This document shows positions 1 to 64,000 of a stretch of 64,000 nt of DNA, one piece after another (the stretch's first letter is position 1; every line of letters starts with the position of its first letter). Below the pieces are notes generated by a model. It ran no database searches, was not told the DNA's origin, and worked only from the letters and a program-made list of their open reading frames with translations. Source of the DNA: Achromobacter sp. UMC46 (GTDB taxonomy: Bacteria > Pseudomonadota > Gammaproteobacteria > Burkholderiales > Burkholderiaceae_B); contig NZ_LZZS01000037.1 of the NCBI RefSeq assembly GCF_014170335.1, positions 1 through 64,000 on the forward strand, read 5' to 3'. Made by a program: the position numbers and the translations under genes.

Positions 1-248
1 TGTCACGCAAGGGAAACTGCTTGGACAATGCCGCCATGGAGAGCTTCTTCGGGACGTTGAAGGCCGAGTTCTTCCACCTGAACCGCTTCGAGAGCATCGA
101 CCAGTTGCAGGTGGGCATCAGGCAGTACATCCGTTACTACAATCACGACCGCATCAAGCTCAAGCTAAAAGGCCTGAGCCCGGTGCAATACCGAGCTCAG
201 GCCTTCGGGCTTTAGCTTCTGACCGTCCAACTTCTGGGGGTCAGTTCA
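1..248 (+). mobile_element. IS3-family insertion sequence, right end (truncated by window edge)
   Basis: The 3' end of an IS3-family transposase frame is followed by about 33 bp ending in GGGGGTCAGTTCA near position 248. Read on the minus strand this is TGAACTGACCCCC, the style of terminal inverted repeat seen in IS3/IS150-type elements. The element sits 45 bp beyond the stop of valS, so it inserted just behind valS without breaking it. The left end lies outside the window, so neither the target duplication nor the full inverted repeat can be checked. Confidence 0.8.
3..215 (+). CDS. IS3-family transposase OrfB, C-terminal fragment (5' partial)
   Basis: The frame is open from the left edge, so this is the tail of a longer protein; a TTG at 21 should not be taken as the start. 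It contains SRKGNCLDNAAMESFFGTLK, which carries the last acidic residue (E) of the DDE catalytic triad in the rve integrase domain, followed by the usual YIRYYNHDRIKLKLKGLSP tail of OrfB. The protein would catalyse copy-out transposition as an OrfAB frameshift fusion. Whether the full element is active cannot be judged from this fragment. Confidence 0.85.
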   Translation, partial: SRKGNCLDNAAMESFFGTLKAEFFHLNRFESIDQLQVGIRQYIRYYNHDRIKLKLKGLSPVQYRAQAFGL

Positions 249-292
249 AACCAGTTCCGGGGTTTCTTGTTTCAGCAGGGCTGGGCAGCCGT

Positions 293-3187
293 TCAGTCGC
301 CCAGCTTGGCGCGCTGTTCGCGCACCTTCTGCAGGGTTTCGCCGAACTGCGCCATGCGCGCCTTTTCCTGCTCGACGACCGCCGCCGGGGCGCGTTCGAC
401 GAAGCTGGCGTTCGACAGCTTGCCGTTGGCCTTGGCGATCTCGCCTTCCAGGCGCGCGATCTCCTTGTCCAGGCGAATGCGCTCGGCCGCCACATCGATC
501 TCGACGTGCAGCATCAGACGGCTGGCGCCCACCACCTGGACCGGCGCGCCGGCGTCCGGCAAGACGTCCAGCACGTCGACCTGACTCAGCTTGGCCAGCG
601 CGGCCAGGTACGGCGCGTTGCGCTTGAGCGTGGGCGCATCGCCCTGGGCGCACAGCGGCACCTTCAGGGCGGGCGACAGGTTCATTTCGCCGCGCAGCGC
701 GCGCACCGCTTCCACCTGGGCCTTGAGCTCGGCCACGTCGGCCTCGGCCGCGACATCCACCGCGTCCGGGTTGGCTTGCGGGTAGGGCTGGACGCTGACG
801 CTGTCGGCCACGCCTTCCTTGCGCTTGCCCGCCACGACGGACACCTTCTGCCAGAGCTCTTCAGTGATGAACGGAATGACCGGGTGGGCCAGGCGCAGCA
901 CGCATTCCAGCACGCGGATCAGCGTGCGGCGCGTGCCCAGCTGCTGGGCGGGCGTGCCGGTCTGGATTTGCACCTTGGCCAGTTCCAGGTACCAATCGCA
1001 GTACTCGTCCCACACGTAGCGGTACAGCGCATTGGCGATGTTGTCGAAACGGTAGTCGGCGAACCCGCGCGCCACATCGGCTTCCAGCGTCTGCATCTGG
1101 CTGATGATCCAGCGGTCGACGAACGAGGTCTCGCCGGCGTCTGGGCCAGTCAGGTCATGGCCTTCGGTGTTCATCAGCACGAAGCGCGTGGCGTTCCACA
1201 GCTTGTTGCAGAAGTTGCGGTAGCCCTCGCAGCGCTTCAGGTCAAAGTTGATGTTGCGGCCCAGCGTGGCGTAGGCGGCCATCGTGAAGCGAAGCGCGTC
1301 GGTGCCGAACGCGGGGATGCCGTCCGGATACTGGCGGCGCGTGGCCTTTTCGATGGCGCCGGCCTGCTTGGGGTTCATCAGGCCATAGGTGCGCTTCGCG
1401 ACGAGGCCGTCCAGGTCGATGCCGTCGATCAGGTCGACGGGGTCCAACGTGTTGCCCTTGGACTTGCTCATCTTCTGGCCGTCGGCGTCGCGGATCAGGC
1501 CGTGCACGTAGACGTGCTTGAACGGGATCTGGCCGGTCATGTGCGTGGTCAGCATGACCATGCGGGCGACCCAGAAGAAGATGATGTCGAAGCCTGTGAC
1601 CAGCACGCTGGAGGGCAGGTAGCGTTGCAGGTCCGGCGTGTTTTCCGGCCAGCCCAGCGTGGTGAAGGGCACGAGGCCCGACGAGAACCAGGTGTCCAGC
1701 ACGTCTGGATCGCGCTTGAGCTCGCCCGTGACGCCCGCGGCGCGGGCCTGTTCGATGGCGCCCGCTTCGTCGTGCGCGACGAAGATCTGGCCGTCTTCCG
1801 AATACCAGGCCGGGATCTGGTGGCCCCACCACAGCTGGCGCGAGATGCACCAGTCCTGGATGTTGTTCAGCCACTGGTTGTAGATGGTGGTCCAGTTGTC
1901 CGGATAGAACTTGATGCGGCCGTCGGCCACCACTTCCAGCGCGACTTCGGTGATGCTCTTGCCCGGATTCAGGGTGCCTTCCGGGGCCGGCTTGCTCATC
2001 GCCACAAACCACTGGTCCGTCAGCATGGGCTCCAGCACGACGCCGGTGCGGTCGCCCTTGGGTTGCATCATCTTGTGCGGTTCGATCTTGACCAGATAGC
2101 CTTCGGCATCCAGTTGGGCGACAACGGCCTTGCGGGCTTCGTAGCGCTCCAGGCCCTGGAACTGCTTGGGGCCGTTTTCGTTGATGTGCGCGTCCAGCGT
2201 GAAGATCACGATCAGGGGCAGATCGTGGCGCATCGCGCAGGCGTAGTCGTTGAAGTCGTGCGCGCCGGTGATCTTCACGCAGCCCGTGCCGAAAGCGGGG
2301 TCGACGAAATCATCCGCGATGATGGGGATGTTGCGGTCGCACAGCGGCAGCTCGACTTCCTTGCCGATCAGGTGCTGATAGCGCGGATCTTCGGGGTGCA
2401 CGCACAGCGCGCCGTCGGCCAGCATCGTTTCCGGGCGGGTCGTGGCGATGGTCATGCCGCGCAAGGTGACGGTCTGGCCGTCCTTGTCGACGATGGTCTG
2501 CGGGCCGTCGACGAAGGGGTAGAGAATGTGCCACATGTGGCCATCGGTCTCTTCGGACTGCACTTCCAGGTCGGACACGGCGGTCAGCAGCTTCGGGTCC
2601 CAATTGACCAGGCGCTTGCCGCGGTAGATCAGTCCCTGTTTATGCAGGCGTACGAAGGTCTCCACCACGCCGCGCGACATGCGGTCGTCCATGGTGAAGT
2701 ATTCACGGGGCCAGTCGGCCGACGCGCCCAGGCGGCGCACCTGCTCGGTGATGGCATTGCCCGACTTTTCCTTCCATTCCCAGACTTTTTCCACGAATTT
2801 CTCGCGGCCGAGGTCGTGGCGGGAAACCTTCTGGGCGTCCAGCTGTCTCTCAACAACGATCTGGGTGGCGATCCCGGCGTGGTCGGTGCCGGGGATGAAC
2901 ACGGTGTCGTCGCCCGCCATGCGGCGGTAGCGCACCAGGCCGTCCATGATGGTCTGGTTGAACGCGTGGCCCATGTGTAGGGTGCCCGTCACGTTGGGCG
3001 GCGGGAACTGGATCACATACGGCTGGCTTTCCGTCCCCGTTTTTACGTGCTGGCCCGCCGCGAAGTAGCCGCGCTTGTCCCACTCGGCGTACCAGCGGGA
3101 TTCCAGTTCGGAAGGTTCGAAGCTCTTGGAGAGTTCCGGGATGTCGCTCGCGGGATTCGCGGCGTTCGGGGGAGCGGCTTGAGTCAT
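293..3187 (-). CDS. valS: Valine--tRNA ligase
   Basis: This class I aminoacyl-tRNA synthetase charges tRNA-Val in the cytoplasm and edits misactivated threonine. The 964-residue length is normal for proteobacterial ValS. The HIGH-type motif appears as [14 protein letters not shown] near residue 65 and the KMSKS loop as KMSKSKGN near residue 571. A CP1 editing domain lies between them, and the C-terminal 70 or so residues form the family's predicted coiled-coil arm ([20 protein letters not shown]). It is transcribed away from ndk. An IS3-family element ends 45 bp behind its stop codon. No truncation or frameshift is seen. Confidence 0.98.
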
Positions 3188-3591
3188 TACAGGGTTCCGG
3201 CAAACAGGGCGCCCGGCGTAGGGATACGGGCAGCAAACCGCTCATTTTAAGATGTAATGCGGTCTTCTCAGCGTGTTAGAATACCGGGTTACTGTAAACC
3301 TTTTAGAAGTCCCTGAATTCATTAAGGATTCCTTCGGAAATGCGCACGGAAAAGTCCGCGTTTCAGAAATCCGAAGCAGAATTGAGGGCGGTCCGATCGG
3401 TAGGCAGTGTCGAATCCCTGCCTTGGCCATGTGGTTCAGGACGGCCCGGAGCGTTCAGTAGAACTGTTCAAACAATCCGGACCGCCTGTGCGCCAATCGC
3501 GCGATGACACTTCAAGGGTGACACCGACAAGTGCAGAGCCACGCCAGGCAATTCATCAGAAACCAGTCAGAAATCAGCTTTCGGAGTTCCT
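3188..3591 (+). other. Divergent intergenic region between valS and ndk
   Basis: These 404 bp separate the divergent valS and ndk starts and must hold both promoters. Open frames crossing it overlap the start of ndk and lack coding character. The part next to valS is AT-richer (around 3240-3310). I could not assign convincing -35/-10 pairs with normal spacing on either strand. A GGAG at about 3585 is the likely ribosome binding site of ndk. Confidence 0.5.
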
Positions 3592-4017
3592 ATGTCCATC
3601 CAACGCACCCTCTCGATCATCAAGCCCGACGCCGTCGCCAAGAACGTCATCGGCCAGATCGTCGGCCGCTTCGAGCAAGCCGGCCTGAAGGTCATCGCCG
3701 CCCGCCTGGCCCAGCTGTCGCGCGCCGACGCCGAGCGCTTCTACGCCGTGCACTCGGAACGCCCCTTCTTCAAGGACCTGGTTGATTTCATGATCTCGGG
3801 CCCGGTCTTCGTGCAAGTGCTGGAAGGCGAAGAAGCCATCCTGAAGAACCGCGACCTGATGGGCGCCACCGACCCGAAGAAGGCTGCCCCCGGCACCATC
3901 CGCGCCGACTTCGCCGACAGCATCGACGCCAACGCCGTCCACGGCTCCGACGCTCCGGAAACGGCTGCCGTCGAAATCGCTTTCTTCTTCCCCGAAATCA
4001 ACATCCACAGCCGTTGA
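3592..4017 (+). CDS. ndk: Nucleoside-diphosphate kinase
   Basis: The enzyme transfers the gamma phosphate of ATP to nucleoside diphosphates through a phosphohistidine and so balances cytoplasmic NTP pools. At 141 residues it is full length. The catalytic histidine is His117 in NAVHGSD, and [12 protein letters not shown]-like (here [12 protein letters not shown]) and HSERPFF segments are typical of the family. It starts at ATG 3592 behind a GGAG and lies 44 bp before rlmN, the same ndk-rlmN order found in many proteobacteria, so the two are probably co-transcribed. Confidence 0.98.
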
Positions 4018-4061
4018 TTTTCCCGGAAGCACTGTTTTAGTTTTTTAGCGTTACCCAGGTC

Positions 4062-5216
4062 ATGGAATCCGTCGAACGAATCAATTTGCTGGGGCTGGAT
4101 GGCTCCGCCCTGTCCGAACTTGTCGGGCAGTGGGGCGGTAAGCCTTTTCGCGCCCGTCAGCTGCAGCGCTGGATGCACCAGCGCGGCGCCGATTCGTTCG
4201 ACGCCATGACCGACCTGGCCCGCGAATTCCGCAGCCAGCTCGCGTCGAATTGCCGCATCGAAGCCTTGCCCGTCAATATCGAGCAACGCTCGACCGACGG
4301 CACGCGCAAGTGGCTGTTTGATGTGGGGCAGGGCAATGCCATCGAAACCGTCTTCATCCCCGAAGACGACCGCGGCACCCTGTGCATTTCCAGCCAGGCC
4401 GGCTGCGTGGTGAATTGCCGCTTTTGCTCGACCGGGCACCAGGGCTTCAACCGCAACCTGAAAACCAGCGAAATCATTGGCCAGCTGTGGTGGGCCAAGC
4501 GGGTGCTGGAAGCCGACATCGGCACCGCCCGCCTGGAAAGCGCCAAAGCCACCGAAGACACGCGCGTCATCAGCAACGTGGTGATGATGGGCATGGGCGA
4601 ACCCCTGCTCAACTACGACCAGGTTCTGCCGGCGCTGCGCCTGATGCTGGACGACAACGCCTACGGCTTGTCCCGCCGCCGCGTCACGGTGTCCACGTCG
4701 GGCGTCGTCCCCATGATGGACCGCCTGTCGCAGGACTGTCCGGTGGCGCTGGCCGTCTCGCTGCATGCGCCGAACGACGCGCTGCGCGACGAGCTGGTGC
4801 CGCTGAACAAGAAGTACCCGCTGAAAGAGTTGCTGGCGGCTTGCGAACGCTATCTGGCGTTTGCCCCGCGCGACTTCATCACGTTTGAATATTGCATGCT
4901 GGACGGCATCAACGATACCGACCAGCACGCCAAGGAACTGATCCAAATTGCACGCCAGCTGCGCTGCAAGCTCAATCTGATTCCGTTCAACCCCTTCCCC
5001 GAGTCGGGCCTGAAACGCTCCAACTCAGCACGCGTCAAGGTGTTCGCGCAGCGTCTGATGGACGCGGGCATCATCACGACCGTGCGCAAGACCCGGGGTG
5101 ACGACATCGATGCAGCTTGTGGTCAACTGGCCGGAGAAGTGCGGGACCGCACTCGGATTACCGAGCGCAACGCCGCACAGCGCCAGACCATACCAATTAA
5201 ACAGGTGCATGCATGA
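4062..5216 (+). CDS. rlmN: Dual-specificity 23S rRNA/tRNA adenine C2 methyltransferase RlmN
   Basis: This radical SAM enzyme makes m2A at 23S rRNA A2503 and at A37 of some tRNAs. The 4Fe-4S cluster motif CxxxCxxC is Cys115-VVN-Cys119-RF-Cys122, in the sequence [17 protein letters not shown]-terminal cysteine near residue 353 ([11 protein letters not shown]) matches the position of the cysteine that carries the transferred methyl group. The length of 384 residues is normal. Its stop overlaps the next start as ATGA, so the following rodZ-like gene is probably translationally coupled. Confidence 0.97.
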
Positions 5217-5707
5217 CGCAGGATTTCGCTTCTGCAGTTTCTGAAACGCCCGCCAGCGCTGCGGGCAACGTGGGCTCGGCATTGCGGTCGCTGCGCCAGT
5301 CCAAAGGCTGGTCGCTCGACGAAGTGTCCAGCCGCATCAAGTTTTCCACGAAGCAGATCGAAGCCCTTGAAAACGAAGCGTGGGCGGACTTGCCCACGGG
5401 CGTTTCCCTGCGCGGCCTGGTCCGCAACTATGCGCGCCTGCTGGGCGCGGATTCGCAAGCCATCGTCGATTCGCTGGATCCTAAGGCCCGCGTCACCGGT
5501 CCGGTGAAGCTGAGCCCGGGCGCCCTGCATTCGGCGCATTCCATCCCCCAGTCCAGCGCCGACGACGACCGTTCGTCGTCAACCTCCTGGGGCTGGCTCA
5601 TCGCCATTGTGCTGGTGCTCGTCGCCGGCGTGGCGTATGCCTTCTGGCAAGGCTGGTTGCCGCAGCATTGGCTGCCGTTCGACTGGCTGCAGAAGCCGAC
5701 CAAGTAA
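5213..5707 (+). CDS. rodZ: RodZ-like helix-turn-helix membrane protein, short form
   Basis: Residues about 24-90 form an HTH_25 domain of the RodZ type ([20 protein letters not shown], then [20 protein letters not shown]). Residues about 125-145 ([20 protein letters not shown]) form a single membrane span, after which only about 18 residues remain. RodZ links the MreB cytoskeleton to the cell wall machinery. Escherichia coli RodZ is about twice as long because of a periplasmic domain, which is absent here with no sign of a frameshift. Placement between rlmN and ispG is the classic rodZ position. Role in cell shape is inferred from family and context. Confidence 0.85.
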
Positions 5708-5720
5708 CCCGGTTCCACCG

Positions 5721-7007
5721 ATGCAAGATTCCTCTCTGCCTTGCCAGGATGCGCCGCCTCCCTCCGTGGGGGCAGCGATGCGCCGCGCCACGCGTTCGGT
5801 GGCGGTGAAGTGGGGCGACCGTGTCGTGATGGTGGGCGGCGACGCCCCGGTCGTGGTGCAGTCCATGACCAACACCGACACCGCGGACGCCATCGCCACG
5901 GCGATCCAGGTCAAAGAGCTGGCGTTGGCCGGCTCCGAGCTGGTCCGCATCACGGTGAATACGCCCGAGGCGGCCCGCGAAGTGGTCGCCATCCGCGAAC
6001 AGCTCGACCGCATGGGCATGAACGTGCCGCTGGTGGGCGATTTCCACTACAACGGGCACAAGCTGCTGACGCAGTTCCCCGAGTGCGCGCAGGCGCTGTC
6101 CAAGTACCGGATCAACCCCGGCAACATGGGCGGCGGCAAGCGGCGCGATGATAATTTCGCGCAAATGATCGACGTGGCGTGCCGCTACGACAAGCCGGTG
6201 CGCATCGGCGTGAACTGGGGCAGCCTGGACCACGAACTGATGGCGCGCAAGATGGACGAAAACAGCCGCCGCGCGCAGCCCTGGGAAGCTCAGGCCGTGA
6301 TGCGCGACGCGCTGGTCGTGTCGGCCATCACCAACGCGCAGCGCGCTGAAGAACTCGGCTTGCGCCGCGACGCCATCATCCTGTCTTGCAAGGTCAGCCA
6401 TGTGCAGGACCTGATCACGGTCTACCGCGACCTGTCCGCCCGTTGCGACTATCCCCTGCACCTGGGCCTGACCGAAGCCGGCATGGGCAGCAAGGGCATC
6501 GTGGCATCCACCGCGGCGCTGGCGGTGCTGCTGCAGCAGGGCATCGGCGACACCATCCGTATCTCGCTCACGCCGGAACCCGGCGGCGACCGCAGCCGCG
6601 AAGCCATCGTGGCGCAGGAAATCCTGCAGACGATGGGCCTGCGCGCGTTCACGCCGATGGTGGTGGCGTGCCCCGGTTGCGGCCGCACCAGCAGCACGTT
6701 CTTCCAGGAGCTTGCTGATAGCATCCAGTCCTACCTGCGCCGCCAGATGCCGGTCTGGAAAGCACAGTACCCGGGCGTCGAAAGCATGAACGTCGCGGTC
6801 ATGGGCTGTGTGGTCAATGGGCCGGGCGAAAGCCGTCATGCCGATATCGGAATCAGTCTGCCGGGAACGGGCGAAGTGCCCGCGGCGCCGGTATTCGTGG
6901 ACGGCGAGCGCACGGTTACGCTCAAAGGCGACCACATCGCCGAAGAGTTCCAGGCCATCGTCGAAGACTACGTGGCGCGCCGTTATGGTGCGCTCGCCTC
7001 TCATTAA
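5721..7007 (+). CDS. ispG: 4-hydroxy-3-methylbut-2-en-1-yl diphosphate synthase
   Basis: This 4Fe-4S enzyme (GcpE) converts MEcPP to HMBPP in the non-mevalonate isoprenoid pathway. The cluster cysteines are in CPGCGRTSS near residue 317 and in [10 protein letters not shown] further on. The frame is open further upstream, but a start before 5721 would run deep into rodZ; ATG 5721 gives a 428-residue protein of normal size. An ATG at 5778 is a possible alternative. It follows the rodZ-like gene by 13 bp and is followed by hisS. Confidence 0.97.
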
Positions 7008-7053
7008 AAGAAAGGGTGTAGCCGCGGGCGCGCCAGCAGGCGCGTGACGCGGC

Positions 7054-8349
7054 ATGATCAAGATGACTCAAGCTTTCCAGAAAGTGGCCGCCATACGCGG
7101 CATGAATGACGTGTTGCCCGGGCCGAGCGCCCGCTGGGAACAGTTCGAGGAAATCGTGCGCGGCTGGCTGCGCGGCTATGGCTACCGCAATGTGCGCACG
7201 CCCGTGCTTGAGCATACGCGCCTGTTCACGCGCGGCATCGGTGAAGTGACCGACATCGTCGAAAAAGAGATGTACACCTTCACCGACGCGTTGAACGGCG
7301 AATCGCTGACGATGCGTCCCGAAATGACGGCCGGCATCGTGCGCGCCTCCATTGAGCACAACATGCTCTATGACCGTCCGCAGCGCGTCTACTCGATCGG
7401 TCCCGTGTTCCGCCACGAGCGCCCGCAACGCGGCCGTTATCGCCAATTCCATCAGATCGACGTCGAAGCCCTGGGCTTTGCCGGCCCCGACGTGGACGCC
7501 GAGCTGATCGTCATGCTGGCCCGCCTGTGGAAGCTGCTGGGGCTGAAGGACGTGCGCCTGGAACTGAACTCGCTGGGCCAGCCCGCCGAGCGCGCCGCGC
7601 ACCGCGCCGCCCTGATCGAGCACCTGGAAAAGCACCGCGACATCCTGGACGAAGACGGCCAGCGCCGCCTCTACACCAACCCGCTGCGCGTGCTGGACAC
7701 CAAGAACCCCGCCATGCAGGAAATGGCCGACAGCGCGCCGCGCCTGTTCGATTTCCTGGGCGAGGAATCTCGCGCGCACTTCGACGGCGTGTGCCAGCGC
7801 CTGACGGACGCCGGCATCGAATACAGCCTGAATCCGCGCCTGGTGCGCGGCCTTGACTACTACAACCTGACGGTGTTCGAGTGGGTCACCGACCGCCTGG
7901 GCTCCCAGGGCACGGTCTGCGGCGGTGGTCGCTACGACGGCCTGGTCGAACTGCTGGGTGGCAAGCACGCGCCCGCGGTCGGCTTCGCGATCGGCATGGA
8001 GCGCCTGCTGGACTTGTGGGAACAGAGCGTGCAGCTGGACGCGCCGGCCGAATGCGACGTCTATGTCGTGCACCAGGGCGAAGAGGCCCAGCGCCTGGCC
8101 GCCCGGGTCGGCGAAGACCTGCGCGACGCCGGCCTGTCGGTGATCGTCCATGCCGGTTCCGCGGGTTTCAAGTCCCAATTCAAGCGCGCTGATGCCAGCG
8201 GCGCCAAGGTTGCGGTTATTCTTGGCGCCGATGAAGTCGCGTCGCAGACCGCCAGCGTCAAATATTTGCGCGCGGATGCCCAGGGCGACGCCGCTCAGCA
8301 GCAGGTCCCGCTGACGGACCTGGCTGCGGTACTGAACAACAAGGGTTAA
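7054..8349 (+). CDS. hisS: Histidine--tRNA ligase
   Basis: This class II synthetase charges tRNA-His. Motif 2 is visible in [21 protein letters not shown], the histidine-binding loop in [13 protein letters not shown], and motif 3 in the [14 protein letters not shown] stretch, followed by an anticodon-binding domain. It is 431 residues long if started at ATG 7054; ATG 7063 (MTQAFQ) is equally possible. It is followed after only 3 bp by yfgM, and the hisS-yfgM-bamB-der order is conserved in proteobacteria. Confidence 0.98.
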
Positions 8350-8352
8350 GGC

Positions 8353-8991
8353 ATGGCATACGATCTCGAAGAACAGGAAAAACTGGACGCAATCAAGGCG
8401 TGGTGGGCCCGTTACGGCACGCTGATCGTCACGCTGTTTGCCGTCGTGGCGCTGGCCTGGGGCGGCTGGTGGGGCTGGAAGGCCTATGAATCGCACCGCG
8501 CCAATCAGGCCATGGGCTACTTCGAAGCGCTGGAAGACGCGGCCCGCCTGGGCGGCGCCGATTCCGCGGTGCGCATCAAGACGGCTGCCGCCACGCTGCG
8601 CGAACAGTACCCGGCCACCGGCTACGCCGCGCGCGGTGCGCTGGTCGCGGCGCAGGCGCTGCAAGCCCAGAAGGACGAAGCCGGCGCCCGCGAGCAGCTG
8701 GAATGGCTGGCCGCGCAAGGCAAGAACCCGTCCATGCAATCGGTGGCGCGCCTGCGCCTGGCCGGCATGCTGCTGGATCAGAAGCAATACGACGCTGCGC
8801 TTGCGCAATTGAACAACCCGCCGGCCGCCTTCGCCGCCTTGTACGCGGACCGCCGTGGCGATATCCTCGCTGCGCAAGGCAAGCGCGACGAGGCGCGTGC
8901 GGCATGGCAAAGCGCCATTGATGGCCTGGGCACGGCAAATCCGATGACCCAGGTTGTGCAGTTGAAATTGGATGCCTTGAGCGGAGCGTGA
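8353..8991 (+). CDS. yfgM: YfgM family tetratricopeptide-repeat membrane protein
   Basis: A 212-residue protein with a short cytoplasmic N-terminus (MAYDLEEQEKLDAIKAWWAR), one membrane span around residues 20-43, and a periplasmic helical part with TPR-like repeats rich in Ala and Gln. In Escherichia coli YfgM is a SecYEG- and PpiD-associated periplasmic chaperone partner. Identification rests on the characteristic N-terminus, size and position between hisS and bamB. Its stop is close enough to bamB for coupled translation. Confidence 0.92.
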   Translation: MAYDLEEQEKLDAIKAWWARYGTLIVTLFAVVALAWGGWWGWKAYESHRANQAMGYFEALEDAARLGGADSAVRIKTAAATLREQYPATGYAARGALVAAQALQAQKDEAGAREQLEWLAAQGKNPSMQSVARLRLAGMLLDQKQYDAALAQLNNPPAAFAALYADRRGDILAAQGKRDEARAAWQSAIDGLGTANPMTQVVQLKLDALSGA

Positions 8992-8996
8992 CTGTA

Positions 8997-10154
8997 ATGC
9001 GTAAATTTGCACCTGGTCGTACGTGGCGTGGCGCCGTTTGCCTGGCAAGCTTGCTTGCGCTGGGCGGATGCGGCTTGTTTTCCCACGATGACGGCCGTTA
9101 CGATCCCGCCCCGCTGACCGAGTACAAGGCTGGCATGTCCGTGCATCAGGTCTGGTCGACGTCGATCGGCAGCGGTTCCGGCCTGGGCTTCGCGCCCACG
9201 GTGCTGGGCAGCGCCGTCTACGCCGCCACGCCGGATGGTTCGGTGGGCAAGTTCGACCTGCAAAGCGGCCGTCCCCTCTGGAAGGCCAAGACCGACGGCA
9301 AGCTGTCGGCCGGTGCCGGCAGCGACGGCACCACCACCGCGGTCGCCTCGCCCGATGGCGACGTGATCGCCTTCGACGACAATGGCAAGGTGAAGTGGAA
9401 GGTCCGCGCCACCAGCGACGTCACGATCCCGCCCGTGGTGGGCTATGGCATCGTTGTCGTGCGCAGCGGCGACTACCGCATCCAGGCGTTCGACGCCAAC
9501 AGCGGCGAACGCGTCTGGAACGTGCAGCGTCCGGGTCCGTCGCTGGCATTGCGCAGCGTGTCGCAGATGGTGCTGGCCGAAGGCTTGGTCATCACCGGTC
9601 TGCCGGGCGGCAAGCTGATGGCCATCGCCTCCGACAGCGGCAACGTGCAGTGGGAAGGCACCGTGGCCACACCGAAGGGCGCAAGCGACCTCGAGCGCCT
9701 GACCGACGTCGTCGGCGTTCCGCGCATCGCGGGAAATCTCCTTTGCGCCGTCGCCTATCAAGGGCGTATCGTCTGCTTTGACGTCACTGCGGGCGGCCGC
9801 CCGTTGTGGGCCAAGGACTTCTCCAGCGTCAGCGGCGTGACGCTGGACGAGCGTTTCGCCTATTCGGCGGACCAGAACAGCGTCGTCAGCGCGTTTGCGC
9901 TGGATAGCGGCGGCAATGTCTGGAAGCAGGCGGCGCTGAAGAACCGCCAAGTCACCGCACCGGCTATGCTGGGGGGTGCGCTCGCAGTAGGCGACCTGGA
10001 AGGCTACTTGCACTTCCTGTCGCGTAGTGACGGCAGCCTGATGGCGCGGCTGTCCGTGGGTGGAGGCGCCGTCGTTTCGCCGCCGCAAACCACCCCCCAA
10101 GGTGTGCTGGTCCAGACGGGCAATGGCAATCTCGTCATGATCGGCGCCAACTAA
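8997..10154 (+). CDS. bamB: Outer membrane protein assembly lipoprotein BamB
   Basis: BamB is the beta-propeller lipoprotein of the BAM complex that inserts outer-membrane proteins. The N-terminus is a lipoprotein signal with lipobox LALGGC, followed by a short linker and repeated PQQ-propeller blades (for example [20 protein letters not shown] and [17 protein letters not shown]). ATG 8997 is preferred over a GTG at 8988 because a GGAG at 8982-8985 is correctly spaced only for the ATG. The result is 385 residues, normal for BamB. Confidence 0.96.
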
Positions 10155-10179
10155 AACCTATAGAACAAAGCCTTACACC

Positions 10180-11532
10180 GTGTCTTTCAAGCCTGTCGTT
10201 GCCCTGGTCGGTCGCCCCAATGTGGGGAAGTCGACCCTTTTCAACCGCCTGACGCGATCGCGTGCCGCATTGGTGGCCGATTTTTCCGGCCTGACCCGCG
10301 ATCGCCATTACGGTGAGGGCAGGGTAGGCGAGATCCCGTTCATCGCTATCGATACCGGCGGTTTCGAGCCCGTCGCCAAGGACGGCATCCTGCTGGAGAT
10401 GGCCCGCCAGACCCGGCAGGCCATCGCCGAAGCGGACGTGGTGGTGTTCCTGGTGGACGCCCGCGCCGGCCTCAACGCGCACGATCACGAAATCGCCCAA
10501 TTGCTGCGCAAATCCGGCCAGCAGCGCGTGCTGCTGGCGGTGAACAAGGCGGAAGGCATGGGCCTGGGCCCGGCCATCTCCGAGTTCCACGAACTGGGGT
10601 TGGGCCAGCCTTATCCGATTTCGGCGGCGCACGGCGATGGCATCGTCGACCTGATCGAACTGGCGCTGAAAGACCTGGCCGAACCGCCTGCCGAAGAAGA
10701 GGTCGTCGAGGACGGCGAGCACGACCACCGCATCAAGCTGGCGATCGTGGGCCGCCCGAACGTCGGCAAGTCGACGCTCATCAACACGTTGATGGGTGAA
10801 GAGCGCGTGATTGCGTTCGACTTGCCCGGCACCACGCGCGACGCCATCGAAATCGATTTCGACCGCGATGGCCGCCGCTACACGCTGATCGACACCGCCG
10901 GCCTGCGCAAGCGCGGCAAGGTGTTCGAAGCTGTCGAGAAGTTTTCCGTCATCAAGACGCTGCAGGCCATCGAGGCCAGCAACGTCGTGCTGCTGATGCT
11001 GGATGCGCACACCGAGATTTCCGAGCAGGACGCCCACATCGCGGGCTTCGTGCTGGAAACCGGCCGCGCCGTCGTGGTTGCCATCAACAAGTGGGACGGC
11101 CTGGACGGCGAGGCAAAGGAACGCATCGAACGCGAATTCCAGCGCAAGCTGCGTTTCCTGTCGTTTGCCCGCATGCACACCATTTCGGCGTTGCGCGGGC
11201 AGGGCATCAAGCCGCTCTTGAAGTCCATCAATATGGCCCACGCCGCAGCGTTCGCCAAGTTGTCCACGCCCAAGCTGACCCGTGAACTGCAAGCCGCCAT
11301 CGAGCAGCAGCAGCCGCCGCGCAAGGGCATCTTCCGTCCCAAGATGCGTTATGCGCACCAGGGCGGGCAAAACCCGCCGCTGGTCGTCATCCACGGCAAC
11401 GCGCTGGACGCCATCCCGGATTCGTACCGCCGCTATCTGGAGACGCGTTTCCGCAACGCGTTCGATCTTGCCGGCACGCCGTTGCGCATCGAGTTCAAGT
11501 CTTCGCACAACCCCTACGCGCAGGAAAGTTGA
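10180..11532 (+). CDS. der: Ribosome biogenesis GTPase Der (EngA)
   Basis: Der has two tandem GTPase domains and a KH-like C-terminal domain and acts in 50S subunit maturation. Both P-loops read GRPNVGKST, at about residues 10 and 190, with NKAEG and NKWDG as the G4 motifs. The 450-residue length is typical. The start codon is GTG at 10180. It lies 25 bp after bamB and 3 bp before hisC. Confidence 0.97.
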
Positions 11533-11535
11533 TCC

Positions 11536-12609
11536 ATGAGCCGTTTCTGGAGTCCCGTGGTCGGGACGCTCAGTCCCTATGTCCCGGGCGAGCAGCCCAA
11601 GCTTCAGAACCTGATCAAGCTGAACACCAACGAGCACCCCTACGGGCCGTCGCCCAAGGTGCTCGACGCCATACGGGCGGCCTGCGACGACACGCTCAAG
11701 CTATACCCAGACCCGTCCTCGGACCGCCTTCGCCAGACGATCGCCAGCACGCTGGGCGTGCAGCCGGGCCAGGTGTTCGTGGGCAACGGTTCGGACGAGG
11801 TGCTGGCGCACGTCTTCCTGGCCTTGCTCAAGCATGAGCGTCCGCTGCGCTTCCCGGACATCACTTACAGCTTCTACCCCGTCTATTGCGGCCTGTACGG
11901 CATCGAATACGAAACCGTGCCGCTGACGGCAGACTTCCGCATCGACGTGGAAGACTACCTGCCTCGGGCAGACGTCCAGGCGGGCGCCATCATTTTCCCG
12001 AATCCCAATGCGCCCACCGGCCGCGCGCTGAGTCTGGCCGAGGTCGAGCGCATCGTCGCCGGTAACCCCGACGCGGTCGTGGTGGTCGACGAAGCCTACG
12101 TTGACTTCGGCGGGGAATCGGCGGTGGGGCTGGTTGCGCGCTACGACAACCTGCTCGTCGTGCAGACGCTGTCCAAGTCGCGTTCGCTGGCGGGGCTGCG
12201 TGTCGGCTTCGCTGTCGGCAGCGCCGCGCTCATCGACGGGCTGGACCGCGTAAAGAACAGTTTCAACTCCTACCCCATCGATCGCCTGGCATCGGCCGGC
12301 GCAGTGGCGGCATTGGAAGATACAGAGTACTTTGAGAAGACTCGCCACGCCGTGATCGAAACCCGGTCGCGGATGACGGCGGGCCTGGAGTCGCTGGGTT
12401 TCGAAGTGCTGCCGTCGGCCGCGAATTTCGTGTTCGCGCGGCACCCCTCCAAAGACGCTTCGGGTCTGGCCGCCGCTTTGCGCGAGCGCAGCATCATCGT
12501 GCGTCATTTCCGTCATGCGCGCATCGATCAGTTTCTCCGCATTACCGTGGGCACGGACGAGCAGGTAGACCTGCTTCTGAAGGGGCTCGCGGAGGTCCTG
12601 CAAGCGTGA
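11536..12609 (+). CDS. hisC: Histidinol-phosphate aminotransferase
   Basis: This PLP-dependent class I/II aminotransferase makes L-histidinol phosphate from imidazole acetol phosphate. The PLP-binding lysine lies in [15 protein letters not shown], and [11 protein letters not shown] and [10 protein letters not shown] are further family motifs. The 357-residue length is normal. It is separated from the der stop by 3 bp, so it is read with the der transcript and not from a his operon; this order is common in Burkholderiales, and some of these species have a second hisC elsewhere. Confidence 0.95.
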
Positions 12610-12767
12610 CGGTCAGGGGCTTTTCAGCTTGAAAACTCTGGTGTCACTTTTGCTTCCTGGCCAAGTAGCACGGGCCGGGAAAACCCTGTAGAGTACGTAT
12701 TTCGGTGTGCTCCACCAGTACAAAAAAGCACATCATCACTCAATAACAAACAAATGGAGCCTGGCCA

Positions 12768-13004
12768 ATGAGCAATAAAGGGCAAACTCTGCAAGATCCG
12801 TTCCTGAACACGCTGCGCAAGGATCATGTGCCCGTGTCGATCTACTTGGTGAACGGTATCAAGCTTCAAGGGCAAATCGAATCTTTTGATCAGTACGTGG
12901 TGCTGTTGCGCAACACGGTTACGCAAATGGTCTACAAGCATGCCATTTCCACCGTTGTTCCCGCCCGTGCCGTGAATTTCCAGGTGGAAGTCCCTGCTGA
13001 GTAA
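12768..13004 (+). CDS. hfq: RNA chaperone Hfq
   Basis: Hfq forms a ring hexamer that binds small RNAs and mRNAs. The 78-residue sequence begins [19 protein letters not shown] and has both Sm motifs, ending with the conserved YKHAIST; a short acidic tail follows. A GGAG stands 8 bp before the ATG. The 158 bp after hisC should hold its promoter. A terminator-like hairpin lies between hfq and hflX, so hfq may be transcribed more strongly than the GTPase gene behind it. Confidence 0.99.
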
Positions 13005-13027
13005 TCTCGCTCCAGCTGTACCTTTTT

Positions 13028-13064
13028 TTGCCCGCCAGACGGATGACGTCGGCGGGCATTTTCG
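13028..13064 (+). terminator. Intrinsic terminator or attenuator between hfq and hflX
   Basis: GCCCGCC at 13030-13036 pairs with GGCGGGC at 13051-13057, with further GAC/GTC pairing inside, followed by ATTTTCG. A run of seven T residues precedes the stem, so the structure could also act in the other direction. As hflX starts at 13089, this probably reduces readthrough from hfq. Confidence 0.75.
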
Positions 13065-13088
13065 CTTTGGCTCCAATATGGTGCATGT

Positions 13089-14195
13089 ATGCGCGCTCTG
13101 ATTATCAGCGTGGATCTGGGTGATCCGGACTTCACGGCCCACGCCGAAGAATTTGCCATGCTGGCCAAGGGCGCGGGCGCGGAAGTCGTCGGCACCCTGA
13201 CCGCACGGCGCGACCGGCCCGACGCCAAGTTCTTCATCGGCTCCGGCAAGGCAGACGAAGGCGTCGCGATGGCGCAAGCCTTGCTGGCCGATATCGTCCT
13301 GTTCGATCAGCCCTTGTCGCCTGCTCAGCAGCGCAACCTGGAGCGCGTCTTCAACTTGCGCGTGGTGGACCGCGTCGCGCTCATCCTGGACATCTTCGCG
13401 CTGCGCGCGAAGAGCCACGAGGGCAAGTTGCAGGTCGAGCTGGCGCAGTTGCAGCATCTGTCCACGCGCCTGACGCGCATGTGGAGCCACTTGGAGCGTC
13501 AGCGCGGTGGTATCGGGATGCGCGGCCCCGGTGAATCCCAGCTTGAAATGGACCGCCGCATGATCGGCGCCAAGGTCAAGACGCTGCGCGAGCGCCTGGA
13601 TCGCGTTGAGCGCCAGCGTGTGACGCAGCGCCGCGCGCGCGCCCGCGGCGGTGTGCTGTCGGTTTCGCTCGTGGGTTACACCAACGCCGGCAAGTCCACG
13701 TTATTCAACGCGCTGACGCGCGCGGACACCTACGCCGCCGACCAGCTCTTCGCCACCCTGGACACGACCACCCGCCGCATCTGGATCGAAGGTTCGGGGA
13801 ACGTTGTGATATCGGACACGGTCGGATTCATTCGCGACCTGCCTCACGACCTGATCGCCGCGTTCCGGGCGACCCTGGAAGAGACGGTGCATGCGGATCT
13901 GTTGCTGCATGTGGTTGATGCAGCCAGTCCGCAGCGTGACGAGCAGATTTTCGAAGTCAACAAAGTCCTCGCTGAAATCGGTGCCTCCGCCGTCCCCACC
14001 ATCCTGGTATACAACAAGATTGACCAGGCTGGATTGGAACCCCGGGCGGAGCGCGATGCACATGGTACGATTGCGCGAGTATTTGTAAGCGCCTCCGAGC
14101 GCGCCGGTCTGGATGCGTTGCGCGGGGCAATTGCGGAGACCGGACAGATTGTGGGAAACAATGCCGCGAATTATCAAACTCTTCAATCTGAATGA
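13089..14195 (+). CDS. hflX: Ribosome-associated GTPase HflX
   Basis: HflX binds and splits stalled 70S ribosomes under stress. The glycine-rich N-terminal domain includes ERQRGGIGMRGPGESQLEMD, a signature of the family, and the G domain P-loop is GYTNAGKST near residue 195. The 368-residue length is slightly shorter than in Escherichia coli. The last 35 bp overlap the start of hflK in another frame, so hflX and hflK are translated from one message. Confidence 0.96.
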   Translation: MRALIISVDLGDPDFTAHAEEFAMLAKGAGAEVVGTLTARRDRPDAKFFIGSGKADEGVAMAQALLADIVLFDQPLSPAQQRNLERVFNLRVVDRVALILDIFALRAKSHEGKLQVELAQLQHLSTRLTRMWSHLERQRGGIGMRGPGESQLEMDRRMIGAKVKTLRERLDRVERQRVTQRRARARGGVLSVSLVGYTNAGKSTLFNALTRADTYAADQLFATLDTTTRRIWIEGSGNVVISDTVGFIRDLPHDLIAAFRATLEETVHADLLLHVVDAASPQRDEQIFEVNKVLAEIGASAVPTILVYNKIDQAGLEPRAERDAHGTIARVFVSASERAGLDALRGAIAETGQIVGNNAANYQTLQSE

Positions 14196-15465
14196 CCCCG
14201 GTTGGGGTCGTGGGAACAACAATGGCTCCGAGCCGCCGCCGAAGCGGCCTCAAGGCAATGGAGACGGCCCTCCCGACCTGGACGAGGTCTGGCGCGATTT
14301 CAATAATCGCATCGGATCCCTGTTCGGTCGCAAGGGCGGTGGCGGTGGCAACAACCGCCCCGGCAACCGTGGCGGCATGACCCCGCCTTCGCCTCGTGGC
14401 GCGCGCATCGGCCTGGGCGTCATCGCTCTGGTCGCTGTGGGCATCTGGGCGGCCAGCGGCTTCTACATCGTGCAGGAAGGCCAGGTCGCGGTCGTGACCC
14501 AGTTCGGCAAATACAAGAGCACGTCGCAGGCCGGTTTCCAATGGCGCCTGCCGTACCCGATTCAAAGCCAGGAAATCGTCAACGTGTCGCAGCTGCGCAC
14601 GTTCGAAGTCGGTTTCCGCGGCGGTTCGCGCAACAAGGTGCTGCCTGAAGCGCTGATGCTCACGACGGACGAGAACATCGTCGATATGCAGTTCGTCGTC
14701 CAGTATCGTCTGCGGGCCGACGGCGCGCCGGACTATCTCTTCATGACGCGCGATCCGGACGAATCCGTCCGCCAGGCCTCTGAAACGGCCATGCGCGAAG
14801 TTGTGGGCAAGCAATCGATGGACTTCGTGCTGTACGAAGGCCGTACGATGGTCGCCACGCAAGTGCAGGCGCTGATGCAACAGATCCTGGACCGCTACCA
14901 GAGCGGCGTCCAGGTCAGCACGGTCGCCATCCAGAACGTGCAGCCGCCCGAGCAGGTGCAAGCCGCCTTCGACGACGCCGTCAAGGCAGGTCAAGACCGC
15001 GAGCGCCAGATCAACGAAGGCCAGGCCTACGCCAACCAGGTCGTGCCGCTGGCCAGTGGCCAGGCTTCGCGCATGACTGAACAGGCCGAAGGCTACAAGG
15101 CCAAGGTCGTGGGCGACGCGCAAGGTAATACGTCGCGCTTCACCAGCATCCTGGGTGAATACGAGAAGGCGCCGCAAGTCATGCGCCAGCGCATGTACCT
15201 GGAAAGCATGCAGGACATCTTCACGCGCGCCAGCAAGGTCATGGTCGACACCAAGAGCAACAACAACATGTTGTACCTGCCCTTGGACAAGATCATGCAT
15301 CTGGCCGCTCAAGACGGCAGCAAGTCCACTGTCGGCAACCCGGGTTCGCCTGCGTTGATCAGTCCGCCGGTCCAGCCGCCGTTGCGTAGCGGTGCGGTTC
15401 CGGTGCCTCAGTCTTCCGGCAGCAGCAATAGCAACACGCTGCCCCGCGACCGTACGTCGCGCTAA
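14161..15465 (+). CDS. hflK: FtsH protease modulator HflK
   Basis: HflK pairs with HflC in a large inner-membrane SPFH-domain assembly that surrounds and modulates FtsH. The protein has a Gly/Asn-rich cytoplasmic N-terminus, one span around residues 83-103 (GLGVIALVAVGIWAASGFYI), and an SPFH/band 7 domain. The frame is open upstream to 14113, but ATG 14161 gives the expected N-terminus MPRIIKLFNLNDPGWG and a 434-residue protein. It overlaps hflX by 35 bp. Confidence 0.95.
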   Translation: MPRIIKLFNLNDPGWGRGNNNGSEPPPKRPQGNGDGPPDLDEVWRDFNNRIGSLFGRKGGGGGNNRPGNRGGMTPPSPRGARIGLGVIALVAVGIWAASGFYIVQEGQVAVVTQFGKYKSTSQAGFQWRLPYPIQSQEIVNVSQLRTFEVGFRGGSRNKVLPEALMLTTDENIVDMQFVVQYRLRADGAPDYLFMTRDPDESVRQASETAMREVVGKQSMDFVLYEGRTMVATQVQALMQQILDRYQSGVQVSTVAIQNVQPPEQVQAAFDDAVKAGQDRERQINEGQAYANQVVPLASGQASRMTEQAEGYKAKVVGDAQGNTSRFTSILGEYEKAPQVMRQRMYLESMQDIFTRASKVMVDTKSNNNMLYLPLDKIMHLAAQDGSKSTVGNPGSPALISPPVQPPLRSGAVPVPQSSGSSNSNTLPRDRTSR

Positions 15466-15483
15466 CCCGGAGGAGTCCTGATC

Positions 15484-16386
15484 ATGCAACGTTTTATGCC
15501 CATCCTGGTCGGCCTGCTCATCGTGCTGGCCGCCCTGTCTTCCTGCGTCTTCGTCGTGCGCGAGCGCGACTACGCCCTGGTGTTCTCGCTGGGTGAAGTA
15601 CGCAAGACCATCAGTGAACCCGGCCTGTACTTCAAGGCCCCGCCGCCGTTCCAGAACGTCGTGACGCTCGACAAGCGCGTTCTGACCATCGAAACCAACG
15701 AAGCCGAACGCATCCAGACTTCTGAAAAGAAGAACCTGCTGATCGATTCCTACGTCAAGTGGCGTATTGCGGATCCCCGTCAATACTACGTCTCGACGGG
15801 CGGCAACGAGCGCGTGGCGCAAGAGCGCCTGCAAGCGCTGATCCGCGACGCGCTGAACGCATCGGTCAACGTGCGCACGGTGCGCGACGTGGTGTCGACC
15901 GAACGCGACAAGATCATGGCCGAGATCCTGACGAACGTGGCCAAGCGCGCCGAGCCCCTGGGCGTGCAGATCGTCGACGTGCGTCTGCGCCGAATCGAGT
16001 TCGCGCCGGAAATTTCGGAATCGGTGTATCGCCGCATGGAGGCGGAGCGTACACGCGTCGCCAACGAGCTGCGTTCCATCGGTGCCGCCGAAGGCGAGAA
16101 GATCCGCGCCGAGGCCGACCGCCAACGCGAAGTGATCGTGGCCCAGGCCTATGCCAAGGCCCAAGGCATCATGGGTGAAGGCGATGCCGCGGCTGCTTCG
16201 ATCTACGCGCAGGCCTACGGCAAGAACCCGCAGTTCTACACGTACTACAAGAGCCTGGAAGCCTACCGCGCTTCGTTCTCGAAGCCGGGCGACGTGCTGG
16301 TGGTCGACCCCAGCTCCAGTTTCTTCCAGTTCATGAAGGACCCGGCTGGCGCAGCGCTGGCGCCGGTCACCGTGCCGGCCAAGTAA
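15484..16386 (+). CDS. hflC: FtsH protease modulator HflC
   Basis: HflC is the partner of HflK in the inner-membrane SPFH complex. The 300-residue protein has an N-terminal span (MPILVGLLIVLAALSSCVFV) and a band 7 domain with the ERDYALVFSLGEV start and the typical Ala/Glu-rich helix (EKIRAEADRQREVIVAQAYA). A GGAGGAG ribosome binding site precedes the ATG. It follows hflK by 18 bp, and a strong terminator lies 22 bp after the stop, closing the hflX-hflK-hflC unit. Confidence 0.97.
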   Translation: MQRFMPILVGLLIVLAALSSCVFVVRERDYALVFSLGEVRKTISEPGLYFKAPPPFQNVVTLDKRVLTIETNEAERIQTSEKKNLLIDSYVKWRIADPRQYYVSTGGNERVAQERLQALIRDALNASVNVRTVRDVVSTERDKIMAEILTNVAKRAEPLGVQIVDVRLRRIEFAPEISESVYRRMEAERTRVANELRSIGAAEGEKIRAEADRQREVIVAQAYAKAQGIMGEGDAAAASIYAQAYGKNPQFYTYYKSLEAYRASFSKPGDVLVVDPSSSFFQFMKDPAGAALAPVTVPAK

Positions 16387-16408
16387 GGCGGCGCGCGTAG
16401 CGGAACAG

Positions 16409-16438
16409 AAAGCCCCTTGGAAATCCAAGGGGCTTTTT
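16409..16438 (+). terminator. Intrinsic terminator after hflC
   Basis: AAAGCCCCTTGG pairs perfectly with CCAAGGGGCTTT around an AAAT loop, and the T-run continues past the stem. This is a textbook intrinsic terminator 22 bp behind hflC. Confidence 0.92.
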
Positions 16439-16531
16439 ACTGGCGCGGCGTCCGGCGGAACGGGGTGCCGCAGCAATGGGGGACAGCTTCGTTCGCCGGT
16501 AATCCCGGCTGGCGCTGCCCGCTGACTCATG

Positions 16532-16601
16532 TACAATACCCCGTAAGCTAGAAAACATTCCGCAGCGGCTGAGCGGGCTTACGCCCCCTCAGCCGCTTTT
16601 T
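16532..16601 (+). promoter_or_regulatory. Candidate attenuator or small-RNA unit upstream of hisZ
   Basis: A TACAAT at 16532-16537 resembles a -10 box, though no good -35 is visible. About 25 bp later a very strong hairpin follows: ten perfect pairs (16564-16573 with 16588-16597), then a mismatch and four more pairs around TTAC, and then five T residues. The T-run ends 50 bp before hisZ. RNA made from the -10 would be about 60 nt and would stop before hisZ unless readthrough occurs. No His-rich leader peptide is visible. Confidence 0.5.
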
Positions 16602-16650
16602 CGTTTGGGCGACGCCCACGCATCACTTGGCGTTCTTCAGGTAAACATTC

Positions 16651-17808
16651 ATGGGTAACTGGTTGCTGCCCGAGAGCCTTGCCGACGTACTTCCGGCAGA
16701 GGCCCGGCGCATCGAGGAACTGCGCCGCGAACTTCTCGATCTGTACCGTACTTACGGCTTCGAGCTGGTCGCGCCGCCCCTGGTCGAATACATCGATTCA
16801 TTGCTGTCCGGCACCGGTAGCGATCTGGATCTGCGCACTTGCAAGCTGGTCGACCAGTTGACCGGACGCACGCTGGGCGTGCGGGCGGACATGACTCCTC
16901 AGGTCACGCGCATTGATGCGCACTTGTTGAACCGCGCCGGCGTGACCCGCCTGTGCTATTGCGGCAACGTGCTGCACGCCCGCCCGGCGGACTTGCTGTC
17001 CAGCCGCGAGCTGTTGCAGATCGGCGCCGAGATCTACGGTCATGCCGGTTTCGAAGCCGATCTGGAAATCATCCAGCTCGTGCTGGAAACGGTGGCGATC
17101 GCCGGGGTGCGCAACCCCCGTCTGGACTTGTGCCATTCGGGCGTGGTTCGCGCCATCCTGGAGTCGGACCCGGCTGCCATGGCGGTGTCGCAGGAAATCA
17201 TCCGCTTGCTGCGCGAGAAAGACGTGCCGGGCCTGGGTGAGCTGGCCCAGCGCGCGCCGGGCATGCGGGACGAGACGCTGAAGGCGTTGCAGTTGCTGCC
17301 GAACCTGTATGGCGGCCCGGAAGTGCTGAAGGCGGCGCGTCGCGATCTGCCTTTGCTGCCGGGTGTCGCCGTTGCGCTGGATGCCTTGCAGGTGGTGGTG
17401 GATGCGATGCCGAATGTCGCGTTCAGTGTCGATCTGGCCGATGTGGGGGGCTATGGCTACCACTCCGGCGTGAAGTTCGCGCTGTATGCGGAAGGCTGGC
17501 ATGACGCGCTGGTCAGCGGTGGCCGCTATGACGACGTCAGTCGGGCCTTTGGCCGGGCGCGTCCGGCTACCGGCTTCAGTCTGGATTTACGCAAACTGGC
17601 GGCAGGTTTGCCGCCAGCGGAACGGGCGCGTGCGGTTCGCGCGCCTTGGGGGCAGGCCCCCGCTCTGACCGAGGCGGTTCGCCGCCTGCGCCGGTCAGGG
17701 GAGATTGTCGTTCAGGTATTGCCCGGTCACGAGCAGGATCAGGACGAATTCGTTTGCGATCGCGAGCTGGCGCTGCAAGATGGCGCCTGGACGGTCAGAA
17801 CGCTGTGA
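16651..17808 (+). CDS. hisZ: ATP phosphoribosyltransferase regulatory subunit
   Basis: HisZ is a histidyl-tRNA synthetase paralogue without charging activity that forms a complex with the short HisG and gives feedback control of the first step of histidine synthesis. The 385-residue protein shows the class II fold ([16 protein letters not shown] and [17 protein letters not shown]) but lacks a C-terminal anticodon-binding domain. Presence of HisZ implies a short HisG elsewhere in the genome. It lies directly before purA, a common pairing in Burkholderiales. Confidence 0.93.
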
Positions 17809-17812
17809 CTAA

Positions 17813-19180
<1,368 letters not shown>

Positions 19181-19197
19181 CATCGGGTTAATATTCC

Positions 19198-19235
19198 AAA
19201 GGCCGCCGCCGGTCTCATACCGGCGGCGGCCTTTT
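19198..19235 (+). terminator. Intrinsic terminator after purA
   Basis: GGCCGCCGCCGG (19201-19212) pairs perfectly with CCGGCGGCGGCC (19220-19231) around TCTCATA, flanked by AAA and TTTT. It marks the end of the hisZ-purA unit. Confidence 0.9.
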
Positions 19236-19263
19236 CGTATCTTTAAGCAGGAGATGCTTGCCT

Positions 19264-19806
19264 ATGAGCACGCCGACCAATGATGACAGCCATCTGTGGG
19301 TGACGTGGGACGATTACAACCGCTTGATCGAACGCCTTACCTTGCAGGTGCATCAATCGGGATGGAAGTTCGACAAGATTCTTTGTCTGGCGCGCGGCGG
19401 TATGCGCGTCGGTGACGTAATGTCCCGTATTTTCGATGTGCCGCTGGGTATCCTGGCCACGAGCAGCTACCGCGAGGCGGCCGGCACGAAGCAAGGCGAC
19501 ATGGATATCGCCCAGTTCATCACCATCACGCGCGGCACGTTGTCCGGGCGGGTGTTGCTGGTGGACGACATGGTCGATACCGGCAAGACCTTCAGCAAGG
19601 TCTATGACCACCTGAAGAGCCAGTTCGCCGATATCACCGAACTGCGCAGCGCCGTGCTGTGGTGGAAGGGGCATTCCCAGGCGACGCCCGACTACTACGT
19701 CGACAAGCTGCCGACGAACCCCTGGATCCACCAGCCGTTCGAAGACTACGACAGCCTGCGCCCGCATCAACTCGAAGCCTGGATCCGCAAGGGTTTCAAG
19801 AGCTGA
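19264..19806 (+). CDS. Phosphoribosyltransferase family protein
   Basis: A 180-residue type I phosphoribosyltransferase. The PRPP-binding loop is VLLVDDMVDTGKTF at about residues 97-110, preceded by a CLARGGMRVGDVMSR segment like those of hypoxanthine/xanthine-guanine enzymes. The natural base is not evident. It follows purA, which fits a purine salvage role, but the purA terminator separates the two. ATG 19264 is chosen over a TTG two codons upstream because an AGGAG stands at the right distance. Confidence 0.88.
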   Translation: MSTPTNDDSHLWVTWDDYNRLIERLTLQVHQSGWKFDKILCLARGGMRVGDVMSRIFDVPLGILATSSYREAAGTKQGDMDIAQFITITRGTLSGRVLLVDDMVDTGKTFSKVYDHLKSQFADITELRSAVLWWKGHSQATPDYYVDKLPTNPWIHQPFEDYDSLRPHQLEAWIRKGFKS

Positions 19807-20249
19807 ATCCGGTTGCCGGTCAGGGGAGGGGCGCAGGGCGGCTTCCTGGCGCCAAGTGTCCCTCCTAGTAGTCAAGATGGTCATGACCATGCTAGAATCG
19901 CTGGTTATCGCTAAACCGAACTTGGCTTGTTACTCTTTGGGTAGTCTTTGGGTAACGGAAACAGCCAGCGGAAATCCGGGTAGTGGATAAGAAATGGAAA
20001 AACAGAAGGGCCCGCGCATCGCGCGTGCCAGCCTGCTTTTCTAGCTCTGGTCCTAGTTCCGGGTTGCGCTCCAAGGTTCCTCGTTTCCGCGGTACTTTCC
20101 TTTGTGTTGTGGTTGCGTGCCTGGTCTGCCAGCGCATGCCCATGGGGCGAAGGGATGTTTTCGCGGACCTGGACCCGCGGCAGCGTTGCTGGTAAGCAAG
20201 CCAGGTTTGTCATCAACTTTTGTTACCCTACAAGCAGGCCAATCACTTT
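19807..20249 (+). other. Intergenic region before rpsU
   Basis: These 443 bp carry the likely rpsU-dnaG-rpoD promoter near 19869-19898 and a leader of about 340 nt. A minus-strand frame (19892-20143) reads KDYPKSNK-like sequence in an alternative frame but has no recognised domain or start context, and I do not call it. A tandem near-repeat CTTTGGGTAGTCTTTGGGTA lies around 19935. Confidence 0.5.
19869..19898 (+). promoter_or_regulatory. Candidate promoter with a perfect 14-bp palindrome in the spacer
   Basis: TAGTCA (19869-19874) and TAGAAT (19893-19898) are separated by 18 bp and resemble sigma-70 boxes. The spacer contains the perfect palindrome ATGGTCATGACCAT (19877-19890), which looks like an operator. 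It points toward rpsU, 350 bp downstream. No LexA-type CTG-N10-CAG is present here. Confidence 0.5.
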
Positions 20250-20462
20250 ATGCCTATCGTTCGACTGAAGGAAAACGAACCGTTTGAAGCCGCTCTGCGC
20301 CGCTTCAAGCGCACCATCGAAAAGACCGGTTTGCTCACCGAGCTGCGTTCGCGCGAGTTCTATGAGAAGCCCACGGCAGAGCGCAAGCGCAAGCATGCCG
20401 CCGCTGTGAAGCGTCACTACAAGCGCATCCGTAGCCAACAACTGCCCCCGCGCCTGTATTGA
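20250..20462 (+). CDS. rpsU: 30S ribosomal protein S21
   Basis: S21 is a small basic protein of the 30S subunit involved in initiation. The 70-residue sequence starts [20 protein letters not shown] and ends in a lysine/arginine-rich tail. The frame is open to 20220, but ATG 20250 gives the standard N-terminus. It is the first gene of the macromolecular synthesis operon rpsU-dnaG-rpoD and is followed by dnaG after 19 bp. Confidence 0.98.
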
Positions 20463-20481
20463 TTTTTGATTCCCGAATCTA

Positions 20482-22539
20482 TTGATTCCAGAATCATTCA
20501 TCCAGGATCTACTCGCCCGAGTCGACGTTGTCGACGTAGTCGGGCGATACGTGCAGTTGCGAAAGGGTGGGGCCAACTTGCTTGGCCTGTGCCCCTTTCA
20601 TAACGAAAAAAGTCCGTCGTTCACTGTCAGCCCCACCAAGCAGTTCTACCACTGCTTCGGCTGTGGAGCACATGGCAGCGCCATCACTTTCCTGATGGAA
20701 CACACGGGCACCAGTTTCCCCGAAGCCGTGCGTACGCTCGCGGCTTCGGCGGGAATGACGGTCCCCGAAGAAAATCGCAGTCCACGCCAGCAGCAGGAAT
20801 CCGCGCGCCGTAAAGCCGAGGAATCCCGCCATACGCAGGTGCTGGATGCCGCTCAAGCACACTATCTGAAGCAGTTGCGCGCATCGCCCGCGGCGATCCG
20901 CTATCTGAAGCAGCGCGGCCTGACCGGCGAAATCGCGGCGCATTTCGGTTTGGGGTGGTCGGGTACCGACCGCCACGGCCTGTCGCAGGTTTTTCCCAAT
21001 TATGACGACCCCACGCTGGTGGAGTCGGGGCTTGTCATCGAGTCCGAAGACGGCCGTCGCTATGACCGTTTCCGCGAGCGCGTCATGTTTCCCATCCGCA
21101 ACGTGCGGGGAAGCCTGATCGGGTTCGGCGGACGCATCATTGGCAAAGGCGAGCCCAAGTACCTGAATTCCCCCGAAACTCCCCTGTTCTCGAAGGGCCA
21201 CGAGCTCTACGGACTGTGGGAGGCGCGCCAGTCCATCCGCCAGGAAGGTCAGGTGATCGTGGTCGAAGGCTATATGGACGTCGTCGGCCTGGCGCAGCAA
21301 GGCATCGCCAACGCGGTGGCCACGCTGGGCACGGCCACCACGCCCGACCACGTGAAGAAGCTGCTGCGCACCAGCGACAAGGTGATTTTCAGTTTTGACG
21401 GCGACGGGGCCGGCCGGCGCGCCGCCTGGCGTGCGTTGCAGGCTTGCCTGCCGGTGCTGCGGGACGATATTGCGATCCGTTTCCTGTTCCTGCCGACCGA
21501 GCACGACCCGGATTCCTATGTGCGCGAATTGGGCGCCGAAGCCTTCCGCGCCTGTCTGGCCGATGCGGTGGCGCTGTCGCGCTTCCTGCTGGACGAACTG
21601 GCATCGCGGCACAACATGAACGAGGCCGAAGGGCGCGCCAGTTGCCTGCATGAAGCCAAGCCGTTGCTGGCGTCGATTCCCGAGTGCGCGCTGCGTGTGC
21701 AGATCGAGCGGGAAATGGCCAAGCTGGTGCAGTTGACCCCTGAAGAAATGGCGCAGATCCTGGCGCAACAGCCTGCCAAGCCCTTTGCGCCTGCAGCGGC
21801 GCCCAAGGCGGCAGGCGAAGCGGCCGGGTCCGCTGGGCCGGATCATGACGGCGGCCACCCGGATACGGGCTATGACTTTGCCGGGCACGATTTTCACGAC
21901 ATTCCTGCCGAAGAGCCCGATTTCGCCGACTACGGCCAATTTCCGTCGCAAGGCGGCGGGGAGTTCTCGGGCGGTGGCGGCCAGCGCGCTGGCGGCAAGC
22001 CGGAATGGAAGGGCAAGAGCGACTGGAAAGCCAAGGGCGACTGGAAGGGCGGCGGCAAAGGCAACTGGAAGGGGCGCCGCGACAACGATGTCGGGGGCTT
22101 CGAAGGCCGCCGCACGATGCCCTCATTGGCCAAGCGCTTGCTTGGGTTGTTGCTGGCGCATCCCGAACTGGTGGACTCCATGGGAGACCAGCAGCTTGAA
22201 GTCATCGACCATGGCCCCCATCTAGGATTGGTAAGGGACTTGATCATGCTGGCGCAATCCAGCGGCGCGCGCCATGTGGGCGCCTTGCTGGAAGCTGCCG
22301 AGCCTGATTCGGACCTGGCGACGGTATTGAAGGGTTTGCGAGCAGACATCTTGTCGCAGGAAGACCTTCCCGACCCGCAGACCGAGTGGGATGATGCGTT
22401 GCGGCGCATCGAATTCGACTCGGCCAAGCTGGAAATGGCCAAGTTGGCGGCCGCCGGATTGGCCTCGGACGACGCGCGCAAGCGCTATCTGGAGCTTTCG
22501 AGCCGCATGGTCACGTTGAAAGGTGCCGGGATACGCTAA
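20482..22539 (+). CDS. dnaG: DNA primase
   Basis: DnaG synthesises RNA primers at the replication fork. The N-terminal CHC2 zinc finger spans about residues 37-61 (LCPFHNEKSPSF to HCFGCGAHG), followed by the TOPRIM catalytic core (VVEGYMDVVGLAQQG, FDGDGAGRRAAWRAL) and a C-terminal DnaB-binding domain. The start is TTG 20482, giving MIPESFIQDLLARVDVVDVV, which matches the family. Residues about 432-540 form an unusual low-complexity linker, first Ala/Gly/Asp/His-rich and then Trp-Lys-Gly repeats, before the C-terminal domain. The length of 685 exceeds the Escherichia coli enzyme because of this insert. Confidence 0.97.
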   Translation: MIPESFIQDLLARVDVVDVVGRYVQLRKGGANLLGLCPFHNEKSPSFTVSPTKQFYHCFGCGAHGSAITFLMEHTGTSFPEAVRTLAASAGMTVPEENRSPRQQQESARRKAEESRHTQVLDAAQAHYLKQLRASPAAIRYLKQRGLTGEIAAHFGLGWSGTDRHGLSQVFPNYDDPTLVESGLVIESEDGRRYDRFRERVMFPIRNVRGSLIGFGGRIIGKGEPKYLNSPETPLFSKGHELYGLWEARQSIRQEGQVIVVEGYMDVVGLAQQGIANAVATLGTATTPDHVKKLLRTSDKVIFSFDGDGAGRRAAWRALQACLPVLRDDIAIRFLFLPTEHDPDSYVRELGAEAFRACLADAVALSRFLLDELASRHNMNEAEGRASCLHEAKPLLASIPECALRVQIEREMAKLVQLTPEEMAQILAQQPAKPFAPAAAPKAAGEAAGSAGPDHDGGHPDTGYDFAGHDFHDIPAEEPDFADYGQFPSQGGGEFSGGGGQRAGGKPEWKGKSDWKAKGDWKGGGKGNWKGRRDNDVGGFEGRRTMPSLAKRLLGLLLAHPELVDSMGDQQLEVIDHGPHLGLVRDLIMLAQSSGARHVGALLEAAEPDSDLATVLKGLRADILSQEDLPDPQTEWDDALRRIEFDSAKLEMAKLAAAGLASDDARKRYLELSSRMVTLKGAGIR

Positions 22540-23270
22540 ATGCGCTAAAATCAAAGGTTGTCCGCTTGCCGAGGGGCGCTTTGCGGGCCAGTATGCCCCA
22601 TTGATGCGTTTTCAGTTGATTGTTGCTTAATTCTTCCTGAATATGCTGATAGTCCTGGCGCGAAGTAGGGTAATGCAGGGCGGACGTGAAGGGTAGCGAA
22701 GTGGGTCGGACAGCCGATTGTGGAATCTATTCCTGCGGCCTGAATCTAACCCAGTATCAGCGGTGATGTTTGAAAACGCAATGTGTTGGAAGACGCTTTG
22801 CGGTTGAAGATTTTTGAAGATGTGTAGTGCCATTTGACCCGCAGAAATTATCAGGTCCGCGCGTCAAAATTGTTACATAGTTAATTAATATAGCTGATAG
22901 CTGAGCGGTGAATCAGGCAGTTCAACGGCGTGTCGTTTCGCGTAGCGTGAGTGGTCTGGGTGCTGTGTCTACATAAGCTGCTAGGGGCAAGTCTCCATAA
23001 GCAAGCAAAGCCTATTTATAGGCAGGCAGCCCCCCCAAACGCCCGAAATCCGCTGCGGAATGAGGTCATGCACGTCAGGCGCCCCAACGGTATTGCACCG
23101 CAACGGCGTCAAGCGGGCTCGCAAGAGCTGGCGCTGCGAACAACGCAGCCGCATGGACTCTGCCGATTCACCAGTTTTACCCGTATTTTGCGCTGCGCTG
23201 GGCCGCCGTCCAGGGCGGCTTTATGCGGTGCAACATGCCCAAACGGGTTGCGACGACCACGGAAGCGACT
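22540..23270 (+). other. Long AT-richer intergenic region between dnaG and rpoD
   Basis: About 730 bp separate dnaG from rpoD. The part at 22600-22920 is clearly AT-richer than the surrounding genes, including the stretch TTAATTAATATAGCTGATAG. A small hairpin GCCTATTTATAGGC lies near 23010. No convincing gene is seen on either strand. Such a region can hold rpoD-specific promoters, for example heat-shock ones, but I could not assign boxes with confidence. Confidence 0.5.
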
Positions 23271-25538
23271 ATGACCAAATCCACCGGCAAATCCTCCTCT
23301 GCAATTGATGCGGCTGAACTCAAGGCCCCTGCGGCCAAGCGCGCCGTAAGCATGGCGGCGGAAAAAGCGCCCGCCAAAACGGCGGTGAAGGTCGCCAAGC
23401 CCGCTGCCAAGACGGCTGCCAAGAAGGCAACCAAGACGGCTGCGGCTGACAAGCCCGAGAAAGTGACGAAGGCTCGCGTCAAGAAGGCCGAAGACAAGCT
23501 TGCCGACTTGGTCGGCACCGCGCGTCCGGCAGTCCCCAGCGGCCGCCGTCCGGGCCGCCCCGCGAAGAATGCGAACAACGATTCCGATGGTTTCGACGAC
23601 ACGATGGACGGCGAAGGCGAAGTCCTGCCCGATCTGAAGCCGCCCAAGCGCGGCGGCAAGCGCGGCAAGGCAGATGCCAAGGATCTGATCGCCCGTGGCC
23701 CCGTGACGCCGGAAGAATACGAAGCGCGCCGCAACCGCCTGAAGCAGCTGATCAAGCTGGGCAAGGACCGCGGCTACCTGACCTACGGCGAAATCAACGA
23801 CCATCTGCCTGACGACCTGGTCGACGCCGAAGCCATTGACGGCATCATCAGCACGTTCAGCGACATGGGCATCGCGGTCTATGACCAGGCCCCCGACGCC
23901 GAAACGCTGCTGATGAGCGAAAACGCGCCGGTTGCGTCCAACGACGACGACGTCGAAGACGAAGCCGAAGCCGCGCTGACCACCGTCGACTCCGATTTCG
24001 GCCGCACCACCGACCCCGTGCGCATGTACATGCGCGAAATGGGTTCGGTCGAGCTGCTGACCCGCGAAGGCGAAATCGAGATCGCCAAGCGCATCGAAGA
24101 CGGCCTGAAGCACATGGTCATGGCCATTTCGGCCTGCCCGACCACGATCAACGAGATCCTGGCCCACATCCTGCGCGTGCGGGAAGGCCAGGCGCAGATC
24201 GACGAAGTGGTCGACGGCCTGGTTGATCCGGAAGACGGCGAAGAATATGCCGGCGCCGGCGTGACCGCCGACGAAGACGAAAGCGACGATGGCCCCGCCG
24301 GCGGCATGTCCAGCAAGCAGCTGGAAGACTTGCGCGTCAAAGCGCTGGCCAAGTTCGACGAAGTCAGCAAGCAGTTCGACAAGATGCGCCTGTCGTACGA
24401 GAAGGACGGCTACAAGTCGGACATCTACGTGCGCGCTCAGGAATCCATCCAGAACGAACTGATGGGCATCCGCTTCACGGCCAAGATGGTCGAAAAGCTG
24501 GCCGATACGCTGCGCAACCAGGTCGAAGAAGTGCGCCAGCTTGAACGCGCTGTCCTGCATACGTGTGTGGACCGTGCCGGCATGCCGCGCACGCACTTCA
24601 TCAAGGTCTTCCCGGGCAACGAAACCAACCTGCAGTGGGTGATGGACGAAGTCGCCGCTGGCCATCCGTACGCCGAGACGCTGGAACGCCAGATTCCCGC
24701 CGTGCAGGAATTGCAGCAAAAGCTGATCGACCTGCAAACGCGCGTCGTGCTGCCGCTGAAGGACCTGAAGGACGTCAACAAGCGCATGGCCACTGGCGAA
24801 GCCAAGGCCCGCAAGGCCAAGCGCGAAATGACCGAGGCCAACCTGCGCCTGGTGATCTCGATTGCCAAGAAGTACACGAATCGGGGCCTGCAGTTCCTGG
24901 ACCTGATCCAGGAAGGCAACATCGGCTTGATGAAGGCCGTGGACAAGTTCGAATACCGCCGTGGCTACAAGTTCTCGACGTACGCCACGTGGTGGATCCG
25001 TCAGGCCATCACGCGTTCGATCGCCGACCAGGCGCGCACCATCCGTATTCCGGTTCACATGATCGAAACGATCAACAAGATGAACCGGATCAGCCGTCAG
25101 ATCCTGCAGGAAACCGGCGCCGAGCCGGATCCCGCGACCCTGGCGCAGAAAATGGATATGCCGGAAGACAAGATCCGCAAGATCCTGAAGATCGCGAAGG
25201 AACCGATCTCCATGGAAACGCCGATCGGTGACGACGATGACTCGCACCTGGGCGATTTCATCGAAGACACGTCCACCCTGGCGCCTTCGGATGCGGCGCT
25301 GCACGGCTCCATGCGTGATGTGGTCAAGGAAGTGCTAGACTCTCTCACCCCGCGTGAAGCCAAGGTTCTGCGTATGCGTTTCGGCATCGAAATGAGCACC
25401 GACCAGACCCTGGAAGAAGTGGGCAAGCAATTCGACGTCACGCGTGAGCGCATTCGCCAAATAGAGGCTAAAGCGCTGCGCAAGCTGCGTCACCCCAGCC
25501 GGGCCGACAAGCTGAAGAGCTTCCTGGAAGGGCAGTAA
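23271..25538 (+). CDS. rpoD: RNA polymerase primary sigma factor RpoD (sigma-70)
   Basis: The housekeeping sigma factor. Region 1.1 follows a Lys/Ala-rich N-terminal extension, and a non-conserved acidic insert follows region 1.2 ([19 protein letters not shown]). Regions 2.1-2.4 include [20 protein letters not shown] and [20 protein letters not shown]. Regions 3 and 4 end with [20 protein letters not shown]. The start at ATG 23271 has GGAAG 5 bp upstream; an ATG at 23223 in frame would add 16 residues. The 755-residue length and the AAKKA-rich extension are common in Burkholderiales. Confidence 0.97.
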
Positions 25539-25546
25539 CGTTTCCT

Positions 25547-25625
<79 letters not shown>

Positions 25626-25681
25626 ATAGATATGCGGGTCTTGGAGCAATCCAAGGCCCGCTTTCTTTTCCGCAATTCCGA

Positions 25682-26255
25682 TTACCGAGTGGGCGCGGCT
25701 TTGTCGCCCTTGCGTCGCCTTACGTACTTCTCGGTGGTTGTGACCGAGCCATGCCCGAGCTGCTTCTGGGCCTGCCGAATGTCCCCGGTCGACTCGGTCT
25801 TGTCGGTGCCCGCCTTGGCGCGTAGGTCTCGGAATTGGAAGCCTGCTTTGGGCACGCCCGCCGCCTTTCTGGCCTTGATCCGCTTAATCACCTGAGCCCG
25901 GCCGTTGGCCCGCCAGGTAGGCGAGGTCCATCGCGTCCTGCAGCGGCTCGTCAGCGGCTACATGCACGCGCCCATAGGTGTCGTCCTCGACGTAGGTATC
26001 GCGCCCACGCTCCTTGTTCTTGCGCACGCCCTGAGCCGGGTTCGGCGCATCGGTCAGGCCTATTTCTCGGGCGTAGTTGAAAATGGCGCTGAACAGCGCA
26101 ATTTCCCGGTTGGCGCGAACGTGGTCGGCGTCGGGCGGAACCGGGCGGCCCTTCTCGCGGAACCAGTCCGCTGACTTCGCCATGCGCCAGCGGATGTAGC
26201 GCGTCACGTGCACGGGCTTGATCTGCTCCATATGCACCGGCGGCTTGCCGCCCAT
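25682..26255 (-). pseudogene. Tyrosine-type phage integrase remnant
   Basis: Two minus-strand frames together give an integrase. The upstream one (26255 to 25884) is a core-binding domain (HVTRYIRWRMAKSADWFREK, then ANREIALFSAIFNYAREIGL). The downstream one (25891 to 25682) is the catalytic C-terminus, with FQFRDLRAKAGTD, the LGHG motif and the nucleophile in TEKYVRRR. Between AGQRPG and MIKRIKARK a stretch is missing and the frame changes, so the arginine I region is lost. A TAA stands directly before the first ATG, so the arm-binding N-terminus is also gone. The 3' end faces the tRNA, as in tRNA-targeted islands. Not functional. Confidence 0.85.
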
Positions 26256-26661
26256 TTACCCGTGGGAGGTCAGCCGCAGCTTGCTGAGAGGCCGGGTCAC
26301 TCCGATCCAGGCACAGCGCCTGCCGATACCCCGCACGCGGGGCATGAGCCGAGGCTGTTAACCATTCGAAATTTCTGATGGTGCTAGGTGGTTCGAGATG
26401 GGGGGAGACTATTGAGGCGATTCAGGGCTCAGTCTCGCGATGACAAGGTCATGCCCAGAGCGGTGTACCCAGCGTTGAGAAAGCGCTGGTGCATTGGGGA
26501 GACAGGGGGATAACCAGGGAGCGGAATGCTCCCTGGAGAAGTCGTGGGCAATCAGGCCCTGGACGGAACCTATGGTGTCACGCTGTCGGACCAGAACTCA
26601 AAGTTGATCCGTGTCGTCTCGGAGGCGGCGCCCCGTGTCGGTTGGTGGACGCCCGCCAGGC
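26256..26661. other. Non-coding scar between integrase remnant and autotransporter
   Basis: About 400 bp with only short frames lacking recognisable protein similarity or start signals. It includes a G-rich stretch around 26398-26406. I see no terminator for the autotransporter with a clear T-run, and no copy of the tRNA 3' end. It probably represents decayed mobile DNA. Confidence 0.4.
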
Positions 26662-29169
26662 TCAGAACACCCAGCGCAGATTGACCGAGGCCGTCTGATC
26701 TCGATTGCCGCCGCCAAACTGCCCGGCATAAGCCAGACCCAGGGTGGTGCTACGCGAAATCAGCGTATCGAAGCCTGCCTCCACCAGGGCCGCGTCGCGC
26801 GCGATGGGTGCGCCCGTAACGGTGAAGGATTCGCCGGCATCGAACGCGAGGCGGCTTTCGGGACGCACATCGCCAAAGGCATGGCGCCAGCTCAGGCCGC
26901 CCGACACGGTTCCCTCCAAGGAGCCCAGAGTCAATTCCTGGGTGGCACGTAGGCCTAGTGTGGTGGTCGTGGTGTTGTTGCGCGTCGAATCACCCGACAG
27001 CGCGACGCTGCCGCCGGATTCGCTGAAGCTACGGGTGCGCTGACCGGCCCAGGCCAGGCCGGCGTAGGGTTCGAGGGTGAGACCGCGTGCGGCCCCGAAA
27101 GCGTAGCCTACTTCGCTGAACAACTGCGTGGTGTTGGCGCCGTAGTTTGCATCCAGGGTTTGATTCAGGCCTCCGGCATTGATGCTGCGTTCGGTGTCGA
27201 TGTCGTGCCAGGTGTACGAAGCGCCTGCCATCACGTTGAGCTGGCCTGCACCCAGCGCGATGGCATTGCCGCCATAGAACACGGCGCTGTAGCTCGACAC
27301 ATCGGCCTTGCTGGCCAGGTCATCGACGCGCTGCTTCGAGTCGGTGTAGCCCAGCGCGCCGCCCAGGCGCCAGCCATTGCCCACGCCGTGGTCGGCGCCC
27401 ACGAATACGCCGCCGGTGTGCTGGCGCACGGCCGACGTGTCGCCTGTGGCGCCGATGCGCTGCCAGTTGCCCACGATCTGAGCCCAGGCCGGGCGGGCCA
27501 GGGACGAGGGCAGGGTCGCCACCGAGGGTGCCGCGTCGCTTGCGCCGGTGGCCGCTGTGGGTGCGCCCGGGGCGAGGCCGGCATTCAGATTGCTGCGCAA
27601 CCGGTTGAGCGGTAAGTTGCGCACGGTGGACGACAGATTCCACAGACCCGAACTCACACCCGCATGCATCTCGCCAGAAAGGCCTGCGAAAAAGTCCTGC
27701 GGCGCGCCTTGCGGCAGGCCGATGGCGGCATCGTAGACGCCGTGACCGGCGCCCAGGGTTTCAGCGGCGTCCGCGACTGCACGGGCGTTGCGGCCGCTCA
27801 CTAGATCGGCGAAGCGGATCTTGGCAGGCGGGATGCTGGGTGGCGTGACGGCCGGGGCTTCAGGGGTGACGGGCGGCGTGACCGGAGACGACGCGCGCGC
27901 GAGCGTCAGGGTTACGTCGCGGTCATCCGCGGAGTAACTGAGCGTGGGCGTCAGGTAGGCAAGGTTGCTGGTGACGCCGGTGAACTGGGTGCCAGTCAAG
28001 GTGCTATCGGCGTGGAGGATGATCTGGCTGAACGTCTCGCTGTAGGTGCCCGGCGCCGCCTGAACCTCGACCCTGGCCTGATTGACCACGGCGTTGCCGG
28101 TGACGTCGAGGCGGTCGAAGGCGGCCGGGGTGGCTCGGACGAGGAACACACCGCCCGAGCCGAGCGATACCGAGCCGTTGACGACGGCGGTTCCCGTGCT
28201 GCCGGTGCCGATCTGCAGTCGGTTGTCGGTGCCGATGAAGATCACGTTGCCGGTGGTGGTCGACGTCGGATGCAGTGTGAGAGTATTGCCTTGACCGTTG
28301 ATCAGCACCGCTTCGCGGCGGGTGACGCCGTCGCTATCCAAACCGCCTCCAATGGTGCCGGTCTGGATGATGCTGCCGAAATTGCCGCTCACGCGCACGC
28401 CAATGCCACCGAAGCTCAGTCTGGCACTGAGGCCGGCATTGCCGCCATGCATCGTGCCGGTGTTGGTTACGGTGGCGCCGTTGCTGGTCACGATCAGGCC
28501 AGTGCCGCCGGAACCGCCGGATCCTATGGTTGTCACTCCCGCTACGCCATCAAGCACCATGCCCGGGGAACCGCCACCGCCGCCCCAGATGATCCCGCTA
28601 TTGGTGAAGATAATGTTGGCGCCCGTCAATTCGGCACCAGTGCCCCCATTACCACCCCGCATCGACGCCGGGTAGGCGGAGCCGGCGGGGGAGCCAAGAT
28701 TCCAATTGATGGTTCCCCCCGCGCCGCCGCCACCACCGACGATCACGCCGGCATTGGAACTGTCCGAGCCGTGGGAAAAGGTCCCGCCTTTGCCGCCATC
28801 ACCGCCAATGGCTTCCGCAGTTGGGTTGCTGTGGACGGCAAGGTCCCCACCGTACCCGCCCCCGCCGCCAATCATGATGCCGCCTGCTCCAACGGTGAGG
28901 AGTCCAGCAGGGCCGCTCTCGGCGCCGTTAGTGCCCGAGGTGGACACATCGGAACGCGAGGGCCCGTTTGTACCGGGCAAGCCACTAAACGTACCGCTCG
29001 CGGCCGGCTGGAACCATGAGCCGCCATTGCCGATGCCGACGGAGCCCACGTAAGAACTCCCTCCGTCCGCGCCGCCACCTTGGCCGGCCGCGTAGCTCGT
29101 CAGTGGAAGATGGATCAACGAGGCCGCGAGTAGCGTGAGTGTTAATTGGGTCGGTTTTGAAGGGGGCAT
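26662..29169 (-). CDS. Gly-rich autotransporter (type Va secretion)
   Basis: An 835-residue protein with a signal peptide of about 28 residues (LTLLAASLIHLPLTSYAA), a very Gly/Thr/Asn-rich passenger with repeated GGxGGT-type segments to about residue 430, a Pro-rich linker (SPVTPPVTPEAPAVTPPS), and a C-terminal autotransporter beta-barrel of about 280 residues ending in SVNLRWVF, the aromatic terminus recognised by BAM. The barrel would let the passenger cross the outer membrane. No protease triad or RGD is seen in the passenger. A homopolymer of nine C on the coding strand lies in the leader. The adhesive role is inferred. Confidence 0.92.
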   Translation of the reverse strand: MPPSKPTQLTLTLLAASLIHLPLTSYAAGQGGGADGGSSYVGSVGIGNGGSWFQPAASGTFSGLPGTNGPSRSDVSTSGTNGAESGPAGLLTVGAGGIMIGGGGGYGGDLAVHSNPTAEAIGGDGGKGGTFSHGSDSSNAGVIVGGGGGAGGTINWNLGSPAGSAYPASMRGGNGGTGAELTGANIIFTNSGIIWGGGGGSPGMVLDGVAGVTTIGSGGSGGTGLIVTSNGATVTNTGTMHGGNAGLSARLSFGGIGVRVSGNFGSIIQTGTIGGGLDSDGVTRREAVLINGQGNTLTLHPTSTTTGNVIFIGTDNRLQIGTGSTGTAVVNGSVSLGSGGVFLVRATPAAFDRLDVTGNAVVNQARVEVQAAPGTYSETFSQIILHADSTLTGTQFTGVTSNLAYLTPTLSYSADDRDVTLTLARASSPVTPPVTPEAPAVTPPSIPPAKIRFADLVSGRNARAVADAAETLGAGHGVYDAAIGLPQGAPQDFFAGLSGEMHAGVSSGLWNLSSTVRNLPLNRLRSNLNAGLAPGAPTAATGASDAAPSVATLPSSLARPAWAQIVGNWQRIGATGDTSAVRQHTGGVFVGADHGVGNGWRLGGALGYTDSKQRVDDLASKADVSSYSAVFYGGNAIALGAGQLNVMAGASYTWHDIDTERSINAGGLNQTLDANYGANTTQLFSEVGYAFGAARGLTLEPYAGLAWAGQRTRSFSESGGSVALSGDSTRNNTTTTTLGLRATQELTLGSLEGTVSGGLSWRHAFGDVRPESRLAFDAGESFTVTGAPIARDAALVEAGFDTLISRSTTLGLAYAGQFGGGNRDQTASVNLRWVF

Positions 29170-29219
29170 TGTGAGAAGGAATAGGTTGAGAATGGACTGT
29201 GTTGCGTCGCGTTCAGAGA

Positions 29220-29228
29220 GGGGGGGGG
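29220..29228 (-). repeat. Poly-C/poly-G tract of 9 in the autotransporter leader
   Basis: Nine consecutive G on the plus strand (C on the coding strand) lie 51 bp before the autotransporter ATG. Such tracts in Bordetella fim promoters change length by slipped-strand mispairing and switch expression. Here the tract follows, and does not split, the best promoter candidate. Confidence 0.85.
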
Positions 29229-29245
29229 TGAACTTGGTGGTGCAA

Positions 29246-29275
29246 ATATTATCGACAATAAGTAACTCATGCTAA
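29246..29275 (-). promoter_or_regulatory. Candidate promoter of the autotransporter
   Basis: On the minus strand TTAGCA (29275-29270) and TAATAT (29251-29246) are separated by 18 bp, giving a plausible sigma-70 promoter. Transcription would start about 70 bp before the ATG, with the C9 tract at roughly +11 to +19. Confidence 0.45.
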
Positions 29276-29502
29276 TAAAAAGTTCCGACCCCCACGACAA
29301 GGTGGAACTCATTCGGTGCAGAGCCGCATAACTAACTCAAAAGCGTCGATCCTTGTCACGCCTAGCTAATCCTCTGCGTACGGAAGGCGTATCGGCAGCA
29401 GCAATGGTTCCAAACGGTCCGCAGCAGTAGGCAGTACAGGTAACAAAACGTGATTTAAATTTCTTAATGGAAATGGCTAACGTGATCTTCCAGACCGTCG
29501 GC

Positions 29503-29535
29503 TTCGGCCAGCGCTGACTCGCAACGCTGGCCGAA
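29503..29535. repeat. Perfect 11-bp inverted repeat
   Basis: TTCGGCCAGCG (29503-29513) and CGCTGGCCGAA (29525-29535) form a perfect stem around 11 nt, followed on the plus strand by ACCCGCTTTTC. It may be a leftover terminator of the mobile region. No intact gene ends next to it. Confidence 0.6.
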
Positions 29536-29689
29536 ACCCGCTTTTCAGCGGTTCGGGTGCCGGGATTCCAACCGGCATGACCATTTCTGTTCTTGGCTGT
29601 CTGCGCCTCACCCTATTGACCGTGAACCGCGCTATGGCGGACTGGATACGGCGGAATGCCGCGCAGAGCCGCGGCCTTGCCCGTGGGTG

Positions 29690-30064
29690 CGATTGGGCCG
29701 GACGAACACCCCACATAGGCGGGTGGCTGTCATCGCGGGCCACGGGGAACCCTTCGGCACTGATCTGTCGCTGGTGCTCGGCCAACTGATCGCGGGCTGT
29801 TGCGGTCGCCGCCTCGCTGGCCTGGGGCGCGGCAAATGCCAGCTCCAGCCAATAGCCCTTCGCGAACATTTCGGCATCGCCCGCCTGCACGCCCTTCGCG
29901 CGCAGCTTGGACAGCATGGTGCGCAAGGCTGTTCATTCGCGTTCGGCTGTTTCCAAGCCGGATCCGTTGTCGAAGGGGGCGCCACGGAACGACTATGCCG
30001 AGGCGAATACCTGGGCCTGCTCCATAATGGCGTCGATTTGCTGCTCTGCCTCTTGGGGGCATAG
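29690..30064 (-). pseudogene. Phage-type small protein, broken by two in-frame stops
   Basis: One minus-strand frame reads EAEQQIDAIMEQAQVFASA, then TAG (29995-29993), then SFRGAPFDNGSGLETAERE, then TGA (29935-29933), then TALRTMLSKLRAKGVQAGDAEMFAKGYWLELAFAAP. The frame never changes, so the gene is interrupted by nonsense mutations only. The pattern resembles small proteins found in prophages of this group; I do not know a function. The frame continues to 29477, but sequence after about 29700 loses protein-like character. Confidence 0.7.
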
Positions 30065-30134
30065 GATTGGTTCATTAATAGTCTTTGTATGATTCCCGAC
30101 GCTAAAAGCAATTTCAAAGGGAAGGGGAGAGAAC

Positions 30135-30566
30135 GTGGAAAATGGTCGTGCGCAGCTGGTTCCCGAATTGCTCGTCACCGATGTTTCGGCCAGCCTAAAG
30201 TTCTGGACTGAGCTCTGCGGCTTTTCAGTCATGTACAGCCGCAAGGAAGATGGATTTTTCTATCTTGATTTGGCGGGGGCGCAGGTGATGCTTGTAGAAG
30301 TGCGTGGCGAAAACGGTTGGATAACCGCGCCGCTCAACATGCCGCTCGGTCGGGGCATCAACTTCGAGATCAAGGTGGACGCTGTGCAACCAACCATAGC
30401 GGCCCTAGCAAGTGCGGATTGGCCGCTATTTCGGCCAGTAGCTGAGCAGTGGTACCGAAGCGATGCTGTGGAAATCGGCGTTCGCGAATTCCTGGTACAG
30501 GATCCTGACGGCTACCTCCTGCGCTTTTCCGCGCAGATCGGTCAACGGCCGTACCAGGGTGCCTAA
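30135..30566 (+). CDS. VOC family protein (glyoxalase/bleomycin-resistance fold)
   Basis: A 143-residue vicinal oxygen chelate protein. The N-terminal LVPELLVTDVSASLKFWTEL and the C-terminal FLVQDPDGYLLRFSAQIG are the two beta-alpha-beta-beta-beta halves typical of the fold, with the metal-ligand type Glu/His positions only partly conserved. It resembles small bleomycin-resistance-like binding proteins; the substrate is unknown. The start is GTG 30135 behind GGGGAGAG. It lies among mobile-element remnants but its frame is intact, so it may be cargo. Confidence 0.82.
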   Translation: MENGRAQLVPELLVTDVSASLKFWTELCGFSVMYSRKEDGFFYLDLAGAQVMLVEVRGENGWITAPLNMPLGRGINFEIKVDAVQPTIAALASADWPLFRPVAEQWYRSDAVEIGVREFLVQDPDGYLLRFSAQIGQRPYQGA

Positions 30567-30623
30567 TCGTGTGCTGCCGCCTGGGCGGCGTTGTGCTGCT
30601 CGGTCATACTGACACTCTAATAG

Positions 30624-30815
30624 AGGTAGGGTGCGATTCGCACGGTAGAGCAGTTACGCAAAGAGAACGAATACCTGCGCGCCGAGGTAGCGTACCTAAA
30701 AAAATTGAAGGCCTTGCTTCAGGCCAAAGAGCAAACCGCGCAGAAAAAGCGCGGATAGTGCATGAGTTGAGGCAAGGCCACGATCTGACACTGTTGTTGC
30801 GGTTCGCGGAGATGC
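30624..30815 (+). mobile_element. IS3-family fragment spanning the orfA/orfB junction
   Basis: The frame at 30645-30758 reads VEQLRKENEYLRAEVAYLKK, the leucine-zipper end of IS3-family OrfA, and stops at TAG 30756. In the -1 frame after A5G at 30744-30749 the sequence continues KARIVHELRQGHDLTLLLRF, the start of OrfB. The frameshift window is therefore preserved, but homology ends near 30815 and OrfA lacks its N-terminus. It is a dead fragment. It cannot be matched to the element at the left edge, which shows a different part of the transposase. Confidence 0.82.
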
Positions 30816-31113
30816 GAGCCACTGCTCGGCGGCCATTGATCTTCAGTCTCTGCGAAAACAAGTTCTTAAATTTGGTGCGTTTGTCGCGTCGAGGTCACGG
30901 CAGGCCCGTTACTCATATCAGGGATGAAATTCAGAGAGTGGCTTCGCCGAACGAGGACTGGCACGACGTTTCCACGGGGCATGGGGCGCAGGTCAATGCC
31001 GCTTTAAATCTGTGAACTGCAGCCGGGCTACGGAAGGGCATCATTGCGAACACTTACATTGCTGTTACGACTGAGCGGCTAGGATTCCGAGATTCGAAAA
31101 TTGGAGGCCGATC
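30816..31113. other. No recognisable gene
   Basis: About 300 bp after the IS fragment. The plus-strand frame that runs on from the fragment to 31015 has no family features. I see no promoter or terminator that I can support. Confidence 0.4.
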
Positions 31114-31194
31114 ATGAACAGCGAAAAACCGTCTCCCGAGCCGAACAAGCGGCGCTGGCCGTTCGGGTATGGCGAGGAACGATATAGCGGGTAA
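31114..31194 (+). CDS. Possible small protein of 26 residues
   Basis: ATG 31114 stands 8 bp behind a good GGAGG and opens a 26-residue frame (MNSEKPSPEPNKRRWPFGYG, then EERYSG) ending in TAA. Composition is proline-, arginine- and aromatic-rich with no membrane span. I recognise no family. The ribosome binding site is the only positive evidence; it faces the unknown minus-strand gene at 31236-31529. Confidence 0.3.
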   Translation: MNSEKPSPEPNKRRWPFGYGEERYSG

Positions 31195-31235
31195 CCGCTG
31201 ACGCTTCAATGAATGCCAGCCCAGCCTGGCGGTGC

Positions 31236-31529
31236 CTAGCGTGGCGCCATCCCCTTTCTTAATCTGTCCGGTGCTTCCATCAGCGATGTCGCCATCCCGT
31301 CCCGTTCCTGGACACAGGGCTCTTCCCGCAAGCCTTTCATGAAGTCGTCGTAGAGCTCGCCGGTCAGGCCGGCTGGCCGCTTCAAGTCGGCGGATAGTTG
31401 GTAGGCGCGCAGCAGCACGGACCGTAGCCGTTTGACCTCCCATAGCAATGAGATGACGTCGGCGTTCCAGGGCTGGCGCTCGCGAATGTTGCGCAGGTCG
31501 GCGTGGGTAAGGGGATCTTTGAACGGCAT
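31236..31529 (-). CDS. Uncharacterised small protein under a LexA-type box
   Basis: A 97-residue acidic/basic helical protein starting MPFKDPLTHADLRNIRERQP and containing a long predicted helix (VISLLWEVKRLRSVLLRAYQ). No signal peptide, membrane span or known motif is visible. ATG 31529 is chosen; a TTG at 31568 would place the operator inside the gene. The operator ends 10 bp before the ATG, so the message would be nearly leaderless from a promoter overlapping the box, and no strong ribosome binding site is seen. It follows the SRAP gene in the same direction after 48 bp. An SOS-response role is inferred from the operator alone. Confidence 0.72.
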   Translation of the reverse strand: MPFKDPLTHADLRNIRERQPWNADVISLLWEVKRLRSVLLRAYQLSADLKRPAGLTGELYDDFMKGLREEPCVQERDGMATSLMEAPDRLRKGMAPR

Positions 31530-31538
31530 GGCGGAAAA

Positions 31539-31558
31539 TACTGTTTGTATATCCAGTA
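31539..31558 (-). promoter_or_regulatory. LexA (SOS) box
   Basis: TACTGTTTGTATATCCAGTA matches the consensus TACTGT-N8-ACAGTA in all but one outer-arm position and has the required CTG-N10-CAG core. It lies between the SRAP stop and the start of the 97-residue gene, where it would cover that gene's promoter. Confidence 0.85.
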
Positions 31559-31577
31559 TATTCCACAAAAAACGGGG

Positions 31578-32240
31578 TCACTCCAATGCCGTGGCGATCA
31601 ACAGGCGGGCGGGGTACGGCACCAGGAAAGTGCGGGTTTGATGTACCGGCGCGGTCAGCCAGTCACCATAGGCGCCTTCCGGCAAGATGACGATCATCCG
31701 TTTTTCGTCGCCAGCCCGTTGATAATGCTTGAACAGCGGGTCGTCGTCGGCATTGATCGTCAGCATGGCATAGCCCTCGCGGATCTGGCCCGCGGCGTCG
31801 CGCCAACGGTCCCAGAGTCCGGCGATGCCCAATGGTGCACCGTCCTCACGGGTAAACCGGGTGGGCACCACCGCGCCGGATCGCCAGTCGGGTTCAAAGA
31901 TCGCGTCCGCCGGAATGATGCAGCGTCGCGCCTGGCGCCAGGCGTTGCCGAACATGAACGACGTCGCAGCCGTTTCGCTGCGCGCGTTGAACGTGGACAG
32001 TTTGGCGGCCTTGTCCAGGCCATCGGGGCGGGTCAATGCCGAGATCAGGCCCCAGCGGCCGGTGATGGCCTCGCGTTCGGGCACCGCCTCGTCGCCGGCG
32101 TCATGTTCCGGCGGGCGGCGCACGAACACACCTTCGTAGCGTGGCCACATATCGTATTTTCCCATCACCGGTTTGGCGCGTACACCGAACTTCTGTAGCA
32201 GCAGTTCGGCGTCCTTCAGCGTCTGATAGTGTGAACACAT
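31578..32240 (-). CDS. SRAP family abasic-site shield (SOS response-associated peptidase, YedK/HMCES type)
   Basis: SRAP proteins form a thiazolidine crosslink with abasic sites in single-stranded DNA through Cys2 after removal of Met1. ATG 32240 gives MCSHYQTL, with Cys2 in place; frames further upstream would hide it. Other conserved parts are TFNARSETAATS, CIIPADAIFEPDW (the catalytic E of the family is in this region), and the C-terminal NADDDPLFKHYQR with the His of the active site. The 220-residue length is normal. It is divergent from the MFS gene and upstream of the SOS-box gene. Confidence 0.93.
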   Translation of the reverse strand: MCSHYQTLKDAELLLQKFGVRAKPVMGKYDMWPRYEGVFVRRPPEHDAGDEAVPEREAITGRWGLISALTRPDGLDKAAKLSTFNARSETAATSFMFGNAWRQARRCIIPADAIFEPDWRSGAVVPTRFTREDGAPLGIAGLWDRWRDAAGQIREGYAMLTINADDDPLFKHYQRAGDEKRMIVILPEGAYGDWLTAPVHQTRTFLVPYPARLLIATALE

Positions 32241-32370
32241 GCGCGCCTCGTCGTTCGGGACTGTCCGAATCAGTATACGAGGAGGCCGCGCACGCACCAT
32301 ACGGTTTATCAGTCGGTGTTTCAGCCTGTTTGTCAGCCGTCCGTTGGCATTGGCGCAGTACGATTCGTCC

Positions 32371-33765
32371 ATGGTTAAACCTTCATCCCAGCAGGCCCTG
32401 CTTTGGGTCGTCGCGGCCTGCTTTTTCATGCAGACGCTGGACACCACGATTGTCAACACGGCGTTGCCGGCCATGGCCCGCAGCCTGGGCGAGGACGCGC
32501 TTGCGCTCAAGCCGGTCGTGGTGGCCTACACGTTGACGATGGCCATGCTGACGCCGGCCTCGGGCTGGTTGGCGGACCGCTATGGAACCCGTCGCGTGTA
32601 CCTGGCGGCGATCTTGATATTTGCGATGGGTTCGGTGTTTTGCGCCTTGGCGCAAACCTTGACGCAGTTGACGGTCGCACGCGTGGTGCAGGGCGTGGGC
32701 GGTTCGATGCTGTTGCCGATCGGGCGTTTGGCCGTGCTGCGTACCGTGCCGGGCGACCAGTACATTTCCGCCTTGGCTTTCGTATCGATCGCGGGGCAAG
32801 TCGGTCCTATTTTTGGACCGACCTTGGGCGGATTGCTAGTACAGGTGGCAAGCTGGCATTGGATCTTCATGATCAATGTGCCGATCGGAATCGCGGGGTT
32901 GTTTGCCGTGCGCAGATATTTGCCGGAAGACGCCTTGTCTGACGTGGCGCCGTTCGATGTGTTGGGTTGCACCTTGCTGTCGTTGTGCATGGTGACCTTT
33001 TCGCTGGGGTTGGACGTGCCCGCAGGGGACACGCGCTTGGCGTGGTCGGCGGGCTTGTTCGCGCTAAGCGCGTTGACCGTGCTGCTGTATGTGATCCATG
33101 CACGCAAGCGCCAGAATCCGCTCTTTCAACTGAGCCTGTTTCGCGAACCGAATTTCAGTGTGGGACTGGTCGGAAATCTGGTGTGCCGCATCGGCAGCAG
33201 CGCCGTGCCGTTCCTGCTGCCGTTGCTGCTGCAATTGCAGTTGGGCTATACCCCGTTGCAGTCCGGGCTCATGATGTTGCCGGCTGCGATTGCCGGCACG
33301 ATAACCAAGCGCTGGATCGCGCCGCTGGTTCGGCGGTTCGGGTATGACGTGTTTTTGCTGGTCAACACATTGCTGGTCGGCGCGTCGATTGTCTCTTTTG
33401 CTCTGATTTCGCCCGGGTGGCCGCTGGCATTGCAGGTGGCGCAGCTTGCCTTGTTCGGCGCGACCAATTCCATGCAGTTCGCGGCCATGAACAGTGTGAC
33501 CCTGAAAGGCTTGAGCAAGCGGGATGCCGCCAGCGGCAACAGCCTGTTCTCGATGATCCAGATGCTGGCCATCGGGCTGGGCGTGACGATAGGCGGGGGC
33601 TTGGTCGGCATGTTCTCGGGCGAGGCCAACGCCGCCTTGGGCCGTGCGTTCACACTGAGCTTTGTCTGCGTAGGCGTGATCACGCTGTTGTCGGCGTGGG
33701 TGTTTCGCCAATTGGACATGTCGCAATTGGGGCGCCCTGCCGAGAATCGTCCGGCAGCCGGCTAG
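32371..33765 (+). CDS. MFS multidrug exporter, DHA2 family (MdtD/HsrA-like)
   Basis: A 464-residue transporter with many membrane spans, probably 14, using the proton gradient. The N-terminal motif LDTTIVNTALPAMARSLGE is the DHA2 motif D1, and GWLADRYGTRRVYLAA is motif A. The sequence is closest in style to MdtD/HsrA of Escherichia coli. The frame is open much further upstream, overlapping the SRAP start; ATG 32371 begins just before the first span and is preferred. The substrate is unknown, and no regulator gene is adjacent. Confidence 0.88.
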   Translation: MVKPSSQQALLWVVAACFFMQTLDTTIVNTALPAMARSLGEDALALKPVVVAYTLTMAMLTPASGWLADRYGTRRVYLAAILIFAMGSVFCALAQTLTQLTVARVVQGVGGSMLLPIGRLAVLRTVPGDQYISALAFVSIAGQVGPIFGPTLGGLLVQVASWHWIFMINVPIGIAGLFAVRRYLPEDALSDVAPFDVLGCTLLSLCMVTFSLGLDVPAGDTRLAWSAGLFALSALTVLLYVIHARKRQNPLFQLSLFREPNFSVGLVGNLVCRIGSSAVPFLLPLLLQLQLGYTPLQSGLMMLPAAIAGTITKRWIAPLVRRFGYDVFLLVNTLLVGASIVSFALISPGWPLALQVAQLALFGATNSMQFAAMNSVTLKGLSKRDAASGNSLFSMIQMLAIGLGVTIGGGLVGMFSGEANAALGRAFTLSFVCVGVITLLSAWVFRQLDMSQLGRPAENRPAAG

Positions 33766-34142
33766 GTAGTTTGCCGTGCCGAAAACCAGCGCTGAAATGG
33801 AAGAGCGCCCCAGCTCGAGATGAGTCTGAGGCGCTCCTGCCCGGCTTCGCACGCGATGGGTGTCAGACAGCCCGGCAACTCAAATCTACTGCCGGGGTAG
33901 GGCCTCGGCAATAGGGAAAACCCTGGAAAATTAGCGGGTTACAAGATTTTCGGGCTGCGGCTGCGTCCCCGGAATCGTCCCTGGCATGACGCCACGTGGG
34001 GCGATTTTTCTCTCCTTCGGAAGCCGTATTCGGGTGTGTCAATACACCCGTGCCCGTTTTGCCCGCCTCGGCATCCGCGAATTGTCGTCCCTGCTTGCCA
34101 CGCCGACACTGAGTCCCACATTCATTGCATCGGAGAGCAGAC
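33766..34142 (+). other. Intergenic region before the Tad-like locus
   Basis: These 377 bp should carry the promoter of the pilus operon. GAGCGCC/GGCGCTC (33803-33809 and 33830-33836) is a possible weak terminator of the MFS gene without a T-run. Near 33985 TGGCATGACGCCA is an imperfect palindrome. No sigma-54 type boxes were found. Confidence 0.4.
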
Positions 34143-34409
34143 ATGTGGGGCATTCGTAAGCGTCAGTTGGGCCAGGGCATGACGGAATACATTGTGGTCG
34201 TCGCGCTGGTGGCAGTGGCGGCGATCGCTGTCTATCAATACTTCGGGCAAGTCGTGCGTTCGCAAACCGCCGCCATGGCCCGGGAACTTGCGGGCGAAGA
34301 CGGCAGCACTCAAAGTCGCGCGGCGCAGCAGGCGGCGCAGAAGGCGGCAGCCCAGACCAAGGCTCGTTCGCTCAAGTCCTTCACCGGCAATGCCGCGGAT
34401 GCGAAGTGA
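34143..34409 (+). CDS. Flp/Tad pilin-like protein
   Basis: An 88-residue protein with a short positive N-terminus and a class III type signal: KRQLG|QGMTEYIVVVALVA, with Glu at +5 and Tyr at +6 after the predicted cut, as in Flp-type pilins. The hydrophobic helix is followed by a polar Ala/Gln-rich tail, longer than in most major Flp pilins. A GGAGAG ribosome binding site stands before ATG 34143. Its GTGA overlap with the next gene couples it to tadG. It is the only pilin-sized gene in the locus, so it is the likely major subunit. Confidence 0.82.
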   Translation: MWGIRKRQLGQGMTEYIVVVALVAVAAIAVYQYFGQVVRSQTAAMARELAGEDGSTQSRAAQQAAQKAAAQTKARSLKSFTGNAADAK

Positions 34410-35815
34410 CGTTACGTGGGCGCACGTGGGCCTTCCATCAACATGGCCAGGCATTGGTGCTGGGCATGTTGATGGTGTCGGTCGCCGTGGCGTCGCTGGT
34501 TGTGCTTTACAACCTGGGCCAGACGGTCGAGGGCAAGGTCCGGCTGACGCACGCCGCAGATGCCGCGGCCTATAGCGGCGCGCTGGAGCAAGCGCGCGCG
34601 CTGAATGCTATCGCGTATGTCAACCGCACGCAGATCGCACATCAAGTCGCGATGGCGCATCTGGTCACGCTGGCGGCGTCCGCGCAGTACGGCGGAGCGC
34701 TGCAATCACAGCGCTCCCGCGGCAACCCGCCAGTCAGCCTGATCGCGATGCTGTTCGGGCCGGACATGGCGCTTGCCTATCGGGCAGGCCAGGCGCTGCC
34801 GAACGCCGAGGCGCGACTGGCCAGCGCGTTCGCGCAGCACGATCGTGTCGTGCATCAGGTGCTGGAAGCCGCGGCGGCTTCCGCGATGACGGAACTGCCT
34901 GCCTCGCGCGGCCGTGTCATGCGCAAAGTGCTTGCCGCCAATTTCACGGAAGGAACCGTCAAGGGCGAAGACAGCGCGCAAGGGCTGACGTTGCAGATGC
35001 TGTCGGATGCCTGGCCGGGGTTCATCGAACGGCAGGTGGCCACGCGCAAATCGGGCCTGCGGCCGACAGTCGAGCAAGCGGTCGAGCGCTTTGGGTTCCT
35101 GAAAAAAAGGAATTCCACGCGTCGCAATCCCTGGGTGGTCAGCACGCGTTGCCCGCTTAACCGGCATGAACTGCGCCGCCGCGGGTCCACGTGGCTTGGA
35201 CCGGATGGACGCTGGGGGGCCTTGGATACACAGTCGTTCCATGCGTTGCGATCCAACCGATGGATCGGTTGCTATTACCGGGAATACGCAATGGGCTGGG
35301 GCACCGCGCAGGGCCAGAAGATCAAGGCGCCTGAAGGCGTGGATTACGTGGACGAACCGCCCATCGATTTTTCGCAAGAGGACTTCTGGCGGTGGGCAGA
35401 GCAATCGACGTCCTGGGACCTTTTCAGCGGCATCACCAATCCCATGGCCAATTCATACGCGATGGCATCCGCGCAACGATGGCCGGGCAGGGGCTTGCCG
35501 GCTTATCGCGAAGTCGCCGCGTCGCGCCTCCAGGATCCTCTGCGTTTTGCTGTGGTCGTCAGCATGGCGGGTGCCGTATTGAAAACCACGGATGCGGACA
35601 GCGCGCTGGCTTCGCCGGGCGGATGGTTCAGCTATGCAGGTTTGGGACGGACGGGCGCCATCATCGCAACCAGCGCCGCCGAGACCTATTTCTTGCGGCC
35701 CGAAGCTCGCGCTGATGGCCGCAGCGAATTGGCTACCTTGTTCCGGCCCTACTGGCAGGCGCGCTTGTCCGCAGTCAGAACCCAGGAAGTCTTGCTTGGC
35801 AGGAGGTCGCCATGA
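34406..35815 (+). CDS. TadG-like pilus assembly protein
   Basis: A 469-residue protein with an N-terminal QALVLGMLMVSVAVASLVVL span followed by TVEGKVRLTHAADAAAYSGA, the signature of the TadE/TadG-like family. The remainder is predicted to be periplasmic. The GTG start overlaps the pilin stop by 4 bp. In Tad systems these pseudopilin-like proteins are needed for assembly and are also processed at the membrane. A VWA domain, present in some TadG proteins, is not obvious here. Confidence 0.75.
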   Translation: MTLRGRTWAFHQHGQALVLGMLMVSVAVASLVVLYNLGQTVEGKVRLTHAADAAAYSGALEQARALNAIAYVNRTQIAHQVAMAHLVTLAASAQYGGALQSQRSRGNPPVSLIAMLFGPDMALAYRAGQALPNAEARLASAFAQHDRVVHQVLEAAAASAMTELPASRGRVMRKVLAANFTEGTVKGEDSAQGLTLQMLSDAWPGFIERQVATRKSGLRPTVEQAVERFGFLKKRNSTRRNPWVVSTRCPLNRHELRRRGSTWLGPDGRWGALDTQSFHALRSNRWIGCYYREYAMGWGTAQGQKIKAPEGVDYVDEPPIDFSQEDFWRWAEQSTSWDLFSGITNPMANSYAMASAQRWPGRGLPAYREVAASRLQDPLRFAVVVSMAGAVLKTTDADSALASPGGWFSYAGLGRTGAIIATSAAETYFLRPEARADGRSELATLFRPYWQARLSAVRTQEVLLGRRSP

Positions 35816-36447
35816 AGGCGCACGGCGGGTCAGGGCGCGGCTTAGCCAGCCAACAGGGTCAGGCGGTAGTGGAAGCGCTGTTGTTGCTGCCCTTGATGGC
35901 CATGATGGTTTGGGCCGTGAGCGGGATCGGCAATCTGCAATTTTCGGCGCAGCAGATGTCGCAGGCCAGCCGCAAGGCGGCGATGGCTGGGGCGTTGGGG
36001 CAACCGCTGGAGCCGGCGTGGTCCAGCGCATCGTCAGCGTTGAAGAGCCAGGCAACAGCATTGTCCGGAATCGCCTCGCCCCGCGTGCGCGTCTTGCAGG
36101 ACGAATGGTTTGGCGTGGGTTTGCGGTGGTTGTCGGTGCAAGCGAGAACCGCGCCCGTTCGTCATGACGCTCTGTTGGCGCCGTCGATTGTCCGCCAGAC
36201 CCGGGTGGCGATCGGAGCCGGGTATGCGCACGGGGATGCCGATGCGCGTCGTCGTATCGCCGGTGCGCCCACGGCTTGGCGGCAGGCTGAGCGCGCCTCT
36301 TTGGCGCAGGCGCGCCGGGTGGGAGCGATTGCGCAACGCATGGATGGCCCGTGGGGCCGGGCCGCGGTGTCGATGGATTGGCTGTCGCCTTGGGCGGACT
36401 TGGCGCCCGCGGACCGTTTGGGCAAACGTGGAGGGTTGATTCGATGA
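35812..36447 (+). CDS. TadE-like minor pseudopilin
   Basis: A 211-residue protein. Residues about 14-45 (QQGQAVVEALLLLPLMAMMV) match the TadE-like N-terminal helix with Glu at the expected place after Gly, followed by NLQFSAQQMSQASRKAAMAG. The rest has no clear domain. It overlaps both neighbours by ATGA. It probably acts as a minor pseudopilin for pilus initiation; this comes from family and position. Confidence 0.75.
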   Translation: MKAHGGSGRGLASQQGQAVVEALLLLPLMAMMVWAVSGIGNLQFSAQQMSQASRKAAMAGALGQPLEPAWSSASSALKSQATALSGIASPRVRVLQDEWFGVGLRWLSVQARTAPVRHDALLAPSIVRQTRVAIGAGYAHGDADARRRIAGAPTAWRQAERASLAQARRVGAIAQRMDGPWGRAAVSMDWLSPWADLAPADRLGKRGGLIR

Positions 36448-37223
36448 ATGCATGCTCGGCTTGCGGGTTTCGATGGAAACGGCGCGCGATGGCGGATCTG
36501 CGCCGCCTGATGCTGGCCAGCGGTTTGATGGCCGGGGCAGTGGGGCTGCCGGTGGCGATGGCCTCGGACGATAGGGCCGTGACGAAACCCGGCGCGGCGT
36601 CTTTGAGCCGATTGCGATTTCCCGAGGGCTCCCGACATGCGCTGCTGGCCGATCGGATGTGGCTATACGGCCAACCGGCCAAGGTCCTGGTGTTTGACGT
36701 GCCGATGAAATCCTCCGATTTGATCCGCCACCTGTCCGCGCAGCAATCCGGATTGGCTGATTTGAATGTGTTGCCTGGCCAACTGATCCTTTCAGGACGG
36801 ATCGGCGATGAGCAATGGGTGGCGCAGATGGAGGCGGCCGGTTCGGGGCGTACGGTCGGCAGCATCTCTTCATTGCGCTTGCCGGCATTGCCCCAGGTTT
36901 CGTCGCAGACATCGGCCCAGACCCTGCCCCAGGCCGTGTTCTCGCCGCCTACGCCTGCCTGGTTGCCCGAAGGTTCACGGTTGAGGTTGGACTTCGTGGT
37001 CACGGACGAGGGCGTCAGGGTGTCCGAGCGCATCTGGCAGCATGCGTTCGCACCGGTGCGGATGATGTCCGTTTTGGAAGCGCGCCTGTTGATGGATGGC
37101 TGGCGGCGTCCGGCGGACGACGGCAAGACGCAATCCTGGGAGCGGGGTCGCCAACGCTTGCGGATTTCGGTCGTGCCACTTGGTACCGGTAGCGGCCTTC
37201 GGGTCACGGGGTGGACGTCATGA
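36444..37223 (+). CDS. Uncharacterised exported protein of the Tad-like locus
   Basis: A 259-residue protein starting at ATG 36444 (ATGA overlap with tadE). Residues about 16-42 look like a signal peptide (RRLMLASGLMAGAVGLPVAM), and the rest lacks further membrane spans, so it should be periplasmic or surface located. A Pro/Gln/Ser-rich linker near residue 160 separates two parts. The last 80 residues (LPEGSRLRLDFVVTDEGVRV) end just at cpaB. I recognise no family. Its place between tadE and cpaB in a tightly coupled operon implies a role in the pilus machine. Confidence 0.7.
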   Translation: MNACSACGFRWKRRAMADLRRLMLASGLMAGAVGLPVAMASDDRAVTKPGAASLSRLRFPEGSRHALLADRMWLYGQPAKVLVFDVPMKSSDLIRHLSAQQSGLADLNVLPGQLILSGRIGDEQWVAQMEAAGSGRTVGSISSLRLPALPQVSSQTSAQTLPQAVFSPPTPAWLPEGSRLRLDFVVTDEGVRVSERIWQHAFAPVRMMSVLEARLLMDGWRRPADDGKTQSWERGRQRLRISVVPLGTGSGLRVTGWTS

Positions 37224-38071
37224 AGGCGTTGATTCTCCATGGCGCGCAGCGGTTGCGTCGTTTGGGCGTATATGGGTTGGCGTTGACGGCGGGCCTGGTG
37301 TCGGCGTGGGCCGTGCGCGAGCATGTGCAGCAGCGGGTCCAGGCGCTAGAGGCGCAAGCGCGCACGCCGGTCGTTGAACGTCTGGTCGCGGCCTATGACT
37401 TGCCCGTGGGCACGCGGTTGGAAGACATGCATCTGGCTGTCCGCGAAATTCCTGCCCAGTGGGCGTCCAGCGCCAGTCTGGATCCGCTGGATCTGGGCAG
37501 CCTGCTGGGTGCGACCTTGGCGGCGGAAGTGGCGCATGGGGAGCCCGTGCTGAAAACCCACCTGACTTTCACTGCTCCGGCGCCTGCATTGGCGTCGCGG
37601 CTTCGGTCCGGCCAACGGGCGCTTACCGTCGCATCAGGCGATCTTGGCGGCTTGGCAGAAATGCTGCGCGCCGGCGATCTGATCGATATCTACGTGAGCT
37701 TTTCACACCGTCAACGCGAGCTCACCGTGCCGTTGCTGCAGGGGATGCGGGTGCTGACTGTGGGGGCAGAGACCGACCCTGATGGCGGCGGCGTCGGCAA
37801 CATTACGTTGGCCGCCGAGCCGGAGGAAGCGGTGCGCTTTATCGCCGCCAGGCAGGCGGGCACCCTGACGGCCATGCTGCGCCACCGCGATGATGCGGCA
37901 GCGGTGAAAGCATCGACCCAGACGGATCTGGCGTCGCTTGTGGGGCTGGCGCCCGAGCCCAAGCCGATTCCAGGCGTGACCATCCTGTACGGGGATCGGG
38001 TGGATGCGCAAGCGCTTGCCGTTCCCGCAGGGCACGCCGCAACGAACGGCTTCGAAACGGGCCAGCCATGA
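37220..38071 (+). CDS. cpaB: Flp pilus assembly protein CpaB (RcpC)
   Basis: A 283-residue protein with an N-terminal span (LGVYGLALTAGLVSAWAVRE) and a SAF domain (VAAYDLPVGTRLEDMHLAVR), then a RcpC/CpaB domain with the AGDLIDIYVSF and TLAAEPEEAVRFIAA segments. CpaB is a periplasmic subunit that works with the secretin. ATG 37220 overlaps the preceding stop as ATGA; the stop overlaps cpaC in the same way. Confidence 0.9.
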   Translation: MKALILHGAQRLRRLGVYGLALTAGLVSAWAVREHVQQRVQALEAQARTPVVERLVAAYDLPVGTRLEDMHLAVREIPAQWASSASLDPLDLGSLLGATLAAEVAHGEPVLKTHLTFTAPAPALASRLRSGQRALTVASGDLGGLAEMLRAGDLIDIYVSFSHRQRELTVPLLQGMRVLTVGAETDPDGGGVGNITLAAEPEEAVRFIAARQAGTLTAMLRHRDDAAAVKASTQTDLASLVGLAPEPKPIPGVTILYGDRVDAQALAVPAGHAATNGFETGQP

Positions 38072-39432
38072 GACGCATCCTGTTGATTCTTGGCGCAGTG
38101 GGGCTGTGTCTATGGGCGCCCACGGCTTGGGCCGAGATGGAGGTGCTGGAACTTCAAGTCGGCGAGACGCGTGTGTTGCCGCATCCCGGTGTGACGAGAG
38201 TCGCTATCGGCAATGGTCAAGTGCTGAGCGCCATTGCGGCGGAAGGCCGCGATGTGGTGATCTTCGCGCGAGCGGAAGGCGTGTCTTCGGTTCACGTCTG
38301 GACGGGAACGGGGCGGACGACCGCTTACGAATTGCGGGTTGTCGCCGCCGGTGCGCCGCGCTTGCGCGCGGAGGTCGAGGCCTTGCTTGCCCGTATCCCC
38401 GGCGCGCGCAGCACCAGCGTGGGTGAGCGCATTCTGATCGAGGGCGACGATTTGTCCGACGACGACCGGGCCCGTATCGCTGCCTTGGCCGAACGGTATC
38501 CCACCGTGCTGGACTTCACCGGGCAGGTGGGCTGGGACCGCATGGTGTTGCTGGATGTGCAGGTGGTCGAAATTCCCACCTCTCGGCTGCGCGAATTCGG
38601 CGTGCGCTGGGATGGCGTGACGCAAGGAGGGATCAATGCGGGTCTGGCCTGGGACGCGGGGGCGCTGGGTCGCATGTCCCGGCCGGGCGAATCGGTGATC
38701 GAAACCGCCGGACCGGTATCGTCGGCCGCGGGCTACTTCGGCGTCAATGCGTTGTTGTCCGCCCGTATCGCCGCGCTGGCGCAAACCGGCGAGGCCGTGA
38801 TGTTGGCCCAGCCGCAACTGCTTGCGCGCAGCGGCGCCAGCGCCACCTTCCTGGCAGGCGGGGAAGTGCCCTATGTGTCGACCGATTCGCGCGGCAATCC
38901 CACGACCTTGTTCAAGCCGTACGGCGTGTCACTCAACATCACGCCGCGCATCGATCGCAACGGTGTCATCCGTTCCTTGATCGAGGTGGAGGCCAGTTCG
39001 GTGGACTCGTCGCTTAGCGTGCCGGGTGGTCCGGCATTGCGCACGCGCCGCGCGTCCACCGAGTTCAACGTGCGCTCGGGCAATACGCTGGTCATCGGGG
39101 GCTTCCTGTCGCGAGAGCAGGGGCAGGAAGTCAACGGTTTGCCGTGGTTGCAGAACATTCCCATTCTGGGCGCCTTGTTCTCGTCGCGCCGCTTTCAGCA
39201 GCGCGAAACCGAGTTGGCGATTTTCGTCACTCCCAAGATCGTGTCACAAAGCGAGCCGGCCATGGCGGACCGGATACGGCGGGGCCGCGACATGCTGGAT
39301 GCCACGTTTCCGGATCCCCCCCGGTTGGGCACGGCGGTGCCGTCGGTGGCTGGTGGTTGGGATCCCTATTCGGGGGCGGGATCCCAGTGGACCGCACGCG
39401 GTGATGTGGCTCGGAACCTTCCTGGAGAGTAG
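38068..39432 (+). CDS. cpaC: Tad pilus secretin CpaC (RcpA)
   Basis: A 454-residue outer-membrane secretin. After a signal peptide (ILGAVGLCLWAPTAWA) comes the pilus-type N0-like domain (VGETRVLPHPGVTRVAIGNG), a BON/N1-like part, and the secretin core with VMLAQPQLLARSGASATFLAGG, ending with the NTLVIGGFLSREQGQEVNGL and ELAIFVTPKI signatures. It forms the gate through which the pilus leaves the cell. It is followed 4 bp later by the FHA-CpaF gene. Confidence 0.93.
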   Translation: MRRILLILGAVGLCLWAPTAWAEMEVLELQVGETRVLPHPGVTRVAIGNGQVLSAIAAEGRDVVIFARAEGVSSVHVWTGTGRTTAYELRVVAAGAPRLRAEVEALLARIPGARSTSVGERILIEGDDLSDDDRARIAALAERYPTVLDFTGQVGWDRMVLLDVQVVEIPTSRLREFGVRWDGVTQGGINAGLAWDAGALGRMSRPGESVIETAGPVSSAAGYFGVNALLSARIAALAQTGEAVMLAQPQLLARSGASATFLAGGEVPYVSTDSRGNPTTLFKPYGVSLNITPRIDRNGVIRSLIEVEASSVDSSLSVPGGPALRTRRASTEFNVRSGNTLVIGGFLSREQGQEVNGLPWLQNIPILGALFSSRRFQQRETELAIFVTPKIVSQSEPAMADRIRRGRDMLDATFPDPPRLGTAVPSVAGGWDPYSGAGSQWTARGDVARNLPGE

Positions 39433-39436
39433 GGCG

Positions 39437-41125
39437 ATGCTTGATATTGAAATGACATTCGAAGATGCGGGCGTACGCCGCCTGGTGGCTGCGTCACCGG
39501 TATTGGTCGGGCGGAGCGCGCAGTGCGGTCTGCGTATTGCGAACTGGCGAGTCGGCAGGCAGCACGCTCGCCTGTCGCGCGAAGAGGAAGACGTCGTCCT
39601 GGAGGATCTGGGCACGCTGGCCGGCACGATGGTGAATGGCGTCCGGGTGGTGAGGCATGCGCCGGTGCTGCCCGATGACGACATCTTGATCGGCCCCTGC
39701 CGCCTGAGGGTGCGATGGGCATCGCCCGTGGAAGCTCCGCAGACCGGTGTGCAGGCGGATGGGCCGCCTGCGCCCGTTGAGACGGATTCCCTGCTCTCCG
39801 CACCCCCCGAGCATGCGTCAACACCCGTGCAGCCGGTGGCGCCGCAACGGCTGCTGGAACGCCGGAGGCTGCATGCGGCGCTGCTTGAGGGATTGGACCT
39901 GCGACGACGCGACGTGGCGGGCATGAGCGACGGCACGTTGCGCGCGGAGGCGGAACGCCTGCTGACCCAGATCGTGGCCACGGATGCGGACCTGTCCGCC
40001 GATGTGGATAGAGCCGCCTTGTGCCGCGAGGTGCTGGACGAAGCCGTCGGCCTGGGGCCGCTGGAACCCTTGCTGGCGGCGCCCGACATTACTGAAATCA
40101 TGGTCAACCGCTATGACGAGATCTATGTCGAACGTGCCGGGCGGCTATGGCGGCATCCTGCGGCGTTCACCAGCGAGCAATCCGTGCGCTGGGTGATCGA
40201 GCGCATCGTGACGCCACTGGGCAGGCGTATCGACGAGAGTTCGCCCATGGTCGATGCCCGGCTGCCGGATGGGTCGCGCGTGCACGCCATCATCCCGCCT
40301 GTCGCCATGAAAGGGGCAAGCCTGACCATCCGCAAGTTTCCGCAGCGTCGCCCCAAGATGGCCGATCTTATCGCGGCGTCGTCGCTCAGCGACGGCATGG
40401 CGCGGTTCCTGGCGGCATGCGTCCGGATGCGCAAGAGCCTGGTGGTGTCTGGCGGAACCGGCTCGGGCAAGACGACACTGCTGAACATTCTTTCCAACGA
40501 GATTCCGGATGGCGAACGCGTCGTCACCATCGAAGACGCGGCGGAATTGCGGCTGAACCACGATCACCTGGTGGCGCTGGAGGCCCGTCCCGCCAATCAG
40601 GAAGGCAGGGGGCATATCGACATCCGCGAACTGGTGCGCAACGCGCTGCGCATGCGGCCCGACCGGATCGTCGTCGGTGAATGCCGGGGGGCGGAAGCAT
40701 TCGATATGTTGACGGCCATGAACACCGGGCATGAAGGCTCATTGACGACCTTGCACGCGAATTCTCCGCGAGACGCCCTTGGCCGGCTGGAGTCGATGAT
40801 CCTGATGGCCGGGCTGGACCTGCCCTTGTCGGCCGTGCGTGAGCACATTGCAGCCAGCGTGGACCTGGTGGTGCAGCAAGCCCGTCTGGCGGACGGGCGG
40901 CGCGTGGTGATGTCGATCGTCGAAGTCGCGGGGATGGAAAGCGGTCGCATCCAACTGCTGGAATTGTTCCGGTACGACCGCGCGGCAGGCTTTCTTGGGT
41001 GCGGCGCCTTGCCCGGCTTCGCGCGGGAATGGAACGACGAAGGCATGACGCTGGACCCTGGCTGGTTTGCGGAGACCGGCGGCAAGCCTCCGGGCCAGAC
41101 GGGTGTCGCACAGGGGTTGCCGTGA
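39437..41125 (+). CDS. cpaF: FHA-domain fused pilus ATPase CpaF/TadA
   Basis: A 562-residue fusion. Residues about 1-95 form an FHA domain (VLVGRSAQCGLRIANWRVGR, then QHARLSREEEDVVLEDLGT, with the G-x-N/NG-type MVNGVRV end), which binds phosphothreonine in the family. After a Pro-rich linker comes the CpaF ATPase: Walker A GGTGSGKTT, Asp box VTIEDAAEL, Walker B IVVGECRG and His box TGHEGSLTTLHAN. The frame runs open upstream into cpaC, but ATG 39437 behind GGAGAG is the natural start. It drives pilus assembly at the inner membrane. The fused FHA is unusual, and no separate TadZ gene is present. Confidence 0.92.
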   Translation: MLDIEMTFEDAGVRRLVAASPVLVGRSAQCGLRIANWRVGRQHARLSREEEDVVLEDLGTLAGTMVNGVRVVRHAPVLPDDDILIGPCRLRVRWASPVEAPQTGVQADGPPAPVETDSLLSAPPEHASTPVQPVAPQRLLERRRLHAALLEGLDLRRRDVAGMSDGTLRAEAERLLTQIVATDADLSADVDRAALCREVLDEAVGLGPLEPLLAAPDITEIMVNRYDEIYVERAGRLWRHPAAFTSEQSVRWVIERIVTPLGRRIDESSPMVDARLPDGSRVHAIIPPVAMKGASLTIRKFPQRRPKMADLIAASSLSDGMARFLAACVRMRKSLVVSGGTGSGKTTLLNILSNEIPDGERVVTIEDAAELRLNHDHLVALEARPANQEGRGHIDIRELVRNALRMRPDRIVVGECRGAEAFDMLTAMNTGHEGSLTTLHANSPRDALGRLESMILMAGLDLPLSAVREHIAASVDLVVQQARLADGRRVVMSIVEVAGMESGRIQLLELFRYDRAAGFLGCGALPGFAREWNDEGMTLDPGWFAETGGKPPGQTGVAQGLP

Positions 41126-41967
41126 TGTGGTTGGCGGCGGCGAGCGCGATGTGTTGCGTGGCGATTCTGGCCTGGCATGCCCAGGCCTGGTTCTCGCCCG
41201 CGTTGCGCCGGTACCGCGAGCTCTATACCCAGGACGCTGGCGTCCGCTTGAGCGAAGTGTTCCTGTTCATCGATCCGGCGCAACTGTGGGTCGCTGCCGT
41301 GGCGTGCGCCGTGCTGGCGGCGGGGCTTGCATTGTCTGTGACGGGCAGCGGCATCGTGGCTGGCCTGTCAGCGGGGCTGGCGTCCCGCGTGCCTCGCTGG
41401 ACGGTCGACAAGCTGCGACGCCGGCGAGCAGACCGCTTCGAGCAGCAGTTGCCGATGGCGTTGTTGATGCTTGCGTCGGCATTGCGTGCGGGCGTTGCGC
41501 TGGCGACGGGGTTGCGGCACATCGTGGAGCAGAGCGGCGCACCGCTGGCGCAAGAATTCGGTTTGATGCTGCGTGAGCAGCGCATGGGCGTGCCGTGGGA
41601 TACCGCGCTGGAAAACCTGCATGCCCGGATGCCGGCCGATTCCACATCGCTGGTGGTAGCCGCCATGCGTATCGCCGCCCAGACGGGCGGAAACCTGGCC
41701 GAGGCCCTGGAGAGCATTGCGCAGACCTTGCGGGCGCAGTTGCAGCTGCAGGCGAAGTTGCGGGCGCTGACCTCCCAGGGGCGCCTGCAAGCCTGGATCG
41801 TCGGTGCGTTGCCATTGCTGCTGCTGGCGGTGCTGGACCAGTTGGAGCCGGAGATCATGGGGCTGCTATGGAACACGCCGATGGGGTGGGGCGTGCTGGC
41901 CATCATTGCCGTGCTGGAAACGGCCGGGGTCGTGCTGATCCGGCGCATCATCCGGATCGACGTTTGA
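41125..41967 (+). CDS. tadB: Inner-membrane pilus platform protein TadB
   Basis: A 280-residue type II secretion F-like protein. It has N-terminal spans, a cytoplasmic T2SSF domain (FEQQLPMALLMLASALRAGV and IAAQTGGNLAEALESIAQTL), and two C-terminal spans. The start overlaps the cpaF stop as TGATG. TadB and TadC form the platform on which CpaF acts. Confidence 0.9.
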   Translation: MWLAAASAMCCVAILAWHAQAWFSPALRRYRELYTQDAGVRLSEVFLFIDPAQLWVAAVACAVLAAGLALSVTGSGIVAGLSAGLASRVPRWTVDKLRRRRADRFEQQLPMALLMLASALRAGVALATGLRHIVEQSGAPLAQEFGLMLREQRMGVPWDTALENLHARMPADSTSLVVAAMRIAAQTGGNLAEALESIAQTLRAQLQLQAKLRALTSQGRLQAWIVGALPLLLLAVLDQLEPEIMGLLWNTPMGWGVLAIIAVLETAGVVLIRRIIRIDV

Positions 41968-42014
41968 TCCGGCGGGGATCCGATCCCGGTATCAAATAGG
42001 GAAGAGGGGGCGCG

Positions 42015-42884
42015 ATGTGGTTGCAATTGGGCATGTTGACGACGGCGCTGGGCGTTGGCGGGCTGGCGTGGTTTGCGCTGCGCCCGCTGTTGCAGGACAA
42101 GCAGGACGCGGCCGCCTCGTTGCCGTGGTGGTGGCGGGCTGCCTGGCCCTGGGTGGCGGCCGTCGCCCCATGGGTGGGGCCGCTTTGCTCCTGGCGCTTG
42201 CGCATCCGGCTGACGCGGGCAATCGAACAAGCTGCGTTGCCGGCCGGCGTGGGCTATGCCCACATCGCGGCATTGTGCGCAAGCGCCGCGGCAGGCGCGG
42301 GAAGCCTGGCGGCGGCAATCGCAGCGCTGGTAGATCCCGCCCCGGCCGCCTGGGCGCCCTGGATGATTGCGGCGGCGTTGGCGGCCGGCGTGGCCCCCGG
42401 GCTATGGCTACGCGGCCTGGGCGAGCGCCGCCGGCGCAGCATCGAAAGGGATTTGCCTTTTGTATTCGACATGATGACGCTGTGCGTGGAGGCGGGCTTG
42501 AGCGTGCAGGGCGCACTGCAACTGGCGGCGCAGAGCGGGCCGCGTGGCGCGTTGCGGGACGGCCTGGCGGACGCACTGGCGGAAATGCGGGCGGGGGTGT
42601 CCAGGGCAGCGGCGATCAAGGCCCTGGCCGACCGCTGCAATAGTCCGCTGGCGCGGAATTGGGCCGCGGCCCTGGCGCAGGCGGAATCGCTCGGCATCAG
42701 TCTGGGGCCGGTGCTGCGCGCGCAGGCCGCGCAGTGCCGCAACGACCGCCATGTCCGGGCGGAGCAACTGGCCATGCAGGCGCCGGTGAAGATGCTGCTG
42801 CCGCTGATCGGGTGCATATTCCCTTGCACATTCATCGTGCTGGCGTTCCCGATTGCGGTGCAACTGCTTCAAGGCGTGCAATGA
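42015..42884 (+). CDS. tadC: Inner-membrane pilus platform protein TadC
   Basis: A 289-residue partner of TadB with the T2SSF segment PFVFDMMTLCVEAGLSVQGA and ARNWAAALAQAESLGISLGP, and flanking membrane spans. A GGAAGAGGGGG stands before the ATG. It starts 47 bp after tadB, the widest gap in the operon, and its stop overlaps the DUF192 gene as ATGA. Confidence 0.9.
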   Translation: MWLQLGMLTTALGVGGLAWFALRPLLQDKQDAAASLPWWWRAAWPWVAAVAPWVGPLCSWRLRIRLTRAIEQAALPAGVGYAHIAALCASAAAGAGSLAAAIAALVDPAPAAWAPWMIAAALAAGVAPGLWLRGLGERRRRSIERDLPFVFDMMTLCVEAGLSVQGALQLAAQSGPRGALRDGLADALAEMRAGVSRAAAIKALADRCNSPLARNWAAALAQAESLGISLGPVLRAQAAQCRNDRHVRAEQLAMQAPVKMLLPLIGCIFPCTFIVLAFPIAVQLLQGVQ

Positions 42885-43525
42885 ACGGCCTCCGCCCGCT
42901 GCCGGCCGACCGTCTTAGGTTCGTGCGTGTGGCGACCTGGTGCGGCCGGATGCGTGGTTTGCTGGGACGCCAGCCGCCTGGGCGGCGGACCGGGATTCTG
43001 CTGATGCCCTGCGCCAGCGTGCATACCTTCGGGATGCGCTACGCCATCGACGTGGCATTCGTGTCGCGCAAGATGCAGGTGATCGGGGTGCGCAGGGCGT
43101 TGGCGCCCTGCCGCATTGCCCTATGCTTCGGCGCTGTGGCCGTTGTCGAGATGCGAGCTGGCGCGATCGATGCCGAATACGGAGGTATAGGCAGGATAGA
43201 AGCTGCAATACAGCACGCCGCCCGCCGCGATGTTGAACGGGATCTGCAAGGTGCCGGCGAACTGGGGCGACAGGCCCATCGTGACCAGCAGGCCGGCGCA
43301 CAAGTCGATGAACAGGAACACCAGGGCCCAAGTGGCGCCGTACACCAGGAAGGGCCACTTGTTGCGCCAGCAGGCGATACCGGAGAAGAACAGGGCCTGG
43401 ATCATGCGCAGGCCGTGCCAAGCCACCAGCACCGGCGCATGCCAGAACAGTGCTGCGATCACGACATAGATGATCGCGAAGATGGTCAGCGGAACGCGCA
43501 TGGCCATCAGGATGGGGTCCAGTGA
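42881..43525 (+). CDS. DUF192 family protein with antisense 3' extension
   Basis: The start overlaps tadC as ATGA. Residues 1-105 or so match DUF192: WCGRMRGLLGR near residue 20 and PCASVHTFGMRYAIDVAFV near residue 45, then CRIALCFGAVAVVEMRAGAI. DUF192 proteins usually end there, but this frame stays open for another 110 residues that lie antisense to the membrane-protein gene at 43121-43924 and look non-natural (Gln/His-rich). The stop may have been lost, or the extension is tolerated. The function of DUF192 is not established; it often accompanies secretion or pilus genes. Confidence 0.75.
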   Translation: MNGLRPLPADRLRFVRVATWCGRMRGLLGRQPPGRRTGILLMPCASVHTFGMRYAIDVAFVSRKMQVIGVRRALAPCRIALCFGAVAVVEMRAGAIDAEYGGIGRIEAAIQHAARRDVERDLQGAGELGRQAHRDQQAGAQVDEQEHQGPSGAVHQEGPLVAPAGDTGEEQGLDHAQAVPSHQHRRMPEQCCDHDIDDREDGQRNAHGHQDGVQ

Positions 43526-43924
43526 GCGCTCGACGGACGCGATCCGGTAGGCTTCGGCCATCGAGTCCATGAAGGGCAGGAAGGTCAGCAGCCCGGCCAC
43601 CATGCTCAGCCCGGCGTACATCAGGCCCATCAGGAACAGCTTCCTGAACACCCCTGGCTGCTTGAGGGGTTTGCCCCACATGGACGGCAGCATGACGCGG
43701 TCGGCATCCACGTGCTTGCACGCCGAAAGCGTCATGAGGGTGATGATGGGCATGAGCGCCACGACCAGAATCGGTCCGACTGGGGGCGTCGCGCTGGCGA
43801 AGACGACCAAAAGACTGATGAACATGGCCCAGGTGAACATGGCCAGAGGTTGCTTGCGGAACAGACGGAAACCGTCTCGGACCCAGTGCCAGCCGGATGT
43901 CGCGGGTAGGAATGCTGCTTGCAT
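43121..43924 (-). CDS. BPSS1780-type membrane protein
   Basis: A 267-residue protein with about six membrane spans (for example MFTWAMFISLLVVFASATPP and LTIFAIIYVVIAALFW) after an N-terminal WHWVRDGFRLFRKQPLAM, the pattern of the BPSS1780 membrane protein family of Burkholderiales. Function is unknown. The last 405 bp overlap tail to tail with the DUF192 frame. It starts 63 bp after thrB on the same strand. Confidence 0.85.
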   Translation of the reverse strand: MQAAFLPATSGWHWVRDGFRLFRKQPLAMFTWAMFISLLVVFASATPPVGPILVVALMPIITLMTLSACKHVDADRVMLPSMWGKPLKQPGVFRKLFLMGLMYAGLSMVAGLLTFLPFMDSMAEAYRIASVERSLDPILMAMRVPLTIFAIIYVVIAALFWHAPVLVAWHGLRMIQALFFSGIACWRNKWPFLVYGATWALVFLFIDLCAGLLVTMGLSPQFAGTLQIPFNIAAGGVLYCSFYPAYTSVFGIDRASSHLDNGHSAEA

Positions 43925-43987
43925 GGCTCTCTAAAGGGGTGATCTCTCAAAAGGGACGCGCTAACCCCATTATGGGGGGCATAACGG

Positions 43988-44956
43988 TTACGGCAATATT
44001 GGCAAGCCAGGGCGGTGGCGTGCTTGCAACACTCTTTCGAAGTGCCGCGGGTCGTGGGGCTTGAGCGTTTGGGCCGGGCGGGGCAGGAAATAGTCGTACA
44101 GGCGGGATATCCAGAAGCGCAGGGCGGCGCCGCGCAGCATCACCGGCCAGACTTCGCGCTCGGCGTCCGTGAACGGACGCACGCCGGCGTAGGCGGCCAG
44201 CCAGGATTGCACCAGTTCGGGGACGAATTCCCCGGTATCGCGGTCGATGCACCAGTCATTGACACTGACCGCCACGTCGAACAGCCAGGTGTCGCAACCG
44301 GCGAAATAGAAGTCGATGATGCCGCCCATGAGCGGGTCTTCGAAGGTGCCGGCGAATAGGACATTGTCGCGGAAGAGGTCGCAATGGGCCGGGCCGGTCT
44401 GCAGTGACTGCCAGGCGGGCGTGCCGGCCGCGGCTTGCTGGGCGGCAAGTTCCGACTGGAGCAGCCCGGCTTGGCCGGCATCCAGGAAAGGCATGACCTT
44501 GGGCGCCGTTTCCAGCCACCAGGACAGGCCGCGCAGGTTGGGCTGGTGGATCGGGAAGTCCTGGGCGGCAAGGTGGGCGCGCGCCAGGGTGGCGCCGGCC
44601 AGGGCGCAATGCGCGGCGCCCGGGGCGGGTTCGTAGCCGCCGGGCAGGCGCGAGACGATGGCGCAAGGCTTGTCGTGCAGCCTTGTCAGGCGGGTGCCGT
44701 CGCGCAGGTTCTGGGGCTGTGGCACCGGGATGCCGCGCTGGGCCAGGTGGTACATCAGTTCGATGTAGAACGGCAGTTGGGCCTGCGTCAGGACTTCGAA
44801 CAGGGTCAGGACGTATTCGCCCCGCGTCGTGTACAGGAAGTAGTTGGTGTTCTCGATACCGGCCGTAATCCCTCGAAGCGAAACCAGTTCGCCCAGGTCG
44901 AATTGCGCCAAAAGGGCGCGCGCGTCGTCGTCGGATACGGGAGTGAATACGGCCAT
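43988..44956 (-). CDS. thrB: Homoserine kinase
   Basis: The 322-residue ThrB phosphorylates homoserine in threonine synthesis. It is the aminoglycoside-phosphotransferase-like form used by many proteobacteria, not the GHMP form. The N-terminal ITAGIENTNYFLYTTRGEYVLTL, the catalytic AHCDLFRDNVLF and the IIDFYFAG metal site are all present. The ATG at 44956 follows a short divergent region of 184 bp shared with dusA. Confidence 0.95.
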   Translation of the reverse strand: MAVFTPVSDDDARALLAQFDLGELVSLRGITAGIENTNYFLYTTRGEYVLTLFEVLTQAQLPFYIELMYHLAQRGIPVPQPQNLRDGTRLTRLHDKPCAIVSRLPGGYEPAPGAAHCALAGATLARAHLAAQDFPIHQPNLRGLSWWLETAPKVMPFLDAGQAGLLQSELAAQQAAAGTPAWQSLQTGPAHCDLFRDNVLFAGTFEDPLMGGIIDFYFAGCDTWLFDVAVSVNDWCIDRDTGEFVPELVQSWLAAYAGVRPFTDAEREVWPVMLRGAALRFWISRLYDYFLPRPAQTLKPHDPRHFERVLQARHRPGLPILP

Positions 44957-45140
44957 TGATATAGAGGGGTGAGGGGGTTAACGGACGCTCGGCCATGCCT
45001 GTTCGGCGGCGGCGGCGCAATTTTAGACCACATAGCGGGCGGGGTTGCGATGATCGCCTGCACGCGGGCGCGTTCCCCTGCCGGACATAATCCCGCTAAG
45101 CCCGTAAAATACTGCATCCCCTTGTTTTGTAGAGTGATTC

Positions 45141-46157
45141 TTGGACTCCCCCGACTGGCGGCTGTGCGTCGCCCCGATGATTGACGTGACCGATCGCCAT
45201 TGCCGCTATTTCCATCGGCTGCTGGCGCCCCGCGCACGCTTGTATACGGAAATGATCACCACGGGCGCGCTGCTGCACGGCAGTGTCCCGCGTCATCTGG
45301 ATTTCGACGAAGCCGAGCATCCGGTGGCCCTGCAATTGGGCGGCAGCGAACCCGACGCGTTGGCGCAGGCGGCCAAGCTGGGCCGCCAATGGGGCTACGA
45401 CGAGATCAACCTGAACTGCGGATGTCCGTCGGAACGCGTGCAGAAGGGCGCATTCGGCGCCTGCCTGATGGCGGAACCGGCGCTGGTCGCGGACTGCATG
45501 AAAGCCATGCAGGACGCCGTCGACATCCCGGTTACCGTCAAGCATCGCCTGGGGCTGGATTACGAGGAATCCTACGCGTTCGTCCGGGATTTCGTCGGCA
45601 AGATCTACGACACGGGATGCCGGATTTTCATCGCCCATGCCCGCAACGCGGTGCTCAAGGGCTTGTCGCCCAAGGACAACCGCGAAATTCCGCCGCTGCG
45701 CTACGACGTGGTCAAGCAATTGAAGCTGGACTTCCCGGATTGCACGTTCGTGCTTAACGGCGGACTGGCTGATGCCGACCAATCCGTCCGAGCGGCGGAC
45801 GAATTCGATGGCGTGATGCTGGGCCGGGCGGCCTGGCATACACCGCGTGTGCTGTCGGAGGTGTCGTTGCAGCTGTGGCCGTCCGTGCGTTTGCCCAGCG
45901 ACGCGCAAGTGGTGGACGCCATGACCGAATACGCGGCGCGGCAAGTCGCCAAGGGCGTGCCCTTGCGCGTGATGACGCGGCCGATGCTGGGCCTGGTGAA
46001 CGGGCAATCGGGCGCGCGCCGCTGGCGCCGCATGCTGTCCGATCCGGCGCTGCTTGCTGCGAACAACCCCGAATTGATCTACGACGCCTGGCGCAGCCAG
46101 CGGCAGGCGCCGGAAATGCGCGGCGCCGCGTTCGAAGCGGCGCCGGCAGGGGTGTAG
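45141..46157 (+). CDS. dusA: tRNA-dihydrouridine(20/20a) synthase DusA
   Basis: A flavoenzyme that reduces U20/U20a in tRNA. The 338-residue protein starts with TTG 45141 (LDSPDWRLCVAPMIDVTDRH); the next in-frame ATG would cut the barrel start. The active-site cysteine is in NCGCPSERVQ, with VKHRLGL and IAHARNAVLKGLSP as FMN/tRNA-contact parts. REIPPLRYDVV indicates DusA and not DusB or DusC. Confidence 0.95.
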   Translation: MDSPDWRLCVAPMIDVTDRHCRYFHRLLAPRARLYTEMITTGALLHGSVPRHLDFDEAEHPVALQLGGSEPDALAQAAKLGRQWGYDEINLNCGCPSERVQKGAFGACLMAEPALVADCMKAMQDAVDIPVTVKHRLGLDYEESYAFVRDFVGKIYDTGCRIFIAHARNAVLKGLSPKDNREIPPLRYDVVKQLKLDFPDCTFVLNGGLADADQSVRAADEFDGVMLGRAAWHTPRVLSEVSLQLWPSVRLPSDAQVVDAMTEYAARQVAKGVPLRVMTRPMLGLVNGQSGARRWRRMLSDPALLAANNPELIYDAWRSQRQAPEMRGAAFEAAPAGV

Positions 46158-46173
46158 GCCAACGGAACAACCA

Positions 46174-46195
46174 CCGCGCGGCAGGCGCCGTGCGG
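46174..46195. terminator. Possible bidirectional hairpin between dusA and the CBS gene
   Basis: CCGCGCGGC (46174-46182) pairs with GCCGTGCGG (46187-46195) with one G-U pair around AGGC. It lies between two convergent stop codons. There is no T-run, so it is a weak call. Confidence 0.35.
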
Positions 46196-46212
46196 GCTGG
46201 CCTGACAGACGG

Positions 46213-46671
46213 TCAGGACTTGGCCGGTTCGGCGCTTTCCGTGGGCCAGTCGCGGATGTAGGCCTTCAGCATGTTGTTTTCGAACTGCTGGGCCGCCACG
46301 ATGGCCTGGGCCATGTCGTAGAACGAGATCACGCCCATCAGCGTCGGGCCATCCATGACCGGGATGTAGCGGGCGTGCTTTTCCAGCATCAGGCGCTGCA
46401 CTTCGTCGGCGCTGGTGTTGGGCGACACGCTGACCGGCGCGTCATCCATGATCGAACGGATGGTGGTTTCTCCGGCCGCGCCATGGGCGTGCATGTGGCG
46501 GATGATCTCGCGGAACGTGAGCATGCCGGTCAGGGTGCCGAATTCCATGATCACGAGCGAGCCTATGTCCTGCTCGCTCATGGTTTGCACGGCCTGGGAC
46601 ACAGGCATGTCGGGCGACGCCGTATAGAGCGTATGGCCCTTGACGCGCAAAATCTCGCTGACCTTCAACAT
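46213..46671 (-). CDS. CBS-domain pair protein
   Basis: A 152-residue protein made of two CBS domains: MPVSQAVQTMSEQDIGSLVI for the first and APVSVSPNTSADEVQRLMLE for the second, each with the following beta strand pattern. Such Bateman modules bind adenine nucleotides. A GGAGGAA stands before the ATG. No catalytic domain is attached, so a stand-alone sensor role is likely. The partner is unknown. Confidence 0.9.
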   Translation of the reverse strand: MLKVSEILRVKGHTLYTASPDMPVSQAVQTMSEQDIGSLVIMEFGTLTGMLTFREIIRHMHAHGAAGETTIRSIMDDAPVSVSPNTSADEVQRLMLEKHARYIPVMDGPTLMGVISFYDMAQAIVAAQQFENNMLKAYIRDWPTESAEPAKS

Positions 46672-46708
46672 CGGTTCCTCCTGGGCGGACTACGCCCGAA
46701 TGCATTTG

Positions 46709-48022
46709 CTATTTCTTGTTCGCTTCCAATTGCAATATTGGAGCGACGCCATTTTCGGTATTCTGCGCTTCTCCGCACAGTTCTTCCAGCGTAGGCGTAT
46801 TTTGCTGGGAAATCACGGCGGAAGCGACTCGCAGTATCTCGGGGTCGTTGCGGACACGGGGTTGGCTGCGGTCCAGCAGGAAATGGTCCACGACGGGCGC
46901 CATCGAGGTGTCGCGCGCGTCGCAGGTCAATACCCAGTTGTCTTCGGGGGTGCGCGTCGCCAGCCCCATGGCGTTCAGCGTTTCCAGCACTTCGTTCAAT
47001 TCATCCTGGTGCAGGCGCAACTGCGACGCCAGCTCGTTGGCGGGCAGGCCGGGCGGGTTTTCGGATTGCACGCGCCGCAACGCGCGCAGGGCGTCCAGGG
47101 CGTCGACGAATTGCGCGCCGGGGTAGCGGTTGATTTCCCAACGGCCCAGCCGGATCAGCGGCGCGCTCGAGGCCAGCGTGGCGCCCAGCAGCACGGCCAG
47201 CCAGGACAGGTAGATCCACAGCAGGAAGATCGGCAGGGTGGCAAACGCGCCGTAGATGACGGTGTAGGTGGGAAACCGGGTCAGGTAGTACGCAAACCCC
47301 GACTTCATGATTTCCAGGACGATGGCTGTCACGCAGCCGCCCACCAGCGCATCGCGCCACAGCACGTCGCGGTTGGGCACCACGACGAACAGGGCGGCAA
47401 AGCCCAGTGCGGTCAGGATGAGGGGAATGAAGGAGATGGCGACGCTGACGATCTCGGGCACCTCCGCCACCAGCCCCAGCGACTCGCGCGCCACGAAAGA
47501 GGTGGCCCAGAGGCTGGCGCCTGCCAGCACCGGCCCCAGCGTGATGATGGCCCAATACACCAGCGCCCGTTGCGGCAAAGGACGCTGCCGCGAGACATGC
47601 CAGATGTCGTTGAAGGCCTGATCGATCGTCATGATCAACAGCAGCGAGGTCACCAGCAGGAACGCGCCGCCGATCGCGGTAAGGCGCGATGCCTGGCGCG
47701 CGAACTGGTTCAGGTATTCCATGATGTTGTCCGAGACGGACGGCGGCATCAGGCTGTTGGTCAGGAAGTCTTCCAGGGCAACGCGGAATTCCTGGAACAC
47801 CGGAAATGCGGTGAACAGGGACAGCACCACGGCCAACATGGGCACGATGGCCAACACCGTAGTGAACGTGAGGCTGGAGGCGACCTGAAGCAGCTTCTCT
47901 TCATTGGCGCGCTGTACGGTGAACCGGAAGACGCGTCCGGCCCTCGCGACCCATGAAGAGCGCGAAGTCGAGGGCTCGGTGGCCGCCGACGTAGCGGCGG
48001 CAGGCTCGGCGGGGCGATTCAT
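46709..48022 (-). CDS. YihY/BrkB family membrane protein
   Basis: A 437-residue UPF0761-type protein. Six spans are expected in residues about 45-310 (for example LTFTTVLAIVPMLAVVLSLF and FATLPIFLLWIYLSWLAVLL), followed by a cytoplasmic C-terminal part of about 120 residues resembling a winged helix. YihY was once called RNase BN by mistake; its function is not settled. The start lies only 17 bp from the divergent DUF2069 gene. Confidence 0.9.
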   Translation of the reverse strand: MNRPAEPAAATSAATEPSTSRSSWVARAGRVFRFTVQRANEEKLLQVASSLTFTTVLAIVPMLAVVLSLFTAFPVFQEFRVALEDFLTNSLMPPSVSDNIMEYLNQFARQASRLTAIGGAFLLVTSLLLIMTIDQAFNDIWHVSRQRPLPQRALVYWAIITLGPVLAGASLWATSFVARESLGLVAEVPEIVSVAISFIPLILTALGFAALFVVVPNRDVLWRDALVGGCVTAIVLEIMKSGFAYYLTRFPTYTVIYGAFATLPIFLLWIYLSWLAVLLGATLASSAPLIRLGRWEINRYPGAQFVDALDALRALRRVQSENPPGLPANELASQLRLHQDELNEVLETLNAMGLATRTPEDNWVLTCDARDTSMAPVVDHFLLDRSQPRVRNDPEILRVASAVISQQNTPTLEELCGEAQNTENGVAPILQLEANKK

Positions 48023-48039
48023 CAGGCGATAATAGCAGC

Positions 48040-48411
48040 ATGAATCCTGAACTCAACCCCCGTTTGCGCCTGCTGGCCTCGGTTTCACTGTTCGCCCTGA
48101 TCGTCCTTTGCGTCACCTGGGAAACCGTGGTGGCGCCGGTGCGGCCGGGGGGTTCCTGGATGCTGCTGAAAGCGCTGCCGCTGGCGTTTCCGCTGCGCGG
48201 CATCCTGCGTGGAAACCTCTATACCTATCAGTGGGCGTCGATGCTGTCGCTGCTGTATCTGATGGAAGGCGCTGTGCGCGCCATGTCCGATCCGGCCCCG
48301 CTCTCCGTGCTGATGGCTTGGGGCGAGATCGTCCTGTCGACCACCTTTTTCCTCAGCGCCATTTTCTATGTGCGCCCCGCCAAGCGGGCCGCCAGGAGCC
48401 AACGCGCATGA
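48040..48411 (+). CDS. DUF2069 family small membrane protein
   Basis: A 123-residue protein with about four spans (LLASVSLFALIVLCVTWETV, LLKALPLAFPLRGILRG, QWASMLSLLYLMEGAVRAMS and LSTTFFLSAIFYV). It fits DUF2069, of unknown function. ATG 48040 lies 17 bp from the start of the divergent YihY gene, so the promoters overlap or lie inside the genes. Its stop overlaps selO as ATGA. Confidence 0.88.
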   Translation: MNPELNPRLRLLASVSLFALIVLCVTWETVVAPVRPGGSWMLLKALPLAFPLRGILRGNLYTYQWASMLSLLYLMEGAVRAMSDPAPLSVLMAWGEIVLSTTFFLSAIFYVRPAKRAARSQRA

Positions 48412-49895
48412 CTGCCCATTCCTTGTCTGAACTGCATGTCGTCAATACGTTCGCGGCGTTGCCCGCCGCGTTCTATACCCGGCTGACCCCACAGGGGCTG
48501 AACCAGCCGCGCCTGCTCCACGCCAACGCCGGCGCAGCCAAGCTGATCGGACTGGATCCCGCAGTGCTGTCCACGCCGGAATTCCTGGCCGTGTTCTCGG
48601 GTTCTGCACCCTTGCCTGGCGGCGATACGCTGGCGGCCGTCTATAGCGGACACCAGTTCGGCGTATGGGCCGGCCAGTTGGGTGACGGGCGCGCCCATTT
48701 GCTAGGCGAAGTCGAAGGGCCCGACGGGGGATGGGAACTGCAATTGAAGGGCGCGGGCATGACCCCGTACTCCCGCATGGGCGACGGCCGGGCCGTGCTG
48801 CGGTCGTCGGTGCGGGAATACCTGGCCAGCGAAGCCATGCACGGGCTGGGCGTTCCGACCACGCGGGCGCTGGCGCTGGTGGTGTCCGACGACCCGGTCA
48901 TGCGGGAAACGGTGGAAACCGCCGCCATCGTGACGCGCATGTCGCCCAGTTTCGTACGCTTCGGCTCGTTCGAGCATTGGTCGTCGCGCCGCCAACCTGA
49001 TTTGCTGAAGACGCTGGCGGACTACGTCATCGACCGCTTCTACCCGGAATGCCGCGAATCAGCCACGGGCGAGCCCTTGAGCGAGACGGCGCCCTACATC
49101 AACCTGCTGCGCGCCGTCACGCGACGCACGGCGCTGCTGATGGCGGACTGGCAGGCCGTGGGTTTCTGCCACGGCGTCATGAATACGGACAATATGTCCA
49201 TTTTGGGCCTGACGCTGGACTACGGTCCGTATGGGTTCATGGACGGATTCCGCTTGGGGCACGTCTGCAATCATTCGGATTCGGAAGGGCGCTATTCCTG
49301 GAACCGGCAGCCGTCGGTGGCGCTATGGAACCTGTATCGTCTGGGCGGCAGCCTGCATGCGCTGGTGCAGGATGCCGAGGGCCTGCGCGCCGTGCTGGAC
49401 GAATTCGAAGCCGTTTTCACCCGGGCCTTCCATGATCGGATGGGCGCCAAACTGGGCTTGGCCGCCTGGCGTCCCGACGATGAGGCGCTGCTGGACGACC
49501 TGTTAAAGCTGATGGATGCCAATCAGGCCGATTTCACCTTGTCCTGGCGGCGTCTGGCCGATGCCGTGCAGGGGCAGCGCAGCGCGTTCGAGGACCTGTT
49601 CATCGACCGCCCTGCGGCAGCCGCCTGGCTGGACCGCCTGCTGGCGCGCCAAGCGCAGGACGGACGCCCCGCGCAGGAGACGGCCCTGGCGATGAACCGG
49701 GTTAATCCCCTCTATGTCTTGCGTAACCATCTGGCCGAAGAGGCGATCCGGGCGGCGAAAACCGGCGATGCCAGTGAAATCGAGACACTGATGAAGCTGC
49801 TGCGGGCGCCTTTCGAGGCCCAGCCGGGGTATGAGCGCTATGCGGGACTGCCTCCGGATTGGGCGGGTAGCCTGGAAGTCAGTTGCTCTTCTTGA
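48408..49895 (+). CDS. selO: Protein adenylyltransferase SelO (YdiU)
   Basis: A pseudokinase-fold enzyme that transfers AMP to proteins. The 495-residue sequence has YSGHQFGVWAGQLGDGRAHL and ELQLKGAGMTPYSRMGDGRA, the nucleotide-binding parts of the family, and HGVMNTDNMSILGLTLDYGP with the Asn/Asp catalytic residues. The frame is open far upstream through DUF2069, but the ATG at 48408 in the ATGA overlap is the natural start. The C-terminal CxxC-type cysteine pair is reduced to SCSS at the end, with a single Cys. Confidence 0.94.
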   Translation: MTAHSLSELHVVNTFAALPAAFYTRLTPQGLNQPRLLHANAGAAKLIGLDPAVLSTPEFLAVFSGSAPLPGGDTLAAVYSGHQFGVWAGQLGDGRAHLLGEVEGPDGGWELQLKGAGMTPYSRMGDGRAVLRSSVREYLASEAMHGLGVPTTRALALVVSDDPVMRETVETAAIVTRMSPSFVRFGSFEHWSSRRQPDLLKTLADYVIDRFYPECRESATGEPLSETAPYINLLRAVTRRTALLMADWQAVGFCHGVMNTDNMSILGLTLDYGPYGFMDGFRLGHVCNHSDSEGRYSWNRQPSVALWNLYRLGGSLHALVQDAEGLRAVLDEFEAVFTRAFHDRMGAKLGLAAWRPDDEALLDDLLKLMDANQADFTLSWRRLADAVQGQRSAFEDLFIDRPAAAAWLDRLLARQAQDGRPAQETALAMNRVNPLYVLRNHLAEEAIRAAKTGDASEIETLMKLLRAPFEAQPGYERYAGLPPDWAGSLEVSCSS

Positions 49896-49938
49896 TGCCG
49901 TCGCGCGTCAATCGCAAGAGAACGCATACCAAAATATT

Positions 49939-49974
49939 GTGATTTACGTGAAAAAGCAGTGAAAGAGAGTGAAA
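49939..49974 (+). promoter_or_regulatory. Tandem GTGAAA direct repeats upstream of the response regulator
   Basis: GTGAAA occurs at 49948, 49959 and 49969, with a variant GTGATT at 49939. The spacings of 9, 11 and 10 bp put the repeats on about one face of the helix, the usual layout of OmpR-family binding sites. Just after, GCAGTGAAA (49956) pairs with TTTCACTGC (49987). The array lies about 140 bp before the OmpR-type gene. Confidence 0.55.
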
Positions 49975-50109
49975 TATCGCGTTTTTTTTCACTGCAATCA
50001 TTCGTTTCCATTGTAAATCTCGTAAGATTGTCGCCTGCGGGACACTCGGGATGGCTTGCCGCATCCTTGGGGCATTTGTCGACAATTTTCAATATAAAGC
50101 ACTCTGAAT

Positions 50110-50829
50110 ATGCCTGGCGCAGATGGTTTGCTATGTATCGGTCTGCTCGAGGATGATGCCGACTTCCGGGAGGAGTTGGCATTAGGCTTGGGCGGCTATG
50201 GTTTTCGGGTGGCGTTTGCTTGTGACAATGCTGCGGCGTTCTATCGCCGCCTGCAGGAGCAGCCGTGCGACATCGTTATCCTTGACGCGCACTTACCGGG
50301 CGAAGACGGTTTTTCCGTCGCGACCCGGTTGCGCGCATTGAGCCCGGTGGGCATCGTCATGTTGACCGGTCGCAGTGCCCTCGAAGACCGCGTGCGCGGA
50401 CTGGAAGGCGGCGCGGATGTCTACATGACCAAGCCCGTGGACCTGCTGGAACTCAGTTCCGTCATCCGCAGCCTGGCCCGCCGCATGCGCCTGGCCAAGG
50501 CCCCGCGTCCCGCGGATGCGGAAACGCGCGCGTCGGCGGACAGTACCTGGTCCCTGCAGGACGGCGGTTGGATACTGGTGGCGCCCGATGGCGCTTCCTT
50601 GCACCTGAGCGCCCAGGAACGGACCTTCCTGATGGCCTTGATGGATGCGGCGGGCAGCGCGGTCAGCCGCCAGGTGCTGGCCGAACTCTTCCTGCCGGAC
50701 AGCCCGGGCGGTTTTGAACTGCGCCGCATTGATGTGCTGGTGAGCCGTCTGCGCGCCAAAGCGCAAAGCGCCGGCCTGAAGCTGCCGGTGCTGTCGGTGC
50801 GCGGCCAAGGCTACGTCTTCGCCGCCTGA
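50110..50829 (+). CDS. OmpR-family response regulator
   Basis: A 239-residue two-component regulator. The receiver has the acidic pair LLEDDAD, the phospho-acceptor Asp59 in VILDAHLPGEDG, the MLTGR threonine and MTKPVD lysine. A winged-helix Trans_Reg_C domain follows (LSAQERTFLMALMDAAGSAV, then RRIDVLVSRLRAKAQSAG, then VRGQGYVF). It faces the kinase gene tail to tail with 26 bp between, so the pair is probably cognate though not co-transcribed. The targets are unknown; GTGAAA repeats upstream suggest autoregulation. Confidence 0.93.
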   Translation: MPGADGLLCIGLLEDDADFREELALGLGGYGFRVAFACDNAAAFYRRLQEQPCDIVILDAHLPGEDGFSVATRLRALSPVGIVMLTGRSALEDRVRGLEGGADVYMTKPVDLLELSSVIRSLARRMRLAKAPRPADAETRASADSTWSLQDGGWILVAPDGASLHLSAQERTFLMALMDAAGSAVSRQVLAELFLPDSPGGFELRRIDVLVSRLRAKAQSAGLKLPVLSVRGQGYVFAA

Positions 50830-50855
50830 CCCGATCGGGATTTTCGCGTGCGCGG

Positions 50856-52430
50856 CTAGCCCGCCGGGGCCTGGGCTTGACCTCGGGCCTCCGGGCCCTG
50901 GGCCGGCAGGGTGACGATGAATCGGGTGCCGACGCCCACCTTGCTTTGCATGGTCAGCGATCCGCCCTGGTTCTGGCAGATGCGGCGCGCCAGATACAAG
51001 CCAATGCCCATGCCTTGGGTCTCGCGATGTGCCGAGCGCCGGAAATGCGGCTCGAAGATCCGCGCCTGTTCCTCTTCCCCGATGCCCGGGCCGCGGTCGA
51101 TGACGGCCAGCCAAGCCATCGGGGTGCCATCGGGACAAGTCTGGCCCGTCTCGATCTTGACGGGTTCATTGGCTGGCGAATACTTGATGGCGTTGTGGAT
51201 CAGGTTGCGCACCACCACGCTGGTCAGCGGCCGGTCGCAATACGCGGGTAGGGCGCCGCTGGCCTGAATCGTCAACGCATGCGCGGTGTCCGGCTGCATC
51301 GCCGTCACGACGTCGCGTGCGATGTCGGCCAGATCGGTCTGTTCGCCGCGCGGAGTCCAGGCCTGTTCGCCCAGGCGATCCTGGTTCAGCAACTGGTCCA
51401 TCAGTTCAGTCATCCGGCCGACCGAGCGGTGTATCCGGTCCAGCCGGTTGCCGACGGCCTCGCCGCTATCCGACAGGATCATATCCAGCGATTGGGCCGC
51501 CGCGCTGACGATGGCCAGCGGCGAGCGCAATTCGTGGGAAATCAGCGCGTTCATCTGGCGCTGCGTGTCCAGGGCGCCTGCCAGCTCGGCCAGCCGCAAC
51601 TCGCCTTGAGCCAGATGTTCGACGTCGGCGGGGTCATGCGCGGGACGACTAGCAACGGTCGGCGGGCGGGCCTGACGGGCAAGCGCCAGGCCGAAGAGGG
51701 TGCCCGCAACCAGCAGCAGGCGCACCAGTTCGATCGGTGTGCCGGCGGTGTCGGCGCCGTTGGCGCGCCAGGCATCGTTGCCCAGCATCCAGGCCGACGC
51801 GGCATACACGCCGGCGAATGCCAGCGCCGTCCCGCGTCCGCTTTTGCGCAAGGCCGCACGCGCGGCGAACCAGAGGGCCAGCGGCACGCTCAATGCGGCG
51901 CACAGCCCGGCGATCACGGCGGGAATCGAGCCGTTTTCGGTTTCATAAACGAAGATCAGCGCCAGTGCCGCAACGGCCGCCAGCGCGACGCTCAGGCCGC
52001 GGCAGGCCGCCGCCAGTTTCGAGGCGTGGGGCAGGTCGGTCAGCAACGGGACGGTCAAGGCCAGCAAGGCCGCGAAAGATCCCGCTTGCAACGCGCCGGG
52101 CGGCAGCATTTCGGGCAGTGATCGGAACAGGCCTTCGATCAGCATGAAGGCGCCGCCGGCGCCGTAGAGGGATTCACGGGTGGCGCCCCAGGCGACGAGG
52201 CATGCCAGGCTGCCTGTGATGGCGACGCCGGCGGTCACGCCAAGCTGCATGTCTTCGTGGGGGGCGCTCAGGCCCCACGCCAGTGCGGCACCCGGCCAAA
52301 GGATGGCGCACGACAGGGCGCATAGCAGGGCGCCCAAGCGCGATAGTGCCGCTTGCAGCCCGGCCTGGGGGCGTCGTGCAGGGTGATGGCGAAAACGCCA
52401 GCGGGTGCGAAGAAACAATCCTTCCGTCAA
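50856..52430 (-). CDS. Membrane-bound sensor histidine kinase
   Basis: A 524-residue kinase. The N-terminal 260 residues hold about seven hydrophobic segments without a clear periplasmic domain, so the signal may be sensed in the membrane. The HisKA domain has the phospho-acceptor in NALISHELRSPLAIV; the HATPase part has VRNLIHNAIKYSP (N box), VIDRGPGIGEEEQARIF (G1) and GMGIGLYLAR (G2). The start is TTG 52430, whose last bases are shared with the stop of the upstream LapD-like gene (TTGA), implying translational coupling. Confidence 0.92.
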   Translation of the reverse strand: MTEGLFLRTRWRFRHHPARRPQAGLQAALSRLGALLCALSCAILWPGAALAWGLSAPHEDMQLGVTAGVAITGSLACLVAWGATRESLYGAGGAFMLIEGLFRSLPEMLPPGALQAGSFAALLALTVPLLTDLPHASKLAAACRGLSVALAAVAALALIFVYETENGSIPAVIAGLCAALSVPLALWFAARAALRKSGRGTALAFAGVYAASAWMLGNDAWRANGADTAGTPIELVRLLLVAGTLFGLALARQARPPTVASRPAHDPADVEHLAQGELRLAELAGALDTQRQMNALISHELRSPLAIVSAAAQSLDMILSDSGEAVGNRLDRIHRSVGRMTELMDQLLNQDRLGEQAWTPRGEQTDLADIARDVVTAMQPDTAHALTIQASGALPAYCDRPLTSVVVRNLIHNAIKYSPANEPVKIETGQTCPDGTPMAWLAVIDRGPGIGEEEQARIFEPHFRRSAHRETQGMGIGLYLARRICQNQGGSLTMQSKVGVGTRFIVTLPAQGPEARGQAQAPAG

Positions 52431-54397
52431 CTAGGAACCCATTGGTGATCCGGCGAGAGGTCGCGCGTATGGGAGAAGTTTACGACAGCCCCGCGTATCG
52501 CGCGGACGCCCAGGCTTTCCAGAATGGCCTGAGTGGCCAGATCGGGGACGTCTTCGGCGTAGACGTCCATGTCCATCGTCGTGGCCGTGGCGACCACGGT
52601 GGCGGCCAGATGCTGGCTGCCGGGGCTGTGCAGCAGACCGGTAATGAAACTGCCGCACAGCTTCAGGTAAGACACCGGATACTCGTGCAGGCGCTCCATC
52701 GCGCCGAACTGCTGCGACAGCCGCGATATGCCCATCCGGGCGCCCGCAGCCGTGACGATGTCGCACAGTTGGCGCACGTCCCCCCCTTGTTCGACCAGGC
52801 CGGCGGCATCGACCTCGATGATCAAACGCCGGGTCAACGCGGGGCGGTCGGCAAGCATCCTGTCCAGTCTGGATAGGAAAGACGTTTTCGCCAGCGAGGC
52901 GAGTGATATGGGGACGGTCAGCGCGCCGGAATGGGTGAACAGCCAGTCCAGGCCCAGACGGACGGCCTGGATGTCGCATTCGGCGGACAGGCCCAACCTG
53001 ACCGCGGGCGGCATGAAGATGGACGCCGGCACCGGATCCCCGCCAGATGTGTCATGCAGCGTCAGGCTGGCTTCGTGGTGCAGCAATGCGCCGGATACGG
53101 CATGCAGGGGCTGGATGGCCAGCGAGAACCGGTGCTGCTCCAGGGCGGTGGCCAGGGCGTCGTGCCAGCTGTATTCACCGATGCGGGTGCTGTCGGCGGC
53201 TTGGCTGGCCGGCGTGATCTGGTCGTCGTCGGCGCTTTCGGCGCACATCAGGGCGTGGTCAAGCCGGGCCAGCGTATCGCTCATGCTGTCGCCGGAGGCG
53301 AAAGCGGTCATGGCCAGGGCCCAGCGGCACCACCCATATTTGTCCATCGGCACGCGCAGCGAACGCAGTTCGCGGCGAACCCGTTCGGCCAGCAGGCTGG
53401 CTTGAGGGGCCGACGTGCGGGGCATCAACAGCGCGAAGTCCGATCCGCTGATGCGCGCGATCTGTGCAGACGGCCCGCCGAATTCCGCGATCAGCTTGCG
53501 CAAGCGGTCGGACGATGAACGCAACCATTGATCGGTGAACGCGCGCGACAAATGCCGATTGATTTCCGCCAGGTCGCGCTGGCGGAACATCAGGATATGG
53601 CCGCCGGCATCCGGGGTCTTGTCAGCCAACGCGAGCCTGAACTGATCGACGAAGTGCTTGCGGTTGGGCAGGCGGGTGACGGTGTCCCGGTAGATCTCGC
53701 TTTGCAGGGATTCGATCTTCGCGTTCTGCTCCTCGACCGTCGCGGCCACCCGGCGCTGCGCGTCGACCAGGGCCTGGTCCACACCCGCCAGTTCACACGA
53801 TCCCGTCAGCGTGCCGCGGTTGCCCGGGTCCAGGGCCCGCACGCGTTCGCAGATGTCGCGCGAGGTCCGGACTTCAATCCACCGAACCAGGTTCAAGGCG
53901 AACAGCGCCCAGAATATCCCCGCCACCAGCACCAGCCCAAAGATCCTCACGCCGCCTTGCCATAGCGTGTCGCGCGCCAACCGCGCGTCCGCCTGCACCG
54001 TGACGGTGCCACGGACGCCGCCGTCGGCCGAGGCGAAGGGCTGCGACACGGCGGGTGCCTGCAAGTTCAGCCAGGCGTTGCGCCAGTCCCCGTCCCGGGT
54101 TGCGGGGTTTTGGCGTGTTTTGTGCTCGGCGACAACGATCCCCCCTTCATCGGTGATACGGACGACCGCATACAGCCCTTGTTCAAACAGTTCGTCCGCC
54201 AAGGCGGCACGGTCCACCGGGCTGGCCGTAGCGTGGGACAGCGCCCAGGCCAGGGCGCTGGCGCCGCCTTCGCTTTGCTGCGTGAGTTGCGCATTCAGAT
54301 AGCGATGGGCGGCAAGCATCCCCAGCGCCTGGGCGCCGAGCAGGATGAAGCCGATCAGAAGGGCTGTGCAAAAAAGTAACCGGCGGAATGTCGACAT
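52427..54397 (-). CDS. LapD-like degenerate GGDEF/EAL membrane receptor (first copy)
   Basis: A 656-residue protein with an N-terminal span (LLFCTALLIGFILLGAQALG), a periplasmic LapD/MoxY-type domain, a second span near residue 150 (IFGLVLVAGIFWALFALNLV), a HAMP-like linker, and GGDEF and EAL domains without catalytic motifs: SGSDF replaces GGDEF, and HEASL with SRLSQQFG replaces EAL and DDFG. It should bind c-di-GMP without making or breaking it. The frame is open to 54523, but ATG 54397 puts the span at the N-terminus. No lapG is adjacent; instead it overlaps the kinase gene by 4 bp. Confidence 0.85.
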   Translation of the reverse strand: MSTFRRLLFCTALLIGFILLGAQALGMLAAHRYLNAQLTQQSEGGASALAWALSHATASPVDRAALADELFEQGLYAVVRITDEGGIVVAEHKTRQNPATRDGDWRNAWLNLQAPAVSQPFASADGGVRGTVTVQADARLARDTLWQGGVRIFGLVLVAGIFWALFALNLVRWIEVRTSRDICERVRALDPGNRGTLTGSCELAGVDQALVDAQRRVAATVEEQNAKIESLQSEIYRDTVTRLPNRKHFVDQFRLALADKTPDAGGHILMFRQRDLAEINRHLSRAFTDQWLRSSSDRLRKLIAEFGGPSAQIARISGSDFALLMPRTSAPQASLLAERVRRELRSLRVPMDKYGWCRWALAMTAFASGDSMSDTLARLDHALMCAESADDDQITPASQAADSTRIGEYSWHDALATALEQHRFSLAIQPLHAVSGALLHHEASLTLHDTSGGDPVPASIFMPPAVRLGLSAECDIQAVRLGLDWLFTHSGALTVPISLASLAKTSFLSRLDRMLADRPALTRRLIIEVDAAGLVEQGGDVRQLCDIVTAAGARMGISRLSQQFGAMERLHEYPVSYLKLCGSFITGLLHSPGSQHLAATVVATATTMDMDVYAEDVPDLATQAILESLGVRAIRGAVVNFSHTRDLSPDHQWVPS

Positions 54398-54927
54398 GTG
54401 TTTGGGGTTCCCTTTTTGGACGGCATGCCTGCTCGCGTGGAGGGTTGGCGGGCGCCCGATGAAAGGGGCCATCGAGCAGCGAACGTGCCCGACGGGAAAA
54501 AACCTGGATAAGAAACGTGACACACGTTACTAGTACCTCAGTGACGCCGCTTACACTGTAATTCGGCATGTCACAGAGCGTACAGAATATTACGAAATTC
54601 GCTACGACATCAGACGACCTGTGCAATTATTTCGATCGTGATAATTGCCTTGATGAGAACTATTGAGACAGGGCGTATTAATTTTTGGGCTTTGGCTGTC
54701 GTAGTAAGGGTAGGGCATGGATCTATGGACCGGCCAGCGAACGCTATCCAGGGACCGACATGATCATCCATGAGCAAGCAGAGAGCCTTAGGATTTCAAG
54801 GAAAAGAGGCGCGTTGCCTCTGAAGTGTGGCGTTTTTTTGCGAAAATAATGCATAATTTAAAAAATGTTACAGCCCTTGGGTTCTTTCTTGGACCGCAAC
54901 GCCAGGGGTTTCTAGATAGGGGGCTCC
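54398..54927. other. AT-rich divergent region with two inverted repeats
   Basis: About 530 bp between the LapD-like gene and the GGDEF-EAL gene. It is AT-richer than its surroundings. AACGTG-ACA-CACGTT lies at 54514-54528 and GCAATTAT-N10-ATAATTGC at 54623-54648; both look like operators. A T-run and CATAATTT near 54850 may be part of the promoter of the plus-strand gene. No gene is seen. Confidence 0.5.
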
Positions 54928-56310
54928 GTGCGTGAGAGTTACCTGCTCGCACTGTGCCTGACGCTCGCAGGCGCACTTGCGGCGATAGGCGTGTTTTTCG
55001 TCCGCAGGGAGCGTGCATTGCGTCAGCGGCTGACGCGCGACGAATTGACCGGCGTCCTGAGCCAGCAGGAGCTGCATCGTCGCGCGCGCGTTTGGCTGGC
55101 CCAAACAGAAGGGCCGGCACGCCGGGGCGCCTTTTTCCTGGTCAGCCTCGAGCAATACGCCGAAATCAGCGCCATGCTGCGCGCGGGCGAAGACCAGTCG
55201 CTGCTGGTGCAGGTGGCCAATCGCTTGGGTCTGATCACTCGTACCCTGGGCGGCATGGTGGCGCGTACCGGCATCGACAGCTTTACGGTCTGTGTGCCTG
55301 AAGTCGACGAAGTGGGTGCTGCGCAGGTGTCGGCCAAGCTGCTTGAGGACTTGAGCGCCCCGTATGAATTAGGGGGGCGTCCCCTGATTGCCGTCTTCCG
55401 GGTCGGGGCCGCGCTATATCCCGATCACGGGCGCACTGTGGAAGAAATGCAACGCTGCGTGCAAGTGGCGATGGTGCCGTTGAAAGAGCGTGGCGGCCCC
55501 GGCTGGAACCTGTTCGATTTCCGGCTGCTGGCGCGCCACCGTGACCAGCAGGGGCTGGAAAACGATTTGCGCCTGGCGCTGACGACGCCCGCCATGGAGC
55601 AGTTCGAACTGTTCTACCAGCCGGTTTGCGATAGCGGAACCGGGGTGGTCCAGGGTTGCGAGGCCCTGTTGCGCTGGCATCACCCGGTATTGGGCAGCGT
55701 GTCGCCGGCCGTCACCATCGAATTGGCCGAACGCAGCGGGCTGATCGTCCCGCTGGGTGCCTGGATTCTGGAGCGGGCGTGCTCGCAGGCCGCCTTGTGG
55801 CCTCCGGCCTGGCGAGTCCACGTGAATCTGTCGGTCAAGCAGATGAACGAAGACGGGCTGGTGCAACTGGTGTCGGACGTGCTGGCGGCCACCCGGCTGT
55901 CGCCGCAAAAACTGGTGCTGGAAATCACGGAATCGATCTTCATCCTGCATTACGAGCGGCACGTGAAGATCCTGAATACGCTTCGCGCCAAAGGCATCGG
56001 CGTGGCGCTGGACGATTTCGGTTGTGGGTATTCCAGCCTGAACCACCTGCGCCATCTGCCCATCGACTGGGTGAAGATCGACCGCAGCTTCATCTCGGCG
56101 CTGGAATCCGACGCCTGCAGCCGGGAAGTCGTATCCGCGCTGTTCGGGTTGTGCCAGGCCATGCGCCTGCCCGTGGTGGCCGAAGGTGTTGAAACCGAAG
56201 GACAGCGCGAAATCCTCAAGTCCCTGGGATGCCGGGAGATGCAGGGCTTCTTGCTGGGACGCCCGGCGCCGGCCTCGGAAATCCAGGCTTTGGCTTCGGC
56301 GATGTCATAA
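54928..56310 (+). CDS. GGDEF-EAL protein, probable c-di-GMP phosphodiesterase
   Basis: A 460-residue protein with one N-terminal span (YLLALCLTLAGALAAIGVFF), a GGDEF-like domain in which the signature is replaced by RTGIDSF, and a C-terminal EAL domain with all main motifs: CEALLRWHHP, NLSVKQMN, LEITES, LDDFGCGYSSL, KIDRSF and EGVETEGQ. It should hydrolyse c-di-GMP but not make it. The start is GTG 54928 behind GGGGG. It lies among two LapD-like receptors, lapG and the adhesin, so it may supply the local c-di-GMP drop that releases the adhesin; this is inference. Confidence 0.9.
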   Translation: MRESYLLALCLTLAGALAAIGVFFVRRERALRQRLTRDELTGVLSQQELHRRARVWLAQTEGPARRGAFFLVSLEQYAEISAMLRAGEDQSLLVQVANRLGLITRTLGGMVARTGIDSFTVCVPEVDEVGAAQVSAKLLEDLSAPYELGGRPLIAVFRVGAALYPDHGRTVEEMQRCVQVAMVPLKERGGPGWNLFDFRLLARHRDQQGLENDLRLALTTPAMEQFELFYQPVCDSGTGVVQGCEALLRWHHPVLGSVSPAVTIELAERSGLIVPLGAWILERACSQAALWPPAWRVHVNLSVKQMNEDGLVQLVSDVLAATRLSPQKLVLEITESIFILHYERHVKILNTLRAKGIGVALDDFGCGYSSLNHLRHLPIDWVKIDRSFISALESDACSREVVSALFGLCQAMRLPVVAEGVETEGQREILKSLGCREMQGFLLGRPAPASEIQALASAMS

Positions 56311-56346
56311 TCGGGGTTGCTCGCAAAACCGACCTGTTGACTTCCT

Positions 56347-57414
56347 ATGCCCGGCAATACCCTAGGTACCCTTTTTACCGTCACGAATTTCGGCGAATCC
56401 CACGGGCCGGCCATCGGTTGCGTCGTGGATGGCTGTCCCCCGGGACTGCCCCTGGACGCCTCCGACATCCAGCTTGAACTGGATCGCCGCCGCCCCGGCA
56501 CGTCGCGCCATGTCACGCAGCGCCAGGAAGCCGACCAGGTCGAAATCCTGTCCGGCGTCTACGAAGGGGTCACCACGGGCACGCCGATCGGCCTGCTGAT
56601 CCGCAATACCGACGCGCGCAGCAAAGACTATTCGAACATCGCCGACACGTTTCGGCCGGGCCATGCCGACTACGCCTATTGGCGCAAGTTCGGCGTGCGC
56701 GACCCGCGCGGCGGCGGCCGCTCGTCCGCGCGCCTGACCGCGCCCACTGTCGCGGCCGGCGCCATCGCCAAGAAGTGGCTGGCCGAGCAGTACGGCGTGA
56801 AAGTGCGCGGCTACATGAGCCAGCTTGGCCCGGTCGCGATTCCTTTCGTGTCGTGGGACGAAGTCCCCAATAATCCGTTCTATGCGCCCAACGCCGAGGT
56901 CGTCCCGGAACTGGAAGCCTATATGGACCAGTTGCGCCGGGATGGCGATTCGGTCGGCGCCCGGATCGAAGTCGTGGCGGAAAACCTGCCTGCGGGCTGG
57001 GGCGAACCCATCTACGACCGCCTGGACGCCGACATCGCGCATGTGATGATGGGCCTGAATGCCGTCAAGGGCGTGTCCATCGGCGCAGGCTTCGACTGCA
57101 TCGCGCAGCGCGGGTCCGAACACGGCGACGAGATCACACCCGACGGTTTCCTGACCAACCATGCCGGCGGCGTGTTGGGCGGCATTTCCACGGGCCAGCC
57201 GATCACCGTGTCGCTGGCCATCAAGCCCACGTCCAGCATCCGCGTCGAGCGTCGTTCGGTCAATCGCGCGAACGAACCCGTCATAGTGCAGACGCTGGGG
57301 CGCCACGACCCCTGCGTCGGCATCCGCGCCACGCCCATTGCCGAAGCCATGCTTGCCCTGGTGCTGATCGACCATGCGCTGCGCCATCGCGGACAGTGCG
57401 GCGATCCGCTCTGA
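56347..57414 (+). CDS. aroC: Chorismate synthase
   Basis: AroC makes chorismate from EPSP using reduced FMN, the last step of the shikimate pathway. The 355-residue sequence begins [20 protein letters not shown] and contains [19 protein letters not shown] and [13 protein letters not shown], all family signatures. It follows the GGDEF-EAL gene by 36 bp and precedes an M48 lipoprotein; neither shares an obvious pathway with it. Confidence 0.98.
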
Positions 57415-57458
57415 CAGGCGGGCGTGCCCGTTCCTGCCACCGTCCGCTGGAGACCGAC

Positions 57459-58286
57459 ATGAACCGTAAACGTCATCTATTGCGCGGCACGGCCGTGACG
57501 CTTCTGCTGGCCGCCCTGGCCGGCTGCACCGGCATGAACACCACGCAGTCCGGCGCCATCGGCGTCAACCGCACGCAGTACATGTCCAGCCTGGTGCCCT
57601 CGCAAGCGCTCGAGCAAGAGGCAAGCCAGCAGTACACGGACATCCTCAAACAGGCTCAGGGCAAGGGGCTGCTGGACCGTGATGCGCAGCAGTTGTCGCG
57701 GGTGCGCGCCATCTCTCAGCGACTGATCGCGCAGGTAGGCGTGTTCCGCCCCGATGCCTCCGGCTGGAAGTGGGAAGTGCATGTGTTGTCCAGCGACGAG
57801 GTCAACGCCTGGTGCATGCCCGGCGGCAAGATCGCCGTCTACACGGGCCTGATCTCGAAGATCAAGCCGACCGACGACGAGTTGGCGGCCGTGATGGGCC
57901 ACGAGATCGCCCACGCGCTGCGCGAACATGCGCGCGAGCGCGTTTCGCAGCAGATGGCTACTAACCTGGGCTTGCAGGTGCTGTCCATCGCGACGGGCTC
58001 CAACGCCGCGTCCGATCTGGGCGGGCAACTCACCAGTGTGATGTTCACGTTGCCTAATAGCCGCACGCACGAGACCGAAGCGGACCGCATGGGCGTGGAG
58101 CTCGCGGCGCGGGCGGGCTATGACCCGCGCGCCGCGGTGACGCTATGGCAGAAGATGGGGTCGGCAGACAGCGGCAACGCGCCGCCGGAAATCCTGTCCA
58201 CGCACCCCTCGGCCGAGTCGCGCATTACGGACTTGCAGGCCGCCGCGCAGCAGGTGATGCCGTTGTATCAGCAAGCCAAGAAGTAA
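57459..58286 (+). CDS. M48 family metallopeptidase lipoprotein
   Basis: A 275-residue protein with a lipoprotein signal ending LAALAGC, then an M48 peptidase domain. The zinc motif HEIAH lies in VMGHEIAHALREHARER, and the third ligand Glu is in NSRTHETEADRMGVELA. WCMPGGKIAVYTGLI is typical of the LoiP/YcaL group that works at the outer membrane. ATG 57459 is chosen because it places the signal peptide at the N-terminus. The substrate is unknown. Confidence 0.92.
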   Translation: MNRKRHLLRGTAVTLLLAALAGCTGMNTTQSGAIGVNRTQYMSSLVPSQALEQEASQQYTDILKQAQGKGLLDRDAQQLSRVRAISQRLIAQVGVFRPDASGWKWEVHVLSSDEVNAWCMPGGKIAVYTGLISKIKPTDDELAAVMGHEIAHALREHARERVSQQMATNLGLQVLSIATGSNAASDLGGQLTSVMFTLPNSRTHETEADRMGVELAARAGYDPRAAVTLWQKMGSADSGNAPPEILSTHPSAESRITDLQAAAQQVMPLYQQAKK

Positions 58287-58324
58287 CGCGGCTCTCTGCC
58301 GTCAGGTCGTGCCGGCCGCGGCCT

Positions 58325-60289
58325 TCATGCGGGTTTCACACCCGGGCCGCGCATGATGCTGATGCCCAGGCCGGACAGGATGCGCCGCGTTTCGGCGTCG
58401 GGCACATCTTCGGCGTAGACCGCGATGTTCAGGGTACGTGCGGTTTCCAGGACCGAAGCCGTCAACTGCTGGCTGCCCGGGCTTTGCGACATGCCCCCGA
58501 CAAACCCGCCGCCCAGCTTCACATACGACAAGGGCAGGGTGTGCAGTTGCGCCACGGCGCCGAATTGCTGCGCCAGGCGGCGCACGCCGATATGCGCGCC
58601 GAATTCCGATGCCACGCGCGCAAGTGTGGCGATCTGCTCGTGGCATTCCACCAGGCCGTGCGCGTCGATTTCCAGGAACAGGCGCGAGGCCAGCCCACGG
58701 TGTTCCGTCAACAGCAGCGCGAGTTGACGGAAGAACTTCTGGCCCCGCAACGACGGCAGGGCGACCCGAATGGCAAGCTCGCCGTCGTGGGCGATCAGCC
58801 AGTCCAGGCCCAGGCGCACGGACTCCAGATCGCACTCGGCGACCAAATCCAGCCGCACGGCAGGCGGGATGAACAGGGTGGCGGGAATCGGGACCTGGTC
58901 GGCGGCGGTGCGCAGCATCAGCATGGCTTCGGTACGCACCATGCTGCCGTCGGCGGCCAGCAGTGGTTCGGTCGCCAGTTCGAACTGGTCTTTTTCCAAT
59001 GCGGTCAGGATGGCGTCTTTCCAGGCGCGTTCGCCCGACTCCGAAGGCGACTGCATGTCGGTCGCGCCCGCGATCACGACATGATCGTTGTTGGCGCTTT
59101 CGGCCCGCATCAGTCCGAAGTCCAGGCGCGCCAGCACCGGGCCTGCCTGATTGCCGGGACCATAGTCGGTCATGGCCTGTGCCCAGCGGCACAGATGGCC
59201 TTCACCGACCGGAATGCGCGACGCATGCAGGTCCGCCCGCAATTGTTCGGCGACCATCATCGCCTTGGGGGCGGCGCAGCCCGGCAGCAGCAGCGCAAAA
59301 TCGGACCCGTTCAGCCGGGCCAGCAGCGGGGCAGCGACGTTCAGGCGTTGCAGCGTGCCTTGAATGCGCTGGCACGCGGCGCGTAGCCATTGGTCGATGA
59401 ATTCGCGAGGCATATGACGGTTCAGGTCGGCGAGGTCGCGCTGACGGAACACCAGCACGTGCCCGCCGGCGATGGAACGCGATGTCGGCTGGCCTGCGGC
59501 CCCAGCCGGCGCTTCCAGCGCGCGCCTGAACTCGTTGACGAAGTACTTGCGGTTTGGCAGGCCCGTGACCGGATCCTGGTTGAGCTCCAGTTCCAGCGAT
59601 TCGATCTTGGCGTTCTGTTCTTCGACGCTGGCATACACGCGTTCGCGGGTCTGGTTCAGCGCCTGCACGACGCCGGACAATTCGGGAACGCGGGCTTCCA
59701 CCTGCTGGGGAGGGGTATCCTGGCCGATGCTGCGGACATGGTCGCTGATCTCGCGCAGCAGGCGGTTCTTGATCCAGCCCACCAGCACAAACGCGAACAC
59801 GGCCCACAGGACGCCCGCACCGACGACCAGCGCAATCATTTTCAGGCTGCTGCGCCACAGGGCTTCCCAGGCATAGGCGTCGTTGGCGATCAGGGTGACC
59901 TCGCCGATCTGGCGCCACCCGTCGCTGACGGCGTGGCTGGCCGGTTGCGTGTCCAGGGGCGCCAGCTTCTGGAACCAGCCGGGAACCGACTTGGGCGTGG
60001 TATCCGATTTGCGCTCGATCAGCACCTTGCCGTCAGGATCGGTCAGGCGCACCAGCGAGAAATGGCCACCGTCGTACAGGGCCGACACCAGCAGTTCCTG
60101 AAGGACCGGGTCATTGTTGGCGGGCTGCGACAAGGACAGCGCCAGCGACACGGCGGCGTCGGTGCTCTGCACCTGCAACTGGCCCGACAGGTATTCGCGC
60201 GCCGAGTTGACGCTGAGCGCCAAGGTGCCCAGCAGGATGACGCCGATCGCAAGGGTAACGCTGAGCAGTAGCTGTCGAAGTATGGACAT
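58325..60289 (-). CDS. lapD: LapD-like c-di-GMP receptor (second copy, next to lapG)
   Basis: A 654-residue inner-membrane receptor with a first span (LLLSVTLAIGVILLGTLALS), a periplasmic domain, a second span near residue 155, a HAMP-like linker, and degenerate GGDEF (NGSDF) and EAL (TEAML; RRLAQQFG at the DDFG place) domains. In the Lap system, c-di-GMP bound LapD sequesters the periplasmic protease LapG and thereby keeps the adhesin uncut. It lies 17 bp behind lapG on the same strand and two genes behind the adhesin, exactly the expected context. It is a clear paralogue of the protein at 52427-54397. Confidence 0.92.
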   Translation of the reverse strand: MSILRQLLLSVTLAIGVILLGTLALSVNSAREYLSGQLQVQSTDAAVSLALSLSQPANNDPVLQELLVSALYDGGHFSLVRLTDPDGKVLIERKSDTTPKSVPGWFQKLAPLDTQPASHAVSDGWRQIGEVTLIANDAYAWEALWRSSLKMIALVVGAGVLWAVFAFVLVGWIKNRLLREISDHVRSIGQDTPPQQVEARVPELSGVVQALNQTRERVYASVEEQNAKIESLELELNQDPVTGLPNRKYFVNEFRRALEAPAGAAGQPTSRSIAGGHVLVFRQRDLADLNRHMPREFIDQWLRAACQRIQGTLQRLNVAAPLLARLNGSDFALLLPGCAAPKAMMVAEQLRADLHASRIPVGEGHLCRWAQAMTDYGPGNQAGPVLARLDFGLMRAESANNDHVVIAGATDMQSPSESGERAWKDAILTALEKDQFELATEPLLAADGSMVRTEAMLMLRTAADQVPIPATLFIPPAVRLDLVAECDLESVRLGLDWLIAHDGELAIRVALPSLRGQKFFRQLALLLTEHRGLASRLFLEIDAHGLVECHEQIATLARVASEFGAHIGVRRLAQQFGAVAQLHTLPLSYVKLGGGFVGGMSQSPGSQQLTASVLETARTLNIAVYAEDVPDAETRRILSGLGISIMRGPGVKPA

Positions 60290-60306
60290 AGTCTTGTTTC
60301 CGGCCG

Positions 60307-61005
60307 TCAGGGGCGTATGCCTTCCCGTTCCATGCGTTGAAGTAGATCACGCCAGCGGCTGAGTCGGTCAACCGGCGCGGCGGGCTTGCCGTCAACGTAC
60401 ACGCCGTCGGCGTTGAAGCTGAAGACCGGCGTCAGGTCGCGACGCTGGGTCGCCGGCAGAATGGTGGATATCAGGCTGTCCAGCACCAGCGGGACGGCAT
60501 TCGGGGTTTCGTAGTAGCCCAGGACCATGTGGGCGACCTGGCTGCTGCTGGCGGGTCCGCCAATGCGGGCGCGGACATAGATGAAGCGTAGCTTGTTCGC
60601 GGGGACGCCCATCGACAGCAAGGTGAAGTACTTGCCGATCACATAGTCTTCGCAGTCGCCGGCGCCTTTGCCCAACGATTCCAGCGGGGTGGCCCAGTAG
60701 TCCGTCTGCCCCCAGATGGTGATGTCTTCGCCCGATAGCAGGGCACGGTTCCAGAAATCGTTCGCAAGCGTCAGCTTGTCCCGTTCCAGGGCCGGTGGCG
60801 GGTTGCGGAGCAACTGCAACCAGCTTCCCACCGATTTCGCGCCTTTTGCGCCATAACGGCTAGCCGCCAGGCTTTGCAGCCGGTCGGTGCTGACTTCCAG
60901 GGCGAAACTGCCGCCCCAGACGCAAGCCAGGCATAGCAACACCAGTCGGCACAGGGGCAGCGTGCCGCGGAAACGGTGAGTCGAGGACATGAAACGGATT
61001 TTCAC
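60307..61005 (-). CDS. lapG: LapG periplasmic cysteine protease
   Basis: A transglutaminase-like cysteine protease of the BTLCP family that cleaves Lap-type adhesins near their N-terminus. A signal peptide (LVLLCLACVWGGSFA) precedes the enzyme. The catalytic Cys is in GKGAGDCEDYVIGKY, His in SQVAHMVLGYYE and Asp in LVLDSLI. The 232-residue length fits; ATG 60990 (MSSTHRF) is an alternative start five codons in. It sits between the adhesin and lapD in one direction. The LapG target, a di-alanine site near the adhesin N-terminus, is outside the window. Confidence 0.93.
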   Translation of the reverse strand: MKIRFMSSTHRFRGTLPLCRLVLLCLACVWGGSFALEVSTDRLQSLAASRYGAKGAKSVGSWLQLLRNPPPALERDKLTLANDFWNRALLSGEDITIWGQTDYWATPLESLGKGAGDCEDYVIGKYFTLLSMGVPANKLRFIYVRARIGGPASSSQVAHMVLGYYETPNAVPLVLDSLISTILPATQRRDLTPVFSFNADGVYVDGKPAAPVDRLSRWRDLLQRMEREGIRP

Positions 61006-61036
61006 ATTTTTCCGACTCTCGCAGACACGCTTGCTT

Positions 61037-61083
61037 AAAAAAATGCCTGCGCCCGGGGCGGGCCGTTGCCGCTCCGCCCCGGG
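61037..61083 (-). terminator. Terminator behind the RTX adhesin gene
   Basis: CCCGGGGCGG (61052-61061) pairs with CCGCCCCGGG (61074-61083). On the minus strand the stem is followed 8 nt later by seven T residues (61043-61037). It lies between the adhesin stop and lapG and should separate their transcripts. Confidence 0.65.
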
Positions 61084-61092
61084 TACTGCGGG

Positions 61093-64000
61093 TTAGTTGT
61101 GGTCGACGTTCAACTTCCCCTTTTGCAGCAGGTCGTTGATGATGGCCTGGTTGTTCATCTGGCCATTGTTCGTCAGGTCCACGTTCTCCAGCACGATCTT
61201 CTGGTCGGCGCCTTGGGCGATCTGGCCCTTGGTGTTGATATCGATGACCGTGTTGTTGCCTTCCTTGTGGATGCTCAGGTACTGCGTCAGCGTGCCGTCC
61301 TTCTCGCCGACCAGCAGATCCTTCAGGTCCAGGACATCGCCGCCGTTGGCGATGGTGGCGTTGGAGAAGTCCTTGATCGTATCGACCGCGGGCGCCCCGA
61401 CCGAACCTTGGTCGTTCAGTTCCCACTTGAACGTGTCGCTGCCGGCGCCGCCGATCAACGTGTCGTTGCCCTTGCCGCCGATCAGCGTGTCGTTGCCCGA
61501 ACCGCCGTCCAGCGTGTCGTTGCCCGCGCCACCGTTCAGGGTGTCGGCGCCGGCGCCGCCGTACAGCACGTCATTGCCGTCATCGCCGTAAAGGGTGTCA
61601 TTGCCGCCCTGGCCGTAGATGATGTCGTCGCCCGTGCCGCCGTGGACGGTGTCGTTGCCGCCGCGGGTGTCGTCAGGCAGGTTGAACTGCGCGTGGTTGG
61701 CCTTCAGGTAGTCGTAGATCTCGTTGCTGGTCGCGGCATGGCCGTTCTGGTAGGCCAGGAAGTCCTGCAGCGCCTTCAGGCCTTGGCCGTCATGCGAACC
61801 GGCGGCGACACTGCCCCAGGTGAGGTGATCGGTATTGATCGTGTCACCGAAGATGATGTCGTTGCCGGCGCCGCCATTGATGACGTCGTTGCCCACCGCT
61901 GCCGGATCGTTGGTGATGTTGCCGCCCTGGAGGGCCGCCGTCAGGTCGTCGGGCTTCAGCACGATGTCCACCTGGCCACCAGGGGCCGCCACGACATTGC
62001 TGGCCGTCCAGTCCGTTTGCACGATGTTGTCGATCTGGACCGTGGCGCTTTGCGAGTTGTTGGTCGTGTCATCCAGGTCGTAGACCAGGCGATAGGTGCC
62101 CGAGGGCACCACGGCCGACGACACGGAGGTCTTCCCGGACAAGGCGGCAGTGGTGCTGCCGCTATCCATGTTGACCCACTTGCTGCCGTCCCAGCGCTGC
62201 AGCGTCCACGTGAACTTGTCGCCCGTCGCGTAGTTGCTGGTGGTCACGTCGAACGTCACCTTGCCATACGCGCTGATCGAGAACGTCGGGCTGGTCGCCG
62301 TGGTGTGCGTGCCGCCCGTGGTGTCGACGATCTGCAGCGCGCTGTTGGTGCGCGAGACCGAGCTGCCGCTGCCCGTGCCGGTGCTGGTCCAGTTGGACAT
62401 GTTGCCCCAACCGTTGTTCGAACCGAAGTTGGCTAGCGTCGTGTCCGAACCGCTGCCGACCGGCGCATAGGCCGTGCCGCCGCCGCCCGTGTTGTCGAAC
62501 AGGCGAAGGATGTCAGCGTTGACCCCCGGGCCGATGCCGATGGCATTGACCTGGCTGATATTGGCCAGCGGGTTGTAGCCGGACAGCGACTCGTTGATCG
62601 TCGTCGTGTCCGTGGAGCTACCGGTACCGCCCACCGTGGGCCGGCCCAACCAGTCGGTGGTCTGGTAGTAGGTCGGATCGCCGTCGGTCAGGAAGAACGT
62701 CTTGTTCTCGTAGCCGTTGGCGGCGGTATTGCCGCTGTTGCTTTGCTTATTGAACCAGTTCACTGCGGTGTTGAAAGCGACTTCGTAGTTGGTGCCGTCG
62801 TTGGCGACCAGCGCGTCAATGGCGGCAAGCAGCGCGGGCAGGTTTGCCTTCGAGAAATTGTTGATGCTGATGTTCTCGCCGCTGACCTTCGCGAACCCGA
62901 TCAGCGTGAGGTTGATCTTGCCGTCATGGTTGGACAATTGGTTGGCCAGGACCGCGAGGGCGTCCTTCACCAGCTTCATGCGCGACTGGTTGTAGGAAAC
63001 TCCGCTGGATCCGTCCAGGCCGTACGCCATACTGCCCGACGTATCCACCACCAGGGCAATGTTGTAGCTCTTGCCCGGCTCCACGGTCGTGACCGTGCCG
63101 CCCTTGTCGCCCAGGATGATGTCGTCGCCCGAACCGCCGCTCAACGGCGGGTTGGTGCCCGTGCCGCTCCCGGTGTTTTCGCCGGTCACCACGTTGTTCG
63201 TGTTCAGCACGAAGTTGTAGGTGCCCGACGTGTTCTGGCCGCCGTGGTCCGTGCCGCCGGTATCGCGCACCTGGAAGCCGATCGAGGTGTCCAGGCCATT
63301 GGCCGACGGGGTGAACACCAGCTTGCCGGCGGCGATGTCCGCCGCCGAGACGGCGGTGTTCACCGTCACGGGGTTGCCGTTCAGCGTCAGCGTGCCGTCC
63401 GTCGGCAGGCGCGAGATGATCACGCTTTGCAGCGCGTCACCCTCGGCACCGCCATTGAAACCGAACTCGGCGACCGTGAAGACGTGGCTGGCGCCGATTT
63501 CCACATTGGCCGAATTGTCGGCGGCGACCGGGGCGTCGTTCGTGCCCACGATCGAGACCGTGATCGGCGGAGCCGTCGTGCCGTCGACGGTCACGACATT
63601 GAACGACTCGGAGAGCAGGGCGCCTGCGGGCAGGTTCTGCACCACCGCCAGGCTGTTGTTCAGCGTGTACGTCCAATTGCCGTTGGCGTCAATCGAGAAT
63701 GTGCCGTACTTGCCGACCACATTGGTCTGCGCGGCGACACCGCTCTGGCCCACATCCGCATCCGTCACCGTCAGTTTGCCGGTCGAGGTCAGCGTGAAGT
63801 CTTCGGTTACGGTGCCCGTCTTCTGGCCAGTGATCACCGGCGCGTCATTGGTGCCGGTGATCGTGACGGTGACAGGCAGGGTGGCCTTGCCGCCGTTGCC
63901 GTCGTCGACAGTCACATTGACGGTGTCGGTGACCTGCTGGCCTTCCTTCAGGCCCTGGACATTGGCTGCGTTGTTGTTCAGCGTATACGTCCACTTGCCC
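61093..64000 (-). CDS. Giant RTX adhesin, LapA/BrtA-like, C-terminal part (5' end outside window)
   Basis: The frame is open to the right edge, so the apparent start at 63915 is internal; 969 residues are visible. From the edge inward come VCBS-type repeats ([31 protein letters not shown]), a cadherin-like segment, a von Willebrand A domain with the MIDAS motif [10 protein letters not shown] near 63040 and [10 protein letters not shown], then an RTX block ([21 protein letters not shown]) and a C-terminal type I secretion tail. Such proteins are exported by a type I system, held by their N-terminus, and released by LapG. The transporter genes are not in the window. It resembles the BrtA adhesin described in Bordetella. 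Confidence 0.92.

Follow-up and report, generated by a model that had tools for sequence, protein, structure and literature searches.

The stretch of DNA analysed here (the window; 64,000 nucleotides) carries, at positions 34143-43525, ten co-directional genes on the plus strand that, as read from their ORFs and from Pfam matches, make up a Tad-like pilus set with an FHA-CpaF motor, just as an earlier note on this DNA had described. The first gene encodes a Flp-type prepilin of 88 aa (34143..34409), which matches no Pfam family above cut-off; its sequence contains the cleavage site LG^QGMTEY, with E at +5 and Y at +6, a type of site that, slightly varied, is shared by the first pilin of almost every related locus for which a pilin was matched. 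There follow a TadG-like protein (469 aa, GTG start, 34406..35815; Pfam PF13400, 23.6 bits, cut-off 22.3), a TadE-like pseudopilin (211 aa, 35812..36447; PF07811, 25.3 bits, cut-off 22.9), an exported protein of unknown function designated gene4 (259 aa, 36444..37223; no Pfam or NCBIfam family above cut-off), CpaB/RcpC (283 aa, 37220..38071; Pfam RcpC and SAF; NCBIfam TIGR03177, 127.7 bits, cut-off 71), the CpaC/RcpA secretin (454 aa, 38068..39432; Pfam Secretin, 145.8 bits, and pilus N-terminal domain, 47.9 bits), the FHA-CpaF motor ATPase (562 aa, 39437..41125; Pfam FHA at residues 22-84 and T2SSE at 203-481), the platform proteins TadB (281 aa, GTG start, 41122..41967; Pfam T2SSF, 70.8 bits) and TadC (289 aa, 42015..42884; T2SSF, 59.1 bits), and a DUF192 protein (ORF of 214 aa, 42881..43525; PF02643, 39.7 bits, residues 19-98). 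Formally the DUF192 ORF extends to 43525, but the domain itself stops at about 43174, with the remainder overlapping a convergent ORF on the minus strand (43121-43924). The core of a Tad machine, i.e. the CpaF/TadA ATPase, two GspF-type platform proteins, the secretin and CpaB, is thus all present by Pfam and TIGR03177. Seven of the nine gene junctions are, as previously noted, 4-base stop/start overlaps (34406/34409, 35812/35815, 36444/36447, 37220/37223, 38068/38071, 41122/41125 and 42881/42884), the other two being gaps of 4 bases between CpaC and FHA-CpaF and of 47 bases between TadB and TadC. As for gene4, its product is predicted to have two halves of similar build (AlphaFold2 mean pLDDT 78.5), with weak structural matches to PA1624, DcrB and BamC, and its family of 43 ORFs at E<1e-3, including that of the window, lies entirely within FHA-CpaF loci.

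Models that detect TadZ, prepilin peptidase and TadD in canonical loci find no ORF for any of the three within 30000-48000, which bears out the reported absence of TadZ and TadD from the locus. The same holds for the claim that there is no prepilin peptidase, though for the locus only, as a search of the genome for an unlinked enzyme returned two, i.e. the TadV of a second Tad locus on contig C4 and another on contig C36. The second locus is canonical, with Flp, TadV, TadZ and a CpaF that lacks an FHA domain, and the TadZ next to that CpaF is the sole TadZ match in the genome. A TadZ and peptidase set encoded elsewhere, which the earlier note had named as evidence against its proposal, does exist, but it counts as such in form only, since it sits beside a canonical CpaF. 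The one other FHA match in the genome is on contig C40, amid genes that look like a T6SS cluster. The canonical (C4) locus and that of the window have homologues of the pilin, TadE, CpaB, CpaC, CpaF, TadB and TadC in common; by comparison, the latter lacks TadZ, TadV and TadD and has the FHA domain on CpaF, gene4 and DUF192, the last of which is also present in some canonical Tad loci.

The FHA-CpaF protein itself has been published as 'class III' CpaF (Nat Commun 2025; PMC12019362), a mostly betaproteobacterial type, exemplified by E3HIW0 of Achromobacter xylosoxidans, in which an FHA domain is followed by a disordered region, a three-helix bundle, an NTD and the ATPase. The window protein has the same order of domains (N-terminal FHA, linker, CpaF core), and a conserved stretch before the core is seen in alignment A1. 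Among 67 FHA-fused ORFs (66 distinct sequences, and including L093, whose FHA match is doubtful), the stretch between the FHA match and the core match varies from 16 to 214 aa, with a median of 64. The idea that the fusion might be a rare oddity is rejected, given that it is widespread across the samples and already in print. In its passages on this class, the published account describes the protein alone, calls the FHA domain phosphothreonine-binding by citation and makes no mention of TadZ, whereas the FHA of the window lacks the phosphate-site serine.

In a survey for TadZ among loci with and without the fusion, along the lines that the earlier note had proposed, 67 of 129 CpaF ORFs are fused to FHA, 47 have a separate TadZ (one, L092, doubtfully, as it rests on a Soj/ParA-like protein), six are fused to TadZ, nine have neither and none has both. 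The nine comprise second or other ATPases (L064, L072, L147 and L148), loci at contig ends (L098 and L119), one with a separate FHA (L139), and L096 and L123. The named and unnamed samples behind these counts may share members, as L053 and L145 have the same CpaF core. Castellaniella defragrans DSM 12141 (L050) and Eoetvoesiella caeni DSM 25520 (L046) are examples of relatives with the locus. Apparent TadZ matches in three FHA loci (L057, L141 and L150) were rejected as response regulators matching model positions 1-68 only. In the TadZ fusions, from Bdellovibrionales and Omnitrophota, the ParA-type domain occupies the N-terminus of CpaF, the same end as FHA. The FHA-CpaF gene set recurs across proteobacteria, with neither TadZ nor a peptidase in the proteobacterial FHA loci examined; in the class sample (369 genomes), all 19 FHA loci that were retrieved have the order CpaC, FHA-CpaF, TadB, TadC and DUF192, and none has TadZ or a peptidase. 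At the level of genomes, TadZ went unmatched in 29 of 39 FHA-CpaF genomes of the order sample, with partial MinD-like matches below 95 bits not counted, and in 30 of 33 in the class sample. A 40th genome of the order (G045), whose locus is cut inside cpaF by a contig end, has no TadZ match either. The remaining 10 of the 39, i.e. this genome and nine others, each have TadZ next to a non-FHA CpaF, and one of them, G255, has, in addition to the TadZ adjoining its canonical CpaF, a further, orphan one whose surroundings, to about 8 kb, are free of Tad genes. In the class sample, all 17 TadZ matches adjoin non-FHA CpaFs, and TadZ is near all 18 non-FHA CpaFs of Tad type, with 17 coming from the genome search and one (G359) from locus reading only; G506 (a fragment) and G451, G561, G583, G482:C61 and G531:C96 (model start at least 220) were left out as non-Tad. 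As only the best few candidates were scored per genome (up to six for TadZ), and as the TadZ of G359 was missed in this way, some of the absences may be misses.

Separate FHA genes occur as extras in the TadZ-less loci of some relatives, and in L139 the FHA has an ORF of its own, immediately upstream of a CpaF that carries none; a separate FHA beside a complete Tad set, the other counter-evidence that the earlier note had foreseen, is thus matched in form only. Inside the FHA clade, L096 (Idiomarina) has neither FHA nor TadZ, from which it follows that FHA can be lost. On the tree, the FHA label changes five times in one analysis (127 of the 129 CpaF ORFs, two with fewer than 300 model positions being dropped) and three times in another (with L064_none, L072_none, L120_Zsepb and L093_FHA dropped). 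For the only two independent pairs on starred branches, TadZ was opposite in a mean of 0.7 and showed no difference in 1.3, with a median p of 1. The exclusion between TadZ and FHA is therefore mostly inherited, with few changes on the tree (3-5) and no significance. The apparent exchange of TadZ for FHA is what is new here; searches of open-access PMC papers found no statement on such an exchange or on a TadZ-CpaF fusion.

How the FHA domain acts is a matter on which several explanations compete. According to one, it is a phosphothreonine switch: a Ser/Thr kinase would phosphorylate a threonine, either in the linker of FHA-CpaF itself or in a different Tad protein, and binding of the FHA domain to this residue would turn the motor on or off. 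In phosphothreonine-binding FHA domains, the conserved serine of the SRxH motif is the phosphate-site serine. The FHA of the window retains Arg26 (GR), His43 and Asn67 (NG), in keeping with such a switch, and has Gly40 at the serine position. With L093 and the partial L162 left out of the counts, 53 of the 59 sequences that, like the window, have Trp37 show another residue in place of the serine (Ala or Gly in 52), as do 9 of 26 without Trp37 and 1 of 16 separate FHA domains; the serine is kept in 6 of the 59 and in 17 of the 26. Six relatives that fall outside the Trp37 group have two FHA genes. Phosphopeptide binding may thus still occur, since some Trp37 sequences keep the serine and the window keeps Arg26 and Asn67. 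When the FHA profile is compared with solved structures, domains of the GarA/OdhI type rank among the best matches; these read VSRRH in the five alignments shown, whereas the window reads VGRQH. OdhI Ser86 and GarA Ser95 are reported as not needed for partner binding (PMC10415282). Beyond the description of the class III FHA as phosphothreonine-binding, a switch is in line with the suggestion, made for the Kil system, of signalling via its FHA proteins (PMC8460266). As to the kinase, the search of this genome for a Hanks-type enzyme (PF00069) yielded none above cut-off, the best match scoring 22.8 bits against 31.7. Matches at E<=1e-6 occur in 29 of 39 FHA-CpaF genomes, no more commonly than in the other genomes of that sample (212 of 261), and are absent from the other 10; G045 has two. 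Kinase control of FHA-CpaF is weakly supported, and a phosphothreonine switch is, overall, rather unlikely. The proposed threonine-phosphorylation control is thus weakened for this clade by the kinase data and the replaced serine, with the retention of Arg26 and Asn67 still in its favour.

A second possibility is that a TadZ encoded elsewhere, here in the C4 locus, serves the FHA locus in trans. The ten order-sample genomes that encode TadZ would allow for this, and the orphan TadZ of G255 could serve the FHA locus of that genome. However, the TadZ of the present genome adjoins the FHA-less CpaF, and the lack of a TadZ match in 29 of 39 and 30 of 33 genomes means that such a supply could be the general rule only if TadZs were overlooked; this explanation is very unlikely. 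Alternatively, the gain of FHA and the loss of TadZ might be unrelated events in one ancestor, with FHA replacing nothing and instead tuning extension and retraction via its linker. The few events on the tree, the absence of both modules from L096 and the effect of the disordered N-terminus of Caulobacter CpaF on extension and retraction, as reported in the relevant parts of two papers (PMC12019362, PMC11300603), are all compatible with this, but the two modules never meet in one locus across many families, and in other phyla TadZ is joined to CpaF at the very end where FHA sits here; we consider such a coincidence to be unlikely. Finally, the locus might specify a contact-dependent killing or secretion device like Kil of Myxococcus xanthus rather than an adhesive pilus, as the motor ATPase KilF likewise carries an FHA domain at its N-terminus (PMC8460266). 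Yet, in the sections of that paper on its make-up, Kil is reported to have its own peptidase gene, many FHA proteins and two clusters and to lack TadG, whereas here TadG and a Flp-type pilin are present, and the locus contains neither a peptidase nor another FHA gene; a Kil-like device is most improbable.

The explanation that we favour, at close to even odds, is that the genes specify a Tad-like (type IVc) pilus machine with a class III CpaF, one that does without TadZ and in which a crown of FHA domains takes over docking or positioning from TadZ. TadZ would have been dispensed with since an ancestor of the proteobacterial clade. Each CpaF subunit would carry its FHA on a flexible linker, such that the hexamer would display six FHA domains round the motor, and this crown may correspond in its role to the ring of CpaE dimers that has been modelled round Caulobacter CpaF, in an account whose relevant passages call TadZ/CpaE a 'ubiquitous' Tad component (PMC13170226). 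In the window's clade, the FHA would bind its partner largely without phosphothreonine, as suggested by the mostly replaced serine and the widespread Trp37. An unlinked peptidase, most likely of the PilD type, would process the prepilin, TadE and TadG; a prepilin peptidase is found in all 39 FHA-CpaF genomes of the order (G045 lying outside this count), as a single match in 24, and PilD has been suggested, in a passage on Kil, as a possible processing enzyme there (PMC8460266). That FHA replaces TadZ is what we infer from sequence comparison; the earlier suggestion that it could do so is strengthened by the lack of co-occurrence, by the many genomes without TadZ and by the TadZ fusions at the CpaF N-terminus, where FHA otherwise sits.

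In a broader form, which we put forward more tentatively, an FHA crown that binds without phosphothreonine may have replaced the TadZ/CpaE ring in a proteobacterial branch of Tad machines, in which case FHA and TadZ would be interchangeable N-terminal modules of CpaF, with FHA always fused and TadZ either fused or separate, and CpaE would not be 'ubiquitous'. The loci also offer a caution that not every FHA domain is a phosphothreonine switch. Since so many Tad-like loci occur in nature without TadZ and with the same motor add-on, comparison or deletion of the two modules offers a direct route to the role of TadZ.

The plus strand of the window carries, at 34143-43525, ten genes in the order Flp-type prepilin, TadG, TadE, gene4 (an exported protein, 36444-37223), CpaB, CpaC, FHA-CpaF, TadB, TadC and DUF192. 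Gene models and domain matches bear out the Tad-like locus with an FHA-CpaF fusion described in the earlier note, as well as its seven overlapping junctions out of nine, each of them a 4-base stop/start overlap. Within a single unbroken frame of 562 residues, the motor joins an FHA domain (residues 22-84; Pfam 49.2 bits against a cut-off of 20.7) to a CpaF core (T2SSE, residues 203-481; 208.5 bits). Judged by its sequence, the locus is real and intact. Gene4 consists of two similar halves and matches no Pfam family. The DUF192 ORF (42881-43525) overlaps the convergent ORF 43121-43924 by about 400 bases, and L126 and L127, both close relatives, show the same extension of this ORF.

Canonical Tad loci hold both TadZ and a prepilin peptidase, whereas the window locus has neither, the lack of TadZ having been noticed correctly from the outset; with these two locus-level Tad features missing, it is therefore classed among Tad machines as a variant that lacks TadZ and has a class III motor. 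The FHA-CpaF architecture is already in print. In one study, 292 CpaF orthologues are sorted into three classes, and class III, mainly betaproteobacterial and with an Achromobacter example, bears an N-terminal FHA (PMC12019362). KilF of Myxococcus has an N-terminal FHA as in the window motor, according to the Kil paper (PMC8460266), and CpaE/TadZ is termed ubiquitous in another report, in which the Caulobacter model places six dimers around CpaF (PMC13170226). Searches of the main texts of open-access papers yielded no statement on class III loci without TadZ, on replacement of the FHA serine or on TadZ-CpaF fusions.

The genome comprises 6.68 Mb in 42 contigs, with the window on C37. Contig C4 carries a canonical Tad locus (Flp, TadV peptidase, TadE, CpaB, CpaC, TadZ, FHA-less CpaF, TadB, TadC and TadD), including the single TadZ match in the genome, and a second prepilin peptidase gene lies on C36, which from its coaE- and zapD-like neighbours reads as pilD. 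Since peptidases are encoded on C4 and C36, the absence reported in the earlier note concerns the locus, not the cell. An unlinked peptidase was found in every one of the 39 FHA-CpaF genomes of the order sample (300 genomes), all with PF01478 above cut-off and 24 with a single match at E<=0.001; none of their FHA loci contains a peptidase. Pilins of these order-sample FHA loci share a GQxMTEY site with slight variants, and the simplest view is that the prepilin is processed in trans by a peptidase encoded elsewhere, an idea that the Kil paper also raises for PilD (PMC8460266). Peptidase calls are present in FHA loci from other phyla (L064, L067 and L077). In many relatives (L048, L058, L060, L062, L063, L129, L130, L133, L143, L147, L148 and others) another pilin-like gene, its site of the GQSMTEY type, sits between CpaB and the preceding gene4 (or TadE); the window locus has none.

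CpaF matched at E<=1e-40 in 98 of the 300 order genomes. Forty FHA-like regions were fetched from 39 genomes, of which G285 proved canonical and G056 contributed two regions; order counts refer to the 39 FHA-CpaF genomes, which include the window's and G219, with a 40th, G045, outside them. Among the best 80 loci of the named-genome survey, those of the FHA type come from Alcaligenaceae, other Burkholderiales, Rhodocyclaceae, Pseudomonas and Acidithiobacillus, and also from Lentisphaerota, Verrucomicrobiota and Myxococcota, many of the carriers being metagenome bins. With gene calls from models built up from the window and C4 loci, proteobacterial FHA loci share the order pilin-TadG-TadE-gene4-CpaB-CpaC-FHA-CpaF-TadB-TadC-DUF192, frequently with TadD and TadE downstream; exceptions include L049, L054 and L159. 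Loci were fetched for 19 of the 33 FHA-CpaF genomes in the class sample (369 genomes); all 19 have CpaC, FHA-CpaF, TadB, TadC and DUF192 in this order, and both TadZ and a peptidase are absent from every one. Contig edges cut off four of them, L167, L169, L174 and L185. Gene4, confined to FHA-CpaF loci among those read, is present in 17 of these 19, in 29 of the 39 order loci and in 13 of the 18 proteobacterial FHA loci among the best 80. FHA and CpaF are separate ORFs in L139 (G219; 9264-11020) and the motor of L173 (9468-10508) is broken into two frames, either of which may reflect a gene split or an assembly error. An extra, long-branched CpaF-like ATPase shares a locus with FHA-CpaF at L064:15165-17888 and L072:19078-20109, both from bins, one of them Myxococcota.

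Across the loci read, 129 CpaF ORFs divide into 67 with fused FHA (L093 doubtful), 47 with a separate TadZ within 9 kb of CpaF (L092 doubtful), six with a fused TadZ-type ATPase and nine with neither, of which only L096 and L123 are Tad motors in full context; none has FHA and TadZ together. TadZ matches in three FHA loci were dismissed as response regulators. At genome level, 29 of the 39 order-sample FHA-CpaF genomes have no TadZ match at E<=1e-20, MinD-like partial matches set aside, and in each of the other ten TadZ adjoins an FHA-less CpaF. G255, which holds an FHA-CpaF locus and a canonical Tad locus, has an additional orphan TadZ of 404 aa (L186:7908-9122, on its contig C2), with no Tad genes within about 8 kb either side (17 kb examined). 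The 33 class-sample genomes (27 from model coverage, counting the split G572 motor, and six from locus reading) include 30 without a TadZ match at E<=1e-33; in the other three (G000, which belongs to both samples, G342 and G383) TadZ adjoins a non-FHA CpaF. TadZ lies near all 18 Tad-type non-FHA CpaFs of the class sample, 17 via genome search and G359 via a local model only, so the search, which scores just a handful of candidates per genome, can overlook a TadZ.

In the six fusions, a single reading frame of 716-753 residues encodes a ParA/MinD-type domain followed by the CpaF core: L066:4928-7087 and L080:2368-4545 in Omnitrophota, L071:845-2995, L073:4876-7095 and L122:9173-11434 in Bdellovibrionales, and L070:9092-11263 in a deltaproteobacterial bin. 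Of three scanned, L066 has AAA_31/ParA at 2-240 and T2SSE at 365-649, and L070 and L073 are similar. Because the TadZ-type domain occupies the same CpaF terminus (N) as the window's FHA, this end may, the comparison suggests, be the docking place of TadZ function. The fusion label changes twice on the CpaF tree. A quick tree of CpaF cores unites the proteobacterial FHA-CpaFs in one clade (59 rows, SH-aLRT 100), made up of 57 with FHA, one with a separate-ORF FHA and one without; the FHA label requires five changes on this tree and three in a second analysis. An independent-pairs test on starred branches used two pairs, TadZ being opposite in 0.7 on average and the same in 1.3 (median p 1). FHA and TadZ are mutually exclusive throughout the data, yet few events lie behind the pattern. 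The CpaF of L096 (Idiomarina zobellii, 9962-11185) falls inside the FHA clade and has neither FHA nor TadZ; no peptidase was called in its locus.

Two roles had been proposed for the FHA domain, replacement of TadZ and control by threonine phosphorylation. The SRxH-motif serine of FHA domains touches phosphate, and the window FHA, with GarA and OdhI among its best solved-structure relatives, has Gly40 at this site but retains Arg26 and Asn67. Among FHA-CpaF FHA domains with Trp37 (n=59; L139 from a separate ORF) the site is Ala in 35, Gly in 17, Ser in six and Gln in one, as against Ser in 17, Ala in five and Gly in four of the 26 FHA-CpaF domains without Trp37, and Ser in 15 and Ala in one of 16 other separate FHA domains in the loci. 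Downstream of DUF192, a second FHA gene is present in six class-sample loci that do not belong to the Trp37 group (L167, L168, L170, L171, L184 and L185). A reading that fits is that a phosphothreonine-type FHA system was ancestral, the serine and the second FHA gene being lost in the window's clade. The second FHA proteins measure 376-669 aa as read (L168 ends at a contig edge) and keep the SRxH serine; of five scanned with the YscD cytoplasmic-domain profile, three score clearly above cut-off, L170 barely above and L171 below.

The genome-wide search of UMC46 for a Ser/Thr kinase returned no Pkinase above the Pfam cut-off, and its two FHA matches at E<=0.01 are FHA-CpaF and a match on C40 within an apparent type VI secretion cluster. 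PF00069 matched at E<=1e-6 in 241 of the 300 order genomes and was not enriched with FHA-CpaF (29/39 versus 212/261 of the remaining genomes); ten of the 39, UMC46 among them, have no match at that threshold. In OdhI/GarA the SRxH serine can be dispensable for binding a partner, according to PMC10415282. Phosphothreonine control through the FHA is possible, given the retained Arg26 and Asn67, but less likely in the window's clade, given Gly40 and the kinase result. Substitution of the FHA for TadZ, consistent with their exclusion throughout the loci read and tempered by the few events on the tree, is the best-supported reading, and we infer that in these TadZ-less loci the FHA domain of the motor would stand in for TadZ.
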